Of a DNA stretch of 64,000 nucleotides, positions 1 through 64,000 are shown piece after piece. Source of the DNA: Ulota crispa (Eukaryota; Streptophyta; Bryopsida; Orthotrichales; Orthotrichaceae). The position numbers and the translations under genes are program-made. The stretch's first letter is position 1. Each line of letters begins with the position of its first letter. The stretch is from the NCBI GenBank assembly GCA_963920765.1, contig OY987246.1, positions 7,194,501-7,258,500 of the forward strand, given 5' to 3'. A model generated the notes under the pieces. It worked only from the letters and a program-made list of their open reading frames with translations. It ran no database searches and had not been told where the DNA came from.

Positions 1-666
1 CAAGCAATTGAAGCTTTTGATAGTGGTGGGATTCGTAGAGGCTATTGCCCCATTCTTGGTTACTGCACTTCTAGAAAAATACAAACTTTGAGTCTATTTG
101 TGCATTTCATGGCATGATTTGTGAAATTGAGCATTGCAAGAATACAAACATGGCCACACATATACGGTTGAATATAGCATGCATGGAACATGTTTCCACA
201 AAATCTGATTGGTCAATATCATCTACATTGGGTGTCATTTGAGGTACAAGGTCCCACATTTAGCATTGTAAACCTTTGGAGCCTAAGATTTCATGGAATA
301 TGCAATGTTGTAGCTGAAATACGCCATATGTAGAACTTCTAAATAAACCATGCATCTTTTGCACAACTACTAGAGAGTTAGCACTAGATACTTTGGGTGC
401 AATATGTGGGCTTTGGGGCCACATCACTGTTGCACTAAATTAGTATTTCATTTGTTATATCCATATGAGATTCCTAGCTTCATATGTAAAACATGCATAG
501 CTACTGTGTTTCTTATGCTTTGCTTTGAAATTTGTTCCAGTAGGAGCACAAGCTAAACCCCCAACTCCGTTACATTCCGTGTTTTTGCAAATTAAATAGA
601 ACAAAGATGACAAGAACCACGGAGTACCAAAATCAACCCAAAAGTGGTCAACCGGGCACTAAAGGG
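1..666. other. AT-rich intergenic DNA, nothing recognised
   Basis: I see no coding frame, tandem repeat or terminal inverted repeat here. The segment stops where a TTAA-flanked element end begins. Confidence 0.5.
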
Positions 667-1020
667 TTAACCCCTAAAGGACCAATTGTCCCCTTGGGGG
701 ACAAATGGGATTTTGGGCATGTACTTACAACTAAACTATTTGTATGATTTTCTGAAATTTTTATAGGAGACGTGGAATTCAAAAATCTATGTTGACATTT
801 AATTTTTTCTTCATTCTAACATGTATTGAAGAAATTAAATTTGAATTTATGGAAAAAGGTTGAGATCGGGCAACCCAAAAGATTCTTTAAAACTTGCATT
901 TAAATAAACTAAAAATACAAAATAGGTTCTTTAGACATATATAGATGGAGAGCTTTGAATCATTCAATTTTTGTTAATGAGATGAAAGTTATGAGAAGTT
1001 TTTTTTTGCAGGTAGGTATG
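667..1020 (-). mobile_element. Truncated copy of the ~940-bp TTAA element family
   Basis: The segment begins TTAACCCCTAAAGGACC and continues with the module seen at the 3' ends of the full-length copies (a 'dropped then repeated' GTCCCC/GGGGAC stem, then AATCATTCAATTT and ATGAGATGAAAGTTATGAG). It is therefore in reverse orientation relative to 53833-54775. The homology fades near 1020, so the other half is missing. Confidence 0.65.
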
Positions 1021-1397
1021 GTTTCCAAGGTTGCTAGGAGACGAGCATGTGAGCGGGAAGTTTAGACGTAGAAATTTTCAGAAAGAACCTATTACCATGG
1101 ATTTAGGGTGACCAAGATAAGTCGTATACCTATCACTGTGGAAGCACAGATGCCAAGATTAAGTTGGGTTTAGGTTGTCAACTGAAAAGATGGGGTACAA
1201 ATAGGGTCTTCCGTAATAAGTTTAGTGTGCAAAGACATCCTCTTATAGAATGACACAAAGAAAAATAAAGGGTAGTGGAAATGACCATAACAAGATTGTT
1301 GGAGGTAGAAGAAATCAAACAAAGCCAAGCAAAAATACATAGAGTATATAAATTGATACAAAAAATAATAGTCAACCTAAAGTGTAAGGGTGGAAAT

Positions 1398-2345
1398 TGC
1401 TAAGCTGGACTTGTCTCATTAGCTGAGTTCGTACCAACTATGTCCACAGAAGATCCCCGCCCAAATGTTGCCATGACATCCATGAATGGTAAGACCTCAC
1501 AAGAGTATCTAGGTGCAAACAATGAAGGCTTCTTACTTCTGAATACCGCATAAGCCTTTCCCATTTTTTGTGCATAACCTGGGTAGAAGATGGTCTTGTC
1601 TGGACTAATCCATTCCACCGAGCTGGACTTGACTTTGGACTTTTTCTTCCTCTTCACCCCTACTTGGCTGAATGAACAAAGTATAGGAAGTGTAAGAGTA
1701 AAAAACATAGACATGTAAAGCAAAGATGGGAGGATTTAAAGAAGGAAACGTATGCACAAGCTCTAGTTTTTCTTTGAAACTCCATGGAGATAATAGGACT
1801 TGCCTCCGGATCCTGAGATGCCACTATTGGAGGCACTACCTTTATTTGCACTAGAAAAGACTTGGGAGAAGGTGCACTCCGGATCATAGGTTTGAAAATA
1901 GCCTAAAAAATAGCGCTGTCCTCTTCTAATGCCAAGATATTCCATCCACTTTCATGGCATGCTTTGATAGGTGCACCTACACATATAAAAATCTTAGTTC
2001 AATTAAGAAAACATAATGAGTTTCATATAAATAGAACATTCAAATAAGAAGAAGGCCAGAAACGTACTGGTGGAGGTAGTGCAGTCAACAATGACATCCC
2101 CATTGGCAGAACCGGCTTCTATGAGAAGCTGGTAAAAGAGAGCGCCTTTCTCTCTAGGGCCTCTCCAAGGGGAGGTTCCATTGAGTGTCAAATGATTTTA
2201 CCAACAAATTTTGTTAGCATATGATCACCTCCAACATTGACACCCATCTTCTCCATTAACTCTGTGAGATTGAAAGAGAAATTGGAGTACTTGTCCTTCC
2301 CCAAATCTTTCACTAGTAATGAGACACCAAATTTCTAGGTCTGCA
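1398..2345 (-). pseudogene. Decayed gene with a DNA-methylase-like core
   Basis: Four minus-strand exon-like blocks can be read: about 2345-2210 (after an acceptor ending TTCTTGCAG; residues like LGKDKYSNFSFNLTELMEK), 2193-2068 (SPWRGPREKGALFYQLLIE, then GDVIVDCTTSTS, with a GTACGT donor), 1976-~1780 (acceptor TGTAG; KACHESGWNILALEEDSAIF) and 1663-1398 (lysine-rich KRKKKSKVK, ending SPA-stop). The 2068/1976 splice keeps the frame and produces a D-x-T-x-S-T...ACHESG...ALEEDSAIF pattern. This resembles the SAM-binding motif I plus acidic strand-2 end of N6/N4-type DNA methylases, though the usual G-rich loop is absent. Two in-frame TAG codons (one at 1903-1905) and a frame change before the WRGP block mark it as broken. 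I infer a methylase-fold protein, possibly from a mobile element; the family is not proven. Confidence 0.5.
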
Positions 2346-2444
2346 AGAACAGGCACAAAAAATTCCATATCACTAAACATTGAGTAGACATAGATCAATA
2401 GTCAGAGCAAACAAAGTAAAGACACAAAACTCACCGTGGAGGAT

Positions 2445-2701
2445 GGGACAATGCTATTTGGTGAGCATAAAATGGTGAGCCATGAGCGGGGATTCAAGAT
2501 TCTGTGAGCGGGAATGGAGTTTCAACTCAAAATCAATGGAATAATTAAGAGCACAACAAATTTTTCAAGAGATTGTAATTTAAAATGCACAATAATAGTG
2601 TCTTGTATACACATTTATAGGTAAATTTTATTATTTTGACAAAAAATCCCTGCTGACGGCTCATGGCTCACGAATCCCTGCTCATGAAATAGCGTTCCCC
2701 C
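2445..2701. mobile_element. ~257-bp MITE-like inverted-repeat element
   Basis: The left end reads GGGACAATGCTATTTGGTGAGC; the reverse complement of the right end reads GGGGAACGCTATTTCATGAGC. Both ends then carry TGAGCCATGAGC. No coding frame lies between them. A related CGCTATTTTGGGAGCGTAAAATGG block sits at about 30749-30775. Confidence 0.55.
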
Positions 2702-3139
2702 AATGCTAATAGCCTTTGATAACAACTTTGGCATGAGACCTTGAATGAAGCTCGAAGAAGTCAAGGATATCTGCATAAAAATATTCATCCAAATAAAGCA
2801 TTTAGAATGAAGGTGCTAAAGTTCAAGAGGATTGATTTGTATTAAAACAAAACATTGGTTTGTTGTGAAATTAGAATTCTACAAAAAGTGTCAGTACACT
2901 ATCCTCTACTAGATTAGTGTTTATCTACACTTTTCTTTCTAAAATTCATCATGATATAATATAGTTTGGCCACAAAATTTGCAAGTAGAAGAAATACTTT
3001 AATGCTGACTATTTCATGTCAGTCCTCTTTGACTAATTCTATGTTTACAAAATTTAAAGATTCAAAATTCTCAAATTTGTGTTTGTTGACCAAGAATCTA
3101 CATGTCAATTTTGGTCAATTCTTACATCATCTACACTAA
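2702..3139. other. AT-rich, nothing recognised
   Basis: No coding frame or repeat structure that I can support. Confidence 0.4.
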
Positions 3140-3440
3140 ATATTGCATTTAGGTTGCCTTACTTTGCTAAGTTACCTTATGACTCATCACTTGGTCACTT
3201 GGAGGGGCATGCAACTCTCTAAATACTTGGATTTCACATGATTTACAATTTGATCATCACTTTCTTATTTTTTGACAACTTTGTTGTTGTTGTTGGTGGG
3301 ATTTTTAAGAATTGTTTATTGTAACAATTTTTTATGAAAACTATTGTAAGAGCACTAAGTACTCAAGTACAGTAGTGAAAAATGTCAAGAAATTAGTGTG
3401 GGGCAACTTAAACGCAATATTCAGTGTAGTTATCTAAATT
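3140..3440 (+). repeat. Dispersed repeat family R3, copy 1
   Basis: Shares an ordered series of blocks with 37600-38335 and 46330-46600: a GGTTGCC start, 'CACTTGGAG..GCAA(C)TCT', 'GGATTTCACATGATTT', then 'AATGTCAAGAAATTAGTGTG' and GCAAC..AA..GCA. Direct orientation. No terminal inverted repeats or coding potential seen, so the class is unknown. Confidence 0.55.
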
Positions 3441-5302
3441 TGAAAAAACATTAAAAAATAGGTTTAAAGGTCATTAAAATTAAAGGGGGTCTCAAAGTCA
3501 AAGTTTGATTGGTAATGTGACGCCAAATGCAAGACGACAATAGCAACAATATCAAATACAAGCAAGATCTTCTCAAAAACATTTTGAAAAACATACAAGA
3601 AATGTAGACTATAGAAGATGAATTGGGACATGAAATGGTACCAAATGAACAAAGCAAGCTAGAACACAAAGAGATGTGGGTTATAAATTATGACTCCAAA
3701 AATCCTAAAAGTTGTGTCATTGAAACTCAAAGTTACATCATTTGCAATCCTTGTGTTTTTGTACTCATTTAGAGAAGGATTTACCAAACTTCACAAATAA
3801 AGATTGTATACTTTTCAAGTGATTTTCAACACACTTATAAGCCAATATATCGGTGTACATATCTCAACATATTATATAGGTTTTCTTCTTTGCAATTTTT
3901 TATATTGCACATTGACACTACCAATGAGTAAAAAAAATTGTTTATTTTAAAAAAACTTTTTATATATATTTTTAGATATTCTTGATCATTGACTTATTAA
4001 AAAACAACACACAACTTCTGATAACATCAAACTTTGGAAATCATGTATCTATCCATGTTTTAAAGTGTTGGTTGTTTGTTTGTCAATTTGTCATGGAGTA
4101 TTTTAAATTTTCTATTAACACAAAAAGTTCAAGCTCTCTATTATAAAACATTGGGTGTATGTTTGGCACCAAAAATCTGAAGTTCAAAAAGGCAGAAGGG
4201 ATGTAAAAAAAGGCCAAGAAAGGAGGGTGAAGTGTTGCCCAAAAATTTACCAAATAAATAGAGAGATGGCGCAAATTGTGCTCAAGACATCCTTGTATAA
4301 TTTAAGGGAATTGATATGGACACATCTCGGGTTTGATATATGCACACCACACTCCAAGGAGTATTTTTAGCTTAACTGGCCATTATCTTACATTATCTTG
4401 GGCCAACCAATTGTATAGAATATATTCCCAACAAAGCCTATAGAAAATAAAGAATATTTTCTTTTTTTCCTCTTAAATGGTCGGTTTTTTTCCTAAACTT
4501 TTAAATTTAAATTGACAATTCTCAAAATCAACCGGCTAGCTTGTAACTAAATGTTGATGGGTGATTGCAAGAATGACATGTACTACATTATGTATGTCCC
4601 CCTCACCTTCTGTGGCTTGTTTTTTGCTTGTAACTTTTGCAAAAGAAGTCATATTGACTTGTTTTTTTAGGGTAATATGAATATGCAAGTCACTCATGTT
4701 CCGTGATTTTTTGACGTTTTTTAAAATTATTTTGCTATTTTTAAGCAGCCCCCAAATAGGTGTCTACCTTGGCCATTTTGGGGGGTTTTAGTACTATTTT
4801 GGGTCCAAAACACCATTTCTAGGGCTATAAATCAAGGATGTTGTTTATGGAGCATGCTTACATGCATTTCTAGAAGGGTTTTGCAAAATTATAAATTCCA
4901 TGGCATCTACATTGTCTCAAAGTGGGCATTCTATCTCCCTTCATTGGCAAAATACAAAAAAATTCCTCAGCAAAGCAATTGTACCATGTGAATATGTTTA
5001 ATGGGTTTTCAAATGGCCATATTTTATTTTATTTTTTGAATTATTTTACTATTTTCTAAAAAGCAAGAAAGAAATTGGCTTTTTGTTGGTGATTTTGTTT
5101 TGTGCATAACTTTTAGAATAAAAATTTCTAGGTCTGAATTTTCACAGGTATGCTATTTTAAGTGCTTTACAAGTTTTCCATATTTTATTTTATCTAAAAA
5201 AATTTATCTCAAAAGCTCATAGTACTACATAGTACTACCAGTTTTAAGGGTGTTTGAGACAAAACTGGCAGGTCATTCTTGCAACTACCCCAATACTCTT
5301 TG
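3441..5302. other. AT-rich intergenic DNA, no gene recognised
   Basis: Short open frames here (for example 4155-4370) have no recognisable motif and the composition is that of the surrounding non-coding DNA. I see no terminal repeats or tandem array. Confidence 0.45.
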
Positions 5303-6150
5303 TATAGTACCCTAAAGAAAGTATATGGAAGTCCCAATTTTGTGTTTAAAGACTTTATTTTGAAATCAAATTTAGGAGATGCTCCGCTGAGATTTTGGAA
5401 AAAAATTCTGAACAAAAAGAACTTAGAATTTCTAGGAGAACAATTTTTGTTCCTAGCCAAATAGCTTATTTTGCATGCATAGTGAGTGATCAATCAACAA
5501 AGTGGAAATTTGTACATTCAAAGGTAATTTTTTCAAATCTCAATTATTACATCAATTACTAAGATTCTGAAAGAACTTTCTAAATGGAAACAACTCAAAA
5601 CTTACACAAGAGTAACTTTCACTTGAGGCTCAAAAGCTTATCATGCATGCCTGGTTCACAAATGAAGCCCAAACAAGCATGGTGGAGAGTAGATGGGGTT
5701 TTTTTGGAACATTTGCCTTAGTGGGGTGAGAGTTGCACATCCACACAAATATTTGCACACTTCCTACTTGGTCTACTTGTTTGAGCTTCATTTGTGAACA
5801 AGGCATGCATGATAAGCTTTTGAGCCTCAAATGAAAGTTACTCTTGTATAAGTTTTGAGTTGTTTCCTTTTAGAAAGTTCTTTCAGAATCTTAGTAATTG
5901 ATGTAATAATTGAGATTTGAAAAAATTACCTTTGGATGTACAACTTTCCACTTTGTTGATTGATCACTCACTATGCATGCAAAATAAGCTATTTGGCTAG
6001 GAACAAAAATTGTTCTCCTAGAAATTTTGAGTTCTTTTTGTTCAAATTTTTTTTCCAACATCTTAGCAACGCATCCCTTAAATTTGATTTTGAAATGAAG
6101 TCTTTAAGCACAAAACTAGAACTGCCACATACTTTCTTTAGGGTACTATA
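5303..6150. repeat. 850-bp inverted repeat (arms ~370 bp, spacer ~95 bp)
   Basis: The left arm (5303 to about 5676, from TATAGTACCCTAAAGAAAGT) is repeated in reverse complement at about 5772-6150 (ending ACTTTCTTTAGGGTACTATA). Internal landmarks match throughout, such as GCATGCATAGTGAGTGATCA against TGATCACTCACTATGCATGC. Arms differ at scattered positions and by small indels. Transcription across it would give a long hairpin. It looks like a foldback element or an inverted duplication; no coding frame is credible. Confidence 0.85.
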
Positions 6151-6154
6151 AATT

Positions 6155-6310
6155 GATGCATGCCCCCAAGGGTAAATTTTAGATTTTAAGTATCAAAAAG
6201 CTGAATTTGAAAGTTTTAGATTCAAATTTGGACTTAGAGACCTTAATTTAGTCTAAAACCATAAAAGAGGTTACAATTGAACAACACCCAACAAAAAAGC
6301 TCAGCTATTT
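6155..6310. repeat. Fragment related to the 56.1-56.5 kb palindrome
   Basis: The series GCATGC-CCCCAAG-GGTAAATTT, then TCAAAAAGCTGAATTTGA, then CCATAAA(A)GAGGTTACAA, and the ACAACACCCAA block occur in the same order in one arm of the inverted repeat at 56125-56536. It abuts the right arm of the 5.3-6.15 kb inverted repeat. Confidence 0.6.
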
Positions 6311-6362
6311 TTACAAATAAAAGTAAAAGTAAGAATTTCCCCCAAGTAAGCTTTTAATTTCA

Positions 6363-7372
6363 TTAACCCCTAAGTGTCTTGCTAGGAAAATTCAACATAC
6401 CTCCAACATGAAACCTTAACCCTTAAACGACTAAGGAGCCCTTTGCGGCCAATACAATATTTTGTATTTTCTTGTATTTGGAATGCATCCACACCTTTAC
6501 TACATTTGAAATCAACAAAGAAGTTAGAATATACATCAATGCGGTTCTAGTGAGCTAGTCAAGATCTCAAATCAAATTTTTTTATTGGTAGCAAATGCCA
6601 GTTATACAATAGTGTATTTACTATGCAATACGTAGAGCGGTCGTTTAAGGATTAAACACATTCCCCGAGATTTTGGAAAGTTGAACAAGTAATCACATAA
6701 TCCAAACCGGTCATTCTATACCCAACTATAAATCAAATGTTTTAAACCAATTTGATTTCAAATCCAAGTAAATTTGCAAAATCCCCACCATTGAGAATCT
6801 CATGTTTTCCAATTTGGGCAACAATTTAAATATGGATTTTGAACTTTCTTGTAATATTTTTTGAAAGAAAAGATTTACCTAATGGCTGATCCCATGAGAT
6901 TGTGTCTTGCTATATTTGATGGAAAAAATAACTCCACAAATGGATAAAAACTCCACAGATATGGTCACTCAAAGTAGCTAGATTCCACTAGCTCCTTACT
7001 TTAGAGCTATAAAAACCTTGCCCAAATCAAGAAAAAAAAAAGTGACACATCACCAAACTTCTCCCTTGTACAATACAAGACATGAGAGCACCCATTCCAT
7101 CTGCTCTCTAAGCCGCTCCCTTTGTTTTCCCATAGACATTCTTCTCCTAATTGTTGAAAAAAAAGAATATTTTCCATATTCCATTTAGAATCTAGAGCGA
7201 AGGAGGCGCTTCAAGGAACAACAAGCCAATCAAAAAAATTCTTGAACTAGCAACTCCATTTGGACTTGAGTGGCAGACCAAAATTTGAGCTAAAAATGCC
7301 TTTTTTGTGTACTTTCACACCTCCAAGCACCCCCTTTGGCCATATTGGGCTCTTTGGTCCTTTAGGGGTTAA
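6363..7372. mobile_element. Possible TTAA-flanked element (~1.0 kb)
   Basis: The left end reads TTAACCCCTAAGTGTC and the right end, reverse complemented, reads TTAACCCCTAAAGGACC. They share 11 terminal bases and a TTAA boundary. The interior differs from the 940-bp family and holds a nested 240-bp TTAA element. Pairing these two ends is an inference; they may belong to separate elements. Confidence 0.3.
6416..6655. mobile_element. 240-bp TTAA MITE, copy A
   Basis: The ends are TTAACCCTTAAACGAC and, reverse complemented, TTAATCCTTAAACGAC (15 of 16 match). TTAA bounds both sides. The interior (ACACCTTTACTACATTTGA, then GCGGTTCTAGTGAGCTA) is shared with the interrupted copy at 33899-34791. No coding capacity; a non-autonomous element with piggyBac-like target choice. 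Confidence 0.75.
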
Positions 7373-7539
7373 ACTTGCACTCTACTCTATTTAATTTTTT
7401 TACTTTGGTTAAATCTATGCTCTACTCTATTTTTAAAGTTTATTCTTTAGTTAACCTTTCACTCTACTCTATTCTTCATATAATAGGCTTAGTTCTATTA
7501 GTTGGGTAGTTGGGTAAGTGTGTGTGCTCCAAGAAGATT

Positions 7540-8430
7540 AAATGGCGGTTATGGTTGGCCTTGAGGATGGGGTATACACGGGGATAGGGGGTGGCCATAG
7601 GAAAAGGAGGTAAACCGCTTAAACTTTCTTACATGATAGCCTTCTGTCGGAACGGCAGGTGCACAAATTCACTAGTATCTATATTATAATAGAATATCGT
7701 GCGGTGGTGGTGGTGGTCAAACTTGACGGTTTCGTAGGTGGGGAAGACAATTCCGCAAAGTCCATCTTTAGTTCCACCTAAAAAATAGAGGAGAGTACAA
7801 GTTTAACTAAAGTTATAAATGGAATAAAGTAATATCACCTCCAACTCTTTACTAGATGTTAACAACATGTCACTGGCATTTGCACCGTCATTGGCAATTG
7901 CAGCACAACTCACGGGGATAGGGGGGCACGGGATTAGGAGGTGGGAGCATAATCTCGTTGCTACGACGGGTGCGTAAACTTGTATCTATATAATAACATA
8001 ATATCAGGCGGTCGCACTCGACGGTTCCATAAGTGAGGAGGATGATTCCGCAAAGTCTACCTTTAGTTCCACCTAAAAAATAGAGTAGAATTCATGTTTA
8101 ACTAAAGTTATAAATGGAATTAAGCAAAATCACCTACAACTCTCTTTCATATGCTTCACTGAATGTAAACAACAAGTCATTGGCAGTTGCACCATCACTA
8201 GCAATTGCACCACAACTTTCTCTTGGCCAAAAGAGAGCACGAGGATAGGGGCACAAGAATACGGGGGGCATAAGGATAGAAGGGATACGGGGATAGATGG
8301 GCATATGGATAGAGGGCACATGGATAAGGGGCATAGGGATATGGGGGGCACGGGAATATGAGGCATATGAATAGGAGGCACGGGAATAGGAACTGGGAAC
8401 ATAATCCCATTGGTACAACAAGTGCGTAAA
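7540..8430. repeat. Degenerate ~300-bp tandem triplication with an internal minisatellite
   Basis: Landmarks recur at a 297-298-bp step (CCGCAAAGTC at about 7753 and 8051; TATAAATGGAAT at about 7814 and 8112). A 'GTGC(G/A)(T/C)AAA' landmark appears at about 7652, 7963 and 8417. The third unit is expanded by a 14-16-bp minisatellite of GGGCACA/ATAAGGATAG type at about 8220-8400. On the minus strand each unit resembles a repeated exon ending in a splice-like TTTTTTAG|GTGGAACTAAAG, so a tandemly duplicated exon is possible. The protein is not recognised. Confidence 0.7.
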
Positions 8431-11265
8431 CTAGTATTTATATGTATTCATCAAACAGACACACACATTATTCTTTTGTATAAGATAGAGTTGAGTGATA
8501 TAAGTTACTTATGAGAGGAGGTACGTAACATTGTCCAAAAAATCTAGATTGTAATGGCTTGATTAATGTTAAAATAAGTATTCTATTAATACTCTCTCCA
8601 CTATAGTTGACTAGAGTTTACTTTAGTAATAGAATCCCATGGACCAATAGTAGAGAAAGACTTTTACTTGTATCCTCTCTCCTTAGAATATAGTTGGAAA
8701 CCTGCTCAGAATAAGATCATTTACATTACATTACTTTCTTCTTTCTCCTTGCATACTTTAGTTAACTTATATATCTTTTGTAGCTTTGTTGTGTTTCCTA
8801 CTCTTAACAATTAGGCCTCAGTGCGTTGTGCCATTTCATGTTCCTTTGGCTTGGAGGTAGCAAATTGTGGGGTGTTGCAACGCCTTCAATTGCGCAGGTT
8901 CAAATTTGTTCTTTTGGCAGGTGTGGGGTTTTGCACGTGTGTATGTGAGAGTGTTTGTGGTACAAGATTTCTGCAGGATTTTCTTATGTCTTACAGTTCT
9001 AAGATTCCGGACTAGCTTGATGTGCATATTCTGTCAGGTTGTTGAAGCCTAAGTAGTCCAATACTAGTGCTTCTCCTTTTGCATGTTCAAAGTTGAGCGC
9101 ATAGGAATATTTCCTTGTCTCAAGTTCTAATTTTCTTGTACTGCTGTGTTATCTCCATTTTTTTGTGTCTAAAGTACTTAGGGTTTGCGCATAATGAGTA
9201 CGCGGCTTTAAGTTTTGCGGATTGTGTTTTGCTTCTTCGGCGATAATATTGGGTTTTTGTAATTGTAGGTCAACAACTTTTGTATTCATCATTGTGATTG
9301 GGAAAGTTAGTACTTAGTAGATTGAAATCCAAATGTTTTTGGAGGCAAAGTGAAATACAGAAATACCCAAAGTTGTTTTTGAAGATCTCTTGAACAAGCA
9401 CAAATCGGCTGTGCTATCCAAGGTTTCTTGTGAGGTGTTTTGATAAGGTTCTTGGTTTGAGAATTTTGTGCTTTTGAAAGTAGGCCATTGAAAGCGAGTA
9501 ATGGAATGGGGTTATTATTTTTTGTCTTTGAGTTGCTTTTGAGTTGCTTTCAAATTCTTTTTGTATTTTTTTTGTAATCTATTTGTATTGTTTCTAATTG
9601 CACGCATAGTATAGTCTATGGTTATCTTGCAATTGCTATGGGTGTTTTTGTGGTTTGGTTTCAATGATTCACTTGTTCTTATGCAAGAGAAATGTCTCTT
9701 TGGTTTTCTTTGGTTATTTAGTTTTTTGTGGAATTGTTAGAAAACAAGGAGTTGTTTGAGGTTTGTCAATGTTCTTGGGATGTAGGGGGGTTTGGAATGC
9801 TCTTCATGGACATTTTTGGGAAAAATCCTTTTCTTTGTAGAGATTGTATTTGAAGCAAAGATTTGGTTGATTTGAAGTTGCCTTCTCTAAGGAAAGTAGT
9901 GCTATCTTGGCATTTTGATTTAGGTTTGCAAGTTTGATATGGCAATTGTTGAGACTAGAATTATTCAGGGTGGTCTGATTTTTTATTTTGTAGGTCTATC
10001 ATCCATTGTTTACTAATCATAAAATTGGCCCTTTTACCAAAGGACAACAAACCAATGGATAGCAAACCAAAGGACAACAAACCAAAGGACAAGAAAAGGA
10101 GACAAAGAAGAGGAGCAACTAAAGGAAGAGATAGTAGTTTAGATTGGGTATGGATATGGAATGAGGTAAAGAGTTTAGAGTGGGAAAATATGTGGGGCAT
10201 GGGGTTAGCTACAACTTGTGTAGGTGTGACCATTCATATGGTTTACAAGCTAATTAGCTTAGCAGAAAAACTTGATAAATCTCACTAACAACAAACAAAT
10301 TACTGTTTGAAATGACTGCACAATAACAACAAAGCCTCTATTCATGGCTAAAGTTGTAGCACTTGTAGTGCAGTTGTTTATTTGGCTTAGGAGATGAGGT
10401 CCGTTGTGTACATTTTGGGATGAACGATGTTGAGTCCATGATCTTGGTCCATGATCAAATGAAATCTTTGTTGACATCTGGATGAATGCATGGTTGAGTG
10501 GCTCAAAATTGTGTCACACTATAAAAAACTGCGCACATTCAATTTTCAAATACCTAAAAGGTACATTGGAAATTTTCAAAAAAGAAAAGAAAGTCCATTG
10601 TAGAGATTTAAACTTCATTGTAACTACAATAATGTTGTTCAGTTTCTTCTTTGGCATTTTATGGAAGTGTAAAGGACTTTTGAAAAAACATGAGTGTGAC
10701 ATTTTTGCTGGCAGCAAGTTTTCCAAGGACTTTTTAAAGATAACATAGTTACTTAAGAGAATACAAAGAACTAGGATTCTAGTGGATATTTGGATAAAAT
10801 TTTAAGAAATTATAATCTTGTTTAGTAAATGTGTATAGAATGTTTGCAAAGGACTTTTTAAGGCCTTTTTAGACCTTCAATCTTACGAGTTCTTTTTCTC
10901 CTTTGTTTTTTTTTGTTTTTTGAATTTTTCTTTTTGCAACTTGAGTGTTTTTCTAAGTTCTAGAAGTGCTTCTAGAGATAAGGACTTTTTGAATAACTTT
11001 GATTGATTTAAGTCTAAGCCCTAGAACACAGCCTGCAAGAGGTAATTTCAAAAAGAATAGATCCGGAGACATCAGACCGTTGGATTGAGTTTATAAATCC
11101 ATTATAGAAATAAAGAGGCCACCTAGCCGCCAGGACACTTGATGCAATTACAAACTAACAATTGAATCAAAATCCTTAAACCCACTTAAGGGACTTTGGA
11201 GATAGGGACTTTTGCCAAAATTGAGCCACTCAACCTTGCATTCACCCTCTACAAAATTTTGAATA
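8431..11265. other. 2.8 kb without a recognisable gene
   Basis: The stretch is T-rich on the plus strand from about 8.7 to 9.9 kb. A lysine-rich 87-codon frame at 10025-10288 consists largely of imperfect repeats of DNKPKD-type codons and has no family resemblance. I see no terminal repeats. Confidence 0.4.
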
Positions 11266-11269
11266 GGCA

Positions 11270-11670
11270 ATTACAATCCATATTTGCTTTTAACCTAAAA
11301 TTTTTGATTCTCAAAATAACCTTGAATACTTCCTTATATTAGAAAATAAGAGCTACACGTTATGATTTGATGAAGTTTAATTCAACTTCAAAATTTTGTA
11401 CACATGCACTTTTGGTACCTTTGGGCATTTGGGGGTTAATAAGGCTTGTAATTTAGAGACTTTGAGGTTAGCTTTTCTCGTGTGGACAAGACACCCTCAA
11501 ACTAGATGAAGGCATTGAATGATAGCTTTTCCCGTGTAGACAAGACTCACTCAAACTAGATGAAGGCATTGAATGACATGGAATGCAACCAACGGGAAAA
11601 GAGGGGGCACCTAGAAGGGCAGGCCACGCAAGCAAGTAGCGACTGAGTCCCTAGAACGCCACCCGCACCA
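11270..11670 (+). repeat. Direct duplicate, left copy
   Basis: Matches 12065-12420 in the same order: CAAT..CCATAT..TTT, then TTATGATTTGATGA, AACTTCAAAATTTTGTAC, a GGGCATTTG..GGTTAATAAGG(C) block, and ATGAAGGCATTGAATGACAT with GGCACCT. Inside it a ~55-bp segment (about 11468-11522) is tandemly repeated at about 11523-11577. The two copies flank dyad cluster A and lie about 790 bp apart. Confidence 0.75.
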
Positions 11671-11740
11671 ATTGAGCTCCCAAGCATGTTTGACGCCACC
11701 CGCTCCAATTGAATCTCAGAAGTTTGTCATTAGCAACAAT

Positions 11741-11880
11741 ATATGACTAGAGTCATGACATGTCTAACTTTAATGAATTTAGGGCTTCTAATTAATTAGA
11801 ATAGCATGGCCATTTTATGACTGCAAGTTATGACTATTGAGAGTCATGTATACCTCAAAATGACTCATGCTAGTCATAAC
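11741..11880. promoter_or_regulatory. Dyad cluster A (TGACT-N6-AGTCA)
   Basis: Two exact dyads lie at 11831-11846 and 11861-11876. Degenerate or half sites lie nearby around 11740 and 11815. Same motif and spacing as clusters B-D. Lies upstream of the decayed gene at 12.9-22.9 kb and between the two direct duplicates. Confidence 0.7.
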
Positions 11881-12064
11881 CCAAAGACATGAAATGCCCA
11901 TTTTGTTGTTCTTATAAGAACTTTTAAAACATATTGCTTCAAATAATTTCCAATGTAGATTTCTATGAAAGATGTAGTGCTGTTAGGGCTCAATTTCAAT
12001 ATCATCCATCATCTGGAAAGTCAAGGTTGAAGTGGAGACCATTCTACAAAATGTTGAACAGACA

Positions 12065-12420
12065 ATAATCCATATTCATTTTGAACTAAAATTAGTGAAT
12101 CTCAAATAAACCTTCATTGCAAAATTGTATTAAAACCTAAAAACTAGTTAACATTATGATTTGATGATATTTAATCAACTTCAAAATTTTGTACAAATTC
12201 ATCTTTTGCACCTTAGGGCATTTGCAGGTTAATAAGGCCCGTAATTGAAAGACTTTAGGGTTAGTTTTTCTCGTATGTACAAGATGCACTCATACTAGAT
12301 GAAGGCATGGAATGACATGGAATGCAACCAATGGGAAAAGAGGAGGCACCTGTGGGGTGGGCCACGCAGGCATGGAGTGATTGAGTCCTTGGAACGCTAC
12401 CCTCAAAAGCCAAGCTCCTG
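12065..12420 (+). repeat. Direct duplicate, right copy
   Basis: Partner of 11270-11670 (see that entry). It leads directly into the GC-richer segment that precedes the first readable exon of the decayed gene. Confidence 0.75.
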
Positions 12421-12880
12421 ATCTCAACCGTGTTGCATCGTGTTGCGCCGTCGCACGCTACACAGACTCGCGCACTTGAGGGAAGCTGGACTTTTGCAAC
12501 CAAGCACAAGGAGGGTTGTGAAAGAGGTGAGGCAATTGAGAGTACTTGTAGAGATTTCTAGGTTTAGGGATGATTTCACCTTGATATTTGCTACCCGTTG
12601 GGATTGGCCTTTATTTCATCCTTGATTTAAACGGCATTTTGCAATGGGCTCAGTGCTGAGATTCTGTGTTTGTGTGCAAGGTGGATTGTGATTGGACGCA
12701 CGTGGACTTTGAGGCTGAAGGACACAGGGCCGCCAAGCCGCTGAGCCAGGGAGCCAAGAAACTGGATCGTGGGTCTTGTAGTTGGTACTAGTACCAGATC
12801 AGATTGGAATCTAGCTCGGACAGATTAGTGGAGCGGCGCACAGTCTTCAAACTTGGCATAGCGGCGCACAATCTTCAAGT
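12421..12880 (+). other. GC-richer upstream segment, function unknown
   Basis: More GC-rich than its surroundings. Short frames (for example 12440-12625) show no motif. It could hold a 5' UTR or a further decayed exon of the gene that follows. Confidence 0.3.
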
Positions 12881-13439
12881 TGGCTAATCGTGCTAAGCTT
12901 AGGGAGACCTCCATCTGAGAACAACTCTGCAACGCCAACATTCAACGTAACCAAGAGAAGTTGAAGGAATTAGGGTTGCCCGGATTAGAGGAGCATTTGG
13001 AGAGCGGTGGAAGTCAATACCCAAAGCATCTTGGCCCTGTCAATTGCACATTGTAGGTCCAATCTCTCTCAATCAATGACTTCCCCATTAGAATCATTGT
13101 TTACAGCTATAGCAAACCTAGAGGACAGTAATATAGTGCAAATCTTCCAAAGAATTGCTCTCCTTCCACCTATCACTGCAATTATTTTGCACAAGATTGG
13201 AGTGACTTTAGCTAATGACGTAGTTGAAGCTTCCAGGATCAAAGGAGGACCACCACCACGAAGGAGTTTCAGGATCTAGCTCCAAGTACAATACAACACC
13301 CTTGAAAAGCCTCTTGTACCAGGAAGCAAGGTATCCCTACGTCTATCACTTGATTCCATTGGATTTCTTTGTGAAGCCCTGAAATGTAGTCCTCACTACC
13401 ACTTGTGAGAAGCACAGAGGGGGAGTCTTGTCTTTTTTT

Positions 13440-14254
13440 TTAGGGTTGAAAGTTGCTATGATTGCAAGGCCATTGAGGCTTGCAGTTTGTGTGTATATGG
13501 AGTGCCGGTCCATCAATTGGCTCACAAGGAGGCGGATGGTGCTTTTTTTTTTTTAAACTTGGAAGTTGCTGTGAGGGCAAGGCCATTAAGGCTTTCATTT
13601 TCTGTGTTCTCCAAGTGCTGGTCAATCAAGGGGCTCATAAGGGGACAGATCTTGCTTTTTTGCTTAAAATTTGGATGTGCTGTGAGATTTGGCCCTTTGT
13701 GGCTCTCATTTTCTGTGTTTTCAGAGTCTAGTTGATCAAGGGGCTCACAAGGGGCCATTTGTTGCTTTTTGTTTAAAATTTGGAAGTTGCTCTGAGGTTT
13801 GGCCATTGAGGCTTTCATTTTCTGTGTTTTTCGAGTCTAGTCAATCAAGGGGCTCACAAAGGGCAGATTGTTGCTTTTTTGTTTAAAATTTGGAAGTTGC
13901 TCTGAGGTTTGGCCCATTGAGGCTCTCATTTTTCTTTGTTTTTGGAGTCTAGTCCATGAATTGGCTCATAAGGAGCAGCGATTGTTTTAAAAAATAATTT
14001 GGAAGTGCTATGAGGCAAGGCCCATTGAGGCTCTCATTTTTTGTGTTTTCAGAGTGCTGGTCCATCAATTGGCTCACAAGGGGGCAGATGGTGCTTTTTG
14101 TTTAAAATTTGGAAGTTGCAATGAAGCAAGGCCATCAAGGCTCTCATTTTTAGTGTTCTCCAAGTGCTGGACAATGAAGGGGCTCACAAGGGGCAGATTG
14201 TTGCTTTTTTGTTTAAAATTTAGAAGTTGCTGTGAGGTTTGGCCCTTTGTGGCT
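13440..14254 (+). repeat. ~110-bp tandem repeat array, left part (about 8 units)
   Basis: Units run GGCTCACAAGGGG(C)AG, then a T-run, TTTAAAATTTGGAAGT, GCTGTGAGG, GGCC..TTGAGGCTCTCATTTT, TGTGTT..AGTCTAGTC-ATCAAGG. Successive units start every 105-112 bp. The array breaks at 14254 inside a unit and resumes at 17265 in the same unit phase, showing that the intervening 3 kb was inserted later. Open frames here arise from the repeat and are not genes. Confidence 0.92.
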
Positions 14255-14999
14255 TGTGAGTGCTCAAACCTCTCCCTCAAGAAGTAAGCGCAAGCACAAC
14301 CGGGTTTTAACAAAATTGGAAAATGGGCTATAACAGCAAGAAGGTAGTTTTGGTTGTAGATTTCCAACTAAAGATGCCTTTGAAGCAATGGATCTTTACT
14401 AATGAACTTACAACACGTAATGATGAACAAAAATGGCACTATGCTCCTAAGGAGCTGGGTGTCGTCCCGACGTGGCTAAGTGTGAAGTAAGTGGAAAGTA
14501 AAGTGATCATACCTTGTCGTGGGGTCCGTCATGCTCCATTGCCTTGCCATGGGTGGCCTCCATCTTGTGGTCGGGAAGTAATTACCTCAAGGGATTGATA
14601 ACTCTTAATTGTTGACAAATAATCACGACACTCCACCGGTGGTTGGATCAAAGGTTCTTTAGTGGGAGGGCTTGCCTCTTATGCTCATGACGAATAATCA
14701 CAACATTGACTAGTGCCAAGGAAAGGAGTTAAGAAGGTACTTGACCACACTTAGTTAATCATAACAATATCCTTGATGACGCAAGTGGACTTTTTCCCTA
14801 CTTTACATGCTTGCTATGACGGGTCCATTGTTCAAACCACCAAGTTATGACACCATGTCATTAAAATATAAGAATAATTGTATTGAAGCATGCAAAGAAT
14901 AATTAATCAAGTTTAGGATACCTTAACTTAGAGATCCGCACTTCCAACCATAGAGTTAGGTGAGTTTTTAAAGCTTGACCCTTCCCTTCAAAATTGTGG

Positions 15000-15175
15000 G
15001 AGGTCAAGGAGGCTCCGGAGGTGAGAGTTGAGGCCCTAGACGTGGAAGTTGAGGCCTTGGAGGCCGGAACCTTTGGAGGCCGGAGCCCTGAAGATCGGAG
15101 CCTAAAGCTGGAGCCCAAAGACCGGAGCCTAAGGCCAGAGCCCAAAGACCGTGGGTCAAGGGTCGAGGGCCACAG
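15000..15175 (+). repeat. Short GC-rich tandem repeats inside the LTR-like element
   Basis: Imperfect units of about 18-24 bp built on GGAGCCTAAAG/GGAGCCCAAAGACCG and GAGGCC. Much more GC-rich than the surroundings. The open frames on both strands here follow from the repeat. Confidence 0.7.
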
Positions 15176-15269
15176 GCTGTGGTGGGCTGGTACCTGGCAC
15201 TAGCTAATACCCAGCGTTGGTACCCGGCTGCTGTGGGTAAGAACTCAAGTTCAAGAGATCAAGAGAAAA

Positions 15270-15640
15270 TAGAATGCCAAAGCCAGACTCAAAATTGAGA
15301 GGGACAGGGCTTGACAATGAGAATGCCGGAGCTTAGACTCAAAATTGAGGGGACAGGGTCGACTAGTGAGAATGCTAAGAGCTTGGACTCAAAATTGAGA
15401 GGATAAGGCTTGACTAGGAAGATGCCGGAGCTAGAGTCAAAATTGAGAGGGGCAGGGCCGACCAGTGAAAATGCCGGAGCTCAGACTCAAAATTGACAAG
15501 GCTCGACTACTAAGAATGCTGGAGTTCATACTCAAAATTGACAGAGAGGACTGGCATGAGAATGATAAGAGCTCAGATTCGAGATTGAGAAGGACACAGG
15601 GCTGGCCTGGTGAGAATGTCGTGAGCTCAAGCCCAAAGGT
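15270..15640 (+). repeat. ~50-bp tandem repeat (about 8 units) inside the LTR-like element
   Basis: Units run AGAATGCCGGAGCT, then (T/C)AGACTCAAAATTGAG, then AGGGACAGGGC, then GACTAGTG, with unit lengths of about 45-55 bp. The last two units are more degenerate. Confidence 0.85.
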
Positions 15641-16919
15641 TGGGGGAGCAGTAGCTGGTTGGAGATGGCGAGGAATGTCATGTGCTAAAGGAATCTGTGG
15701 GCAAGGCTAGGCCTCAAGCTGAGAGATTCAGTTAGCACAGTGTCTTCTCAGAGAGCGTGCTTGTGGAATCAAGAGAGCTGGCTAGTGTGAGGCTGAGCTG
15801 TCAGGATTCCCCAAGAGCTGCTAGGAGGTCTTGCGATGCAGTGATGAGGTGGTGGCAGAGTTCTGGTAAGGCGTTGGTAAGCTTATCACTTCTAGAACAC
15901 ATGGCAAAAGGCGACTCTCTACTAAGGTGGGACACACGTGGGTGGACAGGGAATTAATAAGGGGGAACAAGGCACAAGTGTGGAGAGGTGAGGAAAAAGC
16001 TCTAGGAGTGAGAGAGTGGGTATGGAGAGAATACAAGGGGTCTAACTCAAAAGGTAATGATAACAAGTGATGGGAACTCAAAGGACCATGGGCCCAAAGG
16101 ATGGTAAGTGACAAGAGTGATCTAAAAACAAGAAAGTGATGATAAAACTGATAAGTGGCCAAGGAGTGGGAATGAGTATAAGTGATGGTTTGGGAGGAGG
16201 TGGGCCTCCCTTTATACTTTTGAGGGAGGACACATCGGCCCTCTATCTAGGACATCCATAGATCCCTTGAAATCTACCTAAAATCTAAGAAAAACTCAAA
16301 ATGGATGAAATCTGGATGATTTTGCCATAACTTTTGGAGCGTAGCTCCAAATAACAAATAGATGGTGGAATTGGATTCCTTGGACCCAAAATAGCTGGTT
16401 TTGGTTGTTCACACTCCAAATTCCAAGCTACAGGGCGTTGGGAAACTTGAATGAAGGGTTAGAAGTGGATGGATGAAAAACCCAGAATTGGCAATTCATC
16501 CCAAATTGAGAAATTGACTTCTTGAGGTCTTCCAATATTGTTGGGGGAGCCGGAAAACACTCCTTGCTTCCGTCAATGGGGCTCCAAATGGATGATATCT
16601 TGAAATTGGATGTTGCGTGCCTTTTTGAAACTGGATGGATGTCGTCGTTCAAGGTCTTTCCGCTATCAAAACAACTTGAAACTTGAGGGATTTGTAAATC
16701 CTTGAGAATCTCTTCCATGAATTTTAATGGAATTTTATTGCCCTTTGTCAACCTCCTTTGACCAAGGTTAACTAGTAGCTTAGCAGGGTTAACTGCTTGG
16801 AATCACGCTCTCTAAAAAGCAAAAGGTCTTGGGAACATTGGGTATAGATGTACCCACTCAATAATGTAACGTGAACTGAGTGATGTGGCCCTTGGCCATG
16901 GCATAACTAATTTGCTCCT

Positions 16920-17052
16920 AAACTAACCCTCTCTAATTAGGTTAGTGGGGACTTTTGGGGGGATCCTGAGCCCCTCGTAGCCAAACCTAAACTAATCCTC
17001 TCTAATTAGGTTAGTGGGGACTTTTGGAGGGGATCCCAAGCCCCTAGTAGCG
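16920..17052 (+). repeat. ~70-bp tandem duplication near the 3' end of the LTR-like element
   Basis: CTCTCTAATTAGGTTAGTGG followed by GGACTTTTGG and GGATCC..AGCCCCT..TAG occurs twice, at about 16929-16980 and 16998-17050. Confidence 0.9.
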
Positions 17053-17264
17053 TGTCACTCAAACTCACTAATAACCACTAATTCTCCTCAACTCTCTCTT
17101 AACGACTTACCAAATGGAGTAGGGTAAATGGCGTACCGCTAACCATTTGGTCTAATTAATCTAAATCAACATAAATAGCTATTCCACTTATATTAATGTA
17201 ATTTCAAAGCTAAGTAAAATGAAAATTGAATTTAGAACTTCTAGTGCTGAATCTGGGGCTCACA

Positions 17265-19800
17265 TGGCTCTCATTTTCCGTGTTCTCAAAGTCTAGTCAA
17301 TCAAGGGGCTCACAAGGAGCACATGTTGCTTTTTTGTTTAAAATTTGGATGTGTTGTGAGGTTTGGCCCATTGAGGCTCTCATTTTTCTTTGTTTTTGGA
17401 GTCTAGTCAATCAAGGGGCTCACAAGGGGGCAGATGTTGTTTTTTTGTTTAAAATTTAGAAATGCTATGAGGTTTGGCCCTTCGTGGCTCTCATTTTTTG
17501 TGTTTTCAGAGTCTAGTCTATCAAGGAGCTCACAAGGGGCCAATTATTATTTTTTTGGTCAATATTTGGAAGTGCTGTGAGGCAAGGCCAACGAGACTTT
17601 CATTTTTTGTGTTCTCCGAGTCTAGTCCATGAATTGGCTCACAAGAAGCTGCGGTTGTTTTTGTAAAAAAAATTAGAAGTGCTATGAGGCAAGGCCCATT
17701 GAGGCTCTCATTTTCTATGTTTTTGAAGTGCTGGTCTATCAATTGGCTCACAAGGGACAAATTGTTGTTTTTTTGTTTAAAATTTGGAAGTGCTGTGAGG
17801 TTTGGCCCTTCGTGGCTCTCATTTTTTCTGTTTTTAGAGTCTAGTCTATCAAGGGGCTCACAAGGGGCACATTGTTGCTTTTTTGTTTAAAATTTGGAAG
17901 TTGCTGTGAGGCATGGCTCTTTGTGGCTCTCATTTTTGTGTTTTTGGAGTGCTGGTCCATCAATTGGCTCAGAAGGGGGCAAATGGTGCTTTTGTGTAAA
18001 AAGTTTGCAAGTTGCTGTGAGGTATGGCCCTTTGTGGCTCTCATTTTGTGTGTTTTCAGAGTCTAATCGATGAAGGGCTCACAAGGGGCAACGAGTGTTT
18101 TATAAAAAAAAAAAATTGGAAGTGCTATGAGGCAAGGCCATTGAGGCTCTCATTTCTATGTTCTTAGAGTCTAGTTGATCAAGGGGCTCATAAGGGGGCA
18201 GCGGGTGTTTAAAAAAAAATTAGAAGTGCTGTGAGGCAAGGCCATTGAGGCTCTCATCTTGTGTGTTTTTGAAGTGTTGGTCCATCAAGGGGCTCACAAG
18301 GGGGCAGATGGTGTTTTTTTTTATAAAAAAAATTGGAAGTTGCTATGAGGGCAAGGTCATCGAGGCTTTCATTTTCTGTATTCTCCAAGTGCTGGTCAAT
18401 CAAGGGGCACACAAGGGGCAGATGGTGTTTTTTTTTTTTTTAAAATTTGGAAGTTGTTGTGAGGGCAAGGCCATCAAGGCTCTCATTTTTTGTGTTTTCA
18501 GAGTCTAATCAATAAAGGGGCCCACAAGGGGCAAATTGTTGCCTTTTTGTTTAAAAATTTGGAAGTTGTTGTGACGCATGGCCCATCGAGGCTCTCATTT
18601 TGTTTTGTTTTGGGAGACTAGTCTATCAAGGGGCTCACAAGGAGGTAGCAGGGATTTAAAAAAAATAAAATAGAAGCACTGTGAGGTTTGGCCCATCAAG
18701 GCTCTCATTTTATGTGTTTTAAGAGTGCTGGTTGGTCAAGGGGCTCACAAGGGAGCAAATGTTGCTTTTTTGTTTAAAATTTGGAAGTATTGTGAGGCAA
18801 GGCCCATTGAGGCTTTCATTTTCTGTGTTCTTAGAGTCTAGTCCATGAATTGGCTCACAAAAGGGTAGTGGGTGTTTTTTTTAAAAAAATCTGGATGTTG
18901 CTATGAGGCATGGCCCTTTGTGGCTCTCATTTCTCTGTTTTTGGAGTGTTGGTCCATCAATTGGCTCAAAAGGAGGCAAATGGTGCTTTTTTGTAAAAAG
19001 TTTGCAAGTTGTTGTGAGGCCTGGACCTTTGTGGCTCTCAATTTTTGTGTTTTTGGAGTCTAATCGATGAAGGGCTCATAAGGGGCAGCAGTTGTTTTAA
19101 AAAAAAATGGAAGTGCTGTGAGGGTAAGGCCATCGAGGCTTTCATTTTCTGTGTTCTCCGAGTGCTGATCAATCAAGGGGCACACAAGGGGTAGATGGTG
19201 TTTTTTAAAAAAATAAATTGGAAGTTGCTGTGAGGGCAAGGCCATCAAGGCTCTCATTTTCTGTGTTTTTGGAGTCTAATCAATTAAAGGGCTCACAAGG
19301 GGGCGGATGTTGTTTTTTTTTTTTTAAATTTGGAGGTGCTGTGAGGCATGGCCCATTGAGGCTCTCATTTTGTGTGTTCTTGAGTGCTAGTTGGTCAAAG
19401 GGCTCACAAGGAGGTAGATGTTGCTTTTTTGTTTAAAATTTGGAAGTGCTGTGAGGCATGGCCCATCGAGGCTCTCATTTTTCTTTGTTTTGGGAGACTA
19501 GTATATTAAAGGGCTCACAAGGGGGCAGCGGTTGTTTTTTAAAAATATTGGAAGTGCTATGAGGCAAGGCCCATTGAGGCTCTCATTTTCTGTGTTTTTG
19601 GAGTGCTGGTCCATCAATTGGCTCACAAGGGGGCAGATGGTGCTTTTAAAAAAAAAAATTGGAAGTGCTGTGAAGGCAAGGCCCATTGAGGCTCTCATTT
19701 TTTGTGTTTTCATAGTGTTGGTCAATCAAGGGGCCCACAATGGGCAGCGAGTGTTTTTTTTTAAAATTTGGAAGTTGCTGTGGAGAGCAAGGCTCTTGGA
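17265..19800 (+). repeat. ~110-bp tandem repeat array, right part (about 24 units)
   Basis: Continuation of the 13440-14254 array with the same unit order and a 103-115-bp step. Variation is concentrated in the T/A-run of each unit (TTTTTTGTTTAAAA versus TTTAAAAAAAA types), and two unit subtypes (rGGCAAGGCC and rGGTTTGGCC) are interspersed. The whole array lies inside the large intron of the decayed gene. Confidence 0.92.
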
Positions 19801-19984
19801 TGCTCCTTTTTTAGTTTTTGGTGTTGCTGGTCGACCCTAGGGGCTTAGGGGTGGGATGAATTCTTTGTTCTTCATGTTGGCATTGATGTCATGGAGAATT
19901 GATTACTGCGGGGCCATGTTCATTATTGACAATGGGATTTCCGTGAATGGTATTACTTGGTGCAAGAGCGCTACTGTCTTGAGT

Positions 19985-20165
19985 AGGAGTAGTCATTGAT
20001 TCATTTTGGCTAGTCATTTGATTGGGTGTAGCCATTGATTCAATTATGCTAGTCATTGATTCATTTAGGCTAGTCATATGACTGGCTGTAGTCATTGATT
20101 CACTTCAAAGCGCAGTCATATGATTCGGTGTAGTCATTGCTTCATTTTTGCCACCAACTTTTGGA
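19985..20165. promoter_or_regulatory. Dyad cluster B (tandem TAGTCAT units)
   Basis: A roughly 39-bp unit with two TAGTCA half sites is repeated about four times (TAGTCATTGATTCATTTTGGC then TAGTCAT-TGA-TTGGGTG). One exact TGACT-N6-AGTCA lies at 20079-20094. It sits at the 3' end of the 7-kb intron, about 160 bp before the next exon. Confidence 0.75.
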
Positions 20166-21844
20166 CTGTGGTTAGTCACTTCTGTAAGTTGCTTAAACAT
20201 TTGCTAACCTCCTATAGTCAGTATTTAGGCATGCTACAGTGACTTTGTTGAATTGCTTTGTCTAAAACCTAAACCATTTGGTATCTTGTCACATTAAGGG
20301 AATTGTATTTAAAAGGCTTGTGTGCAGAGGTCATCCAAGTTTCTAAGTGGGACATTGCAGGAGATGTCAAAGAAGATGGGTGACAAGGAGGCGGACAAGG
20401 AGTTCAACTACGTTCAGGAAGGCATGGGGTATGCACAGCCGGCAATCACTCATCGGGTGTTTCAAGACAAGCCCTTCCCAGAGGAAGAGCTTGTGGAGGT
20501 GGAGCTGCAGCACCCGGATTCCCTGGACCTTGAGATGCGGTTGCTGTAGAAGCAATTGGAGATTTTGTAGAAGCAAAATTGCTACAACAACGTGGAGCGC
20601 AGCAGAGGGCTCCACTACTTGGGAAAGGAAGCATGTGGCCTCTTGGAGGAGATCAACCCAGAAAGAGGCATTAGACCTTGAAGGCATAGATGGACCAAGC
20701 CGCGCAGCGAGCTAGACTGCCATTGACCTTTGCAATATAGTGGAGGTCGACAGGGATGGGGTACCCGAGGGTGACAACCGTTATATGTGGCTTCAATGTC
20801 TTAAAGGTCATACCTAGGATATTGATTTTAGGGTGGATAAGTATGACCACCTTAGCAAAGGCATGTTGTTGGTGGTGAAAGACCGTGTGGATAGCACCTT
20901 TGACTACGTGGGTGGGTTAGGCAGCGTCTCGGATGACACTTTCAACTTTGAGTTGAAGGAGCAGCTCAAGACCAAGAGGTACAAGATGAAGAGGCACATG
21001 CTAGCGGGTTACGAGATGTCTGAGTTGGTGCAAGCAGACCATGGGGCCAACCTTCGCACCTTTGTTGAGAGCAAGAGGAAGATTTAGGAAGCTAACAGGC
21101 TGAAAGCTTCCCGCTCCATGGTATAGACTCCTTCAACTAGAGGGCACACAGAGGAAGATGTGCAGGACACCTTGGTAAGCACCTTGTTCACTTCATTGTC
21201 TTGGTCTTGAAAATGTTTGTAGAGCTTGCCTAGTATGGCTTGCAGGTCTGAAAATTGTATGAATGTTGTGCATAAACTCTTTCTACCAAGTTCCTAAACT
21301 CATTACATGGTTTTTATCATTGTAGGCCAAAGATTTGGGGAGGCCTCCCACACCCCTTGAAGTGGAATTTCAAATGGCATAGTGGAAGGGGAAGGGCAAG
21401 GGTAAGGCAAGGCATGTGGCTAGTATGAAGCTTTCTGAGGTGTTGTCTGGCGCTAGCATGCAGACCAAAATGTCATTGCCGAGCCTCATGTATAGTTACC
21501 CACCTAACAAAGACGTGGATGCGCGATTGATTGGGGTGGAGACTTCCATGAATGAAATCAAGGATATCTTGAAGGAGATGAACTCATCTTGTCGGAAGGA
21601 CCCCAAACCTGCAAAGTTTGCAATGAGGAGTTCAGGCAAGAGCGGCAAAGAGGAGGAGCTAGAGAAACCACCTTCTACCGTGAACCTTGATTCTAGTGAC
21701 AGCTCTATCTCCAAAGTGAGATTGGGTTTTGGAAGAATTTTATTCTTGTGTGCATTCAACATTGAATTACCTTAAGGTTTAAGGGTTTGCACCTATTGCA
21801 ATACACATAGATGCCAATGGCAATAAGGTTCTATGTGCATATGT

Positions 21845-22150
21845 CCCCTCTCAGTCATGTTGGAGTGCGTATGACTAAGAATAATCATCTAATTGATGTG
21901 TATGACTGTTGATAGTCCACAAAAGATGACTATAGGTAGTGATTGCAATTATAGTCACATTTATAACTACTATGTCTATTTGTAGTCATAGGTTTAGATA
22001 CATGACTAGAGATAGTCAAAAGCAAGAGTCATGGTTGAGTACATGTAGTCATTTTTATGTTTCTGTGACATGACTATTGGTCTTTAGGTGAGGCTAGATG
22101 ATGACTCAATATAGTCATATCTTGTTATTGTGTGACTAAGTCAAGTCATT
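21845..22150. promoter_or_regulatory. Dyad cluster C
   Basis: Exact dyads at 22004-22019, 22102-22117 and 22133-22148, with several one-mismatch sites between 21863 and 22075. The cluster fills most of the intron between blocks 3 and 4 of the decayed gene. Confidence 0.8.
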
Positions 22151-23004
22151 TCAATAAGACAAATGTGAATTCCAACCATGTGTACACTTGTTTGGTATGT
22201 ACTAATAATCTTTGCTTCATGTAACCCTCCATTGAATGGTTTCAAACAGGGAGCTGAAGCTGTGATTGAACCAATTGGGATTGTTGCTTTGGAAGCAACA
22301 GATGAGGAATAAAGGTGCGTGCAAAAGACCCATCTCAGCAGAGAAAGTGACAAGGGTGGTTCCTCAAGGGGAAAGCAGTTGGACACGATTGGTAGTGACG
22401 GTGGGGCACCATTGCAAAAGAAGCCCTGCATCACAGAGATCAAAAAACTCCGCTAGGACAACGGTGGCTCGCCAAAGGTTATAGTGCAGAAGACCGGTGC
22501 AGCAAAGGGTGGAGGCCAGAAGGATGTAGGCTAGAAGGGCGGACATGGCAACGCTGCTAGCAAAAAGAAAGGGAAGGAGCCTTTGCCTGTCCAAATCATA
22601 GCTAAGAAAGTGGTGTCTAAGTACACACCTAGTGGCCATGAGATTCGGCCTATCCCACCAGATTCACTAGTTGTTCCAGGGAAGGCTAAGGTCTTTCACA
22701 TAGTTGTTCTCATAGTGGGATTTGTGTATGAGATCTTCAGTTACAAGGTGGGCAAGGAGGGCAAGATGGTTGGTATGGGGACAATGCACAAAGACAAAGG
22801 CAAGCTCTTGCACTCTTCGGTGGAGACCATAGGTGCTGCCATTAGATAGTTTGTGATTTGGCATGTCCGCTTCATATATGGTCATGCGTCCACGTCTAAG
22901 GAGGTAGCTTAGGGTTTAGGCCTTGCTTGTATATGGAGGCCTCTCACTTTGTGTTATTTCATTATTATAATGAATTAACCACTTTTTTCCCTTGCTTACA
23001 AATT

Positions 23005-23935
23005 TTTGACTAGTGTTAGTCACTTCAATGCATGCAAGTAGTATTGTATGACTAGTAGCAGTCACTATAGTGTGAAAATATGGCTACATGTAGTCAATAC
23101 TACAAACCTACCTTGCCATGTTTCTCATATGTGACTACCTATAGTAATATCCATGCAATTGTCTAAACCCTTTTAAAGAGTCCCTATGACTGCACGTAGT
23201 CATTTATGGATCTAAACTTCACTATCTCTAGTCATAACCTAAATCCCAAAACCAACAAAATGCACTTCCAAACACTGTCAAAAAATGTTTAAATGACTGT
23301 CAATAGTCATAACATGACTCAACTATGACTATATGTAGTCATAGTTGTTGAGACTAAACCCCCTCAATCCATGCATAATTTGGCCAAAAATGACTAAGTT
23401 TAGTCTTAACTAGAACCCCATTATGACTATCCTTTGTCATATGGCCCTAAACCACACCTCTACCCAAATGTAGTCATAATTTTCACCTTCATGACTAGTA
23501 TTAGTCACAATCAACACAAATCTGACTAGTGTAAGTCACCCTAAACCATACAATTAACTAAACCCCTAGACTCTCCTAAACTTGACTAAAACAAGTCATC
23601 ATGTAATCCAAAATGACTTACCACAGTCATTGATCCACCCTAAAAAACATTGAAATTGATGACTCAAGAGAGTGAAACTATCACCTAAACCACTAGATAT
23701 GACTACATGTAGTTGTAGGTTATGACTGTAGATAGTCATATCAGTCAAAGAACATGACTACGCAGTGTCATGAGATTGAGAATCCCATGCCAAATCTCCA
23801 TTGAGGTCTCTAAACTCAATTGGGAACATCCCATTGGGAACAACTGGCCCACCCAAATGACTGCCAATCATTTAAGCATATGACTTGACCGAGATGACTA
23901 GAGCATGATTGTAGAGAGTCTAGTCAACTCCTGGT
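23005..23935. promoter_or_regulatory. Dyad cluster D, about 20 sites in 930 bp
   Basis: Ten exact TGACT-N6-AGTCA dyads start at 23007, 23049, 23187, 23294, 23326, 23492, 23523, 23583, 23614 and 23723. About ten more differ by one or two bases. The 6-bp centre varies but its length is fixed, so the half sites are 11 bp apart, one helical turn. The array follows the last exon-like block and has no coding frame of its own. Confidence 0.88.
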
Positions 23936-23984
23936 TTTTCTAACTTTTTGGAATCAAAAGCCTAGTCATAAAAGGCCTTTTCCT

Positions 23985-24226
23985 TGTGGGATATCACCTC
24001 CTATTCTCGTGCCCCCTATTCATATGCCTCATATCCGTGTGCCCCCCATATCCCTATGCCCCTTATCCATGTGCCCTCTATCCATATGCCCATCTATCCT
24101 TGTATCCCCTTTATCCTTATGCCTCCATATCCCCGTGCCCCTCGTATTCTTGTGCCCCCCTATCCTCGTGCTCTCTTTTGGCCAAGAGAAAGTTGTGGTG
24201 CAATTGCTAGTGATGGTGCAATTCAC
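23985..24226. repeat. Minisatellite, inverted copy of 8180-8400
   Basis: Units of about 15 bp (TATCC-TATGCCCC type). After them come CTCTCTTTTGGCCAAGAGAA and TGGTGCAATTGCTAGTGATG. The same series occurs in reverse complement at 8180-8400. Three overlapping open frames are repeat by-products. The homology ends where a TTAA-family fragment starts. Confidence 0.88.
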
Positions 24227-24994
24227 ATCTGAAGTGAAAAAATAAGTTTTTTTCCATGCTGCCCAAATGTCTCAAAAACTTTTGACTGCTCCTATATCAA
24301 AATTTGCTTTTTGCAAAGTTGAGGTTTATTTTTCCATGTAGAAGACCAAGTCAGGTAAGTGTGGGAAATTTTTTCACATGAATTGGAGGTGGAAATTGTA
24401 CTTTGTAAAATCTTGCAATGCCGTAAGGCCACGAAATTTGCATACACACTAGGCAAAATTGGAGGATTTACGTAAAATTTAGAAATCAAAATTACTTTGA
24501 TCCAAATGGTTGAAACCAAGGAATCTTAGTCTACTACAACTGGGGAAAAAAAATCACGAACAAATACACAAAGAGCTCAGAAAAGTAAAGCACCAAATAT
24601 TACAAGGGGCAAAAGGAATGGAGGGTTGGGAGTGCCACACCTACCCGCAAATTAAAATTTCTCATATCTCATTGCATCAATCAAAATTGAAAGATTCAAA
24701 GCTTCCCACATATACAGAAATCTAAAGAACTAATTTCAATTTTTTTTTAAATGCAAATTTTAAAGAAGTTTTTTGGGCTGCCTAGAGTGCTCCCCTCCCT
24801 AGTTTTTCAAAAATTCATGCATAAGTTCTTCAATAAATGTTAAAATGTAGAAAAAATTAGATGCCCTCACGGATCTTTGAATTCTCCATCTTCCATAAAA
24901 GTTTTAGAAAACCACACAAAACAATTTAGCTGTAAGTATATGTCCAAAACCCCACTTGGACCCCAAGGGGCCAGTGGGACCTTTAGGGGGTTTA
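24227..24994 (+). mobile_element. Left-truncated copy of the ~940-bp TTAA family
   Basis: Contains the family landmarks in order: CACATCTGAAGTGAAAA, TTTTGACTGCTCCTATATCA, CATGTAGAAGACCAAGTCAG, CTTGCAATGCCGTAAGGCC, TTGATCCAAATGG, and the GGACC-TTTAGGGGGTTTA end. The first ~230 bp are missing and the terminal TTAA is altered. Confidence 0.8.
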
Positions 24995-24999
24995 GAAGA

Positions 25000-26045
25000 G
25001 TGATGTCATTCACATGGGAGAGACACAAAGTAAGGAAATCATATGTTTTTAATGTACATGAATGCTGAACTAAAAGCCAGTTACAAGAGTGCAATAAATC
25101 ATTTTAGTACATACAATAAGAGAATGGAGTGCCTTATACAATTTAATGCTCTATGAGAAAATAGTGTAATAATTTTTTTCTTACAAGATGAGTTCTAAAA
25201 GCTTGGAGGTGTTGTTTTTGGTTTCATTGAATCAATTGTATTCTCCTTTTCTCTTATACGGATTTCTTTTTTGAATTTGACTACCAAAAAAATTTGCAAG
25301 TACAAAATATATTTAAACAAAAAAAATCGAAAGTAGAACATGTTTCTAGTTTACATTTAGTGCTTTATAAGGAGTTGATGAAAGTGTTATCCAACTGGGA
25401 ATTTTCACACTTAAAATATTAAACCTACAATCCATTTTGTAAACTGAAATTATTTTTCTTGATAACATGCACAAAACCAGAAATAATTGGATTACTCTAG
25501 TTTCCATTATAGCCTTTACACTCATTATGGTTGTCTTTCATTTGTATTTTTTGAATAAAGCATGGAATTTGTGCCAAGAAATGCATCACAAGAGATGATG
25601 TTTGACATTCTTTGATCATGTGACACACTTGTCTAGATACATTACATAAATGATAAAATTCCCCACTCACGCATGTTTCCCCTACACATATTCCGTTTTT
25701 ATTTCATGTGATAAAAGTACAAATTAAGTACTACGGAGTAATAAATAAGAACATAAACTATAACTCCACTAGACGTCCAGTTCCTAGTGTGAAACCCTAA
25801 ACTGGATGGACAAAATCCCTTAAACTAGACGTCTGGCCCAGTTTAGACCAAGACGTTTAGAGCCGGTGAACGAAAGCCTCTGTCCGGTGCTTCATCCTCT
25901 GGATTTTGAAGGGGAATTTGCCATGTCATCATGAGCTTGTACATCTTGTGAATGCTTTCACACCAGGCAACGGATGTCCAGTGGAGGAGCTTCTATTCTT
26001 TGTTGACTTGATTTTGTCTTTATCTCACATGAAGTGAGAGGGAGT
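25000..26045. other. Intergenic stretch upstream of ESF1
   Basis: AT-rich to about 25.7 kb, then rising GC. From about 25.77 kb there are repeated GACGT-containing words (CTAGACGTCCAG, CTAGACGTCTGG, AAGACGTTTA) of unknown meaning. No coding frame recognised. Confidence 0.4.
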
Positions 26046-26058
26046 GTTTTGTTCAAAT

Positions 26059-26102
26059 GACAAGATTTGAGGTCACCTCCCAAGGTGGCCTCAAATCTTG
26101 TC
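26059..26102. repeat. 44-nt hairpin, ~20-bp stem
   Basis: GACAAGATTTGAGG..CACCT pairs with AGGTGGCCTCAAATCTTGTC around a loop of about 4 nt. It lies about 540 bp upstream of the first ESF1 ATG. It could be a MITE relic or a structured transcript; no poly-U run follows it. Confidence 0.7.
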
Positions 26103-26596
26103 CACCATGAGTGAGTTGCACTCCAATTTTGGAAAGAAAAGGTGATGACATGGACTCATCCTCTATTGAACGTCCCTCTGATATGAATGCCATATTGGAT
26201 TAAACCCTAGAATTGACCAATGAGATTGCTTACGGCTTTGTCCAATGGTTGTGGACGTCCTGGTCTGAACTGGGCCCATGTATCGACCAGACAAAATCAC
26301 TGATGACGTGTCCATCTCCCTTCAAATGAAGCCGACACCGGACAAACTGTTTCGTCCGCTACTGCGTCCTCTTCAGGTCTGAACCGGCTCACTTCCTGTG
26401 GAGTTTTGGTAACTTACTACCGACCATCGCGGCAAACGTTACGACCTAGTCTTTGTGGAGCCACACCGCCACTCACTCGGAGGGTCCGATCGTTTGCAGT
26501 TGTTTTGTCGATGAATTTGACGGCCCTTGCGCAGTCTAGGGTTTGGAGGGTTTGGAGAATTTGGTGGAGTGTTGAGGGAGGAATATTTCAAGCTCG

Positions 26597-26767
26597 ATGC
26601 CGGGACCCGGAGCCATAGAGAACGGCCACAGTGGCAAGAAGATGAGGAAGATGAAGGTGGTGGACGAGGTTGTCGTTGCCGTGGCCCCGGATTCCGAGAA
26701 AAAGAAAAAAAATGAAGGAGAAGAAGAAGGTGGAGGCGGAGGGGAAGGTGTCGAAGAAGAAGAATGA
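26597..26767 (+). CDS. 56-codon 5' frame of ESF1 (uORF or shifted N-terminus)
   Basis: From the ATG at 26597 the frame reads MPGPGAIENGHSGKKMRKMK, continues through a valine-rich stretch into a lysine run, and ends at a TGA (26765-26767). The lysine run is encoded by an A-rich tract at about 26699-26712. There the frame differs by one base from the main ESF1 frame, whose own first ATG is at 26712. Either this is an overlapping upstream ORF, or the true start is here and the A-run is one base off in this haplotype or assembly. Confidence 0.4.
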   Translation: MPGPGAIENGHSGKKMRKMKVVDEVVVAVAPDSEKKKKNEGEEEGGGGGEGVEEEE

Positions 26768-29700
26768 CGACGACGGCGCCGCGGCGAAGAAGATGATCGT
26801 AGCCGATCCTCGGTTTGCCAGGGTGCAGACGGACCCGCGGTTCATGCGCATGCCCAAGCACAAGACCAAAGTGTCGATAGACAAACGGTTCTCTCACATG
26901 TTTTCAGGCAAGACTTTCTCGGATCCGCTGGGAGCGGCGGACAAACGAGGACGCTCGAGCAACAAGACGAAGGGCGCTAACAAGAAGAAGAAGAAGAAGG
27001 AGAAGCACATGTTGCTACGGTATTACAAGGTCGACGAAGACCAGGACGATTCTGAGGAAAATGATGAAGATGCTAGTTCTGACAGTGACGAGGATCCGTC
27101 GTCGTCGGCGTCGTCTTCGTCTAGTTCGTCGCCTGAGAGTGAGGCCGAGGAGGACTTGGACGATCCTAGGAACGAGGAGACGGTGCCAACAGCTCCAGGT
27201 GCAGAGACTCGAAGGTTTGCAATGATGAACATGGATTGGGAGCACATCAAGGCTGTCGACTTGCTAATGTTGATGCGGTCCTTCCAGCCCAAGGCTGGAC
27301 GTGTTGAACGCGTTATTGTTTACCCTTCGGAATTCGGCATTGAACAAATGAAAGCAGAGCAGGTACATTTCATTTCTTTGCCCGCTTTGCTTTGTTGAAT
27401 GATCAAGCGTCACTGAAAAGCGTTCAATTTGTTGCTTTGCAATGTTGGCTAGAGTTTCTCATTCCTTTCCATGACGAGCTAAGGGTATGTTCACACTTGG
27501 TGTTTGGGAAGATATTAGCAATATGAATGCAGTCTAAAGGTGTGTCCAAATGTATCTAATTTTCCTTGGCTACTACCTTTCTTGACATCAAGTGTGAACA
27601 TACCCTAAGTCTCAAGTTGAGAATGCTTATGAGCAATGATCCCAGATATGATTTTTCACTTTTAGCTCAAGTGGCTAAAAATGCTGCTAAAAAGCTAAGA
27701 TTTTCAAATTTAAAACTGTAAAGTTCACATTTTCTTTTAGCTGTATGAAAATTTTGTTAGCAATCCTGCAAAATTTAGCCAGTTTAAAGATCGCTCGCTG
27801 CTTATGAGTGTGGTAGCTGTGGAGAGATCAGCTTTTCACACAAGTGCCGAATCTGTTGAGACCAGTTTGTTGATCACTATACATGAATTTCGTATGCAAA
27901 GTGCGGGGTTGTAGACACTGGAAGTGACAGGAAGCAACGCAAGTGCCATTCAAAGATCAATGGTCATAAACTTTTAGCCAATTCATGCTTTCACCACTTG
28001 GTAATAGGTCCAATCAAGTGCAGGAACTCAGGAGTTGCTGTTGGTAGCAGGGGGTTAGTCAACAGGAGACGGGATAAGCTCCCTATTGCTTTTTAGGGAA
28101 AATTTCATGGATACCTCTGAAGTTTGGGATATTTGTAGAGATGCCCCTGATTTTTCAGAAAATGCACAAATACTCTTGAACCATAATTTTTAAACATGGA
28201 TGGCACATCTTTCATGACCAATGTTGAAGCAAGGGGTGCAATAAAACAAAAAATGAAACAACGTGCGCATAAAGGGAGAAGGTAGTAGCATGCACAACAA
28301 ATCAAACGCCTGAAATTCACGATCTGGGGGTATTTGTGAAATTTCTGAAAAACCAAGGGCATCTTTACAAATATCCCAAACTTTAGGGGTATTCATGAAA
28401 TCTTCCCTTGATTTTATTATCATTTACCTTGGTTTCTGATGCTGTGGTGGGTTGGGACGAATGCTAGTGTATGAGCTGTTCATTATTTATTAACTTGTGT
28501 TATTTAGTGTTATGTTCTGATTATGCCAAATTTCTTATTTCAGTTTAATGACATTAGTTCAGTTTTGTCATTTCTGTTGGTCTGATTGGTTTTCCAGTGA
28601 GCACAATCTGAGTGGTATATGTGATTGATTTCGGGTGCACGGTCCTAATATGATATTTGAAGATAATGACGATGAAGAGGATGAGGTCAAGGAAGTCAGC
28701 ATGGAAAAGCTACGTGCATATGAAAATAACAAGCTCAAGTATTATTATGCAGTAGTACAATGCGACTCAAAGGAAACTGCCAACCATCTTTACACACAAT
28801 GTGATGGAATGGAGTTTGAGCGGACATCGAACACTCTTGACCTACGGTTTATTCCTGACAACATGACGTTCGTGAGAGAGCCTCGGGATGTTGCCAAGGA
28901 GGTGCAGGATGGCTATAAGGCTCCCGAGTTTGAGACTCGAGCATTACAACATAGCACTGTGAAGCTGACGTGGGACGATGATGAACCGACACGAGTCAAA
29001 GCATTGCGCAAAAAGTTCAATGCAGACGCGTTGAATGAAATGGACTTCAGGTTGTTAAAAAAATCCAAACAATCTGCGTGGTTTTCTTTTGTTTTTTGGT
29101 TGATTTGACTTTTGAGTTTCGTTTCTGCAATTGGTAGTTATTCTTGTTTTAAGCTGAGTTTGTTACCTTCTTCCAGAGCTTACCTTGCGTCAGAATCTTC
29201 GGAAGAAGAATTGGCTGTTGATGATGATGATGAAGATGAAGATGAGATCCCAAGCAGTCCGGAAAGAGGGGACGCGTCCAATGGAGAAGGAACTAAATCT
29301 AAAAAGGACAAGTATCGTTCGTTGTTGTTCGGTGATTCTGTTGAGGAGGTGGAGCTGCCTGGACAGAAGGCCAAGAAAAGGGACGTAGACATGGAGGTTA
29401 CTTTCCACACAGGATTAACTGAGCTGAGCGAGAAGCTGATGCAGAGAAAGGAGGCCAAAAAGCGTGGTGATGAGACAGTTTGGGAGGCTTATTTGCGCAA
29501 AAAGAAGGAGAAGAAAGCACAGAAGAAACGAAGCAAGAACGCCAAGTCTGACGACGATGACGACGATGACGACGATTATTCTGGAGAGGATGTTGCTGCT
29601 AGTCCTCGCATGGGCCAGGCAAATAATGAGAACGGCTTTGATGATCCTTTTTTTGCTGACGATGCTGAATTCCCAGATGAGTCCAAGGCAGCACCGAAGA

Positions 29701-30251
29701 AGCTTAGCAAGACGAAGGCCAAAGATTCTGAGAGGGTGAAGACAAGAGAAGAGAAGGAACAGCATAAGAAGGAAGAGGAGAAGAGCAAGGCTGAGCTAGA
29801 GCTCCTTCTCATGGATGACGATAGGGTACAGGACGCAGCTCGGGGTTTCAATCTTAAAAGTAAGAAAGACAAAAAGAGGAAGGACAAGGGAAAGAAGAAG
29901 AAGAAGGGCGGGAAACTCGACGGTGACCAGGAAGAGGAGGAAGATAAGTTGGCCACTGCAGATCTTACTGATCCTCGTTTTGCTCCTCTCTTCTCAAACC
30001 ATCACTTTGCTATTGATCCCACCAATCCTCAGTTTCGAAAGTCTGCAGCCCAGCTGAAAATTCTCGCTGAGTCCCAACGGAGAAGAGTGCAGAAGTCTGC
30101 TGACTCGACTCCAGCCAACGACGTGAATCCTGATGCTATTGATGCTGCACTGGGCTTCTCTCAAGACCGGAAGAGAAAAGCTGAAATCTCTTCTTTAGTA
30201 AGGTCGCTCAAAAGGAAAGCTGGTAAGCCAGGGTCGGCCAGGAATAATTAA
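26712..30251 (+). CDS. ESF1: ESF1, pre-rRNA-processing protein (three exons)
   Basis: Nucleolar factor of the ESF1/ABT1 group needed for early 18S rRNA processing with U3 snoRNP. Exons: 26712-27362, 28635-29050, 29177-30251, giving about 713 residues, in the normal size range for the family. Landmarks: N-terminal DPRFARVQTDPRF (about 32-45), DKRFSHMF, acidic serine tracts, the conserved core WEHIKAVDLL..RSFQPKAGRVERV-IVYPSEFG (about 175-215) running across intron 1 into KLKYYYAVVQCDS and FERTSNTLDLRFIPD (about 255-300), long lysine/acidic low-complexity regions, and the NUC153 motif DLTDPRFAPLF..HHFAIDP (about 617-650). Intron 2 is GT-AG (TTCAG|GTTGTT...TTCCAG|AGC). Intron 1 has a good CAG|GTACAT donor but GG instead of AG at the position the frame demands (28633-28634). 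The 26712 start is the first ATG in the main frame; an upstream ATG at 26597 is offset by one base. Confidence 0.93.
27483..27605. mobile_element. 123-bp Tourist-like MITE in ESF1 intron 1
   Basis: Ends GGGTATGTTCACACTTGGTG and, reverse complemented, GGGTATGTTCACACTTGATG, flanked by TAA on both sides (27480-27482 and 27606-27608). A GGG-start terminal repeat with a 3-bp TAA duplication is the signature of PIF/Harbinger (Tourist) MITEs. Confidence 0.85.
28095..28408. mobile_element. 314-bp MITE in ESF1 intron 1 (family AGGGAAAATTTCATG)
   Basis: Terminal repeats of about 65 bp: AGGGAAAATTTCATGGATAC at the left and AGGGAAGATTTCATGAATAC reverse complemented at the right, continuing through AAGTTTGGGATATTTGTA. 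A second copy is at 33429-33722. Superfamily not assigned. Confidence 0.85.
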
Positions 30252-30740
30252 CAGTTGCCTTACAACTCTAGTCTTTCATTCGGAAATAGATAGTCATATG
30301 AGTGTAGGTTATATTTAAGTTTCTTGCATTTCTAAATTTTTGACTTGTAGAGAAAGGTAATCATACCCATTTTCTTCTTCATTTTCTTTCAGCTTTTCTC
30401 TAGAATTTGATATCAGAATCGACTTTTTCATAAAGGGAACTCTTCTTAAGATGCTTTAAGGCATCAACGTTGTGCTGATTGCTTGGAAAGGGCCAGGTCT
30501 TGTTGACAAGAGGAATAGGAGTGCCCTCAGATTGTGCCAGTAACTGTTATATCTTGTGTCAGGGACTATGAGCTGGGTATGTCGTCTTAGTATGATTAAA
30601 CTATGTAGGGATTCTGCTGAATTACATGGCAAGGTAGGTAGAAAATGCTATTAGTGCTACTTAAGGAAGTTTAGTGACGATTCTTGGGAGATTTATAGAG
30701 CAGTTGAGAGGTCTTTGGATACAGGAACCAATTGAGTTTG
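30252..30740 (+). other. Presumed ESF1 3' UTR and flank
   Basis: Follows the TAA at 30249-30251. T-rich, with stops in all frames. I see no unambiguous poly(A) signal. Confidence 0.4.
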
Positions 30741-31130
30741 TCCGGACGACGCTATTTTGGGAGCGTAAAATGGTCAGGCTTGACCAGTGAGCGAAGATTT
30801 CTGGTGAGCGGGACCTCAAAGACAATGGAGAAATTTGAAAAATGGTAAGTTTCCAAACCTTGAGTGAAGTCCCACCTTTTTCCACGCCAAAACTTGCAAA
30901 AAGTGTTACTCAATAAGCAACCAAGATGTGAGAGACTTGGTACGTAGTGTGAAGCATCAAGTCCCAACTTTTTATCCTACACTAATCAAATCCTCAAAAT
31001 TCAGTAGGACTTGGGACTTGGGACTTGGGACTTGGGCTTGGAACGTGGGACTTGAGATATGGGTTTTGAGAAGTGGGACTTGGGATGTGGGATGTATAGT
31101 GTGAACCGCCCCTGAAGAGCAGGGGCTGAA
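30741..31130. repeat. MITE-related block and GGGACTT heptamer run
   Basis: The segment starting CGCTATTTTGGGAGCGTAAA resembles the 2445-2701 element. At about 31008-31040 the heptamer GGGACTT is repeated four to five times and then decays (GGGACTTGAGATATGGG and similar). This looks like replication slippage. Confidence 0.6.
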
Positions 31131-31777
31131 ATGCAGAGGGCAGGACATGGCGATGGGAGAGGTGGCAGGAAACACTGGACCGCCACCTAATGTTCACAAG
31201 TTTTTTAGCTGCTTGATAGCAATCCTGCAAACTTTAGCTAGATCACTGGTGCGAAGGCTAAAAGAGAGAAGGGCGTGCATGGGTGGGGATGTGTGCAGAG
31301 CGAACAGCAGTGATCTTCTTCATCCACGGCATGTTCAGCTCCGCCACATTCTGGTTTGACACGGACATTCATTGCCTTCAAGTTGTTCGAGGATGTGCAG
31401 AAGCAGCAGCAGATTCTGGCGCCCGACCTGCTGGGGTGTGGACGGAGCCCACGTCCGGCGGACAGTCTGTACAGCTACCCTCACCGACCAGATCGAGGCC
31501 ATTGAGAAGTTTGTGATTCAGAGATTTAATGAGCTCACCAGCTTTCATTTGGTGGGCCACTCTATGGGCTGCTGCATCCTGGCTCTTGCTCTCGCTGCAC
31601 GCTGCCCTCAGAGGGTTAGGTCCATCTCCTTGATTGCTCCGGTGTACCCGCCCTGCGGCCTCCGTGAAGATGGCGAGCTTGCACAGATCCCTTGCGATGC
31701 CTTCTATAACTTCCTCGACCTTTTAACTGTAAGCGTTTCTTTATTTGTCTTACACACTTCTATTCCTCTTTTGTGGT

Positions 31778-32141
31778 AAGGTAGATACACCCATACCCGA
31801 CCCTTTAAGGGTTAGGGGTACCCCAAGGTCGGAAAATTCAGAAAAAGGAACGTAGTGGAAAAAAGTATTGTAGAATATTTTATATTAAAGGGCAAAGTTG
31901 CAGCTCATAGGTTCCTTATTAGCAACTCTAAACTAACCTTGAAATTGCTTGGATGTGTTCTTATACTAGCACTGGATGGTCCCATTCCCAACCCTTCCAA
32001 AGCAACTTAACAACTGACATGTGGCAAGATTTGCTTGTGCAAGTAGCATTCACTGCTCCACTTTGGGTCCACAAATAGTAGTGAAGGCACTAATTGTAGA
32101 GTGCGGCATTGGGGAGGGGTTGGATATGGGTGTACCTACCT
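31778..32141. mobile_element. 364-bp TA-flanked element (AGGTAG family)
   Basis: The left end reads TAAGGTAGATACACCCATAC and the right end, reverse complemented, reads TAAGGTAGGTACACCCATAT. TA bounds both sides, as for Tc1/mariner-type or Stowaway-like elements. Lies in the intron of the BODYGUARD-like remnant. Confidence 0.75.
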
Positions 32142-32144
32142 TAG

Positions 32145-33050
32145 TGCTTGAGGTTGGAACATAGTTTGTTTCCATGAAGTTAGGATCGAGGACAGGTAGA
32201 TGGTCCAACTAGATGGGTGATCAGATATATGTTTGGGAACCAAGTTGCTTAAAATGTTCAAACCTCTTTTTAGTATTTACTTTTTCCCCATTTCAATCCA
32301 ACAAAGTTCAAAACTTATGTTTACGTGTTGGGACTTGGTATGAGCTACTCTTGCTGTATGGTTACTTTCTCATCGTGTCTGAAAATAGAGAGAACACTTT
32401 GGAAGCTATTACATTGGTGCTTGGATAAGGTCAACCTTTGTAAGAGAAAGGCTTGGATAGTTTCAAGGTCCCATTCTCTTTTTTGTGTACTGAGGTTAGT
32501 TAAATGAAGTGTTTGTTTAAGGTCAATGCTTGGAAATGGTCAATGTTTTTTCGTAACCTAAGGCGTTAACCTTATCCAAGCACTATAGTAGGTGTTTCGT
32601 TTTTTGTTAAAAAAACGCAAGGTAGAATTTCTTTGCTCTATAGCTATTTAATTTTTTTAACTTTCCTTGAAAGCTTTGAAAATTGGTTTTTTCCTTCAAC
32701 AACATATTCAGCTCTAGGGCACTAGTGTTTGCAAAATCTTTCTTTTTAGGAGAGTACCACTTCGTTGCGGTCGCCTTTGCAAGGTCCTTTCAATTCAATC
32801 CATTGTGGGTCATCCATTGTAATTATTTACAACATCAAAATTTTCCACGTTTACTTGTAATGTGCACACAAAGAGATTGAAGGAGCATTTAATTCTTGCC
32901 CAAATCTCCAATTGATTCCTCATGTGGTAGTTTCTTTATTTTGATTGACATGGCTTCTATATTTATATTTGCTTCTCGTTCTTTTTGTGATTCTTTGGTT
33001 GCCCCCATCAGGCCCTAAAATGTTGTTTTAGGGTTATTTTAAAGCTGCTA
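32145..33050. other. No gene recognised
   Basis: A repeated phrase (TTTGGAAG..GGTCAA..CTTGG, about 32400 and 32530, with an inverted TTGACC..CCAAG) suggests another small foldback element around 32325-32585, but I cannot fix its ends. No coding frame supported. Confidence 0.35.
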
Positions 33051-33428
33051 CATTTGGACATTTTAGGTCTAATGTGTTTGGTGGTGCTTGTGCCAGTTGA
33101 AAGGTGTTCGTGCGCTTACCGTTTGCAAGTACTACAACATAAGCCGGCTCATCAGTCATTTGTTTTACACAAAACATACGTTTTGGGTGGACCGTGTCCA
33201 CGGCCTTCTCAATTACAAAGGACAACTACATTGCCTTGCATCTAGTTTAGTTTGTTTATACCATCTCCTTGTTAAATTTTATTTAATGAGAAATGTAAAA
33301 TAAGAAAAAACTGCATGTTGTTTCAATTGTCAATTCTTATTACAAACTATTTGAAACTATTTGAAAGTTTATCAGATGGTTCTTGAATATTTTTTTAATT
33401 AATTCTCATAATTATATTAACTGTTTAT

Positions 33429-33722
33429 AGGGAAAATTTCATGGATACCCTTGAAGTTTGCAATATTTACATAGATATCCTTGCTTTTTCAGAAATTACA
33501 CAAACACCCTTGGACCATATTTTTTAGGCGTTTGTTTTGTTGTGGATGTCACTTCCCTTCTTCCTTTGTGCGCATGTTGCTTCTTTTTTGTTTCATTACA
33601 TTCCCTTCTTCAACATTGGTTATGAAGGAAGTGCGAGCACACCAAATAAATGTTGAAAATTTTGGGTTTGAGGGTATTTATGTAACTTTTGAAAGAGCAA
33701 GGATATCTATAAAAATTTCCTT
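33429..33722. mobile_element. 294-bp MITE, second copy of the AGGGAAAATTTCATG family
   Basis: Begins AGGGAAAATTTCATGGATAC and ends GGATATCTATAAAAATTTCC. The interior (GCGTTTG, GTGCGCATGTTG, CAACATTGGTTATGAAGG) is inverted relative to the copy at 28095-28408. Confidence 0.85.
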
Positions 33723-33898
33723 GTATATATAATTTTAGACATAAACTTATCTATTATATACTTTGCCAATGCCTGTATCATTTTTAAGTTAGTTTTTTTG
33801 TCTTCATTATATTTTCTTCGTTCTTGAATGATGGAATAATCAACATTAATTTTGTTCTACAAACTTGAACCCTAGTATAATAGTTTTTGATTTGTTCT

Positions 33899-34791
33899 TT
33901 AACCCGTAACCCCTAAGCGTTAACCCCTAAGCGTTAACCCCTAAGCGTCAGAGCGGATGTTTTCCAGACGGAAGGAAGTGAAATACTTTGAGCAGCAATT
34001 GGCAGTGGATTTTGGTTTGATCGCAGTACAAGTTTATAAAGTAAGAGTCTAGGTACCTTTGCAAAGCAGACGCGCGCCATGGATGCGCCTCAATGCATAA
34101 TAATTGCCATATATTGTGTGCATCAGCATGTTCTTGCTTTGCCCGTATAGAGGTAGCAGAGAGAGATTCAACCTGGAGTTGTGGAACTTTGAGCATGCGT
34201 AGAAGTCAAAACTTTACAAGTTTTTTCTTTTTCTTTCTTTTTCTCAATTTTTGTCTTTACATTCTATGTGATGATCAAATGGCGCATGCATTGAATTTGT
34301 GGTTTGTTTTCAAGAAATTTTAGAAGTTTCACCATGCTCAAAAAAAATCAAAATTCTAGGAACAACCCAGTCATCAAACCTTATAATCTTTGATCCGTAC
34401 TGTGGATTCCCACAAAAATTACAGATTTGCACTTGATGAGAAGTTGCCAACAAATTCCTACAATGAATTCTTTAGTTACAGCTTATACTCCAAGTTATTT
34501 CAGTTTGTTCAAAATGCTCTCACAAACTTGTCTGCACCCTTGTTTTGTTTGTGACGCTTAGGGGTTAAACGTCCAAAAGGCCCTTTGTGACCAACACAAT
34601 ACATGGTATTTTTCTTGTATTTTGAATGGATCCACACCTCTACTACATTTGAGATTAACAAAGAAGTTGAAATATTGATAAACGCGGTTCTAGTGAGCTA
34701 TTTGAAATCCCAAGTTAAAATTTCTTGTTGGTAGCAAATGCCAAATATACTGCAACATATCTATTGTGCGCTTGGGACGTTTAAGGGTTAA
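33899..34791. mobile_element. 240-bp TTAA MITE, copy B, interrupted by another TTAA element
   Basis: The right end, reverse complemented, is TTAACCCTTAAACGTCCC. The left end reads TTAACCC at 33899-33905, then is interrupted, and resumes at 34565 as TTAAACGTCC. The interior (TACTACATTTGAGATTAACA, GCGGTTCTAGTGAGCTA) matches copy A at 6416-6655. The insertion point is the TTAA inside this element's own terminal repeat. Confidence 0.8.
33907..34568. mobile_element. TTAA element inserted into the 240-bp MITE
   Basis: Ends TTAACCCCTAAGCGTCA (from 33934) and, reverse complemented, TTAACCCCTAAGCGTCA at 34552-34568: 17 of 17. Before the left end the first 14 bases TTAACCCCTAAGCG occur twice more in tandem (33907-33933; the first copy starts GTAA). 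About 635 bp without the extra ends. No coding capacity. The overlap of its two TTAA boundaries with the split TTAA of the host element shows TTAA-specific insertion. Confidence 0.85.
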
Positions 34792-34831
34792 ATGTCAAAG
34801 TACACTCTTGAGTAAGGTACACTCTCGAGTA

Positions 34832-35158
34832 AGGTAGAAGGCTCTAATTTGGAGCAAGCTCTAAGATGGAGCACCTCCTCAAATGTACTTTGTTTTTAGA
34901 TGTTTTTTTTCATAGCCCTTCAACAATGTACATGAGATGTACATTTAAGGAGGTACTCCATTTTAGAGCCCTATGGCCCTTTCTACTTTAGAATTTCGTA
35001 ACTAATTCCACAAAGTTCCAAATAATATTAAACAACTTGGATTAGATCCAATTCTTCTTGTCTTTCAAGGAAAATGTACTGAAAAATATTTCAAGAAGTT
35101 TCACCTACCCAAAATTTAGTTTCTGCCCTTAGATGCTCCATTCATGAGCCTCCTACCT
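34832..35158. mobile_element. 327-bp TA-flanked element (AGGTAG family)
   Basis: TAAGGTAGAAGGCTC at the left, TAAGGTAGGAGGCTC reverse complemented at the right, with TA boundaries at 34830-34831 and 35159-35160. An inner inverted repeat (CTCTAAGATGGAGCACCTCC / GGAGGTACTCCATTTTAGAG) adds a second stem. Confidence 0.75.
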
Positions 35159-35160
35159 TA

Positions 35161-36040
35161 CACTAAGTTTGAACGTGACTATGAGTTCTTTCTGAGTTCT
35201 TTGTTTTAAGACAATAAATTAACATCAGTCAAAATTTAAGCTTTGTATGTATAAAATGTCATCTCTATTATAAAGCATGTTGTTTTGATATGATGATGTG
35301 TCTTTTTGTCTCATAATATAATGACATGTCATGTAGCAATTCTCTATTAACATCACAAGTTCTAATAGAAAGGGGAAAGGAGAAAAATCAACACCTGAAA
35401 TGTGGGTCAAACATTACAAAGGGAGAAGAAAAGGCACCCAAATGCATGTTGAAAAGTCATTGGAATTGTGAAAAGTCATTGGAATTGCAAAAAGACATTG
35501 GATTTTTAATTTGATATTTTAAAACATTAGAGCACATCATTGGGTGGTTTTTTTGTCACCTAAAACTTAAAACTCATAAGAAAAAGGGAGAGAGAAGATA
35601 ATGCATTAAAGAGAGGATGCAAATTTGTTGGAAATTTAATTCCTTTTCATGAACTTGAAACTCTTTATAGCATTGAGTGTCTCTACATTCCTCAAATTTT
35701 GAGAGGAAAAGGTAGAGAAAGGGTAGGTGAAAGTAAAAAGTCACATAGAAAAGTCACACGCATTGAAACTTGTGAAGATGTACTTGTGTTTAATTAAATT
35801 TAAACTATTCATATTATTGTACATTATGTGTGCAAATTACATAAAAATCTCCTTTTGCATATAATATGCAAAACGTATGGAGATCTTCCAATATTTTGAA
35901 CATGAATTATTATCATTTTTCAACTTTGTAAAGTCCAAAATTAGTTAAACATGCTCATTGACCTTTTTCACAACAGAAGTTTGTAAACCTTGTATTCACT
36001 CTTATATTTGATAAAAGTTTAGGAAACCTTTTATGTTGTG
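35161..36040. other. AT-rich, no gene recognised
   Basis: No terminal repeats, tandem array or credible coding frame seen. Confidence 0.4.
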
Positions 36041-37278
36041 TTAACCCCTGAAGGAGCAAGCCTTTTTTTTGTGAAAGTCATTGAAAATTGCTTGTTTTGG
36101 GGGAATGAGTAAAAAGGTAGGAAAAAAAGTATTTATGAAAGTCCACTTGTAAAATCTTGCCCTAGACTATGGGAGGTACTTGTGGGAAAAAAATCAACTC
36201 ATTGTAGATGTAGAGGAGTGACACATTCACATCTAAAGTAAAAATAAAAGTTTTTTTCCTATTGCCCAGAAATTTCAAAAGCCTTTGACTGCCCCTATAT
36301 CAAAAAAGTTGCTCTACACAAGGTTGAGGTTTATTTTTTCCATGAAGAAGACCAAGTCAGGTAAGTGTGGGAGATTTTTTCACATGAATTGGAGGTGGAA
36401 ATTGTACTTTGTAAAATCTTGCAATGCCGTAAGGCCATGAAATTTGCATATACACTAGGCAAAATTGGAGGATTTATGTAAAATTGAGAAATTTGAATTA
36501 CTTTGATCCAAATGGTGGAAACCAAGGAATCTTAGTTTGATACAACTTGGAAACAAAAGTCAAAAAACAAATACACAATCCATTCAAAATATTAAACCAC
36601 CAAATTTTACAAGGGGCAAAAGAAATGGAGGTTTGGAAAAATCCATTAGGAAGAAATTGAGCCCTCCAAGGGGTTGCAAGTTTGGTTGTTACCAATGCTA
36701 GGAACCAGCCCCTGCTGGTCATTAGAAAATTTTATTTATTTATTTATTTTATTTCATTTTTTGATCATATCATTTGACGTAATCAAGCTTTGACCAGGTT
36801 AGCCTACCCATGTGGAAGTGTTCCCATGTTTTGACTTTTGAGGGAACGAGCCCAAAGTTCCTAGGATTTTGGGGAAGGGCCCCTTCTTGGGCCCAAAATC
36901 CAAATCCCTTGTAATGATATCTATCCGCAAACTAAAACTTCTAATAACTCTCATCTCATCAATCAAAATTGAATGATTCAAAGCTTTCCACATACATGTA
37001 GATCAAAAGAACCAATTTCAGATTTTTATTTTTTAAAAACGCATCTTTTTAAAAAGTTCTTGGACTGCCCACTCTCCCTTCTTTTTTCAAAAATTCATAG
37101 ACAACTTCTTCAATAAATTTTGGAATGAAAAAAAAATAGATGCCCACACAGAATCACAAATCTTTGAACTCCCCATCTTCCATAAGAGTTTTAAAAAATT
37201 GCACAAAGTAGCTTAATTATAAGTACATGCCCAAAATCTCATTTGTCCCCTGAAGGGATAACAATCTTTCGGGGTTAA
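36041..37278 (+). mobile_element. TTAA-family element, 1.24 kb (expanded copy)
   Basis: Starts TTAACCCCTGAAGGAGC and ends CTTTCGGGGTTAA with the family landmarks between. It is about 300 bp longer than the 940-bp copies because of extra sequence around 36640-36900, including TTTATTTATTTATT. Direct orientation as at 53833. Confidence 0.85.
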
Positions 37279-37599
37279 GAAAATAGAGAAGTTTTTCCTT
37301 AAATTATATTATAGTTGTTTATTTTTACAAGTTTTGAAAATGATAGATTAATTGAGGGTTCTTTGACTCTAAATCTGAGTTCCAGAATTTCAAAATTCAC
37401 ATACTATAATAAATTCGTGTATTTCAACATTTTTTCTTGCTTGAAATTCTGGAATTTATTTTCATCTTGGCTTGAAAGAGAAGAGCTTCTAGAATGCAGC
37501 CAAAAGAAGGATAGCAAGAACACAACAAATGCAAGAAACATGGAGAACTTGAGGAACTTGAAAAGAATGTACACAAAATCGTGCAATTAGGTTGCCTTA

Positions 37600-38335
37600 A
37601 CAATTAGGTTGCCTAACCTTAGAAAATCAAATCACATTTCATTCTTTGACCATTTTGGTGGTATATGCAACTCTTTAAATATTAGGATTTCACCTAGTTT
37701 ATGGCCTAAATAAGACTAGTTGCATTAAGAAAAGTTTGAGCTCTCCAAGAGCCCCTACAAAGTCTCTAAAGGGGTCTTAAAATATGTACTAATTTCTACA
37801 ACAAACAAATCACTAATCCGGTCCTATTTCTATTCACCCTTTGAATTCAATGCAATCATGAAAATTATATTATTACATTATCCCAATTGAACAAAAACTA
37901 TGGGTGCAAATGTATAATAGGACCATAATTCTACTTTACTCTATTTGAACACATGAGTGAAGTATTTTGATAGTGAGTAGTGAGTACATTTACATAGTTT
38001 ATGAGTACAATGCCTTTTTTATTGTTTTAGATTGTGCATGTGCAAGTGCATGTGGCTTAGGTCCTTCATACAAGGTAGTGAGTGCCCTTTTCTTGTACTC
38101 ACGCTAGCCAATTAATAGCTTGTTAAATTGTCAAACCTTAGGGGGCTTTTGGAAGGCACAACTTTTTCCTAATGTTTTTCCATGTGTTTTTCCACAATGC
38201 TATTGTTGTTGCCAAATCTATATTGTTGTAAAAAATTATTTTTTGTAATAATCATTGATGAAATTTACTGCAATATTATATATAGCAAAAAATGTCAAGA
38301 AATTAGTGTGGGCAACCTAAATGCACTATTTTAGT
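37600..38335 (+). repeat. Dispersed repeat family R3, copy 2
   Basis: Outer blocks match 3140-3440: AGGTTGCCTAACCTTAGAA, CAACTCTTTAAATA, GGATTTCACCTAG at the left and AATGTCAAGAAATTAGTGTG, GGGCAACCTAAATGCA at the right. About 500 bp of unrelated sequence lies between them, so the copy is probably interrupted. Confidence 0.5.
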
Positions 38336-38354
38336 GCAAGGAAAATGAGGATAA

Positions 38355-38779
38355 GAGCAACTCCACCTGGCCTTCAAAAATTGGCCAGCAAAAGGGAACT
38401 ACCGGTCCCGCCAGAGTTGGATCCTTTTCTTGTACCCACCCGTGCAGCTTCTGGCTCGAGCTTTTCCTGATGGCGGGTTTCCGTAAGTCTTGCTCTATAT
38501 ATCTTGACGTTTTGCCGAGCAGGTTTACCGCCCAGCATTGGCTCCTGGGTTTTCTCGCCAGCCTTCGCGCTCCCTGCTTTTTGTCACTTCCTACCTCGTC
38601 ATGTTTGTTGCTCCCTCTTGATTGGTGTGCCCATGCTTGAACTTCCAATCTCAACATTACCTCTAAACAAGTGGAACTAACTGGTGTGGTAACATGATCA
38701 CATTCCCTGCTTTCCCTTTCTCGGTCACGGCAAAAGCTTATTAAGCCGGAGTTGCAAGGTTGCACAGGTGAAGATGCTC
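38355..38779. mobile_element. 425-bp GAGCATCTCCAC-family element
   Basis: TAA|GAGCAACTCCACCTGG at the left and GAAGATGCTC|TAA at the right: a 3-bp TAA duplication with GAGCATCTCC-type ends, PIF/Harbinger-like. The next ~45 bp match the element starting at 57767. The 144-codon minus-strand frame inside (38331-38765) has no recognised motif and is probably incidental. Confidence 0.8.
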
Positions 38780-39288
38780 TAACATAAAGAGCCTATGGAG
38801 AACTTAAGGAACTCAAAGAGAACTTGGAGAACGTGGGGAACAAAAGTGGAGAACAGGTGGAGAACGTGGAGGAAACTTAAGTTGGAAAGGTAAAGGGATC
38901 GAGGCAGTCTTCTTTCCAAGGACCCAAATTCGACCCATATTCGACTCCAGTTCATTTAAAGCACATGCAGAAACCTTTTGCAGTTGAGCCTTCAGGTATA
39001 CAATTGGACGGAGAGATCCTACGTCAGCCAGCGAGTATCAGAATCCACTTGAACAAATGCACTGTACAGTACTGTAATTTATAGTACAACACACGCCTTT
39101 GCCCACTTCGTAAGCTTTTGACCCACCTTTCAAACAAAAGCAGGCAGAGATCCCCCCCCCCTTTGCAGATACCATCTTTGACAACCTCATCTCGTCAGCA
39201 GCAAGCAAGCAAATCTATAACCTCCCTCGCAAGCAAGAGTCAGTCTACTAGACTCTATAGAGCCCATTTGCAATTCGAAAACCTCAAA
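38780..39288. other. No gene recognised
   Basis: Contains a short run of imperfect GGAGAACTT/GTGGAGAAC words (about 38800-38880). Otherwise featureless. Confidence 0.4.
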
Positions 39289-39534
39289 AACACCATATTC
39301 GTTAAATTGGGAAAAACGAAGGTACCATTTTGTACTCCACCTTAAAGCCAAAAAGTTACTTTAAACCAAATTTGAACCAGATTTGAAGGTATCAGTTTTG
39401 AGTCACTAAGATTTTTTCTCTCACAAATTCCTCCTCTCAAATGAGGATATGTGTACCAAAAAAACTCTGCGAGCTCGATTTGAGGTGATCACCTCAAAGT
39501 CCGAAAATGTACTCTTTTTGTATTTTATGGTGTT
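39289..39534. mobile_element. ACACCATATTC foldback element, copy 1
   Basis: Begins ACACCATATTCGTTAAATTG, ends TTTATGGTGTT. Inner landmarks shared with copies at 40834 and 42401: TTCCTCCTCTCAAATGAGG and GAGGTGATCACCTC, the latter a perfect 14-bp palindrome. Confidence 0.75.
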
Positions 39535-40590
39535 CAGAGGATTTCAAAGCAGTTCAACACAACGGACAGGGACGAGTGGACGACTGTACTGTTGTACTGG
39601 AGTGGCGTGTAGCCCTTGAACGCATTCAAAGGTAAAGCCAGGTCACTCGCAACACTGCAGCGTTGGGAGTTAAGTTAGGACCAGTAAGCAACAAAACGGT
39701 GACAGCGTTACAAGAAGAAACGGAAGGTGGCTAACTTACGTCACGACTCTGGCAAGGGCATCCACCAGACCAGACCAGCTAACTTACAACAACACTGACT
39801 GACTGACAGTTCAGTTGCTCCAGCATGTTCCAGGATCTGCTCCTCCTCCGCAACGGGCGACAGTGCGTTTAAATTCTTGGCATATTTTCGCCTAAATCTT
39901 ACCTCGAATCTCAACTGGCTACCTTTACACTAAGATTTCCATGTGAAAAAATGGATGAACTTTCCAGATCCTTCCTAAGCAAAATCCCAATTTGCCAAAT
40001 TTTAAATGAAAATAGCTTATATATTAACAATTGTTTGGATGAAATTTTGTACATCATTCAGTTGTTTCAGTTGTTCCAATTTTAGCCAAATTTTCCTTAC
40101 CTGCCTGCATTCTGGGGTGCGGGTCGGTCTACCTTGACAAAATCAAAAATTAAACCCTGCGGACACGTACGGCTAGCAAAGCCTGCGTGCAGGGAGGCTC
40201 CGCAGGCAGGTTGCATGTACAGTACTTAGATGGGGATCTCGCACCCACCGTTATCCGGAGCTGGTTGTGACTCATGTGGTCCCTCGATCCTCCGCAACCA
40301 TCCACTGATCCACGACCACGACGCAATCCACCAAAATAGAATTTCCTCGTGACCCAGAATCCCAGATTAGTTCAGAGTAGTTGTCAGTCAGTCCGTCAGT
40401 TCTCCATAGCTTATCCCACTCTACGAGCATCTCCACTCGTACTGCACTGCAAAGCCTGTGAAACAGTGGGTTTTGGTGGTCGGCAAACATGCTGATGGTA
40501 GTCGGAGTGGAGCTCATGGAGTCATGGTGTATGTAGTTTGTGGGAGGGAGTGAACGAACGATTTGCTTGTCATGCACTGCTTGTTCACTC
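39535..40590. other. No gene recognised; somewhat GC-richer
   Basis: Contains GACTGACTGACAGT-type short repeats at 39800 and an AGCATCTCCACTCG word at 40429 resembling the GAGCATCTCCAC ends, with a possible partner GGAGTGGAGCTC at 40503. Too short to call as an element. Confidence 0.4.
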
Positions 40591-40771
40591 TAAAACAAGA
40601 TACAAACAAGATATGAAGCAAGATACAAACAAGATACAAAACAAGATACAAAACAAGATACAAAACAAGATACAAAACAAGATACAAAACAAGATACAAA
40701 ACAAGATACAAAACAAGATACAAAACAAGATACAAAACAAGATACAAACAAGATATGAAATAAGATACAAC
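40591..40771 (+). repeat. 12-bp microsatellite (ACAAGATACAAA), about 14 units
   Basis: GATACAAAACAA is repeated perfectly through the centre, with 11-bp variants (GATACAAACAA) and a GATATGA variant at both edges. The translated IQNK repeats on the plus strand and the matching minus-strand frames are by-products. Confidence 0.95.
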
Positions 40772-40833
40772 CCCGGATACAACACAAAATGACAGGTTGA
40801 AATCAAGCATGGCAAACAGAGACAAAACACCAA

Positions 40834-41111
40834 AACGCCATATTCATTAAATTGGGAAAACCAGATTCCCAAGTTATACTTCACCTTAAACCCATTTTTT
40901 CTCCTTAAATTGTTTTAATATCAAATTTGAAGGTATCAAATTTGGTCTGAGCTACTGAGATTTTGTCCCTCGCAAATTCCTCCTCTCAGGTGAGGTCACG
41001 TGTACCAAAAGTAGTGCTATTGAAACCTATAGCTCAGTTTAAGGTGATCACCTTAAACTTAATTTATTCCCAAAATGGGTGTTTCTTCCCAAATTAATGA
41101 ATATGGCATTC
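40834..41111. mobile_element. ACACCATATTC foldback element, copy 2
   Basis: CGCCATATTCATTAAATTGG at the left, and AATTAATGAATATGGCATT at the right. Shares AAATTCCTCCTCTCAGGTGAGG and AAGGTGATCACCTT with copy 1. Confidence 0.8.
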
Positions 41112-41216
41112 CAAGCTTAGAGCATCTTTACCACAGCAGCAAGAGTTAATCTTGGGGAAAAGATGCGACTCTTGTTTCTTGTGTTCATTTGCAATTTCCC
41201 CCACCTATAGGCTGTA

Positions 41217-41335
41217 ACACCATATTCATTAAATTGGGAAAATTAGATTCCCAAGTTGTACCCTAATGGTCGGTTTAAGTTGGTCAACTTAAACCCAAAA
41301 TGTTACAAAATTCCCAATTTAACAAATACGGTGTT
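41217..41335. mobile_element. ACACCATATTC foldback element, short copy 3
   Basis: ACACCATATTCATTAAATTG at the left, AATTTAACAAATACGGTGTT at the right, 119 bp. The centre has TTTAAGTTGGTCAACTTAAA, a perfect 20-bp palindrome in place of the GGTGATCACC core. Confidence 0.85.
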
Positions 41336-42400
41336 CTGTGCAACTTGGTAGGTTAGCGTTTAGCCAATGAGAAGCCTTCTTGTTTGAAAAAGTAAATAAA
41401 TTCTATATCATGATTTACTCAACTAAAAAAAAGTAGCATTTACAAGAGTTGCCGTGCATAAAGAAAATGGAAATTTTATAGTGCAAGAGAGAATCATTTG
41501 ACGGGTTTGAGCATTACTGAAGTCTTTGTTTCATCAGAAAGTGTCTTTGATACGGCGAAGCGCCCAACAAGTGGGGATGCTCTTATGGCATCATCAACCC
41601 AAGACTAAGACTTTACAAAAGGGTTCATGGAATAACATGGTGATTGTCATTGTGTTTTGGATTTCTTTAACAACTCGGCAAACATGCTTCTTCATTTTGT
41701 TTGCCCCTAGCCCCTACTCACCTTGAAATAATTGACAAAAAAAAAAAAAAAAAAAAAAAAACTTACTTTACAAATGTGAGAATATTAATTATCAAATCCA
41801 ATAAATGTCTTAGCAAACACATGGAAGTCTCCCTTATAAAGGAATTTGTCTACATATTGGCAAGCACAAGGAAGTCTGCCTTACAAGGGATTTGTCTACA
41901 TGTTAGATTCCTCGATAAAGTTCACGCAAGAAAAGCAACAAGTATTCATGGTATTTTGACTATTTTCCTGTTTTCTATTGGTTGAGTTTTCGACTGGCAA
42001 GGCTGCTTATGAAGTCAAGTCAACCAGGTATGACCACGTCGATGATCCCAGTCAGACAACTGCAAAACTAGAACAAGCTGACCTACTCCAGAAAGGTCCA
42101 CCTTAGAATCCAGAGCTTCCTGAATGTTTGTAGGGGAAAAGTAAAAAAAATAAAAATAAAACAACGAAGATTGAGTCTACCAAGAATAGGGGTAATTATG
42201 GTTGCATTTTTGCATTCTCAATCTTCATGAAAAACCATTGTGGTACTTCCTCCGCAACTTGCACAAGTGTAGTTCTATGAAGATTGAGAAAAACAAATCT
42301 CAACGCCCAAGCATGAAGAAATGGGCTAAGAATATTTTTTGCGTGAGAATTCTTACCATGGTCCGCATGCTTACTTGCTTATGAATTGCTTTTCACCCTT
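41336..42400. other. No gene; poly(A) run and small duplication
   Basis: A run of about 24 A lies at 41738-41761, which could be a retroposed tail, though no SINE boxes are visible before it. A ~48-bp phrase (AAGTCT-CCTTA-AA-GGAATTTGTCTACAT) is tandemly duplicated at about 41812-41906. Confidence 0.5.
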
Positions 42401-42656
42401 ATTGCCATATTTGGTAAATTGGGTCAAAACATACATTTTGGGACTTTTGAAGGTTTGGGGTGATCACCCCAAACCAAGCTCCAGCATTTTTTTTGGTACA
42501 TGTGCCCTCACTTGAGAGGAGGAATTTGTGAGGGAAAAAATCTTAGTGGCTCAGACTGAATCTGATACTTTTGAATCTAGTTTGAGGTAACTTTTGGGTT
42601 TAAGGTGGAGTACAAAACAATACCTCTGTTTTTCCCAATTTAACGAATATGGTGTT
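42401..42656. mobile_element. ACACCATATTC foldback element, copy 4
   Basis: Left end diverged (TTGCCATATTTGGTAAATTG), right end CAATTTAACGAATATGGTGTT (20 of these bases match the inverted end of copy 1). Contains GGGGTGATCACCCC and TGAGAGGAGGAATTTGTGAG, inverted relative to copy 1. Confidence 0.75.
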
Positions 42657-43570
42657 CCTTGCTTTTTTTGCTCCTCCAATTAGTGGTTGTATTCCCTTCC
42701 TCTAAGTAAAATATTCTCCATTCTTCATTCTCCATCACCCACAAAAGGGGTGTCACACCTCTTTCCATGGAAAATTGCTCCCATTGACTAATTTGTCTCC
42801 TACATTCACTCAACCATTTCTCAATCTTTATGGAAAATTAAGTCTTAAACCAACCGTGACTACCCCTAATGTAGTATTTTTTTATTTGTAAAAGCAAGGA
42901 TCCAAACTTTTAAGATTGTCAAATGTTTGAGTTTTTGCGTGGGTGTTGTTAAGCCTTGCCCAAATTCTAGAAACTCCCCAATTTTTGATGAATAGTGCTT
43001 AACAATTGCGACAATGACACATTGTACAAAATTGGAAAATTGGAAGTCATGTTTGACAAGTAAGTAACAAGCCTGAAAGAAGAACCAACTCTAACAACAT
43101 AGGATGGGAAGTATAGGAAAAAATCATCTAACTAACCTTTGATTTTAAATAAGAAGATCCACATACCCGTAATTTCTGAAATAGGTTCAAAGTAGCCCGC
43201 TTGCTGCCGTTGCTGGCACCCAACGTGTAAAATATACCTTAGTTCCAACTTGACTATTGTTTGTGACAAATTGTGTTGAATCAAGCATTGCAAATCTATT
43301 ACTCAAAGTTATATAACTATAAAAAAAACTGCAAAATATTATTGAAGTGGGTTAGTACAAAGATTAGGGTAAAGACAAACATGTTGAGTATGTTAGAAGA
43401 AATGAGCAAGCGAATCAATTTAGAACAACATGCACGTAAACCTATATAGGGCACTAGTAACATGAAGTTTCAAAAGGTTGGTGTGATTAACATAGAGTTA
43501 TTTAGTGACGTAATTGCTGAAATTGGTTAAGGTAATCTAGTGAACAACTCTATGGCACTTTGAAATTTTA
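42657..43570. other. No gene recognised
   Basis: AT-rich with no terminal repeats that I can pair securely. GACTACCCCTAATG near 42860 may pair with AGGGGTAATTATGG near 42190 as ends of an older element. Confidence 0.35.
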
Positions 43571-44508
43571 TTAACCCCTAAAGAACTGTTGTCCCTTCAG
43601 GGGACAAGTGGAAGTTTGGACATGCACCTTTGGATATGCTACTTTGTGTGATTTTTTGAAACTTTGATTGAAGGTGGGGAATTCAAAGATCTACGCAAGC
43701 ATCTAATTTTTTTCTCATTCCGACAATTATTGAAGAAGTTATGCATGAAAATCTAAAAAGAAAGGGAGGACTGCCCGCCCGGGCAGCCCAAAACTTCTTT
43801 AAAAATTAAATTTTTTTAAAATTAAAATTTGAAATTGGTTCTTAAGATATTTTTATAGGTGATAAGCTTTGAATCATTCAATTTCAATCAATGAGATCAA
43901 AGTTATGAGGAGTTTTTGTTTGCGGGCAGTTATGGAATCTCTACTCTAAAATAATCTTTGAAGTTCTTTACTTTACTCAATTTCTATTATTTTGGAAAAA
44001 AAAACAAAACCAAACAATGTAGATTGTTTATCACAACATTATCACCGTTGGGATTTGCATTTTTCATTTCCATAATTTAATTCTTAACAATTTAGTGATT
44101 TGACTCATTCTCTACTTCTTTTTACTTACTGATTTTTCCTATGTGTTGTGTAGTTCTAATTGATTTGAAAATTCTCCCACACATAGCTTACTTGATTTCC
44201 TAAATGGGAAAAATAAAGCGCAAAGTTGCGTAGAGCAATTATTTTCATGTAAGAATGGTCAAAGGCTTCTGAAAATTTGGGGCAGCATGAAAAAAACTTT
44301 TCTTTTCATTTTAGATGTAAATATCTCACTCATGTCCATCTCAAATGACTTGATTTTTTTTCCACAAGTACCTAATCTAGTCTAGGGCACGATCCTATAG
44401 TTGGATTTCCCAAATTTTCAAAAAAAATTACCTTCTTACTAACCCCCCAAAAGTGGCAGTTTTGAGTGATTTTCACTAAAAAAACTAGCTCAGTCCTTTA
44501 GGGGTTAA
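43571..44508 (-). mobile_element. 938-bp TTAA element, reverse orientation
   Basis: TTAACCCCTAAAGAACTG at the left and AGTCCTTTAGGGGTTAA at the right, TTAA bounding both. The interior is the reverse complement of 53833-54775, including ATAACTTTGATCTCATTGA and GAATGATTCAAAGCTT (inverted). No coding capacity. Confidence 0.9.
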
Positions 44509-44524
44509 GTTAAAACTACACTTT

Positions 44525-44780
44525 GAACACAATATTTGTTAATTTGGAAAAATGTCTTTCCTAAAAAAAATTTGGGATATTAAAATTTGCATTTGTGAGA
44601 ATATTTTGGTATTTTAAAGCACGTTTCTTGATAAAAATTTCCAGATATTTCATCATTGATGTAAGGTCTTGCAAAAATTATCATGAAATTCACTCTAAAT
44701 TACCAAAAAAAATCTTTAAACCATAAATCCAAAAGTCTCAAAATCATGTTCTTTTTCCAAATTAACAGATATTGTGTTTT
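44525..44780. mobile_element. Diverged copy 5 of the ACACCATATTC family
   Basis: ACACAATATTTGTTAATTTG at the left and CAAATTAACAGATATTGTGT at the right, about 255 bp. The centre has few of the other copies' landmarks, so it is an older copy or a sister family. Confidence 0.65.
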
Positions 44781-44827
44781 TGTGAAAAAAAATCGAAATA
44801 CTGTGGAAATTTTCCCTTGTTCATATA

Positions 44828-45757
44828 TTAACCCCTAAAAGACTGAGCCCATTTTTCTGCAAAAGTCATTGAAAACTACCACTTCTAGGGCAATGAAAAG
44901 AAAGGTAAAATCTATGTTTTTTTTTATAAATCCAACCATAGGATCCTACCCTAGACTATGAGAGGTACTTGTGGAAAAAAAATCAACTCATTCTAGATAC
45001 AGAGGAGTGACATATTCACATCTGAAGTGCAAAAAAAAGTTCTTTTCCTTGCTGCCAAAAAATTCAAAAGTCTTTGACCGCTCCTATATCAAAAAAACTG
45101 CTCGATACAAAGTTCAAGTTTATTTTTTCCATGGAGAACACCAAGTTATGTAAGTTTGGGAGAATTTTCAAATGAATTGGAGGTGTGAATCATACTTTGT
45201 ATAATCTTGCAATGCCGTAATTAAAATCATGAAATTTGCATATATACTAGGCAAAATTGAAGGATTTATGTAAAATACAAAAATCTGAATTACTTTGATC
45301 CAAATGCTAAAATCCAAGGAATCTTAGTTCACTACAACTTGGAAAAAAAAGTAAAAAAAAAAATTGAATCACCAAATTTTACAAGGGGCAAAAGGAATAG
45401 AGGTTTGGGAGTCCAATACCTACCTGCAAACTAAAACTTCAAACTCATCAATCAGAATTGAATGATTAAAAGCTTCCCACATATAAAATTGTCTAAAGAA
45501 CAAAGTTCAGATTTTTATTTATTTTAAAAAAGTTTTTTGGGCTGCCCGTATTGCCCTCCCTCCCTCATTTTTCAAAAACTCATGCATAACTTCTTCAATA
45601 AATGTCAAAATGGAGAAAAACTAGATGTGCACGTACATCTTTGATTTCCCCACCACCCTCCAAAGTATCAAAAAAATTATAAAAATTGGTTTGATCATAA
45701 GTACATGCCCAAGGTCCTATTTGTCCCCTGATGGAACAACAATCCTTTAGGGGTTCC
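44828..45757 (+). mobile_element. 930-bp TTAA element
   Basis: Begins TTAACCCCTAAAAGACTGAG and ends ACAATCCTTTAGGGGTT. The right TTAA is changed to TTCC. All family landmarks are in order. Confidence 0.88.
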
Positions 45758-46025
45758 ATATGAATTTTTGTTATGTGATGAATCTTGCCACACATTGTTG
45801 GAGATTGAAACAAATTTTAAATTCTCCAAGAATGGATTTTTGGACATTCATAACATCATTAACTAGTGATGATGTTGCACTTGACATCTTGGAATGTAAT
45901 CATCTAGAATGCAAAATGAAAATAAACAAAGTACTGAGGAAAGATGCAATTTTATTGTAGTAGCATTTGGTCTTCACCCAAAAACTGTCCCCATGATGCT
46001 TGCCTCCAAGTTCCAAGCCTACATA

Positions 46026-46181
46026 AGGTAGGTATACCCATTCTCAACCATCTATTCAATTCAGTTGTTATGTACCCAGGGTGGTCATTTCAATTCTAAA
46101 ATGACCACCTTGGGTACATAGTAACAAAATTGGGTAGATGTTCAAGAATGGGTAGATGCTCAAGAATGGGTATACTTACCT
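46026..46181. mobile_element. 156-bp TA-flanked element (AGGTAG family)
   Basis: TA|AGGTAGGTATACCCATTC at the left, GAATGGGTATACTTACCT|TA at the right. An inner 33-bp stem reads TGTACCCAGGGTGGTCATTT / AAATGACCACCTTGGGTACA. Confidence 0.85.
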
Positions 46182-46329
46182 TAATAACAAGTGAGGTTGC
46201 TTAGATATCTTGGAAGTGTATATTTTTCACTTCTAAGATTTAAAGGGAGAACTTGCACAACATTTTTGCAATTTATATGTTGTACAATTGGATTTTTCAA
46301 AGTGTTGACTAACAGTCCCAAGTGACAAT

Positions 46330-46600
46330 TGAAACAATCAAGTTGCCTTGCCATGGAAAGTTACCTTGTGACTCATTGTTTGGCCACTTGGAGATGCAAG
46401 AAACTCTTTGAATACTAAATTTCACATGATTTTGATATTGCTAGTTTGTTTTTCTGCAGCTTTGCTATTGTTGCTAGGTCTTTTTATTTTATTGTAGTAA
46501 TTATTGATAAGTTTTTTGAAGAATCAATATGTATTTATATAATGTAAAATATCAAGGATTTATTGTGGAGCAACCTCTTCGCAATATTCAATGTATCCTC
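46330..46600 (+). repeat. Dispersed repeat family R3, copy 3
   Basis: CAAGTTGCCTTGCC, AAGTTACCTTGTGACTCATT, TTTCACATGATTTTG, then AAATATCAAGGATTTATTGTG and GCAACCT..CGCAATATTCA. Same order as copy 1 (3140-3440). Confidence 0.6.
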
Positions 46601-47266
46601 GGCAACATCTCGTGAGCATTGAATAAGCTTTGGTCCTCCAACATGAAGCTTCTTTTTGGTATTTTCATTGGTGTGGCAACATGCACTTCTTAAGATGCTT
46701 GCATTTTTCATCCGATGGATGACCAAAAAAAAGAAAAAGGGAAAAGCCATTTTTTGACATTAGAATTTTTTTTGTTGAATTTAACATAAATTACATGATG
46801 TCTTTGTACTTCCAACGTAGGAATTTGCGTTGTTCAGTGCGATTTTTTGCTTGAGAAGCAAAAAGACATCATGTTGTTTATGCTGACTTCAACAAAGTTT
46901 TCTTCTAGTGCGTACATTAAAAAAACGTAATTATGGAGACACAATTCATCATAGAAGGTAAGAAAAAACAACCTTTCAAAATGCACTTATAACTTTAGGT
47001 AATCCAAAATGTGGGAATATTACAAACACAATGTAAAATTCCATGTTACTTTTGCAATTTTTATGAGGGCAACATGCAATGTTGACTTATACAACTTTTG
47101 GAAATATCATTAAATTTTGTGAGCAGTTTTCCACGCCAATACACCATTGTAGTCGGCACCCACATCAACCAATCTATTGCTTGAGGGTTAAGATGTGGAC
47201 CTTATTCCTACATGCAAACTAATTGACATTGCATACTTAATTAGCCAAGATCCTAATTTTGATAAG
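46601..47266. other. No gene recognised
   Basis: AT-rich. AAAAAGACATCATG at 46860 is inverted relative to ACATGATGTCTTTG at 46793, giving a small foldback, but the element's ends cannot be fixed. Confidence 0.35.
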
Positions 47267-47513
47267 TTAACCCCTTCAAGATGTTACCTACCAAAATTGT
47301 TGATTGTGTTCATACAAATATCATTTAATACTTGAAGAAATGATTTTATGACAAATGTCAAAAATCCCCCAAAATATGCTAATTAATCAGTAGTATCTCT
47401 ATAATTTGGATTGAAATTTACACCCACATCGAAATTCATGGGCTACCCAAATGCCCCATCAATATACAATACGGGAGAGCGTTTACAAAACAACAACATA
47501 CTTTAGGGGTTAA
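47267..47513. mobile_element. 247-bp TTAA element
   Basis: TTAACCCCTTCAAGATG at the left and, reverse complemented, TTAACCCCTAAAGTATG at the right. TTAA boundaries, size of the 240-bp group, interior distinct. Confidence 0.75.
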
Positions 47514-47703
47514 CACAGCTTTGCTGCCTGAAGACAAGCTGAGGTGAGAATCAATTTAGCTGATTGCCAATGTAGTTACAGTACCCTATCACATGCTGAA
47601 ACACGAGAGAACATGCTGTTTGGGTTTCACGGTTGAGGGTGTGTATGGATTTTTCTATTGACTCATAAACCAGCATTGACACCATCCTGCAAGTTTGGTG
47701 ATA

Positions 47704-47930
47704 AGGTAAGAGGTTCTAATTCCTATCAGGCTCTAATTCTGATTGGTTCTAGGAACATTTGACATTTTACAAGAAATTCCTATTATTGTCATTGATGAGT
47801 TAGGTAGGTTTAGCAATATGCTAAGCCTATCTAACTCATCAATGATAGTAATAGGAAATTTTTGTAAATTGTCAGATGTCCCTAGAACTGATCGGAATTA
47901 GAGCCTGATCGGAATTAGAACCTCTTACCA
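47704..47930. mobile_element. 227-bp TA-flanked palindromic element
   Basis: TA|AGGTAAGAGGTTCTAATTCC at the left, GGAATTAGAACCTCTTACCA|TA at the right. The arms pair almost throughout to a short centre (AGCAATATGCT), so it is one long hairpin. Confidence 0.9.
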
Positions 47931-48120
47931 TAACACAACTTCAATTGGGTAGACTTGCAAACCATAGTCTTGTTAAAAAAATTTAAAAAATAAATAAATA
48001 AATAAAAACACGTTTCCAATAGAAACATAGTATCTTCTATGAGAACCAGCATACTATCATTATACTAAAATAAACAGGACTTTTGTAATATCACATTTGC
48101 TCCTCTGTAAGATCATATAT

Positions 48121-48530
48121 CCAATCTTTGTAAAAATTATAAATGCAATCACATTCACCTTTGTAACATCACATCTTGGCCTCTAAAATATCACATCTTT
48201 GGTCTTTACAATATTATCACATTGATACAATTTGAAGACTTACAAAAATCTTAATTTTGTATTCTATGTAACATATAAAAATTCTAATAAATTTCTAATG
48301 GTGAATGTGTAGTATAACAAGCGTCAACAAGTAGTCATATTACTAAAATCACAAGGACCTTTATAATGTCACATATTAACCTCTATAATATTACATTTCT
48401 AGTCCCTATGATATTATCACATGTATATAATTTGAACACTTACTAAAAATTACTTTGCATTAAATCTAACATATGAAAATCCTAGTAATATTCTACAATG
48501 GTGAATGAGTAACATAGCAAGCGTCAACCA
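48121..48530 (+). repeat. 200-bp tandem duplication
   Basis: GCGTCAAC occurs at 48321 and 48521, GGTGAATG at about 48300 and 48500, and ATATTATCACAT.(T)GATA at about 48204 and 48412. Two full units at a 200-bp step, with a partial unit before. AT-rich, no coding frame. Confidence 0.8.
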
Positions 48531-48534
48531 CTGG

Positions 48535-50576
48535 TTGGATATTAAAACTCTAACTTTTTTGGAGAAACATAGGGAGTGTGCTTCAAAATCAGTGACAATA
48601 TCACAATTTCCGCCTGGCAGTCAGGTTCTCTTGTACACTCTTGCATGGTTTGGATTGTCTGCTTTGTGTATTTCACCCCTAAATGCCTGAGGGAAGTTTC
48701 ATCAGTTTAAGGAGGCATTTTGGAAGTTTTTGAATTGTAGTTGTTAGATCATTACTAATCATTGACAAAAAATTGTAACCTTAAGATTTTGAACTTCAAG
48801 ACTTCTAGATGATGAAGCCAAAAAAAATCTAAAAAAGCCATGTTGATGTTAAATTATTTGTAAGTGAATGTGCATAAGTACATTTTTTATTTTTTTTTGA
48901 AATTGCCCAAAACTTCTAATGCAAAAATGGTAAATTTTGTGTGCAAAATTGGGAAACAACCACTTATGATGATTTAGAGCTTGTTTTTACTTCAAAACTA
49001 TTGACTCCCCTTTTAAATCCATGATGCCAATTTCACATATGAGCTTGCAATACACAATCAAAGAGCTACCACCTAATAGAAAGAAATTATTTAGCTCCAA
49101 TTATTAACCACAAATTATACAAATAAAAGTAAATTCAATAATGATTGAATTTTGATTGTATAACAAAAACATCCCAAGTGAAATTAGCGTATGAACACAT
49201 TCAGATTTTGTTAGATGATAAAATTTCAATAAAAGGCCCTCATTACCTAGGAGAGTGCCCAAGGGGAATCTTGACTTCATTCTCAACTTGCTACTTGTCT
49301 TTTGAGTGTGGTAGTTTGTCATATGCTCTTTAGTGACATTATTCATCACACTTTTTGATATGCAAGAAGCATACTTGCAGTTTAACTTCCACCAAAAATA
49401 ATTGGAACAAAAGTTTGAGGAAATGAAGATTGAACATTGAAGCTAATTTTAAACTGCAACTTTTCCAAAAAAGAATTAGAAAATATTTCAAATATCTACC
49501 TTTAACAAGATCTCAAAATTTCTTGAACACCCAAATTTAGTGCCTCAAACATTTAGGAGTTAAACATCATGCTTGTGAAAACCATGAAACATGTCAATGG
49601 GCTGAAACAACTCGCATTTGACAACTAACCTCATATTTTGATGTTAAATGTCACGAGTGCTAGTGAGACCCATTACCCTTACGTCTTTTTGAAAAAAAAT
49701 TAAAAATTTTCTAACCATATCTTGAATGATTATTAGTTCTTTCCACAAAGGCTAGTTATCTGTCATGCTTGCACTTACGAATATTGAGTGAGATTTCAAC
49801 ACAATATATAGAGCTTACTTTATGTGTAACGGGTTTTCTTTTTTTAGGATTGTATTCAAAAGGTCGAATTAGCACCTTTTTTTCTGAAAGAGAGTGCAAA
49901 TTAAAGTTGCAAGATCTTTTGTTAGAGGTCATGAGGATCAAATAGAATTTCTTTAGGCTTAGGGCTTCTTTACAATATGGTGGAAAAGAACACCAGTCAA
50001 GAATTGCAGAGAAATGCAATAATGTAATTGGAGGAAATTTCATTCTTTACCAAATTGGATTTATATTACGGTCAAGACTTGTCTGGTGGAGAACTTCAAG
50101 CATGGAAGAAAAAAAATCACATGGATGCCTATTTGGCAACACTTTTGATAAGGGGAGTTCTACAAAGGTCAAGTTTCTTGGGCATCCTCAACCCCCTAGA
50201 CAAGAAATTTGGCCTCATGAGAACTCCAACCTCATTCATTGTCTTTTCATCGTGGCATCTCAATTATGCAATTGAGGGTTTTTTTAGTTCAAATTTCAGT
50301 AGCTGGCTCTTTGCCTCTTTTTCTTTCACACTGTAGTGCTCTTGGTAATGCAAGTGCATCAACTAGATTTTCCTTTCACTTTGAAGTGTTTTATAGTGCT
50401 TGTGTTTGGCAGGTTTATTTTTTAGAATTTAGAATTTATAGTAAAATGTTAATTTGAATATGGGGGTTGTGTGAAGAGTTTTGAATTTAGACAAGGAATT
50501 TTCCATTTGTTTTATTTTTTGTTTTTGAATTTTTAAAATAACTCTATTTTAACGAAATGAGTGTTGAGTTATTTCT
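48535..50576. other. 2.0 kb, no gene recognised
   Basis: AT-rich. A 102-codon plus-strand frame at 50028-50336 (starting TTG, with LDLYYGQDLSGGELQAWKK) is the longest open stretch but has no known motif and no upstream ATG. I treat it as unsupported. Confidence 0.4.
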
Positions 50577-51316
50577 TTACCCCTCAAGGCCCAAGCAGCC
50601 TTTTTTATGCTGTTTAAGGATTTTGGGCAGGTCACTACAAATGAGTTTTGCATTTGTTTGATTTTTAATTTTCACACATGAAGTACCCAAGGAGTAGCTA
50701 TAAAGTCCAACAATTTGCATGACTTTTGACTACACGGTTCAAAAGTTATTGCATGAGATGTTGTTTTCCTTGCTTGTCCAGGCAGCCCGGGCAGCTCAAA
50801 AACTTCTTTAGAATTTACATTTCAAGTTTGGTATGTTTTTAATTGGTTCTTTAGATCTATACATATGTGGGAAGCTTTGAATCATTCAATTTCCATTAAT
50901 GAGAGATGAAAGTTATGAGAAGTTTTAGTTTCCAAATAGGCATGGAGTCTACCTACTTGCAAACTAAAACTTCTCATAACTTTCATCTCTCATTAATGGA
51001 AATTGAATGATTCAAAGCTTCCCACATATGTATAGATCTAAAGAACCAATTAAAAACATACCAAATTTGAAATATAAATTTTAAAGAAGTTTTTGAGCTG
51101 CCAAGGTTGCCCGGACAAGCAAGGAAAACAACATTTCATGCAATAACTTTTGAACCGCGTAGTCAAAAGTCATGCAAATTGTTGGACTTTATAGCTACTC
51201 CTTGGGTACTTCATGTGTGAAAATTAAAAATCAAACAAATGCAAAACTCATTTGTAGTGACCTGCCCAAAATCCTTAGACAGCATAAAAAAGGCTGCTTG
51301 GGCCTTGAGGGGTTAA
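50577..51316. mobile_element. 740-bp near-perfect palindrome made from TTAA-family ends
   Basis: Left arm from ACCCCTCAAGGCCCAAGCAG at 50579; right arm ends CTGCTTGGGCCTTGAGGGGTTAA. Arms of about 360 bp match almost base for base around a ~12-bp centre near 50946 (GGAGTCTACCT). The arms contain the TTAA-family module GAATCATTCAATTTCC..TTAATGAGAG. It looks like two head-to-head copies of one end of a TTAA element; the left TTAA is TTTA. Confidence 0.92.
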
Positions 51317-52565
51317 TTTTGTACTTTTTGTTCATTTTTACATTTTTACATTTTTCAATATTTTTGCTTTTTTTAATTAATTCTTAAAGTAATTTTGTAA
51401 TAAATTGTATTCATAAATTTAAGAAATATTTTTCTCTTAAAGTTTTGTTTTTTTAAGCTCTAAAAGAAATTCCAAATTAGTACTAATATAGGGTGGATTT
51501 TTTTATTTTTTTCAACTTATAATGTATTAGCTCAATAATAACTTAATAAAAAATAGAATACATTTTGTTTTTTTAGATTACAACAAATTTTATTGAATTC
51601 TAGTAAAACGAAAAAATACCATTCTTTTACTAATTCTATAAAAATCAGTTTTCAAAAAGAAGTTTTTTTTTTAATATCTCTAGAAGGAAGATGGCTAATT
51701 TCTTGAAGCTTCCTCCTAAAAGTAACTACAACCTAAAAATGTACATATGGGGAGATCCATTAGGATTCTGATTTCTTTGCTATAACTTGCCAAAATTTCT
51801 CTTTAGTAAAGTGGTCCACTAGGTTTCAATTTGTGAGGTTGTCTAAGAGACATTTCCGCTTGCTATTTACACTACAACTTGTCAAGATTTCTTTTTTCAT
51901 TATTTATTATCATTCCACCTTGTCCAATGTGGCCTAAAATAGCAATGTCTTGGCCAAAACTTCTTGACCAAGAGGAGCACTTCTCCACCATAATGTAAAG
52001 CAACCCTTAAAAAGTTCTTGTCATATTCAAGCCATTTAGAAATGATGCTTCAAAAAAATTTAAGAGGGAAAATTTGGCAATTTCATCCAATTTTCTATTT
52101 TAGTTTATTTATTGTTGCAATAACCAATGTCAAAAAGAGGGTAATATTATGCCTAAAATAATATCTACCCACCTTGCTACCAAGACTATAAACACATTAA
52201 AAAATGGATGAAATTGCCAAATCCCTCCCAAAGAGTCACTTGTATTGTATGATAGAATGTTACTCTATGCAATACAAGCTTGTGCATAGGGCCTATGAGC
52301 GACAGTCCCTGCAAAATTGAATGACGGTCATAGGCCCCCTTGCTTGTATTGCAAAAGAAAACCTACCTTGCGTTGCCTATTTTTGGATGAATGTCTCATA
52401 TTATGGATGAACGCACACACTTTAGTGACTTTTCCAATTTCTCCTAACTAGCATGCGGTCTATGGGCTATACACTACAAGTTGAGGCTGGTTTCCAACCT
52501 TGAACACACACCCAATGTTTGATTGGTTCATTTTGAAAACGGCCTCAAGTCCTTTACTCTAGAAG
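51317..52565. other. No gene recognised
   Basis: Very AT-rich to 51.7 kb. Around 52230-52370 GTATTG..ACTCTATGCAATACAAGC and GCTTGTATTGCAAAAG are inverted, with GCCTATGA..TCATAGGC, indicating a small degraded foldback element. Confidence 0.4.
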
Positions 52566-53010
52566 TTAACCCCTAAAGGACCAAGCCATTTTTTCTGCGA
52601 AAAGCACATAAAACTGCCACTTTTGGGGAAGCAAGTATAATGGTAAGAAAAAATAATTTTACAAGAATTCAACCATAAGATCTTATAGTAGACTACAAGA
52701 GGTACACGTGGTAAAAAAATCAGCTCAATCTACACAAAAATGAGTGAGATATTTACATCTGAATTGCAAAAAAAGTTTTTTTGCTATTGCCCAGAAATTT
52801 CAGAAGGCTTTGACCACTCTTAGAGCAAAAAAAAATACTCTACACAAAATTGTGCTTTATTTTTCCCATGTAGTACACCAAGTTAGGTATGTGTGGGAGA
52901 ATTTTCAAATCAATTGGAACTATACAATACATGGGAAAAAATTGTAAGTAAAAAGAAGTAGAGAATGAGTCAAAACACTAAATTGTTGAGAATTTAATTA
53001 TTAAAAACAA
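52566..53010 (+). mobile_element. Right-truncated TTAA element
   Basis: Begins TTAACCCCTAAAGGACCAAG and follows the family (AAACTGCCACTTTTGGGG, GGTACACGTGGTAAAAAAAT, TTTGACCACTCTTA) to AATTTAATTATT, where homology ends. Confidence 0.8.
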
Positions 53011-53277
53011 GATCTGACATGGTCCCAACTTCAAAAATTTGGTCCTCCAAAAATGTGAAGCCAATTCTTGACCCTAAAGTTATAGTCATATTTTATGAAA
53101 ATACAATTTTTTGAGTAAAGACATTCTTTAGAGATATCCAACATTGTAAGATGGAGTAAAGATATGAACAATTATCCTTGGTTTCTTTTTTTGTATCCCT
53201 TTTGTCTTTGAAATTTTCAAATTTTTCTTTAGTGATCTCAACTTTTTGACCCCAAAGCCTTCACACACAAGAGAGTC

Positions 53278-53404
53278 AGCGTTCATTTTAGAGGCGAAAA
53301 TTCGCCAGTTGCGAATGATTTCTCCCAATTGAAGTATTTCCCTCCCGATATCCTCCAGTGACAAGGCGATAACGACGCAGTCGTTCGCCACTAAAATGAA
53401 CGCT
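53278..53404. mobile_element. 127-bp MITE
   Basis: AGCGTTCATTTTAGAGGCGAA at the left; reverse complement of the right end AGCGTTCATTTTAGTGGCGAA (20 of 21). The interior is GC-richer than the flanks. Target duplication unclear. Confidence 0.85.
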
Positions 53405-53832
53405 GAAGAAAGTTAGCCCTCATTCTATTCATATTATAATGGACAATTGGGGCCATTCTGGAGGCCATGTGGACTGAAATTTTGGTCAAAATGGCAGCAG
53501 GTTTTCATGGCCTTGACTCCTAATGCGAAGCGGCCCTACGGTGCTTGTCTCTCTAACCAGTTTTCAGAAAATCAGGAAAATTTGATTCCCGTGCCCGGAG
53601 GAAAATGAGGGGGCCGCAGAATGACTACGAATTACGGGGGCCCACCGCGAGCCGAACTTACTGTTGAGAATTGGGCAAAAAAGTGGATCAGGCGCCACTA
53701 TCAAAATGCCAAGATTCAAGAGTGATCTGGGGCTCTGGGCCAGATCTCATCTCTTTTGAGCTGGGCCCTCCAAAATAAATCCCCAAAAACTGCAGTAACT
53801 TGGGTTTGTAAATTACTGGGCCACGAGTGTGT
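53405..53832. other. GC-richer unique segment
   Basis: Contains GGGGGCCGCAG and GGGGGCCCACCGCGAGCCGAA. No open frame with recognisable content and no repeats. It could be a relic of genic DNA. Confidence 0.35.
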
Positions 53833-54775
53833 TTAACCCCTAAAGGACTGAGCCAATTTTTCAGTGAAAATCACTCAAAACTGCCACTTTTGGGGATTAG
53901 TAAGAAGGTAGTTTTTTTTATATTTATTTGGGAAATCCAACCATAAGATCTTGTCCTAAACTGGATTAGGTACTTGTGGAAAAAAGCCAGGTCATTCCAG
54001 ATGGAGATGAGTGAGATATTTACATCTAAAGTGAAAAGATTTTTTTTTTTTTTTCATGCTACCCCAAATTTTCAGAAGCCTTTAATCACTCTTATAACAA
54101 AAAAGTTGCTCTACCCAAAGTTGCGCTTTATTTTTTCCATGTAGGAGATCAAGTTAGGTATGTGTGGGAGAATTTTCAAATTGATTGGAACTACACAACA
54201 CAAGGGAAAAATCAGTAAGTAAAAAGAAGTAGAGAATGAGTCAAATCACTAAATTGTTAATAATTTAATTATGGAAATGAAAAATGCAAATCCCAACGGT
54301 GATAATGTTGTGATAAACAACCTACTTCCTTAGTTCTAATTTTTTTTTTCCAAAATATTGAAAATTGTGGAAAATAAAGGACTTCAAAGTTTGTTTTAAA
54401 TTAGAGATTCAATAACTGCCCGCAAACAAAAACTCCTCATAACTTTGATCTCATTGATTGAAATTGAATGATTCAAAGCTTCTCACCTATAAATAAAATC
54501 TAAAGAACCAATTTCAAATTTTAATTTTAAAAGAAATTAATTTGTAAAGAAGTTTTTTGGCTGCCTGGGCGGGCAATCTTGCCCAAATTTTCAGAAATTC
54601 TTGGTTAACTTCTTCAATAATTGTCGGAATGAGGAAAAATTAGATGCTCGCGTAGATCTTTGAATTCCCCACCTTCAATCAAAGTTTCAAAAAATCACAC
54701 AAAGTAGCTTGTCCAAAGGTACATGCCCGAACTCCCACTTGTCCCCCAAAGGGACAACAGTCCTTTAGGGGTTAA
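53833..54775 (+). mobile_element. 943-bp TTAA element (reference copy)
   Basis: TTAACCCCTAAAGGACTGAG at the left, CAGTCCTTTAGGGGTTAA at the right; the reverse-complemented ends agree over about 16 bp including TTAA. Sub-terminal short inverted repeats follow (AAACTGCCACTTTTGGGG; CCACTTGTCCCCCAAAGGGAC). No transposase frame. Non-autonomous, piggyBac-like by target site. Confidence 0.92.
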
Positions 54776-55071
54776 GTATAGGGCAATGCCCGAGGAGGAG
54801 GGGATTGCAAGAAAAAAAGGCCAATGAGGAGGGCGGAGCCCGACAAGGAAGCACTTTTTTTCCCACAGTCCTCGACGACAGCAGCATCGTTTGACGTAAA
54901 CAGCCTCTGATATTTAGATGAATCTATGAATTTGTGGATGATGAATCCGTAATTCTTGGTTGCAATGTTTTCTTGCAAAACGCTTCCTAATTCTGCAACA
55001 AAATCCACTCGGGATATGAACGGCAAATATCCCAGCAATAGTTTACAATATGTACACCCATCACCAACCAT
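54776..55071 (-). CDS. Hypothetical 99-codon ORF between two TTAA elements
   Basis: The frame starts at an ATG ending at 55071, immediately beside the left TTAA of the next element. It ends in a TAA supplied by the terminal TTAA of the previous one (about 54772-54774). It reads like protein (VGDGCTYCKLLLGYLPFISR, VLQENIATKNYGFIIHKFID), and the segment is GC-richer than the elements around it. I do not recognise it. It may be one exon or a relic of a host gene trapped between two insertions. Confidence 0.3.
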
Positions 55072-56012
55072 TTAACCCCTTAAGGACCAAGCCCTTTTTT
55101 GTACCAAAATCACTGAAAACTGCCACTTCTAGGGGATGAAGAAGATGGTAGATTGTTTTTTTTTTTTTTTTGAAATCCAACCGTAGGGTCTTGCCTTAGA
55201 CTAGAAGAAGTACTTGTGGGAAAATAATGAGGTCATTCTAGATGGAGAGGAGGGTAATATTTACATTTGAAGTGAAGGGAAAAGGTTTTTTCCCTTGCTA
55301 CTGGTAAATTTTAGAAGCTTTTGACCTCTCTTACATGAAAAAAATTGCAATACCCAAAATTGTGCTTTTATTTTTCCATGTAGGAGATCAAATTAGGTAT
55401 ATGTGGGAGAATTTTCAAATCAGCTGGAACTACACAACACATAGGAAAAAAATAGTAAGTAAAAAGAAGTAGAGAATGAGTCAAAATACTAATGGTGAAA
55501 AATTTAATTATTGAAATGAAAAATATAAATCCCAGTAGTTAGAATGTTGTGATAAATAATCTACTTCCTTTTGGTTTAGTTTTTTTCCGAAATATTGAAA
55601 ATTGAGTAAAATAAAGGACGTCAAAGTTCATTTTAGAGTAGAGAATCCATTATTGCCTGCAAACAAAAACTCCTCATACCATTCATCTCATTGATTGAAA
55701 TTGAATGATTCAAAGCTTCCCACATATTAAAAAATCTAAAAAACCAATCCTAAGTTTTTATTTTAAAAAATACAATTTTTAAAGAGGTTTTTTGGGCTAC
55801 CCAAACTGCATCTCTTCCCCAAATATTGATAAATTCTTGCATAACTTCTTCATTGAATGTCAAAATGAAGAAATAATTAGATGCCCAAGTAGATCTCTAA
55901 ATTCTCCACCTTCAATAAAAGTTTCAAAAAGTCACACAAAAGAGCTTATCCAAAGGTACATGCCCAAAATCCTATTTGTCCCACAAAGGGTCAATGGTCC
56001 TTTATGGGTTAA
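55072..56012 (+). mobile_element. 941-bp TTAA element
   Basis: TTAACCCCTTAAGGACCAAG at the left, ATGGTCCTTTATGGGTTAA at the right. Same orientation and interior as 53833-54775, only 296 bp away. Confidence 0.92.
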
Positions 56013-56124
56013 GGTTAAATTATTGAAAACATTTTTTTTTTAATTTACTAATCATTTTATTGAGAGAGGTCAATTTTGAGCCATTTGACCATGTAAACAA
56101 AAAATAATTTTAGGGGTTAAATGC

Positions 56125-56536
56125 AGGGAATTGATATTGGTACACCGGAGGCTGATATATTCACATCCTCCGGGGGTAAATTTTAGATTACTACCATCAA
56201 AAAGTTGAATTTGAGAATTTGGAATTCAGATTTGGACTTTGAAACCTCAATATACTTTAGAACCATAAAAAAGGTTGCAACTAAACAACACTCAATGAAA
56301 ATGATTAGCTAGGGAGAAAAGTATTAGTATTACTTTTATTTGTAAAAAAAGATCAACTTTTTCAATGGGTGTTGTTCATTTGCAACCTTTTTTAATGTTC
56401 TAGACTAAATCAAGGTCTCTGAGTCCAAATCTGAATTCAAAATTCTCAAATTCAACTTTTTGATGATAGAAATCCAAATTTATCCCCAAGAGGGGGCATG
56501 CATATAACAACCCCCGGTATGCCCATATCAATTCCC
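56125..56536. repeat. ~410-bp inverted repeat
   Basis: AGGGAATTGATATTGG at the left, CCATATCAATTCCCT at the right. Inner blocks AAAAAGTTGAATTTGAGAAT and ATTCTCAAATTCAACTTTTT pair, as do GGTTGCAACTAAACAACAC and GTGTTGTTCATTTGCAACC. Related sequence at 6155-6310. Confidence 0.88.
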
Positions 56537-57011
56537 TAAATGAACATATTATTTTAAAACAACGCTCTAAAACAGTTGCATTTAAGGATTTTGAACTCAG
56601 ATTTGAATTTAAAAGACCATCAAAAGCCATGGAGAGAGATGTAATGGACAAACTCCTAAAGAGGGGTAGATTTTGACTAACAGCGTCTACAATGCAGCGA
56701 GGATCACGATTGCATTGATACTATATCTGCATTTCAATTTATTGTGCAATCCTATGCAACCTTCATAAGCACCGACATTTCCACGGCCTCGGCATGTAAA
56801 GGGCTTGAAACGGCAAATATTGGCGACTTGCCTGTCCCTACAAGACTCTCATTACTTTTGCCACGACCAAGTTGATAAGAATCTTTTGTAGTCTTGATCC
56901 TAGCCTCCACGTGTCATGTAAAGTTTAGTCAAGTTTTCATGTGCAAGCCAGTATACCGACTGTGCATTAGGGTGTTATCCATGGAAATAAAATGAAAATT
57001 TCAAAAATCTC

Positions 57012-57251
57012 TTAACCCCTGAGCTCCCAGTTCATGTTTTTGCATAGGACCCAGATTGGGAGGGTTTAGTGGGCATCGTACCTTGAAAAATAGCATCCAC
57101 AAGGAATGACCGTATGGATGGAAAGAAGACTTCCTTTTTGTTGATAGGAGCCCGCCCTCAACCCTTTTCACCGTATCAAACAAAAGTACAATCACAATCT
57201 ATTTCTGATCTCCAAAGACAGTTTATTGTCTCTAGGGCGCTCAAGGGTTAA
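57012..57251. mobile_element. 240-bp TTAA element
   Basis: TTAACCCCTGAGCTCCC at the left, reverse-complemented right end TTAACCCTTGAGCGCCC, TTAA on both sides. The interior is GC-richer than other TTAA elements. Confidence 0.75.
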
Positions 57252-57312
57252 AACAGCCCCATTGTTTCCTGATAGAGCGATGTTCCCAGGGTTTGCACTA
57301 GAGATGCCCTAA

Positions 57313-57707
57313 GAGCATCTCCACCGATTAACAAAATACGAGAGGACAGCGTGGTCGGAGGCTCTTTGCCCATCTCGGATCTCCACCGGTGATACGGGGG
57401 GCAAAATTTTCTGAGCGGCCTCGCTAGAATGTCTTCCGGGGATGGTGAGTTGCCAAAAAAAACTACATTCTCAGGGCGCTGGAATATCATAAGTTCGTGT
57501 AAATTTGGGGTGTGACGACTGCAATTACAGAATGTTGGCAAGCCGTGGGCCGTTGGATGAGTGACGCAAGTTTGATTTGGCCGCTCAGCACATTGGAAGG
57601 AGAGGCATGGGTGGGGATCCCACAACTTCCCCGGCCATAATTGTTGCTTTGGGCCCGTGGAAACTCATCTGGCAAGTCTGAAAAACTTGCAACCAGTGGA
57701 GATGCTC
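57313..57707. mobile_element. 395-bp GAGCATCTCCAC-family element
   Basis: TAA|GAGCATCTCCACCG at the left, GTGGAGATGCTC|TAA at the right; 3-bp TAA duplication at 57310-57312 and 57708-57710. The 125-codon minus-strand frame inside (57248-57625) spans two elements and is not a gene. Confidence 0.88.
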
Positions 57708-57766
57708 TAATAAATTTGAAATAAAAAGACTACTGTACTTTTATGTCCTTGCACAAGTGAATGTAA

Positions 57767-58089
57767 GAGCAACTCCACTTGGCCTTCAAAAATCGGCCGG
57801 CAGCAGGGAACTACCAGTCCCTTGAGCATTGGAGGCTTTTTGAAGCCGCACCAGCACTGCATCTGGTCCGAGATTATGCTAGGGTCGCCTTCCCACATTT
57901 TATGCATGGCTTATTTGCTACCTTTGCCGTGCAGGTTTGTTGATCGGCATTTCTATTGCTTCTCGTTTCTTGTCTTTGTCGCTTCTCTTTTCTCGCCTTT
58001 TTCACTCGCATGTTTTCGTCAATTCCTCGAGCATGAGCTTTTGCGTGCATGTTTCCTAGCGGACGAGTGAGGCACATCACACTGCTTCC
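57767..58089. mobile_element. GAGCAACTCCAC-family element, right end uncertain
   Basis: Starts TAA|GAGCAACTCCACTTGGCC; the first ~60 bp are close to the start of 38355-38779. No matching GATGCTC end is found before the next element begins at 58093, so the right part has probably been lost or replaced. Confidence 0.55.
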
Positions 58090-58092
58090 TTA

Positions 58093-58528
58093 GAGCGTCT
58101 CCACTCGGCCTGCTGGCCTAGCTTGCAGCGTTGGCCCGTAGGATCAGGCGGAGTCTAGGCTCCTCCACCCGATGTCGGTAGTGCCAAGCCAGGGGGGCGG
58201 CTAGCAGCCCAGGGCAAGGTCAAGCCGGCAAATCGCTTCTTGATGGCGGCCCATGGAGGAAAAATGCCGGGTGAGTTGTGCAATGACGTTCTACAAGTGT
58301 CAAGCAAAAGAAAAAAAGCTCACGAGGACAGCAGAGCTTGCAGGGACTGGGCAGCGAGGCACTGGCTTGGGTGGAGCGCTTCAATCAGATTGGAGAGCCG
58401 TGATGGCTTTCCACCTGGCTGCAGAACCTAGCCTAGCAGCCGGAGTGGAGCTGCTCTTAAACCAGCTTTGCCGGGCACGTTGAAGTATCAAATGCCAGCT
58501 TTGCACAGCAGTACAGGTGCGGATGCTC
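58093..58528. mobile_element. 436-bp GAGCATCTCCAC-family element
   Basis: TTA|GAGCGTCTCCACTCGG at the left and GTGCGGATGCTC|TAA at the right. An inner inverted pair (CTCGGCCTGC and CTGGCTGCAG) and high GC. No transposase. Confidence 0.75.
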
Positions 58529-58649
58529 TAAGGTTTTCCACCCAGGCCCGCATTTCCGAATTTGTAGTAAGGTAGGCGCACCCATAAGCGTGGAAATAAG
58601 GGTTTTGGAGTAGGTAAAACAATTGACTAACTATAAAAAAAATATTGTA

Positions 58650-58975
58650 AGTTAGAAAATGGAAACCAAAACTATTGGCATCAATTTCAAGGTTCCACCT
58701 GCAAGCATTTGTTCACAAAGATTTTTCAAAGTCCAAAATCACCGAAATTGTAAGAACCATGTGTAAGAGATGTTAATCACAAGGCTTGTTGGTTCTGAAA
58801 TAGTGAGATGGGTACTCAAAACCTCATGCTAGTCACCCACAACCATCACTTCATCACCCATAACCATCACTCAACCACCCACAACCATTTGTTTTTTTAT
58901 TGATTAGCCTTGCCAGTGTCAGGTGACGAGCATGGGGACGCAAGGCTTATGGATGCTGCTACCTTATGCAATACT
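58650..58975 (+). repeat. Diverged third copy of the 59.4-60.2 kb palindrome arm
   Basis: AAATGGAAACCAAAACTATTGGC, AATTTCAA, CAAGCATTTGTTCACAAAG, TCCAAAATCACCGAAATTGT, ATAGTGAGATGGGTACTCAA and CACCCACAACCATCACTTC match the left arm at 59430-59790 in order, with more differences than the two arms show to each other. Confidence 0.8.
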
Positions 58976-59282
58976 GTAGCAAAGCCGCTGTAGTTGGCCC
59001 GGCCAATAGAGAGTGAGAGATGTAGGCCAGGGCATAAGGCGCAGGTGTCGGGACATGTGTGGATCGAAACGAATAGCGGACGAAAGCGGCAGCTGAAGGA
59101 CGATTCCCTTTCCATTGCCGGCTGACTATCCAGCACTGCATCCAACTACGCACATGCGCCTTGTTGTCCTCCTTCTCATTCCACCCAACCCGCCAGCTCA
59201 CCTGCCAGCTCACCTGCCACGTCAACTGCCACATCTTCCGCCATCCTTTATCCATGCGACGGAATCCGAACTGTACCAACAC

Positions 59283-60346
59283 GGCTCGGTTTACTGCACA
59301 TACGTCGATCTGGGCATCGCCCCTGTCAGGGCCGAAAATAAACTGTCTCCCTGGCTGCCCTGCTGCCTCTTGCGATTGAACTGCCCAGAGCGACTCAAGC
59401 TTCGGTCGAGCTTCATGTGGTCAAGCTAGGAAGTGGAAATCAAAATACTGGCATAAATTTCAAAACTCTAATTGCAAGCATTTGGTCACAACAAATTTTC
59501 AAGTCCAAAATCACTAAAATTGTATAGTTGTGAGTAGGAGATGCTACAAACAACTCTTAGTGAAGTCTTTAGTGTGCTCATATGCTCATAACACTAACTT
59601 GAGGAGTTCTTAAATAGTGAGATAGGGCACTTAAAACCATCATGTCAATCACCCAAAACCATCACTTTGTCACCCAAAACCAATTCTTTTCTACACCTAG
59701 AAATGACTAACAAAATTATGTGTCACACTAGCTTGTAGGCAATGCCTCTAGGGACACCCACGGAGAGGGATGACGCTACCTTACAAAAAGATCATTTAGA
59801 CACATTTAGTCAATTTGGACGTGTCAATTTGGACCCAATTTTTTTGTAAAGTAGCGTCATCCCTCTCCGTGGGTGTCCCCAGAGGCATTGCCTACAAGCT
59901 AGTGTGACACATAATTTTGTTAGTCATTTCTAGGTGTAGAAAAGAATTGGTTTTGGGTGACAAAGTGATGGTTTTGGGTGATTGACATGATGGTTTTAAG
60001 TGCCCTATCTCACTATTTAAGAACTCCTCAAGTTAGTGTTATGAGCATATGAGCACACTAAAGACTTCACTAAGAGTTGTTTGTAGCATCTCCTACTCAC
60101 AACTATACAATTTTAGTGATTTTGGACTTGAAAATTTGTTGTGACCAAATGCTTGCAATTAGAGTTTTGAAATTTATGCCAGTATTTTGATTTCCACTTC
60201 CTAACTTGACCACATGAAGCTCGACCAAAGCTTGAGTCGCTCTGGGCAGTTCAGTCGCAAGAGGCAGCAGGGCAGCTAGGGAGACAGTTTATTTTCGGCC
60301 CTAATAGGGGCAGGGCCCAGATTGACATATGTGCAGTAAACCGGGC
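59283..60346. repeat. 1.06-kb near-perfect palindrome
   Basis: Arms of about 510 bp (59283-59790 and 59829-60346) around a ~38-bp spacer. Matches are near base-for-base from GGGATGACGCTACCTTAC outward to GGTTTACTGCACATA..TC. Differences concentrate at the outer ends (near 59300-59440 and 60200-60346). The high identity implies recent formation or ongoing gene conversion. Open frames at 59115-59429 overlap the outer left arm and have no family resemblance. Confidence 0.95.
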
Positions 60347-60426
60347 CTACCAACACCTTCAAACAAAACTTCGGCACCGTCGACAACTTCGGCATGACCC
60401 TCGTATCCCTTGAGTCCTTGACCTTG

Positions 60427-60718
60427 AGGCCTGGTTTTCTCAATCATGATTGGTTGAAATTTGGCTTTTTTCAGCTGCTAGGTTTAGACTACGGGTTTGT
60501 CCAGTACTTTTACATCCATCTTCACCAACCAATATAGCCACATTAGCGGCCAAGATAGTGAAATTTTGGGGCTGCTCCAAGGGTGGTACCAAACTTGTTT
60601 GGCAGAGGCACACTCTTGGATGACACACGATTACACGGAAACTTTTTTGGCTACCGAACCAATGGCAGGCGTGCCAATTCTGCCATTTCATCCAGCTGCT
60701 AGTTTGAACCAGGCCTAA
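60427..60718. mobile_element. Possible 292-bp MITE (AGGCCTGGTT ends)
   Basis: AGGCCTGGTTTTCTC at the left and, reverse complemented, AGGCCTGGTTCAAAC at the right. CAGCTGCTAG occurs as an inner block near both ends. Target duplication not clear. Confidence 0.5.
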
Positions 60719-61120
60719 TCCTAAGGGCATCCTCCATCAGGAGCCTGCATCAAGCTCGGTTAACAGTAATTACTAAGTTTTTTCCGAGTGGCCTTGATTG
60801 ACGCAGATGGCACACCAGCTTCTCCAATCCAACTTGCACCCAGGTAGCAAGACTTTGAACTTCATTTCTTTTGTTACGTGTTTTTGACACAATCTATATT
60901 TCTGGTTTGCAAAATAATCATTGTTTCTCTAATAGCAATATACAAAGAAAAATTTGAAGAACTCTTGAAGGTCGCTGAAACTATTGAGTGTGGGTTAGGT
61001 TTTGCTAACTCCTTCAAGATCACATCCCACTTGCAGGGTGCATTGGACTAAGTTTATAGTTCTCTAGCGTGATAGTATCAATGCAAGGGTATTAACCCAA
61101 CTAGATTAAGGATTCTCTAA
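60719..61120. other. No gene recognised
   Basis: No terminal repeat or credible frame. Confidence 0.4.
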
Positions 61121-61536
61121 GAGCATCTCCACCCTTCCTCACCACATGGGCAAATATTGGGCCCAAGCTTGTCGCGGCTGCAAGCTGAGGTCCACCAAGG
61201 ACTTGCCAAACGCCAGAATTTCTCTGGCCTCGCCAAGACGCACCTCCAAGACACTAAGCTGCAATGTCTCCATCAAATTTCCCTACCCTTAAATCTTTGT
61301 CTTCTAGTGTCTTTTTTTGGAAGTTAATCCAAAAGTTTCATTAAAGAACTTTCAGCCTTGATTGACAGAAGCCACGTAGCAGGGAATTTTGATTGAGGCC
61401 CCACTTGTATCCTTTGACAACTAAATTTTCTAGTGAACGCTGGACTTCCCACCCAGAATCACCCTTGCCAAATAGATCTGCGCTTGCCATAGCTTGTTTG
61501 GTGTGCTCAATTTATCAAGAAAGGGTGGAGATGCTC
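61121..61536. mobile_element. 416-bp GAGCATCTCCAC-family element
   Basis: TAA|GAGCATCTCCACCCTT at the left and AAGGGTGGAGATGCTC|TAC at the right: 16-bp perfect terminal repeats, near-matching 3-bp flanks. Confidence 0.88.
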
Positions 61537-61987
61537 TACAGGGCAATTCATACTATGCCCCTCAAATCGCACTTCAAGGCGAGATTTTAGCTTGATTGAA
61601 TTATCAAGGACAAAAACAAGTTTTAAAAGAAATCATGAATACTTTTTATTCAAAAGCAAATGTGGGACTTGGGCTGAAAATTGGATCAATCACAATGGTC
61701 AACTCAAAGCTTGAACAAAGTCTCATCATTTTGGTGCCAACACCTATAAAAAGCGTTGCCATGTAAGTAAAATGCAATGATCTGTGACGTGGGATTTGGG
61801 ACATAATTTGAATTGTCAAGTTCTAACTTTTCTCTCTCAAGCAATCAAATATTGAGATTTTAGTGAAAAGTGGGGTGTGGGAAGTGGGACATAGTGTAAA
61901 CTGCTCCTAAAATGACAATTTAGGTCTTGGTGGGCGTTCAAAGAATTACAAAAAGAATGAAAAACAAAAACAATAGATGCTTTAAGC
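61537..61987. other. No gene recognised
   Basis: Contains GTGGGATTTGGGACATA and GTGGGAAGTGGGACATAGTG at about 61788 and 61868, resembling the GGGACTT-rich tail at 31.0-31.1 kb; probably an end of the same kind of small element. Confidence 0.4.
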
Positions 61988-62294
61988 TAGGAACACCTAT
62001 AAGCATTAGTTTAAGGGTTTTGAACATGATGATTTTTTATAAACATCTAGCAAATTATAGGATCCTGTAAGCAACAAAAAATAATGAGTTTGCACTTTTG
62101 AATGTATTATTTGGATATTGTGAGAATATATTGTGAGTTTTTAAAGAGCACACTGCTATTGTACGCATAACCAACACTAAGGTTTCATGTTCACATGTTG
62201 TACATCCTTGTAATTACATCTATTTACTTCTACAGATTTTCCAAGATTTTAGAGGCTATTGTTATGGGAACACTAACGCTTACAGGTGTTCCTA
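61988..62294. mobile_element. 307-bp MITE (TAGGAACACCTATAAGC ends)
   Basis: TAGGAACACCTATAAGCATTAG at the left and, reverse complemented, TAGGAACACCTGTAAGCGTTAG at the right (20 of 22). The right flank TACCTTA resembles the AGGTAG-family end, and a solo TAAGGTAGGCGCACCCATAAGC lies at 58568. Confidence 0.75.
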
Positions 62295-64000
62295 CCTTAC
62301 ATGGGTGTATGACCAAGTCACAGAAAGAAAGAAAAAAAAAAAACCATATGGAGAATTAGCTTGAAATATGGGCAGAAATCGAATGAGCTTTCAAGTTTCT
62401 TATGTGGACGTTGCAAGCAATCATAGAAGAATTTGACATTGCAAGTAATGCAACAAATGATCCGTGTTGAGCTAAACTAAAGAACTTCTGCAAAGACTAC
62501 CACAACAAAGCAGTGCTCTTGCACCCAAAAAAAAATCATGTGAACACCATGTCCTTGGAGCTGAATGCGTATTTTAAGATTTAAGTTTTTAAGAGTGCCA
62601 ACTTCAAAATGTGGACAATGACTAGTTTCAAACGCTTATTGTGGGAGTTGCTTGAAAGGAATAAGGTTCATCCAAATATCACAAGATGGCAATGTTTGTT
62701 TGCTGTTCAATTTTGTGACTAGTTTGATCATGGATTTGCTTCATGATTTTTGAACAAGGTTTTGAATCAGGCCATGTAGAGATGGAAGTAAACAAAAAAC
62801 TTGCAAATTAGAAGATTTTGTTTAAGGAATTGCTTAAACCACACAAAAATTTGACTGGAAAGCTCCAAATCTACATGCTACCCATCTCTTGTGCGCTCTA
62901 ATTGTATCTATGCTTTGGGAGGCTTTATCCATGTAAAACTTGCTTGCTCTTCAAGTGAGATGCTTACACAAACTTCTTAAAAGTAGCTATTCTTGATGCA
63001 AAACCTCCTCCCTTGTGGTCCATAGCCAACAAGCTCTTGTTCATTCTCAAGGGCATTTGCACCGTGGTCAAAGTTGAAATGAGATGCTTTTGGCTTCAAC
63101 AACAACTGCATTACGGCATAGCGCCTCAAAAAGTCATTCCAATCCACTCTGGTCCAGCTAGAAAATATCCTTAGGATTGAGAAGATTCGTGGTGTAGCTC
63201 GATTAATGGGCAACACTCGTTGGTGGTGTTTCCAATATCTCTCAAAAAGTGGAACTGCTCCAAAATAGGGTTTTGCAAAAACTAACAGTTGACCCTAAAC
63301 GCCCAAGCCCATATTTTTCAGAAAAACACTGAAGATGGCAATTTTCAGTCGCTTCGTCTCAAGAACAATGTTCTTTTTTATTCTATAAACCAAATTGCCG
63401 GATCTTGCATTAGACCTATGCAAGGAGCTATGGTGAAAGTTACATGGGGTTCAATCATATGGATTAAGGGATATGATCATTTGAAGTTAGTATAAAAAGT
63501 TTTTTTGACCTATGTCCAAAATCTTTAAGCCCCTTTTATCACATATGGTGGACATTTTTTGCACTTTATGTGGGAGAAGATTTGTACAACATGCTCTAAA
63601 TCATGTTAAGCATATTTTCACAAATATTCGTGACCAACAAAGACTTGAAACATGCCCTACTTGGGCCTACATTGCAAACATGTGCTTGGAATTCATGCTA
63701 CACTAAGGTCTTTTGCAAACCAAATTTTTGAGGTCTAATTTTGAATTGTAGAAATAAAAATGGTGTATTGAAAGACTTCATGTTTATTGACAACCATAAA
63801 AACAATTTGAAAAAAAAAAACCAAATCTTTAGTAGTTATTGCATTTCAATTTTTGTATTGATTTAATACAGTAATGTATCTATCTAGTTTCCTTGGACAT
63901 ACTCAAGTGAATGATCATGCCCTCATTGGTTGCCCTTGGGAGAAATCAATGGAAAATGATTTGCCCATGGTCAAGACTAGTGACCAAGAAACAAATTTTT
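62295..64000. other. 1.7 kb, no gene recognised
   Basis: A minus-strand frame at 62977-63216 (LRIFSSWTRVDWNDFLRRYA, LLLKPKASHFNFDHGA) is protein-like and may be a decayed exon, but it has no ATG support, no clear splice sites and no family I recognise. The rest is AT-rich with no repeat structure seen. Confidence 0.35.

Follow-up and report, generated by a model that had tools for sequence, protein, structure and literature searches.

To our knowledge, few systems in which a transposon protein is confined to copies of its own element have been worked out in detail. In the Mutator-like VANDAL elements of Arabidopsis, the protein VANC21 reportedly binds a short motif that is dense in the non-coding regions of its own family, including introns (PMC5735166). 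The VANC motifs given there and in a second report include YAGTATTAY and AGTTGTCC, that of VANC21 is arrayed in a single orientation, and the arrays are partly built from tandem repeats (PMC5735166, PMC10398659). CACTA elements such as En/Spm and soybean Tgmt* are large, carry a multi-exon gene and have sub-terminal repeats composed of short direct and inverted motifs. In Tgmt*, a repeated motif with the potential to form stem-loops occurs 12 times at one border and twice at the other, and such motifs are presumed to be bound by a protein that the element itself encodes (PMC2613891).

The window analysed here, a stretch of 64,000 nucleotides from Ulota crispa, contains a palindrome array with the appearance of docking sites for a protein recognising its own element. 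The array resembles the VANC targets in the density of a short motif upstream of and within introns, in the tandem-repeat character of one cluster and in the rarity of the motif elsewhere, which is judged here within the 64-kb window. It differs in that the sites are symmetric dyads, which do not show the single orientation of the VANC21 motifs, with a centre of fixed length and a pairing at three helical turns; long inverted repeats are present, and Pfam identifies no MULE transposase. The likeness to the CACTA elements lies in the large size, the multi-exon gene, the lopsided placement of direct and inverted motifs and the reading of these as protein targets. Here, however, no terminal CACTA, 3-bp duplication or transposase domain was found, the dyads also occupy intron-like sequence and the left 3.5 kb carries none of them.

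The dyads lie within a plant-type transposon of ~16 kb, for the most part decayed, that is enclosed by terminal inverted repeats at 8187..8391 (plus strand, beginning TTGCACCATCACTAGC) and 23999..24221 (minus strand), the left copy pairing with 24221-23999. These repeats, which the original prediction had overlooked, match at 87% over 223 alignment columns and at 100% over the outer 65 bp. They contain TTGCACCATCACTAGCAATTGCACC, and the inner part of the left one is a G-rich GGGCATATGGATA-type minisatellite. Position 24221, the outer edge of the right repeat, is an insertion junction, as in a DNA transposon with terminal inverted repeats. Similarity to a repeat family starts at this point, and the six other copies shown extend leftward with common sequence. 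The right part of the interrupted copy occupies 24222..24989 (plus strand) and its left half is missing; the family measures ~940 bp in two copies and ends with TTAA plus CCCCTAAAGGAC. On the other side, older tandem-duplicated left-end material at 7671..8186 (plus strand; 7671-7910 resembles 7978-8217 at 76%) makes the exact left junction uncertain. With the left junction rearranged, no convincing target-site duplication was found. A match of 4 bp (TGCA) is internal to the inverted repeats, and a 7-bp match at 7666, the best near the left end, was judged to be due to chance.

Tandem repeats abound in the element, among them the G-rich ends and a 110-bp repeat of about 30 copies in an intron-like region at 13468..19793 (plus strand), where two blocks (13468-14244 and 17266-19793) are separated by ~3 kb of other sequence. 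A six-frame Pfam scan of 8187-24221 revealed no transposase, either of the MULE (VANA) or of the Tnp2/TNPD type; a decayed or missing one would look alike. A bacterial-mode tRNA scan of the window identified no tRNA, and a search of it against Rfam at gathering thresholds gave no match.

Sixteen exact TGACT-N6-AGTCA dyads occur in the window, all within 11,831-23,738 (first start 11831, last start 23723). The 48 kb of the window beyond the element, including the surroundings of the ESF1 gene, is devoid of them. Other spacings of TGACT and AGTCA between 0 and 30 occur 0-3 times each in the same window, and 200 Markov-1 simulations of it contain a mean of 0.06 and a maximum of 2 exact N6 dyads. 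The dyad is also the commonest in the window across all 5-mers and spacings 0-30. The runner-up unrelated dyad counts 9 and the top dyad in each of five simulated windows 3-4, in a comparison limited to 5-mers of at least three different letters. One-mismatch dyads number 16, of which 15 lie inside the element and one outside, at 3006; the latter was excluded from the site counts. The original prediction of sixteen exact dyads with about as many near matches in four clusters, a preferred N6 spacing and no exact dyad elsewhere in the 64 kb is thus borne out.

The 31 element dyads with at most one mismatch are distributed over clusters A (2), B (4), C (8) and D (17). None falls in the exon pieces described below, and 29 are located within 19980-23770, where exons make up 1,867 of the 3,791 bp. 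Within the 64-kb window, and apart from the one-mismatch site at 3006, this short motif is specific to the element and densely arrayed in non-coding sequence, as in VANDAL elements. Cluster A (11831..11876) consists of two exact dyads 30 bp apart, the first of them 3.6 kb inside the element. Cluster B (19980..20178), with four dyads (one exact) at spacings of 99, 42 and 42 bp, sits immediately upstream of the exon at 20361 and consists in part of TAGTCATTGATTCATTT repeated in tandem (21/60 bp), with eight TAGTCA and no TGACTA. Cluster C (21872..22148) places eight dyads (three exact) in the intron-like stretch 21716-22249, and cluster D (23007..23770) places 17 (ten exact) at a distance of 451-1214 bp from the element's right end. 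Whereas CACTA elements carry sub-terminal motifs at both ends, the dyads are thus sub-terminal at the right end only, and 14 of the 31 lie outside cluster D.

The dyads are themselves paired, a new observation that the original prediction had overlooked. A neighbour at 30-33 bp, about three helical turns, accompanies 23 of the 31, including seven of eight in cluster C and 14 of 17 in cluster D (31-33 bp). In C and D combined, 11 of 23 gaps measure 30-33 bp as compared to 2.1 expected, which none of 20,000 randomisations reached, and the P value is still 5e-5 if the best 4-bp bin is chosen anywhere. Clusters A (a single gap, also of 30 bp) and B (an open tandem repeat) were left out of this test. 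With the dyads masked, self-similarity in D is highest at lag 106 (0.368; P 0.039 for the maximum over lags) and successive pairs are often ~100 bp apart. Some of the pairs may thus have arisen from one another by old duplication, and the pairing P value may be too small. The other gaps have no clear phasing (resultant 0.37, n=12, given without a null distribution). Half-site spacing and pair spacing both fit the geometry of the DNA helix.

Aligning the 31 sites extends the dyad to ATGACTA-N4-TAGTCAT, which is symmetric with a 7-bp half-site. At the outer two positions of the centre, 43 of 62 half-sites carry the favoured base, which is A in the left half and T in the right, and the bases flanking the dyad externally share this preference (44/62). 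Of a centre predicted to be fixed in length and free in sequence, only the fixed length holds in full. The base preferences of the two halves vary independently of each other: Watson-Crick combinations number 15 at positions 6/11 (15.7 expected) and 16 at positions 0/17 (16.7 expected).

Three decayed exons lie on the plus strand. The first (20361..21174) has in-frame TAG codons at 20547, 20568, 20713, 20815, 21085 and 21124, and its frame shifts somewhere from 20660 to 20674. The second (21326..21715) is bordered by AG and GT and contains a TAG at 21380. The last (22250..22912) carries TAA at 22310 and TAG at 22454, 22532, 22847 and 22910, the final one of which may be the original stop. This amounts to 11 TAG, one TAA and no TGA; TGA is absent from 615 exon codons compared to 37 in the two other frames, although the pieces were preselected for absence of TGA and TAA. 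Translation of TAG as glutamine was ruled out as the true genetic code by the ESF1 locus, where three open frames, two of which Pfam confirms, use 15 CAG and no TAG.

Judged from sequence, the exons form a reading frame that is dead and belongs to the transposon, not to the host. The array had been placed in the non-coding parts of one gene, possibly as a gene-specific regulatory array; the non-coding location stands and such a regulatory array is conceivable, but the gene is this decayed frame of the transposon. The encoded frame has no Pfam family above cut-off (best E 0.092) and no convincing homologue among solved structures (best E 0.37), and two exon queries found no homologue among viral contigs. 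Single-sequence structure models of two exon pieces are poor (pLDDT 52 and 39).

We give about an even chance to the explanation that fits best, namely that the dyads are sites for a dimeric, VANC- or TNPA-like DNA-binding protein of the element's intact relatives. The prediction of such sites in an undescribed element gains from the inverted repeats, the helix-matched spacings and the independent halves; binding is what it predicts. A homodimer would contact two ATGACTA half-sites that are 11 bp, or one turn, from each other and so share a face of the helix, and dimers on neighbouring dyads 30-33 bp apart could bind cooperatively as a tetramer. Such binding would keep the spacing while centre and linker drift. 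With sites gathered on the promoter side, in introns and in the 3'/sub-terminal flank, the element would mark itself for a protein of its own encoding. That protein might keep the element unsilenced and expressed, as VANC does for VANDAL elements, or ready the ends for transposition and regulate it, as TNPA does for En/Spm, and both roles may combine. Of these, we consider self-marking for activation or anti-silencing somewhat more probable as the main role, given that 14 of 31 sites lie in intron-like sequence or 3.6 kb inside the left end. More tentatively, we speculate that the element stands for giant plant DNA transposons of a lineage that is undescribed and belongs to neither CACTA nor VANDAL. 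Such a lineage may have independently evolved a geometric code of self-recognition with palindromic half-sites at one turn, dimers at three turns, sequence that is free in between and a tetrameric, element-encoded reader.

Any dimeric factor would fit the same site data, and the dyads could instead form a transposon-borne enhancer through which a host transcription factor drives the element's own expression. Several plant factors (bZIP, WRKY and TALE homeodomain) share a TGAC core, but we know of no half-site arrangement of these with this half-site and an N4/N6 centre. The absence of exact dyads from the other 48 kb of the window is not what a host factor suggests, and some thirty sites in four clusters are more than expected of a host enhancer. 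We regard this alternative as rather unlikely.

That the locus is a true CACTA/En-Spm element, with TNPA-type sub-terminal sites serving transposition only, is less probable still. Its cluster D is sub-terminal and its array lopsided, as in Tgmt* (PMC2613891), and CACTAGCAATTGC is present in both inverted repeats (8196 and 24212). This CACTA is not terminal, however: the inverted repeat begins TTGCACCAT and extends 9 bp beyond it. The flanks of the inner CACTA (CAT/ATG) form no 3-bp duplication, nor do those of the outer ends, with the left junction rearranged. Where the CACT...AGTG pairs listed have 3-bp flanks that match, their ends mismatch at 5 or more of 13 positions. A search for a nested element (left ends 8392-11859, right ends 23760-24329) returned three pairs that combine a 3-bp duplication with a 12-bp repeat of at most 2 mismatches; CACT begins none of them. 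The empty left 3.5 kb, the intronic clusters and the lack of a Pfam transposase in six frames also speak against such an element, and the suggested CACTA-type system is reduced to an analogy.

It is similarly improbable that the array is an old minisatellite with no function, the palindrome having been part of its unit. In favour stand the overt 21/60-bp repeat of cluster B, the many tandem repeats of the element and the lag-106 peak in masked D. Yet the 12 pairs have linkers that resemble each other no more than shuffled ones do (identity 0.292 versus 0.286, P 0.35), and with the dyads masked, mean self-similarity at lags 30-33 shows no significant increase in D (0.296 versus 0.282, P 0.095) or C (0.262 versus 0.276, P 0.79). 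Pure decay would not spare half-sites and spacing alone. The weakest alternative, a palindrome that works as a folded single strand in RNA hairpins or DNA cruciforms, is rejected as very unlikely: D folds far better as RNA than its shuffles (z -8.25, 20 shuffles), as any palindrome array would, but the variable pairs do not covary, none of eight two-mismatch sites is compensatory and, in the minimum-energy fold, only 3 of 17 D dyads pair into a stem of their own.

If the dyads do serve a self-recognising transposon protein, the element would represent a second, unrelated solution to self-recognition, readable from sequence as a spacing code and testable by DNA-binding assays with spacing variants. 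Pairs of ATGACTA-N4-TAGTCAT at 31-32 bp would then provide a simple signature for the family in other genomes.

Among the matches listed from the open-licence literature, none reports the dyad motif or the element. In public collections, the paired-dyad pattern occurs in one viral and five bacterial contigs, five of which carry a single pair; all six are taken as unrelated based on base composition and site lists, and only the sixth was read through. This Blautia contig (L004) has seven TGACT-N6-AGTCA spaced at 27-32 bp. It differs from the Ulota crispa array in that its dyads lie among bacterial genes and form tandem units whose centres and linkers are largely conserved. We take it to be a REP-like bacterial palindrome repeat that is convergent with, and unrelated to, the Ulota crispa element.

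The window holds 16 exact copies of the dyad TGACT-N6-AGTCA, all within 11831-23738, as originally noted. The fixed 6-bp length of the centre also stands within the window, where the same half-sites occur 0-3 times at each other spacing from 0 to 30 and the reversed arrangement AGTCA-Nn-TGACT 0-4 times per spacing. TGACT-N6 is the commonest of all 5-mer dyads with spacing 0-30 in the window, and 200 first-order Markov versions of it contain a mean of 0.06 exact dyads (maximum 2). Allowing up to one mismatch yields 31 sites in 11.8-23.8 kb, with the near matches falling into the four expected clusters: A (11831-11876, 2 sites), B (19980-20178, 4), C (21872-22148, 8) and D (23007-23770, 17). These counts leave out a single one-mismatch site at 3006.

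Symmetrising the 31 sites gives the half-site A-TGACT-A. Its five core positions were set by site selection, which leaves the flanking preferences (outer A 44/62, inner A 43/62) as the sole independent evidence. Positions beyond the half-site, outward or inward, carry at most 0.14 bits each. We conclude that the true motif is the 18-bp dyad ATGACTA-N4-TAGTCAT, and the idea of a centre fully free in sequence has to be given up.

The dyads are also paired. In clusters C and D, 11 of the 23 gaps between adjacent dyads measure 30-33 bp, against a mean of 2.1 and a maximum of 9 in 20,000 random placements (cluster ends fixed, 18-bp minimum spacing, clusters A and B outside the test; P 5e-5 for the best 4-bp gap bin at any position). 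The other 12 gaps are without clear helical phase (resultant 0.37, a figure without a null distribution). Cluster A adds one further 30-33 bp gap, and cluster B instead has 42-bp steps inside an open tandem repeat. By site position, 23 of the 31 dyads have a partner at 30-33 bp (A 2/2, B 0/4, C 7/8, D 14/17).

Tandem copying could produce the same spacing. The linkers of the 12 pairs resemble one another no more than shuffled letters do (identity 0.292 versus 0.286, P 0.35). In sequence with the dyads masked, lags 30-33 show no significant rise in mean self-similarity, either in cluster C (0.262 versus 0.276, P 0.79) or in cluster D (0.296 versus 0.282, P 0.095; 0.333, 0.319, 0.272 and 0.261 at lags 30, 31, 32 and 33). 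Once masked, cluster D is most similar to itself at lag 106 (0.368; over lags 15-199 the maximum has P 0.039), which counts against our reading of the spacing as true pairing. Since this lag is close to the ~100-bp step separating several pairs, part of cluster D may be an old duplication, its pairs then not being fully independent.

The gene to which the array was first assigned lies inside a ~16-kb element bounded by inverted repeats (8187-8391 and 23999-24221). These repeats match at 87% over 223 alignment columns, with an identical outer 65 bp and a G-rich minisatellite as inner part. The element breaks one copy of a ~940-bp repeat family whose ends bear TTAA and CCCCTAAAGGAC, termini that we take to be piggyBac-like. 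Both ends are seen at 53833-54775 and 55072-56012, and partial or longer copies lie near 36041, 44155-44508, 44828, 52566, 667-1021 and 24222-24989. Because family similarity begins abruptly at 24221, while six other family copies compared here (36225, 44322, 45014, 52751, 54018, 55259) run on leftward with sequence common to them, 24221 is an insertion junction. The left junction is less clear: the left end has diverged duplicates (7671-7910 resembles 7978-8217), the left part of the interrupted repeat was not found in 1-12000, and there is no convincing target duplication. A host gene, ESF1, lies nearby at ~26.7-30.3 kb (Pfam RRM_ESF1 3.3e-19, NUC153 1.5e-11).

Within the element, a 110-bp tandem repeat of ~30 copies occupies the intron-like region (13468-19793) and is divided by ~3 kb of other sequence (~14250-17250) with its own 50-bp repeats. 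Cluster A is flanked by a direct duplication (11248-12405), where 11248-11522 resembles 12043-12315 (78%) and 11571-11667 resembles 12310-12405 (84%).

Five plus-strand exon pieces (20361-20660, 20674-21171, 21326-21715, 22250-22309 and 22316-22912; 615 codons) contain 11 TAG, no TAA and no TGA in frame, and one additional TAA lies between the last two, at 22310. The other two frames hold 25 TAG, 9 TAA and 37 TGA, a comparison that is not unbiased because the pieces were chosen for long TAG-tolerant frames. Three open frames at the ESF1 locus contain no TAG, so this codon is unlikely to be read as sense. The counts support a once-coding frame that has since decayed, chiefly by TAG in place of an expected CAG; nine CAG are left. 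Observed/expected CAG/CTG stands at 0.65/0.64 for the element and 1.07/1.20 for the ESF1 region. The left flank gives 0.35/0.56 and the right flank, taken whole, 0.81/0.77. The depletion is thus not peculiar to the element and is stronger still in the left flank. TAG/CTA is 0.88/1.09 in the element versus 0.56/0.63 in the ESF1 region. CAG/CTG loss with TAG stops is consistent with methylated CHG sites being deaminated in silenced plant repeats. That the inverted repeats keep an identical outer 65 bp when the frame already has at least 10 premature stops suggests either a recent move of this copy, driven by proteins from others, or gene conversion at its ends.

No exon piece reaches the cut-off of any Pfam family (best E 0.092). 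A six-frame scan of the whole element likewise yields nothing above cut-off; its sole match below E 0.1 is a short PRESAN hit (0.007). Two pieces folded singly give low-confidence models, and searches of viral contigs found no relatives. That an element-encoded protein binds the dyads is our guess. An open frame of 109 aa at 9959-10285, rich in lysine/arginine over part of its length (best Pfam match E 0.64), is a possible small element gene.

None of the 31 dyads falls inside an exon piece, and 29 lie within 19980-23770, of which exons make up 49%. Paired dyad positions vary independently, and none of eight two-mismatch sites shows compensatory changes; the sequences favour two half-sites, each contacted separately in double-stranded DNA, rather than a folded strand. 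With half-sites one turn and dyads three turns apart, the binders would be dimers that pair. The placement of the dyads in upstream, intron-like and 3' parts resembles that of the targets of VANC, the Arabidopsis VANDAL proteins that bind an arrayed motif (PMC5735166, PMC10398659), and the soybean CACTA element Tgmt* has a comparably lopsided sub-terminal cluster (PMC2613891). From the separate half-sites, helical spacings and these two likenesses, we read the array, analyzed in one copy of the element, as its own putative recognition sites. They could serve anti-silencing, transposition, or both.

The paired-dyad pattern also occurs in one viral and five bacterial public contigs, which we take as chance plus one unrelated bacterial palindrome array. 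That array lies at positions 177-376 of a Blautia contig, where seven TGACTCA-type palindromes follow one another in tandem every 27-32 bp. Elsewhere in the window, 5303-6150 is a long hairpin (375-bp inverted repeat, 93% complementary, 98-bp spacer), and 40592-40770 holds ~15 copies of the 12-bp tandem repeat AAAACAAGATAC.
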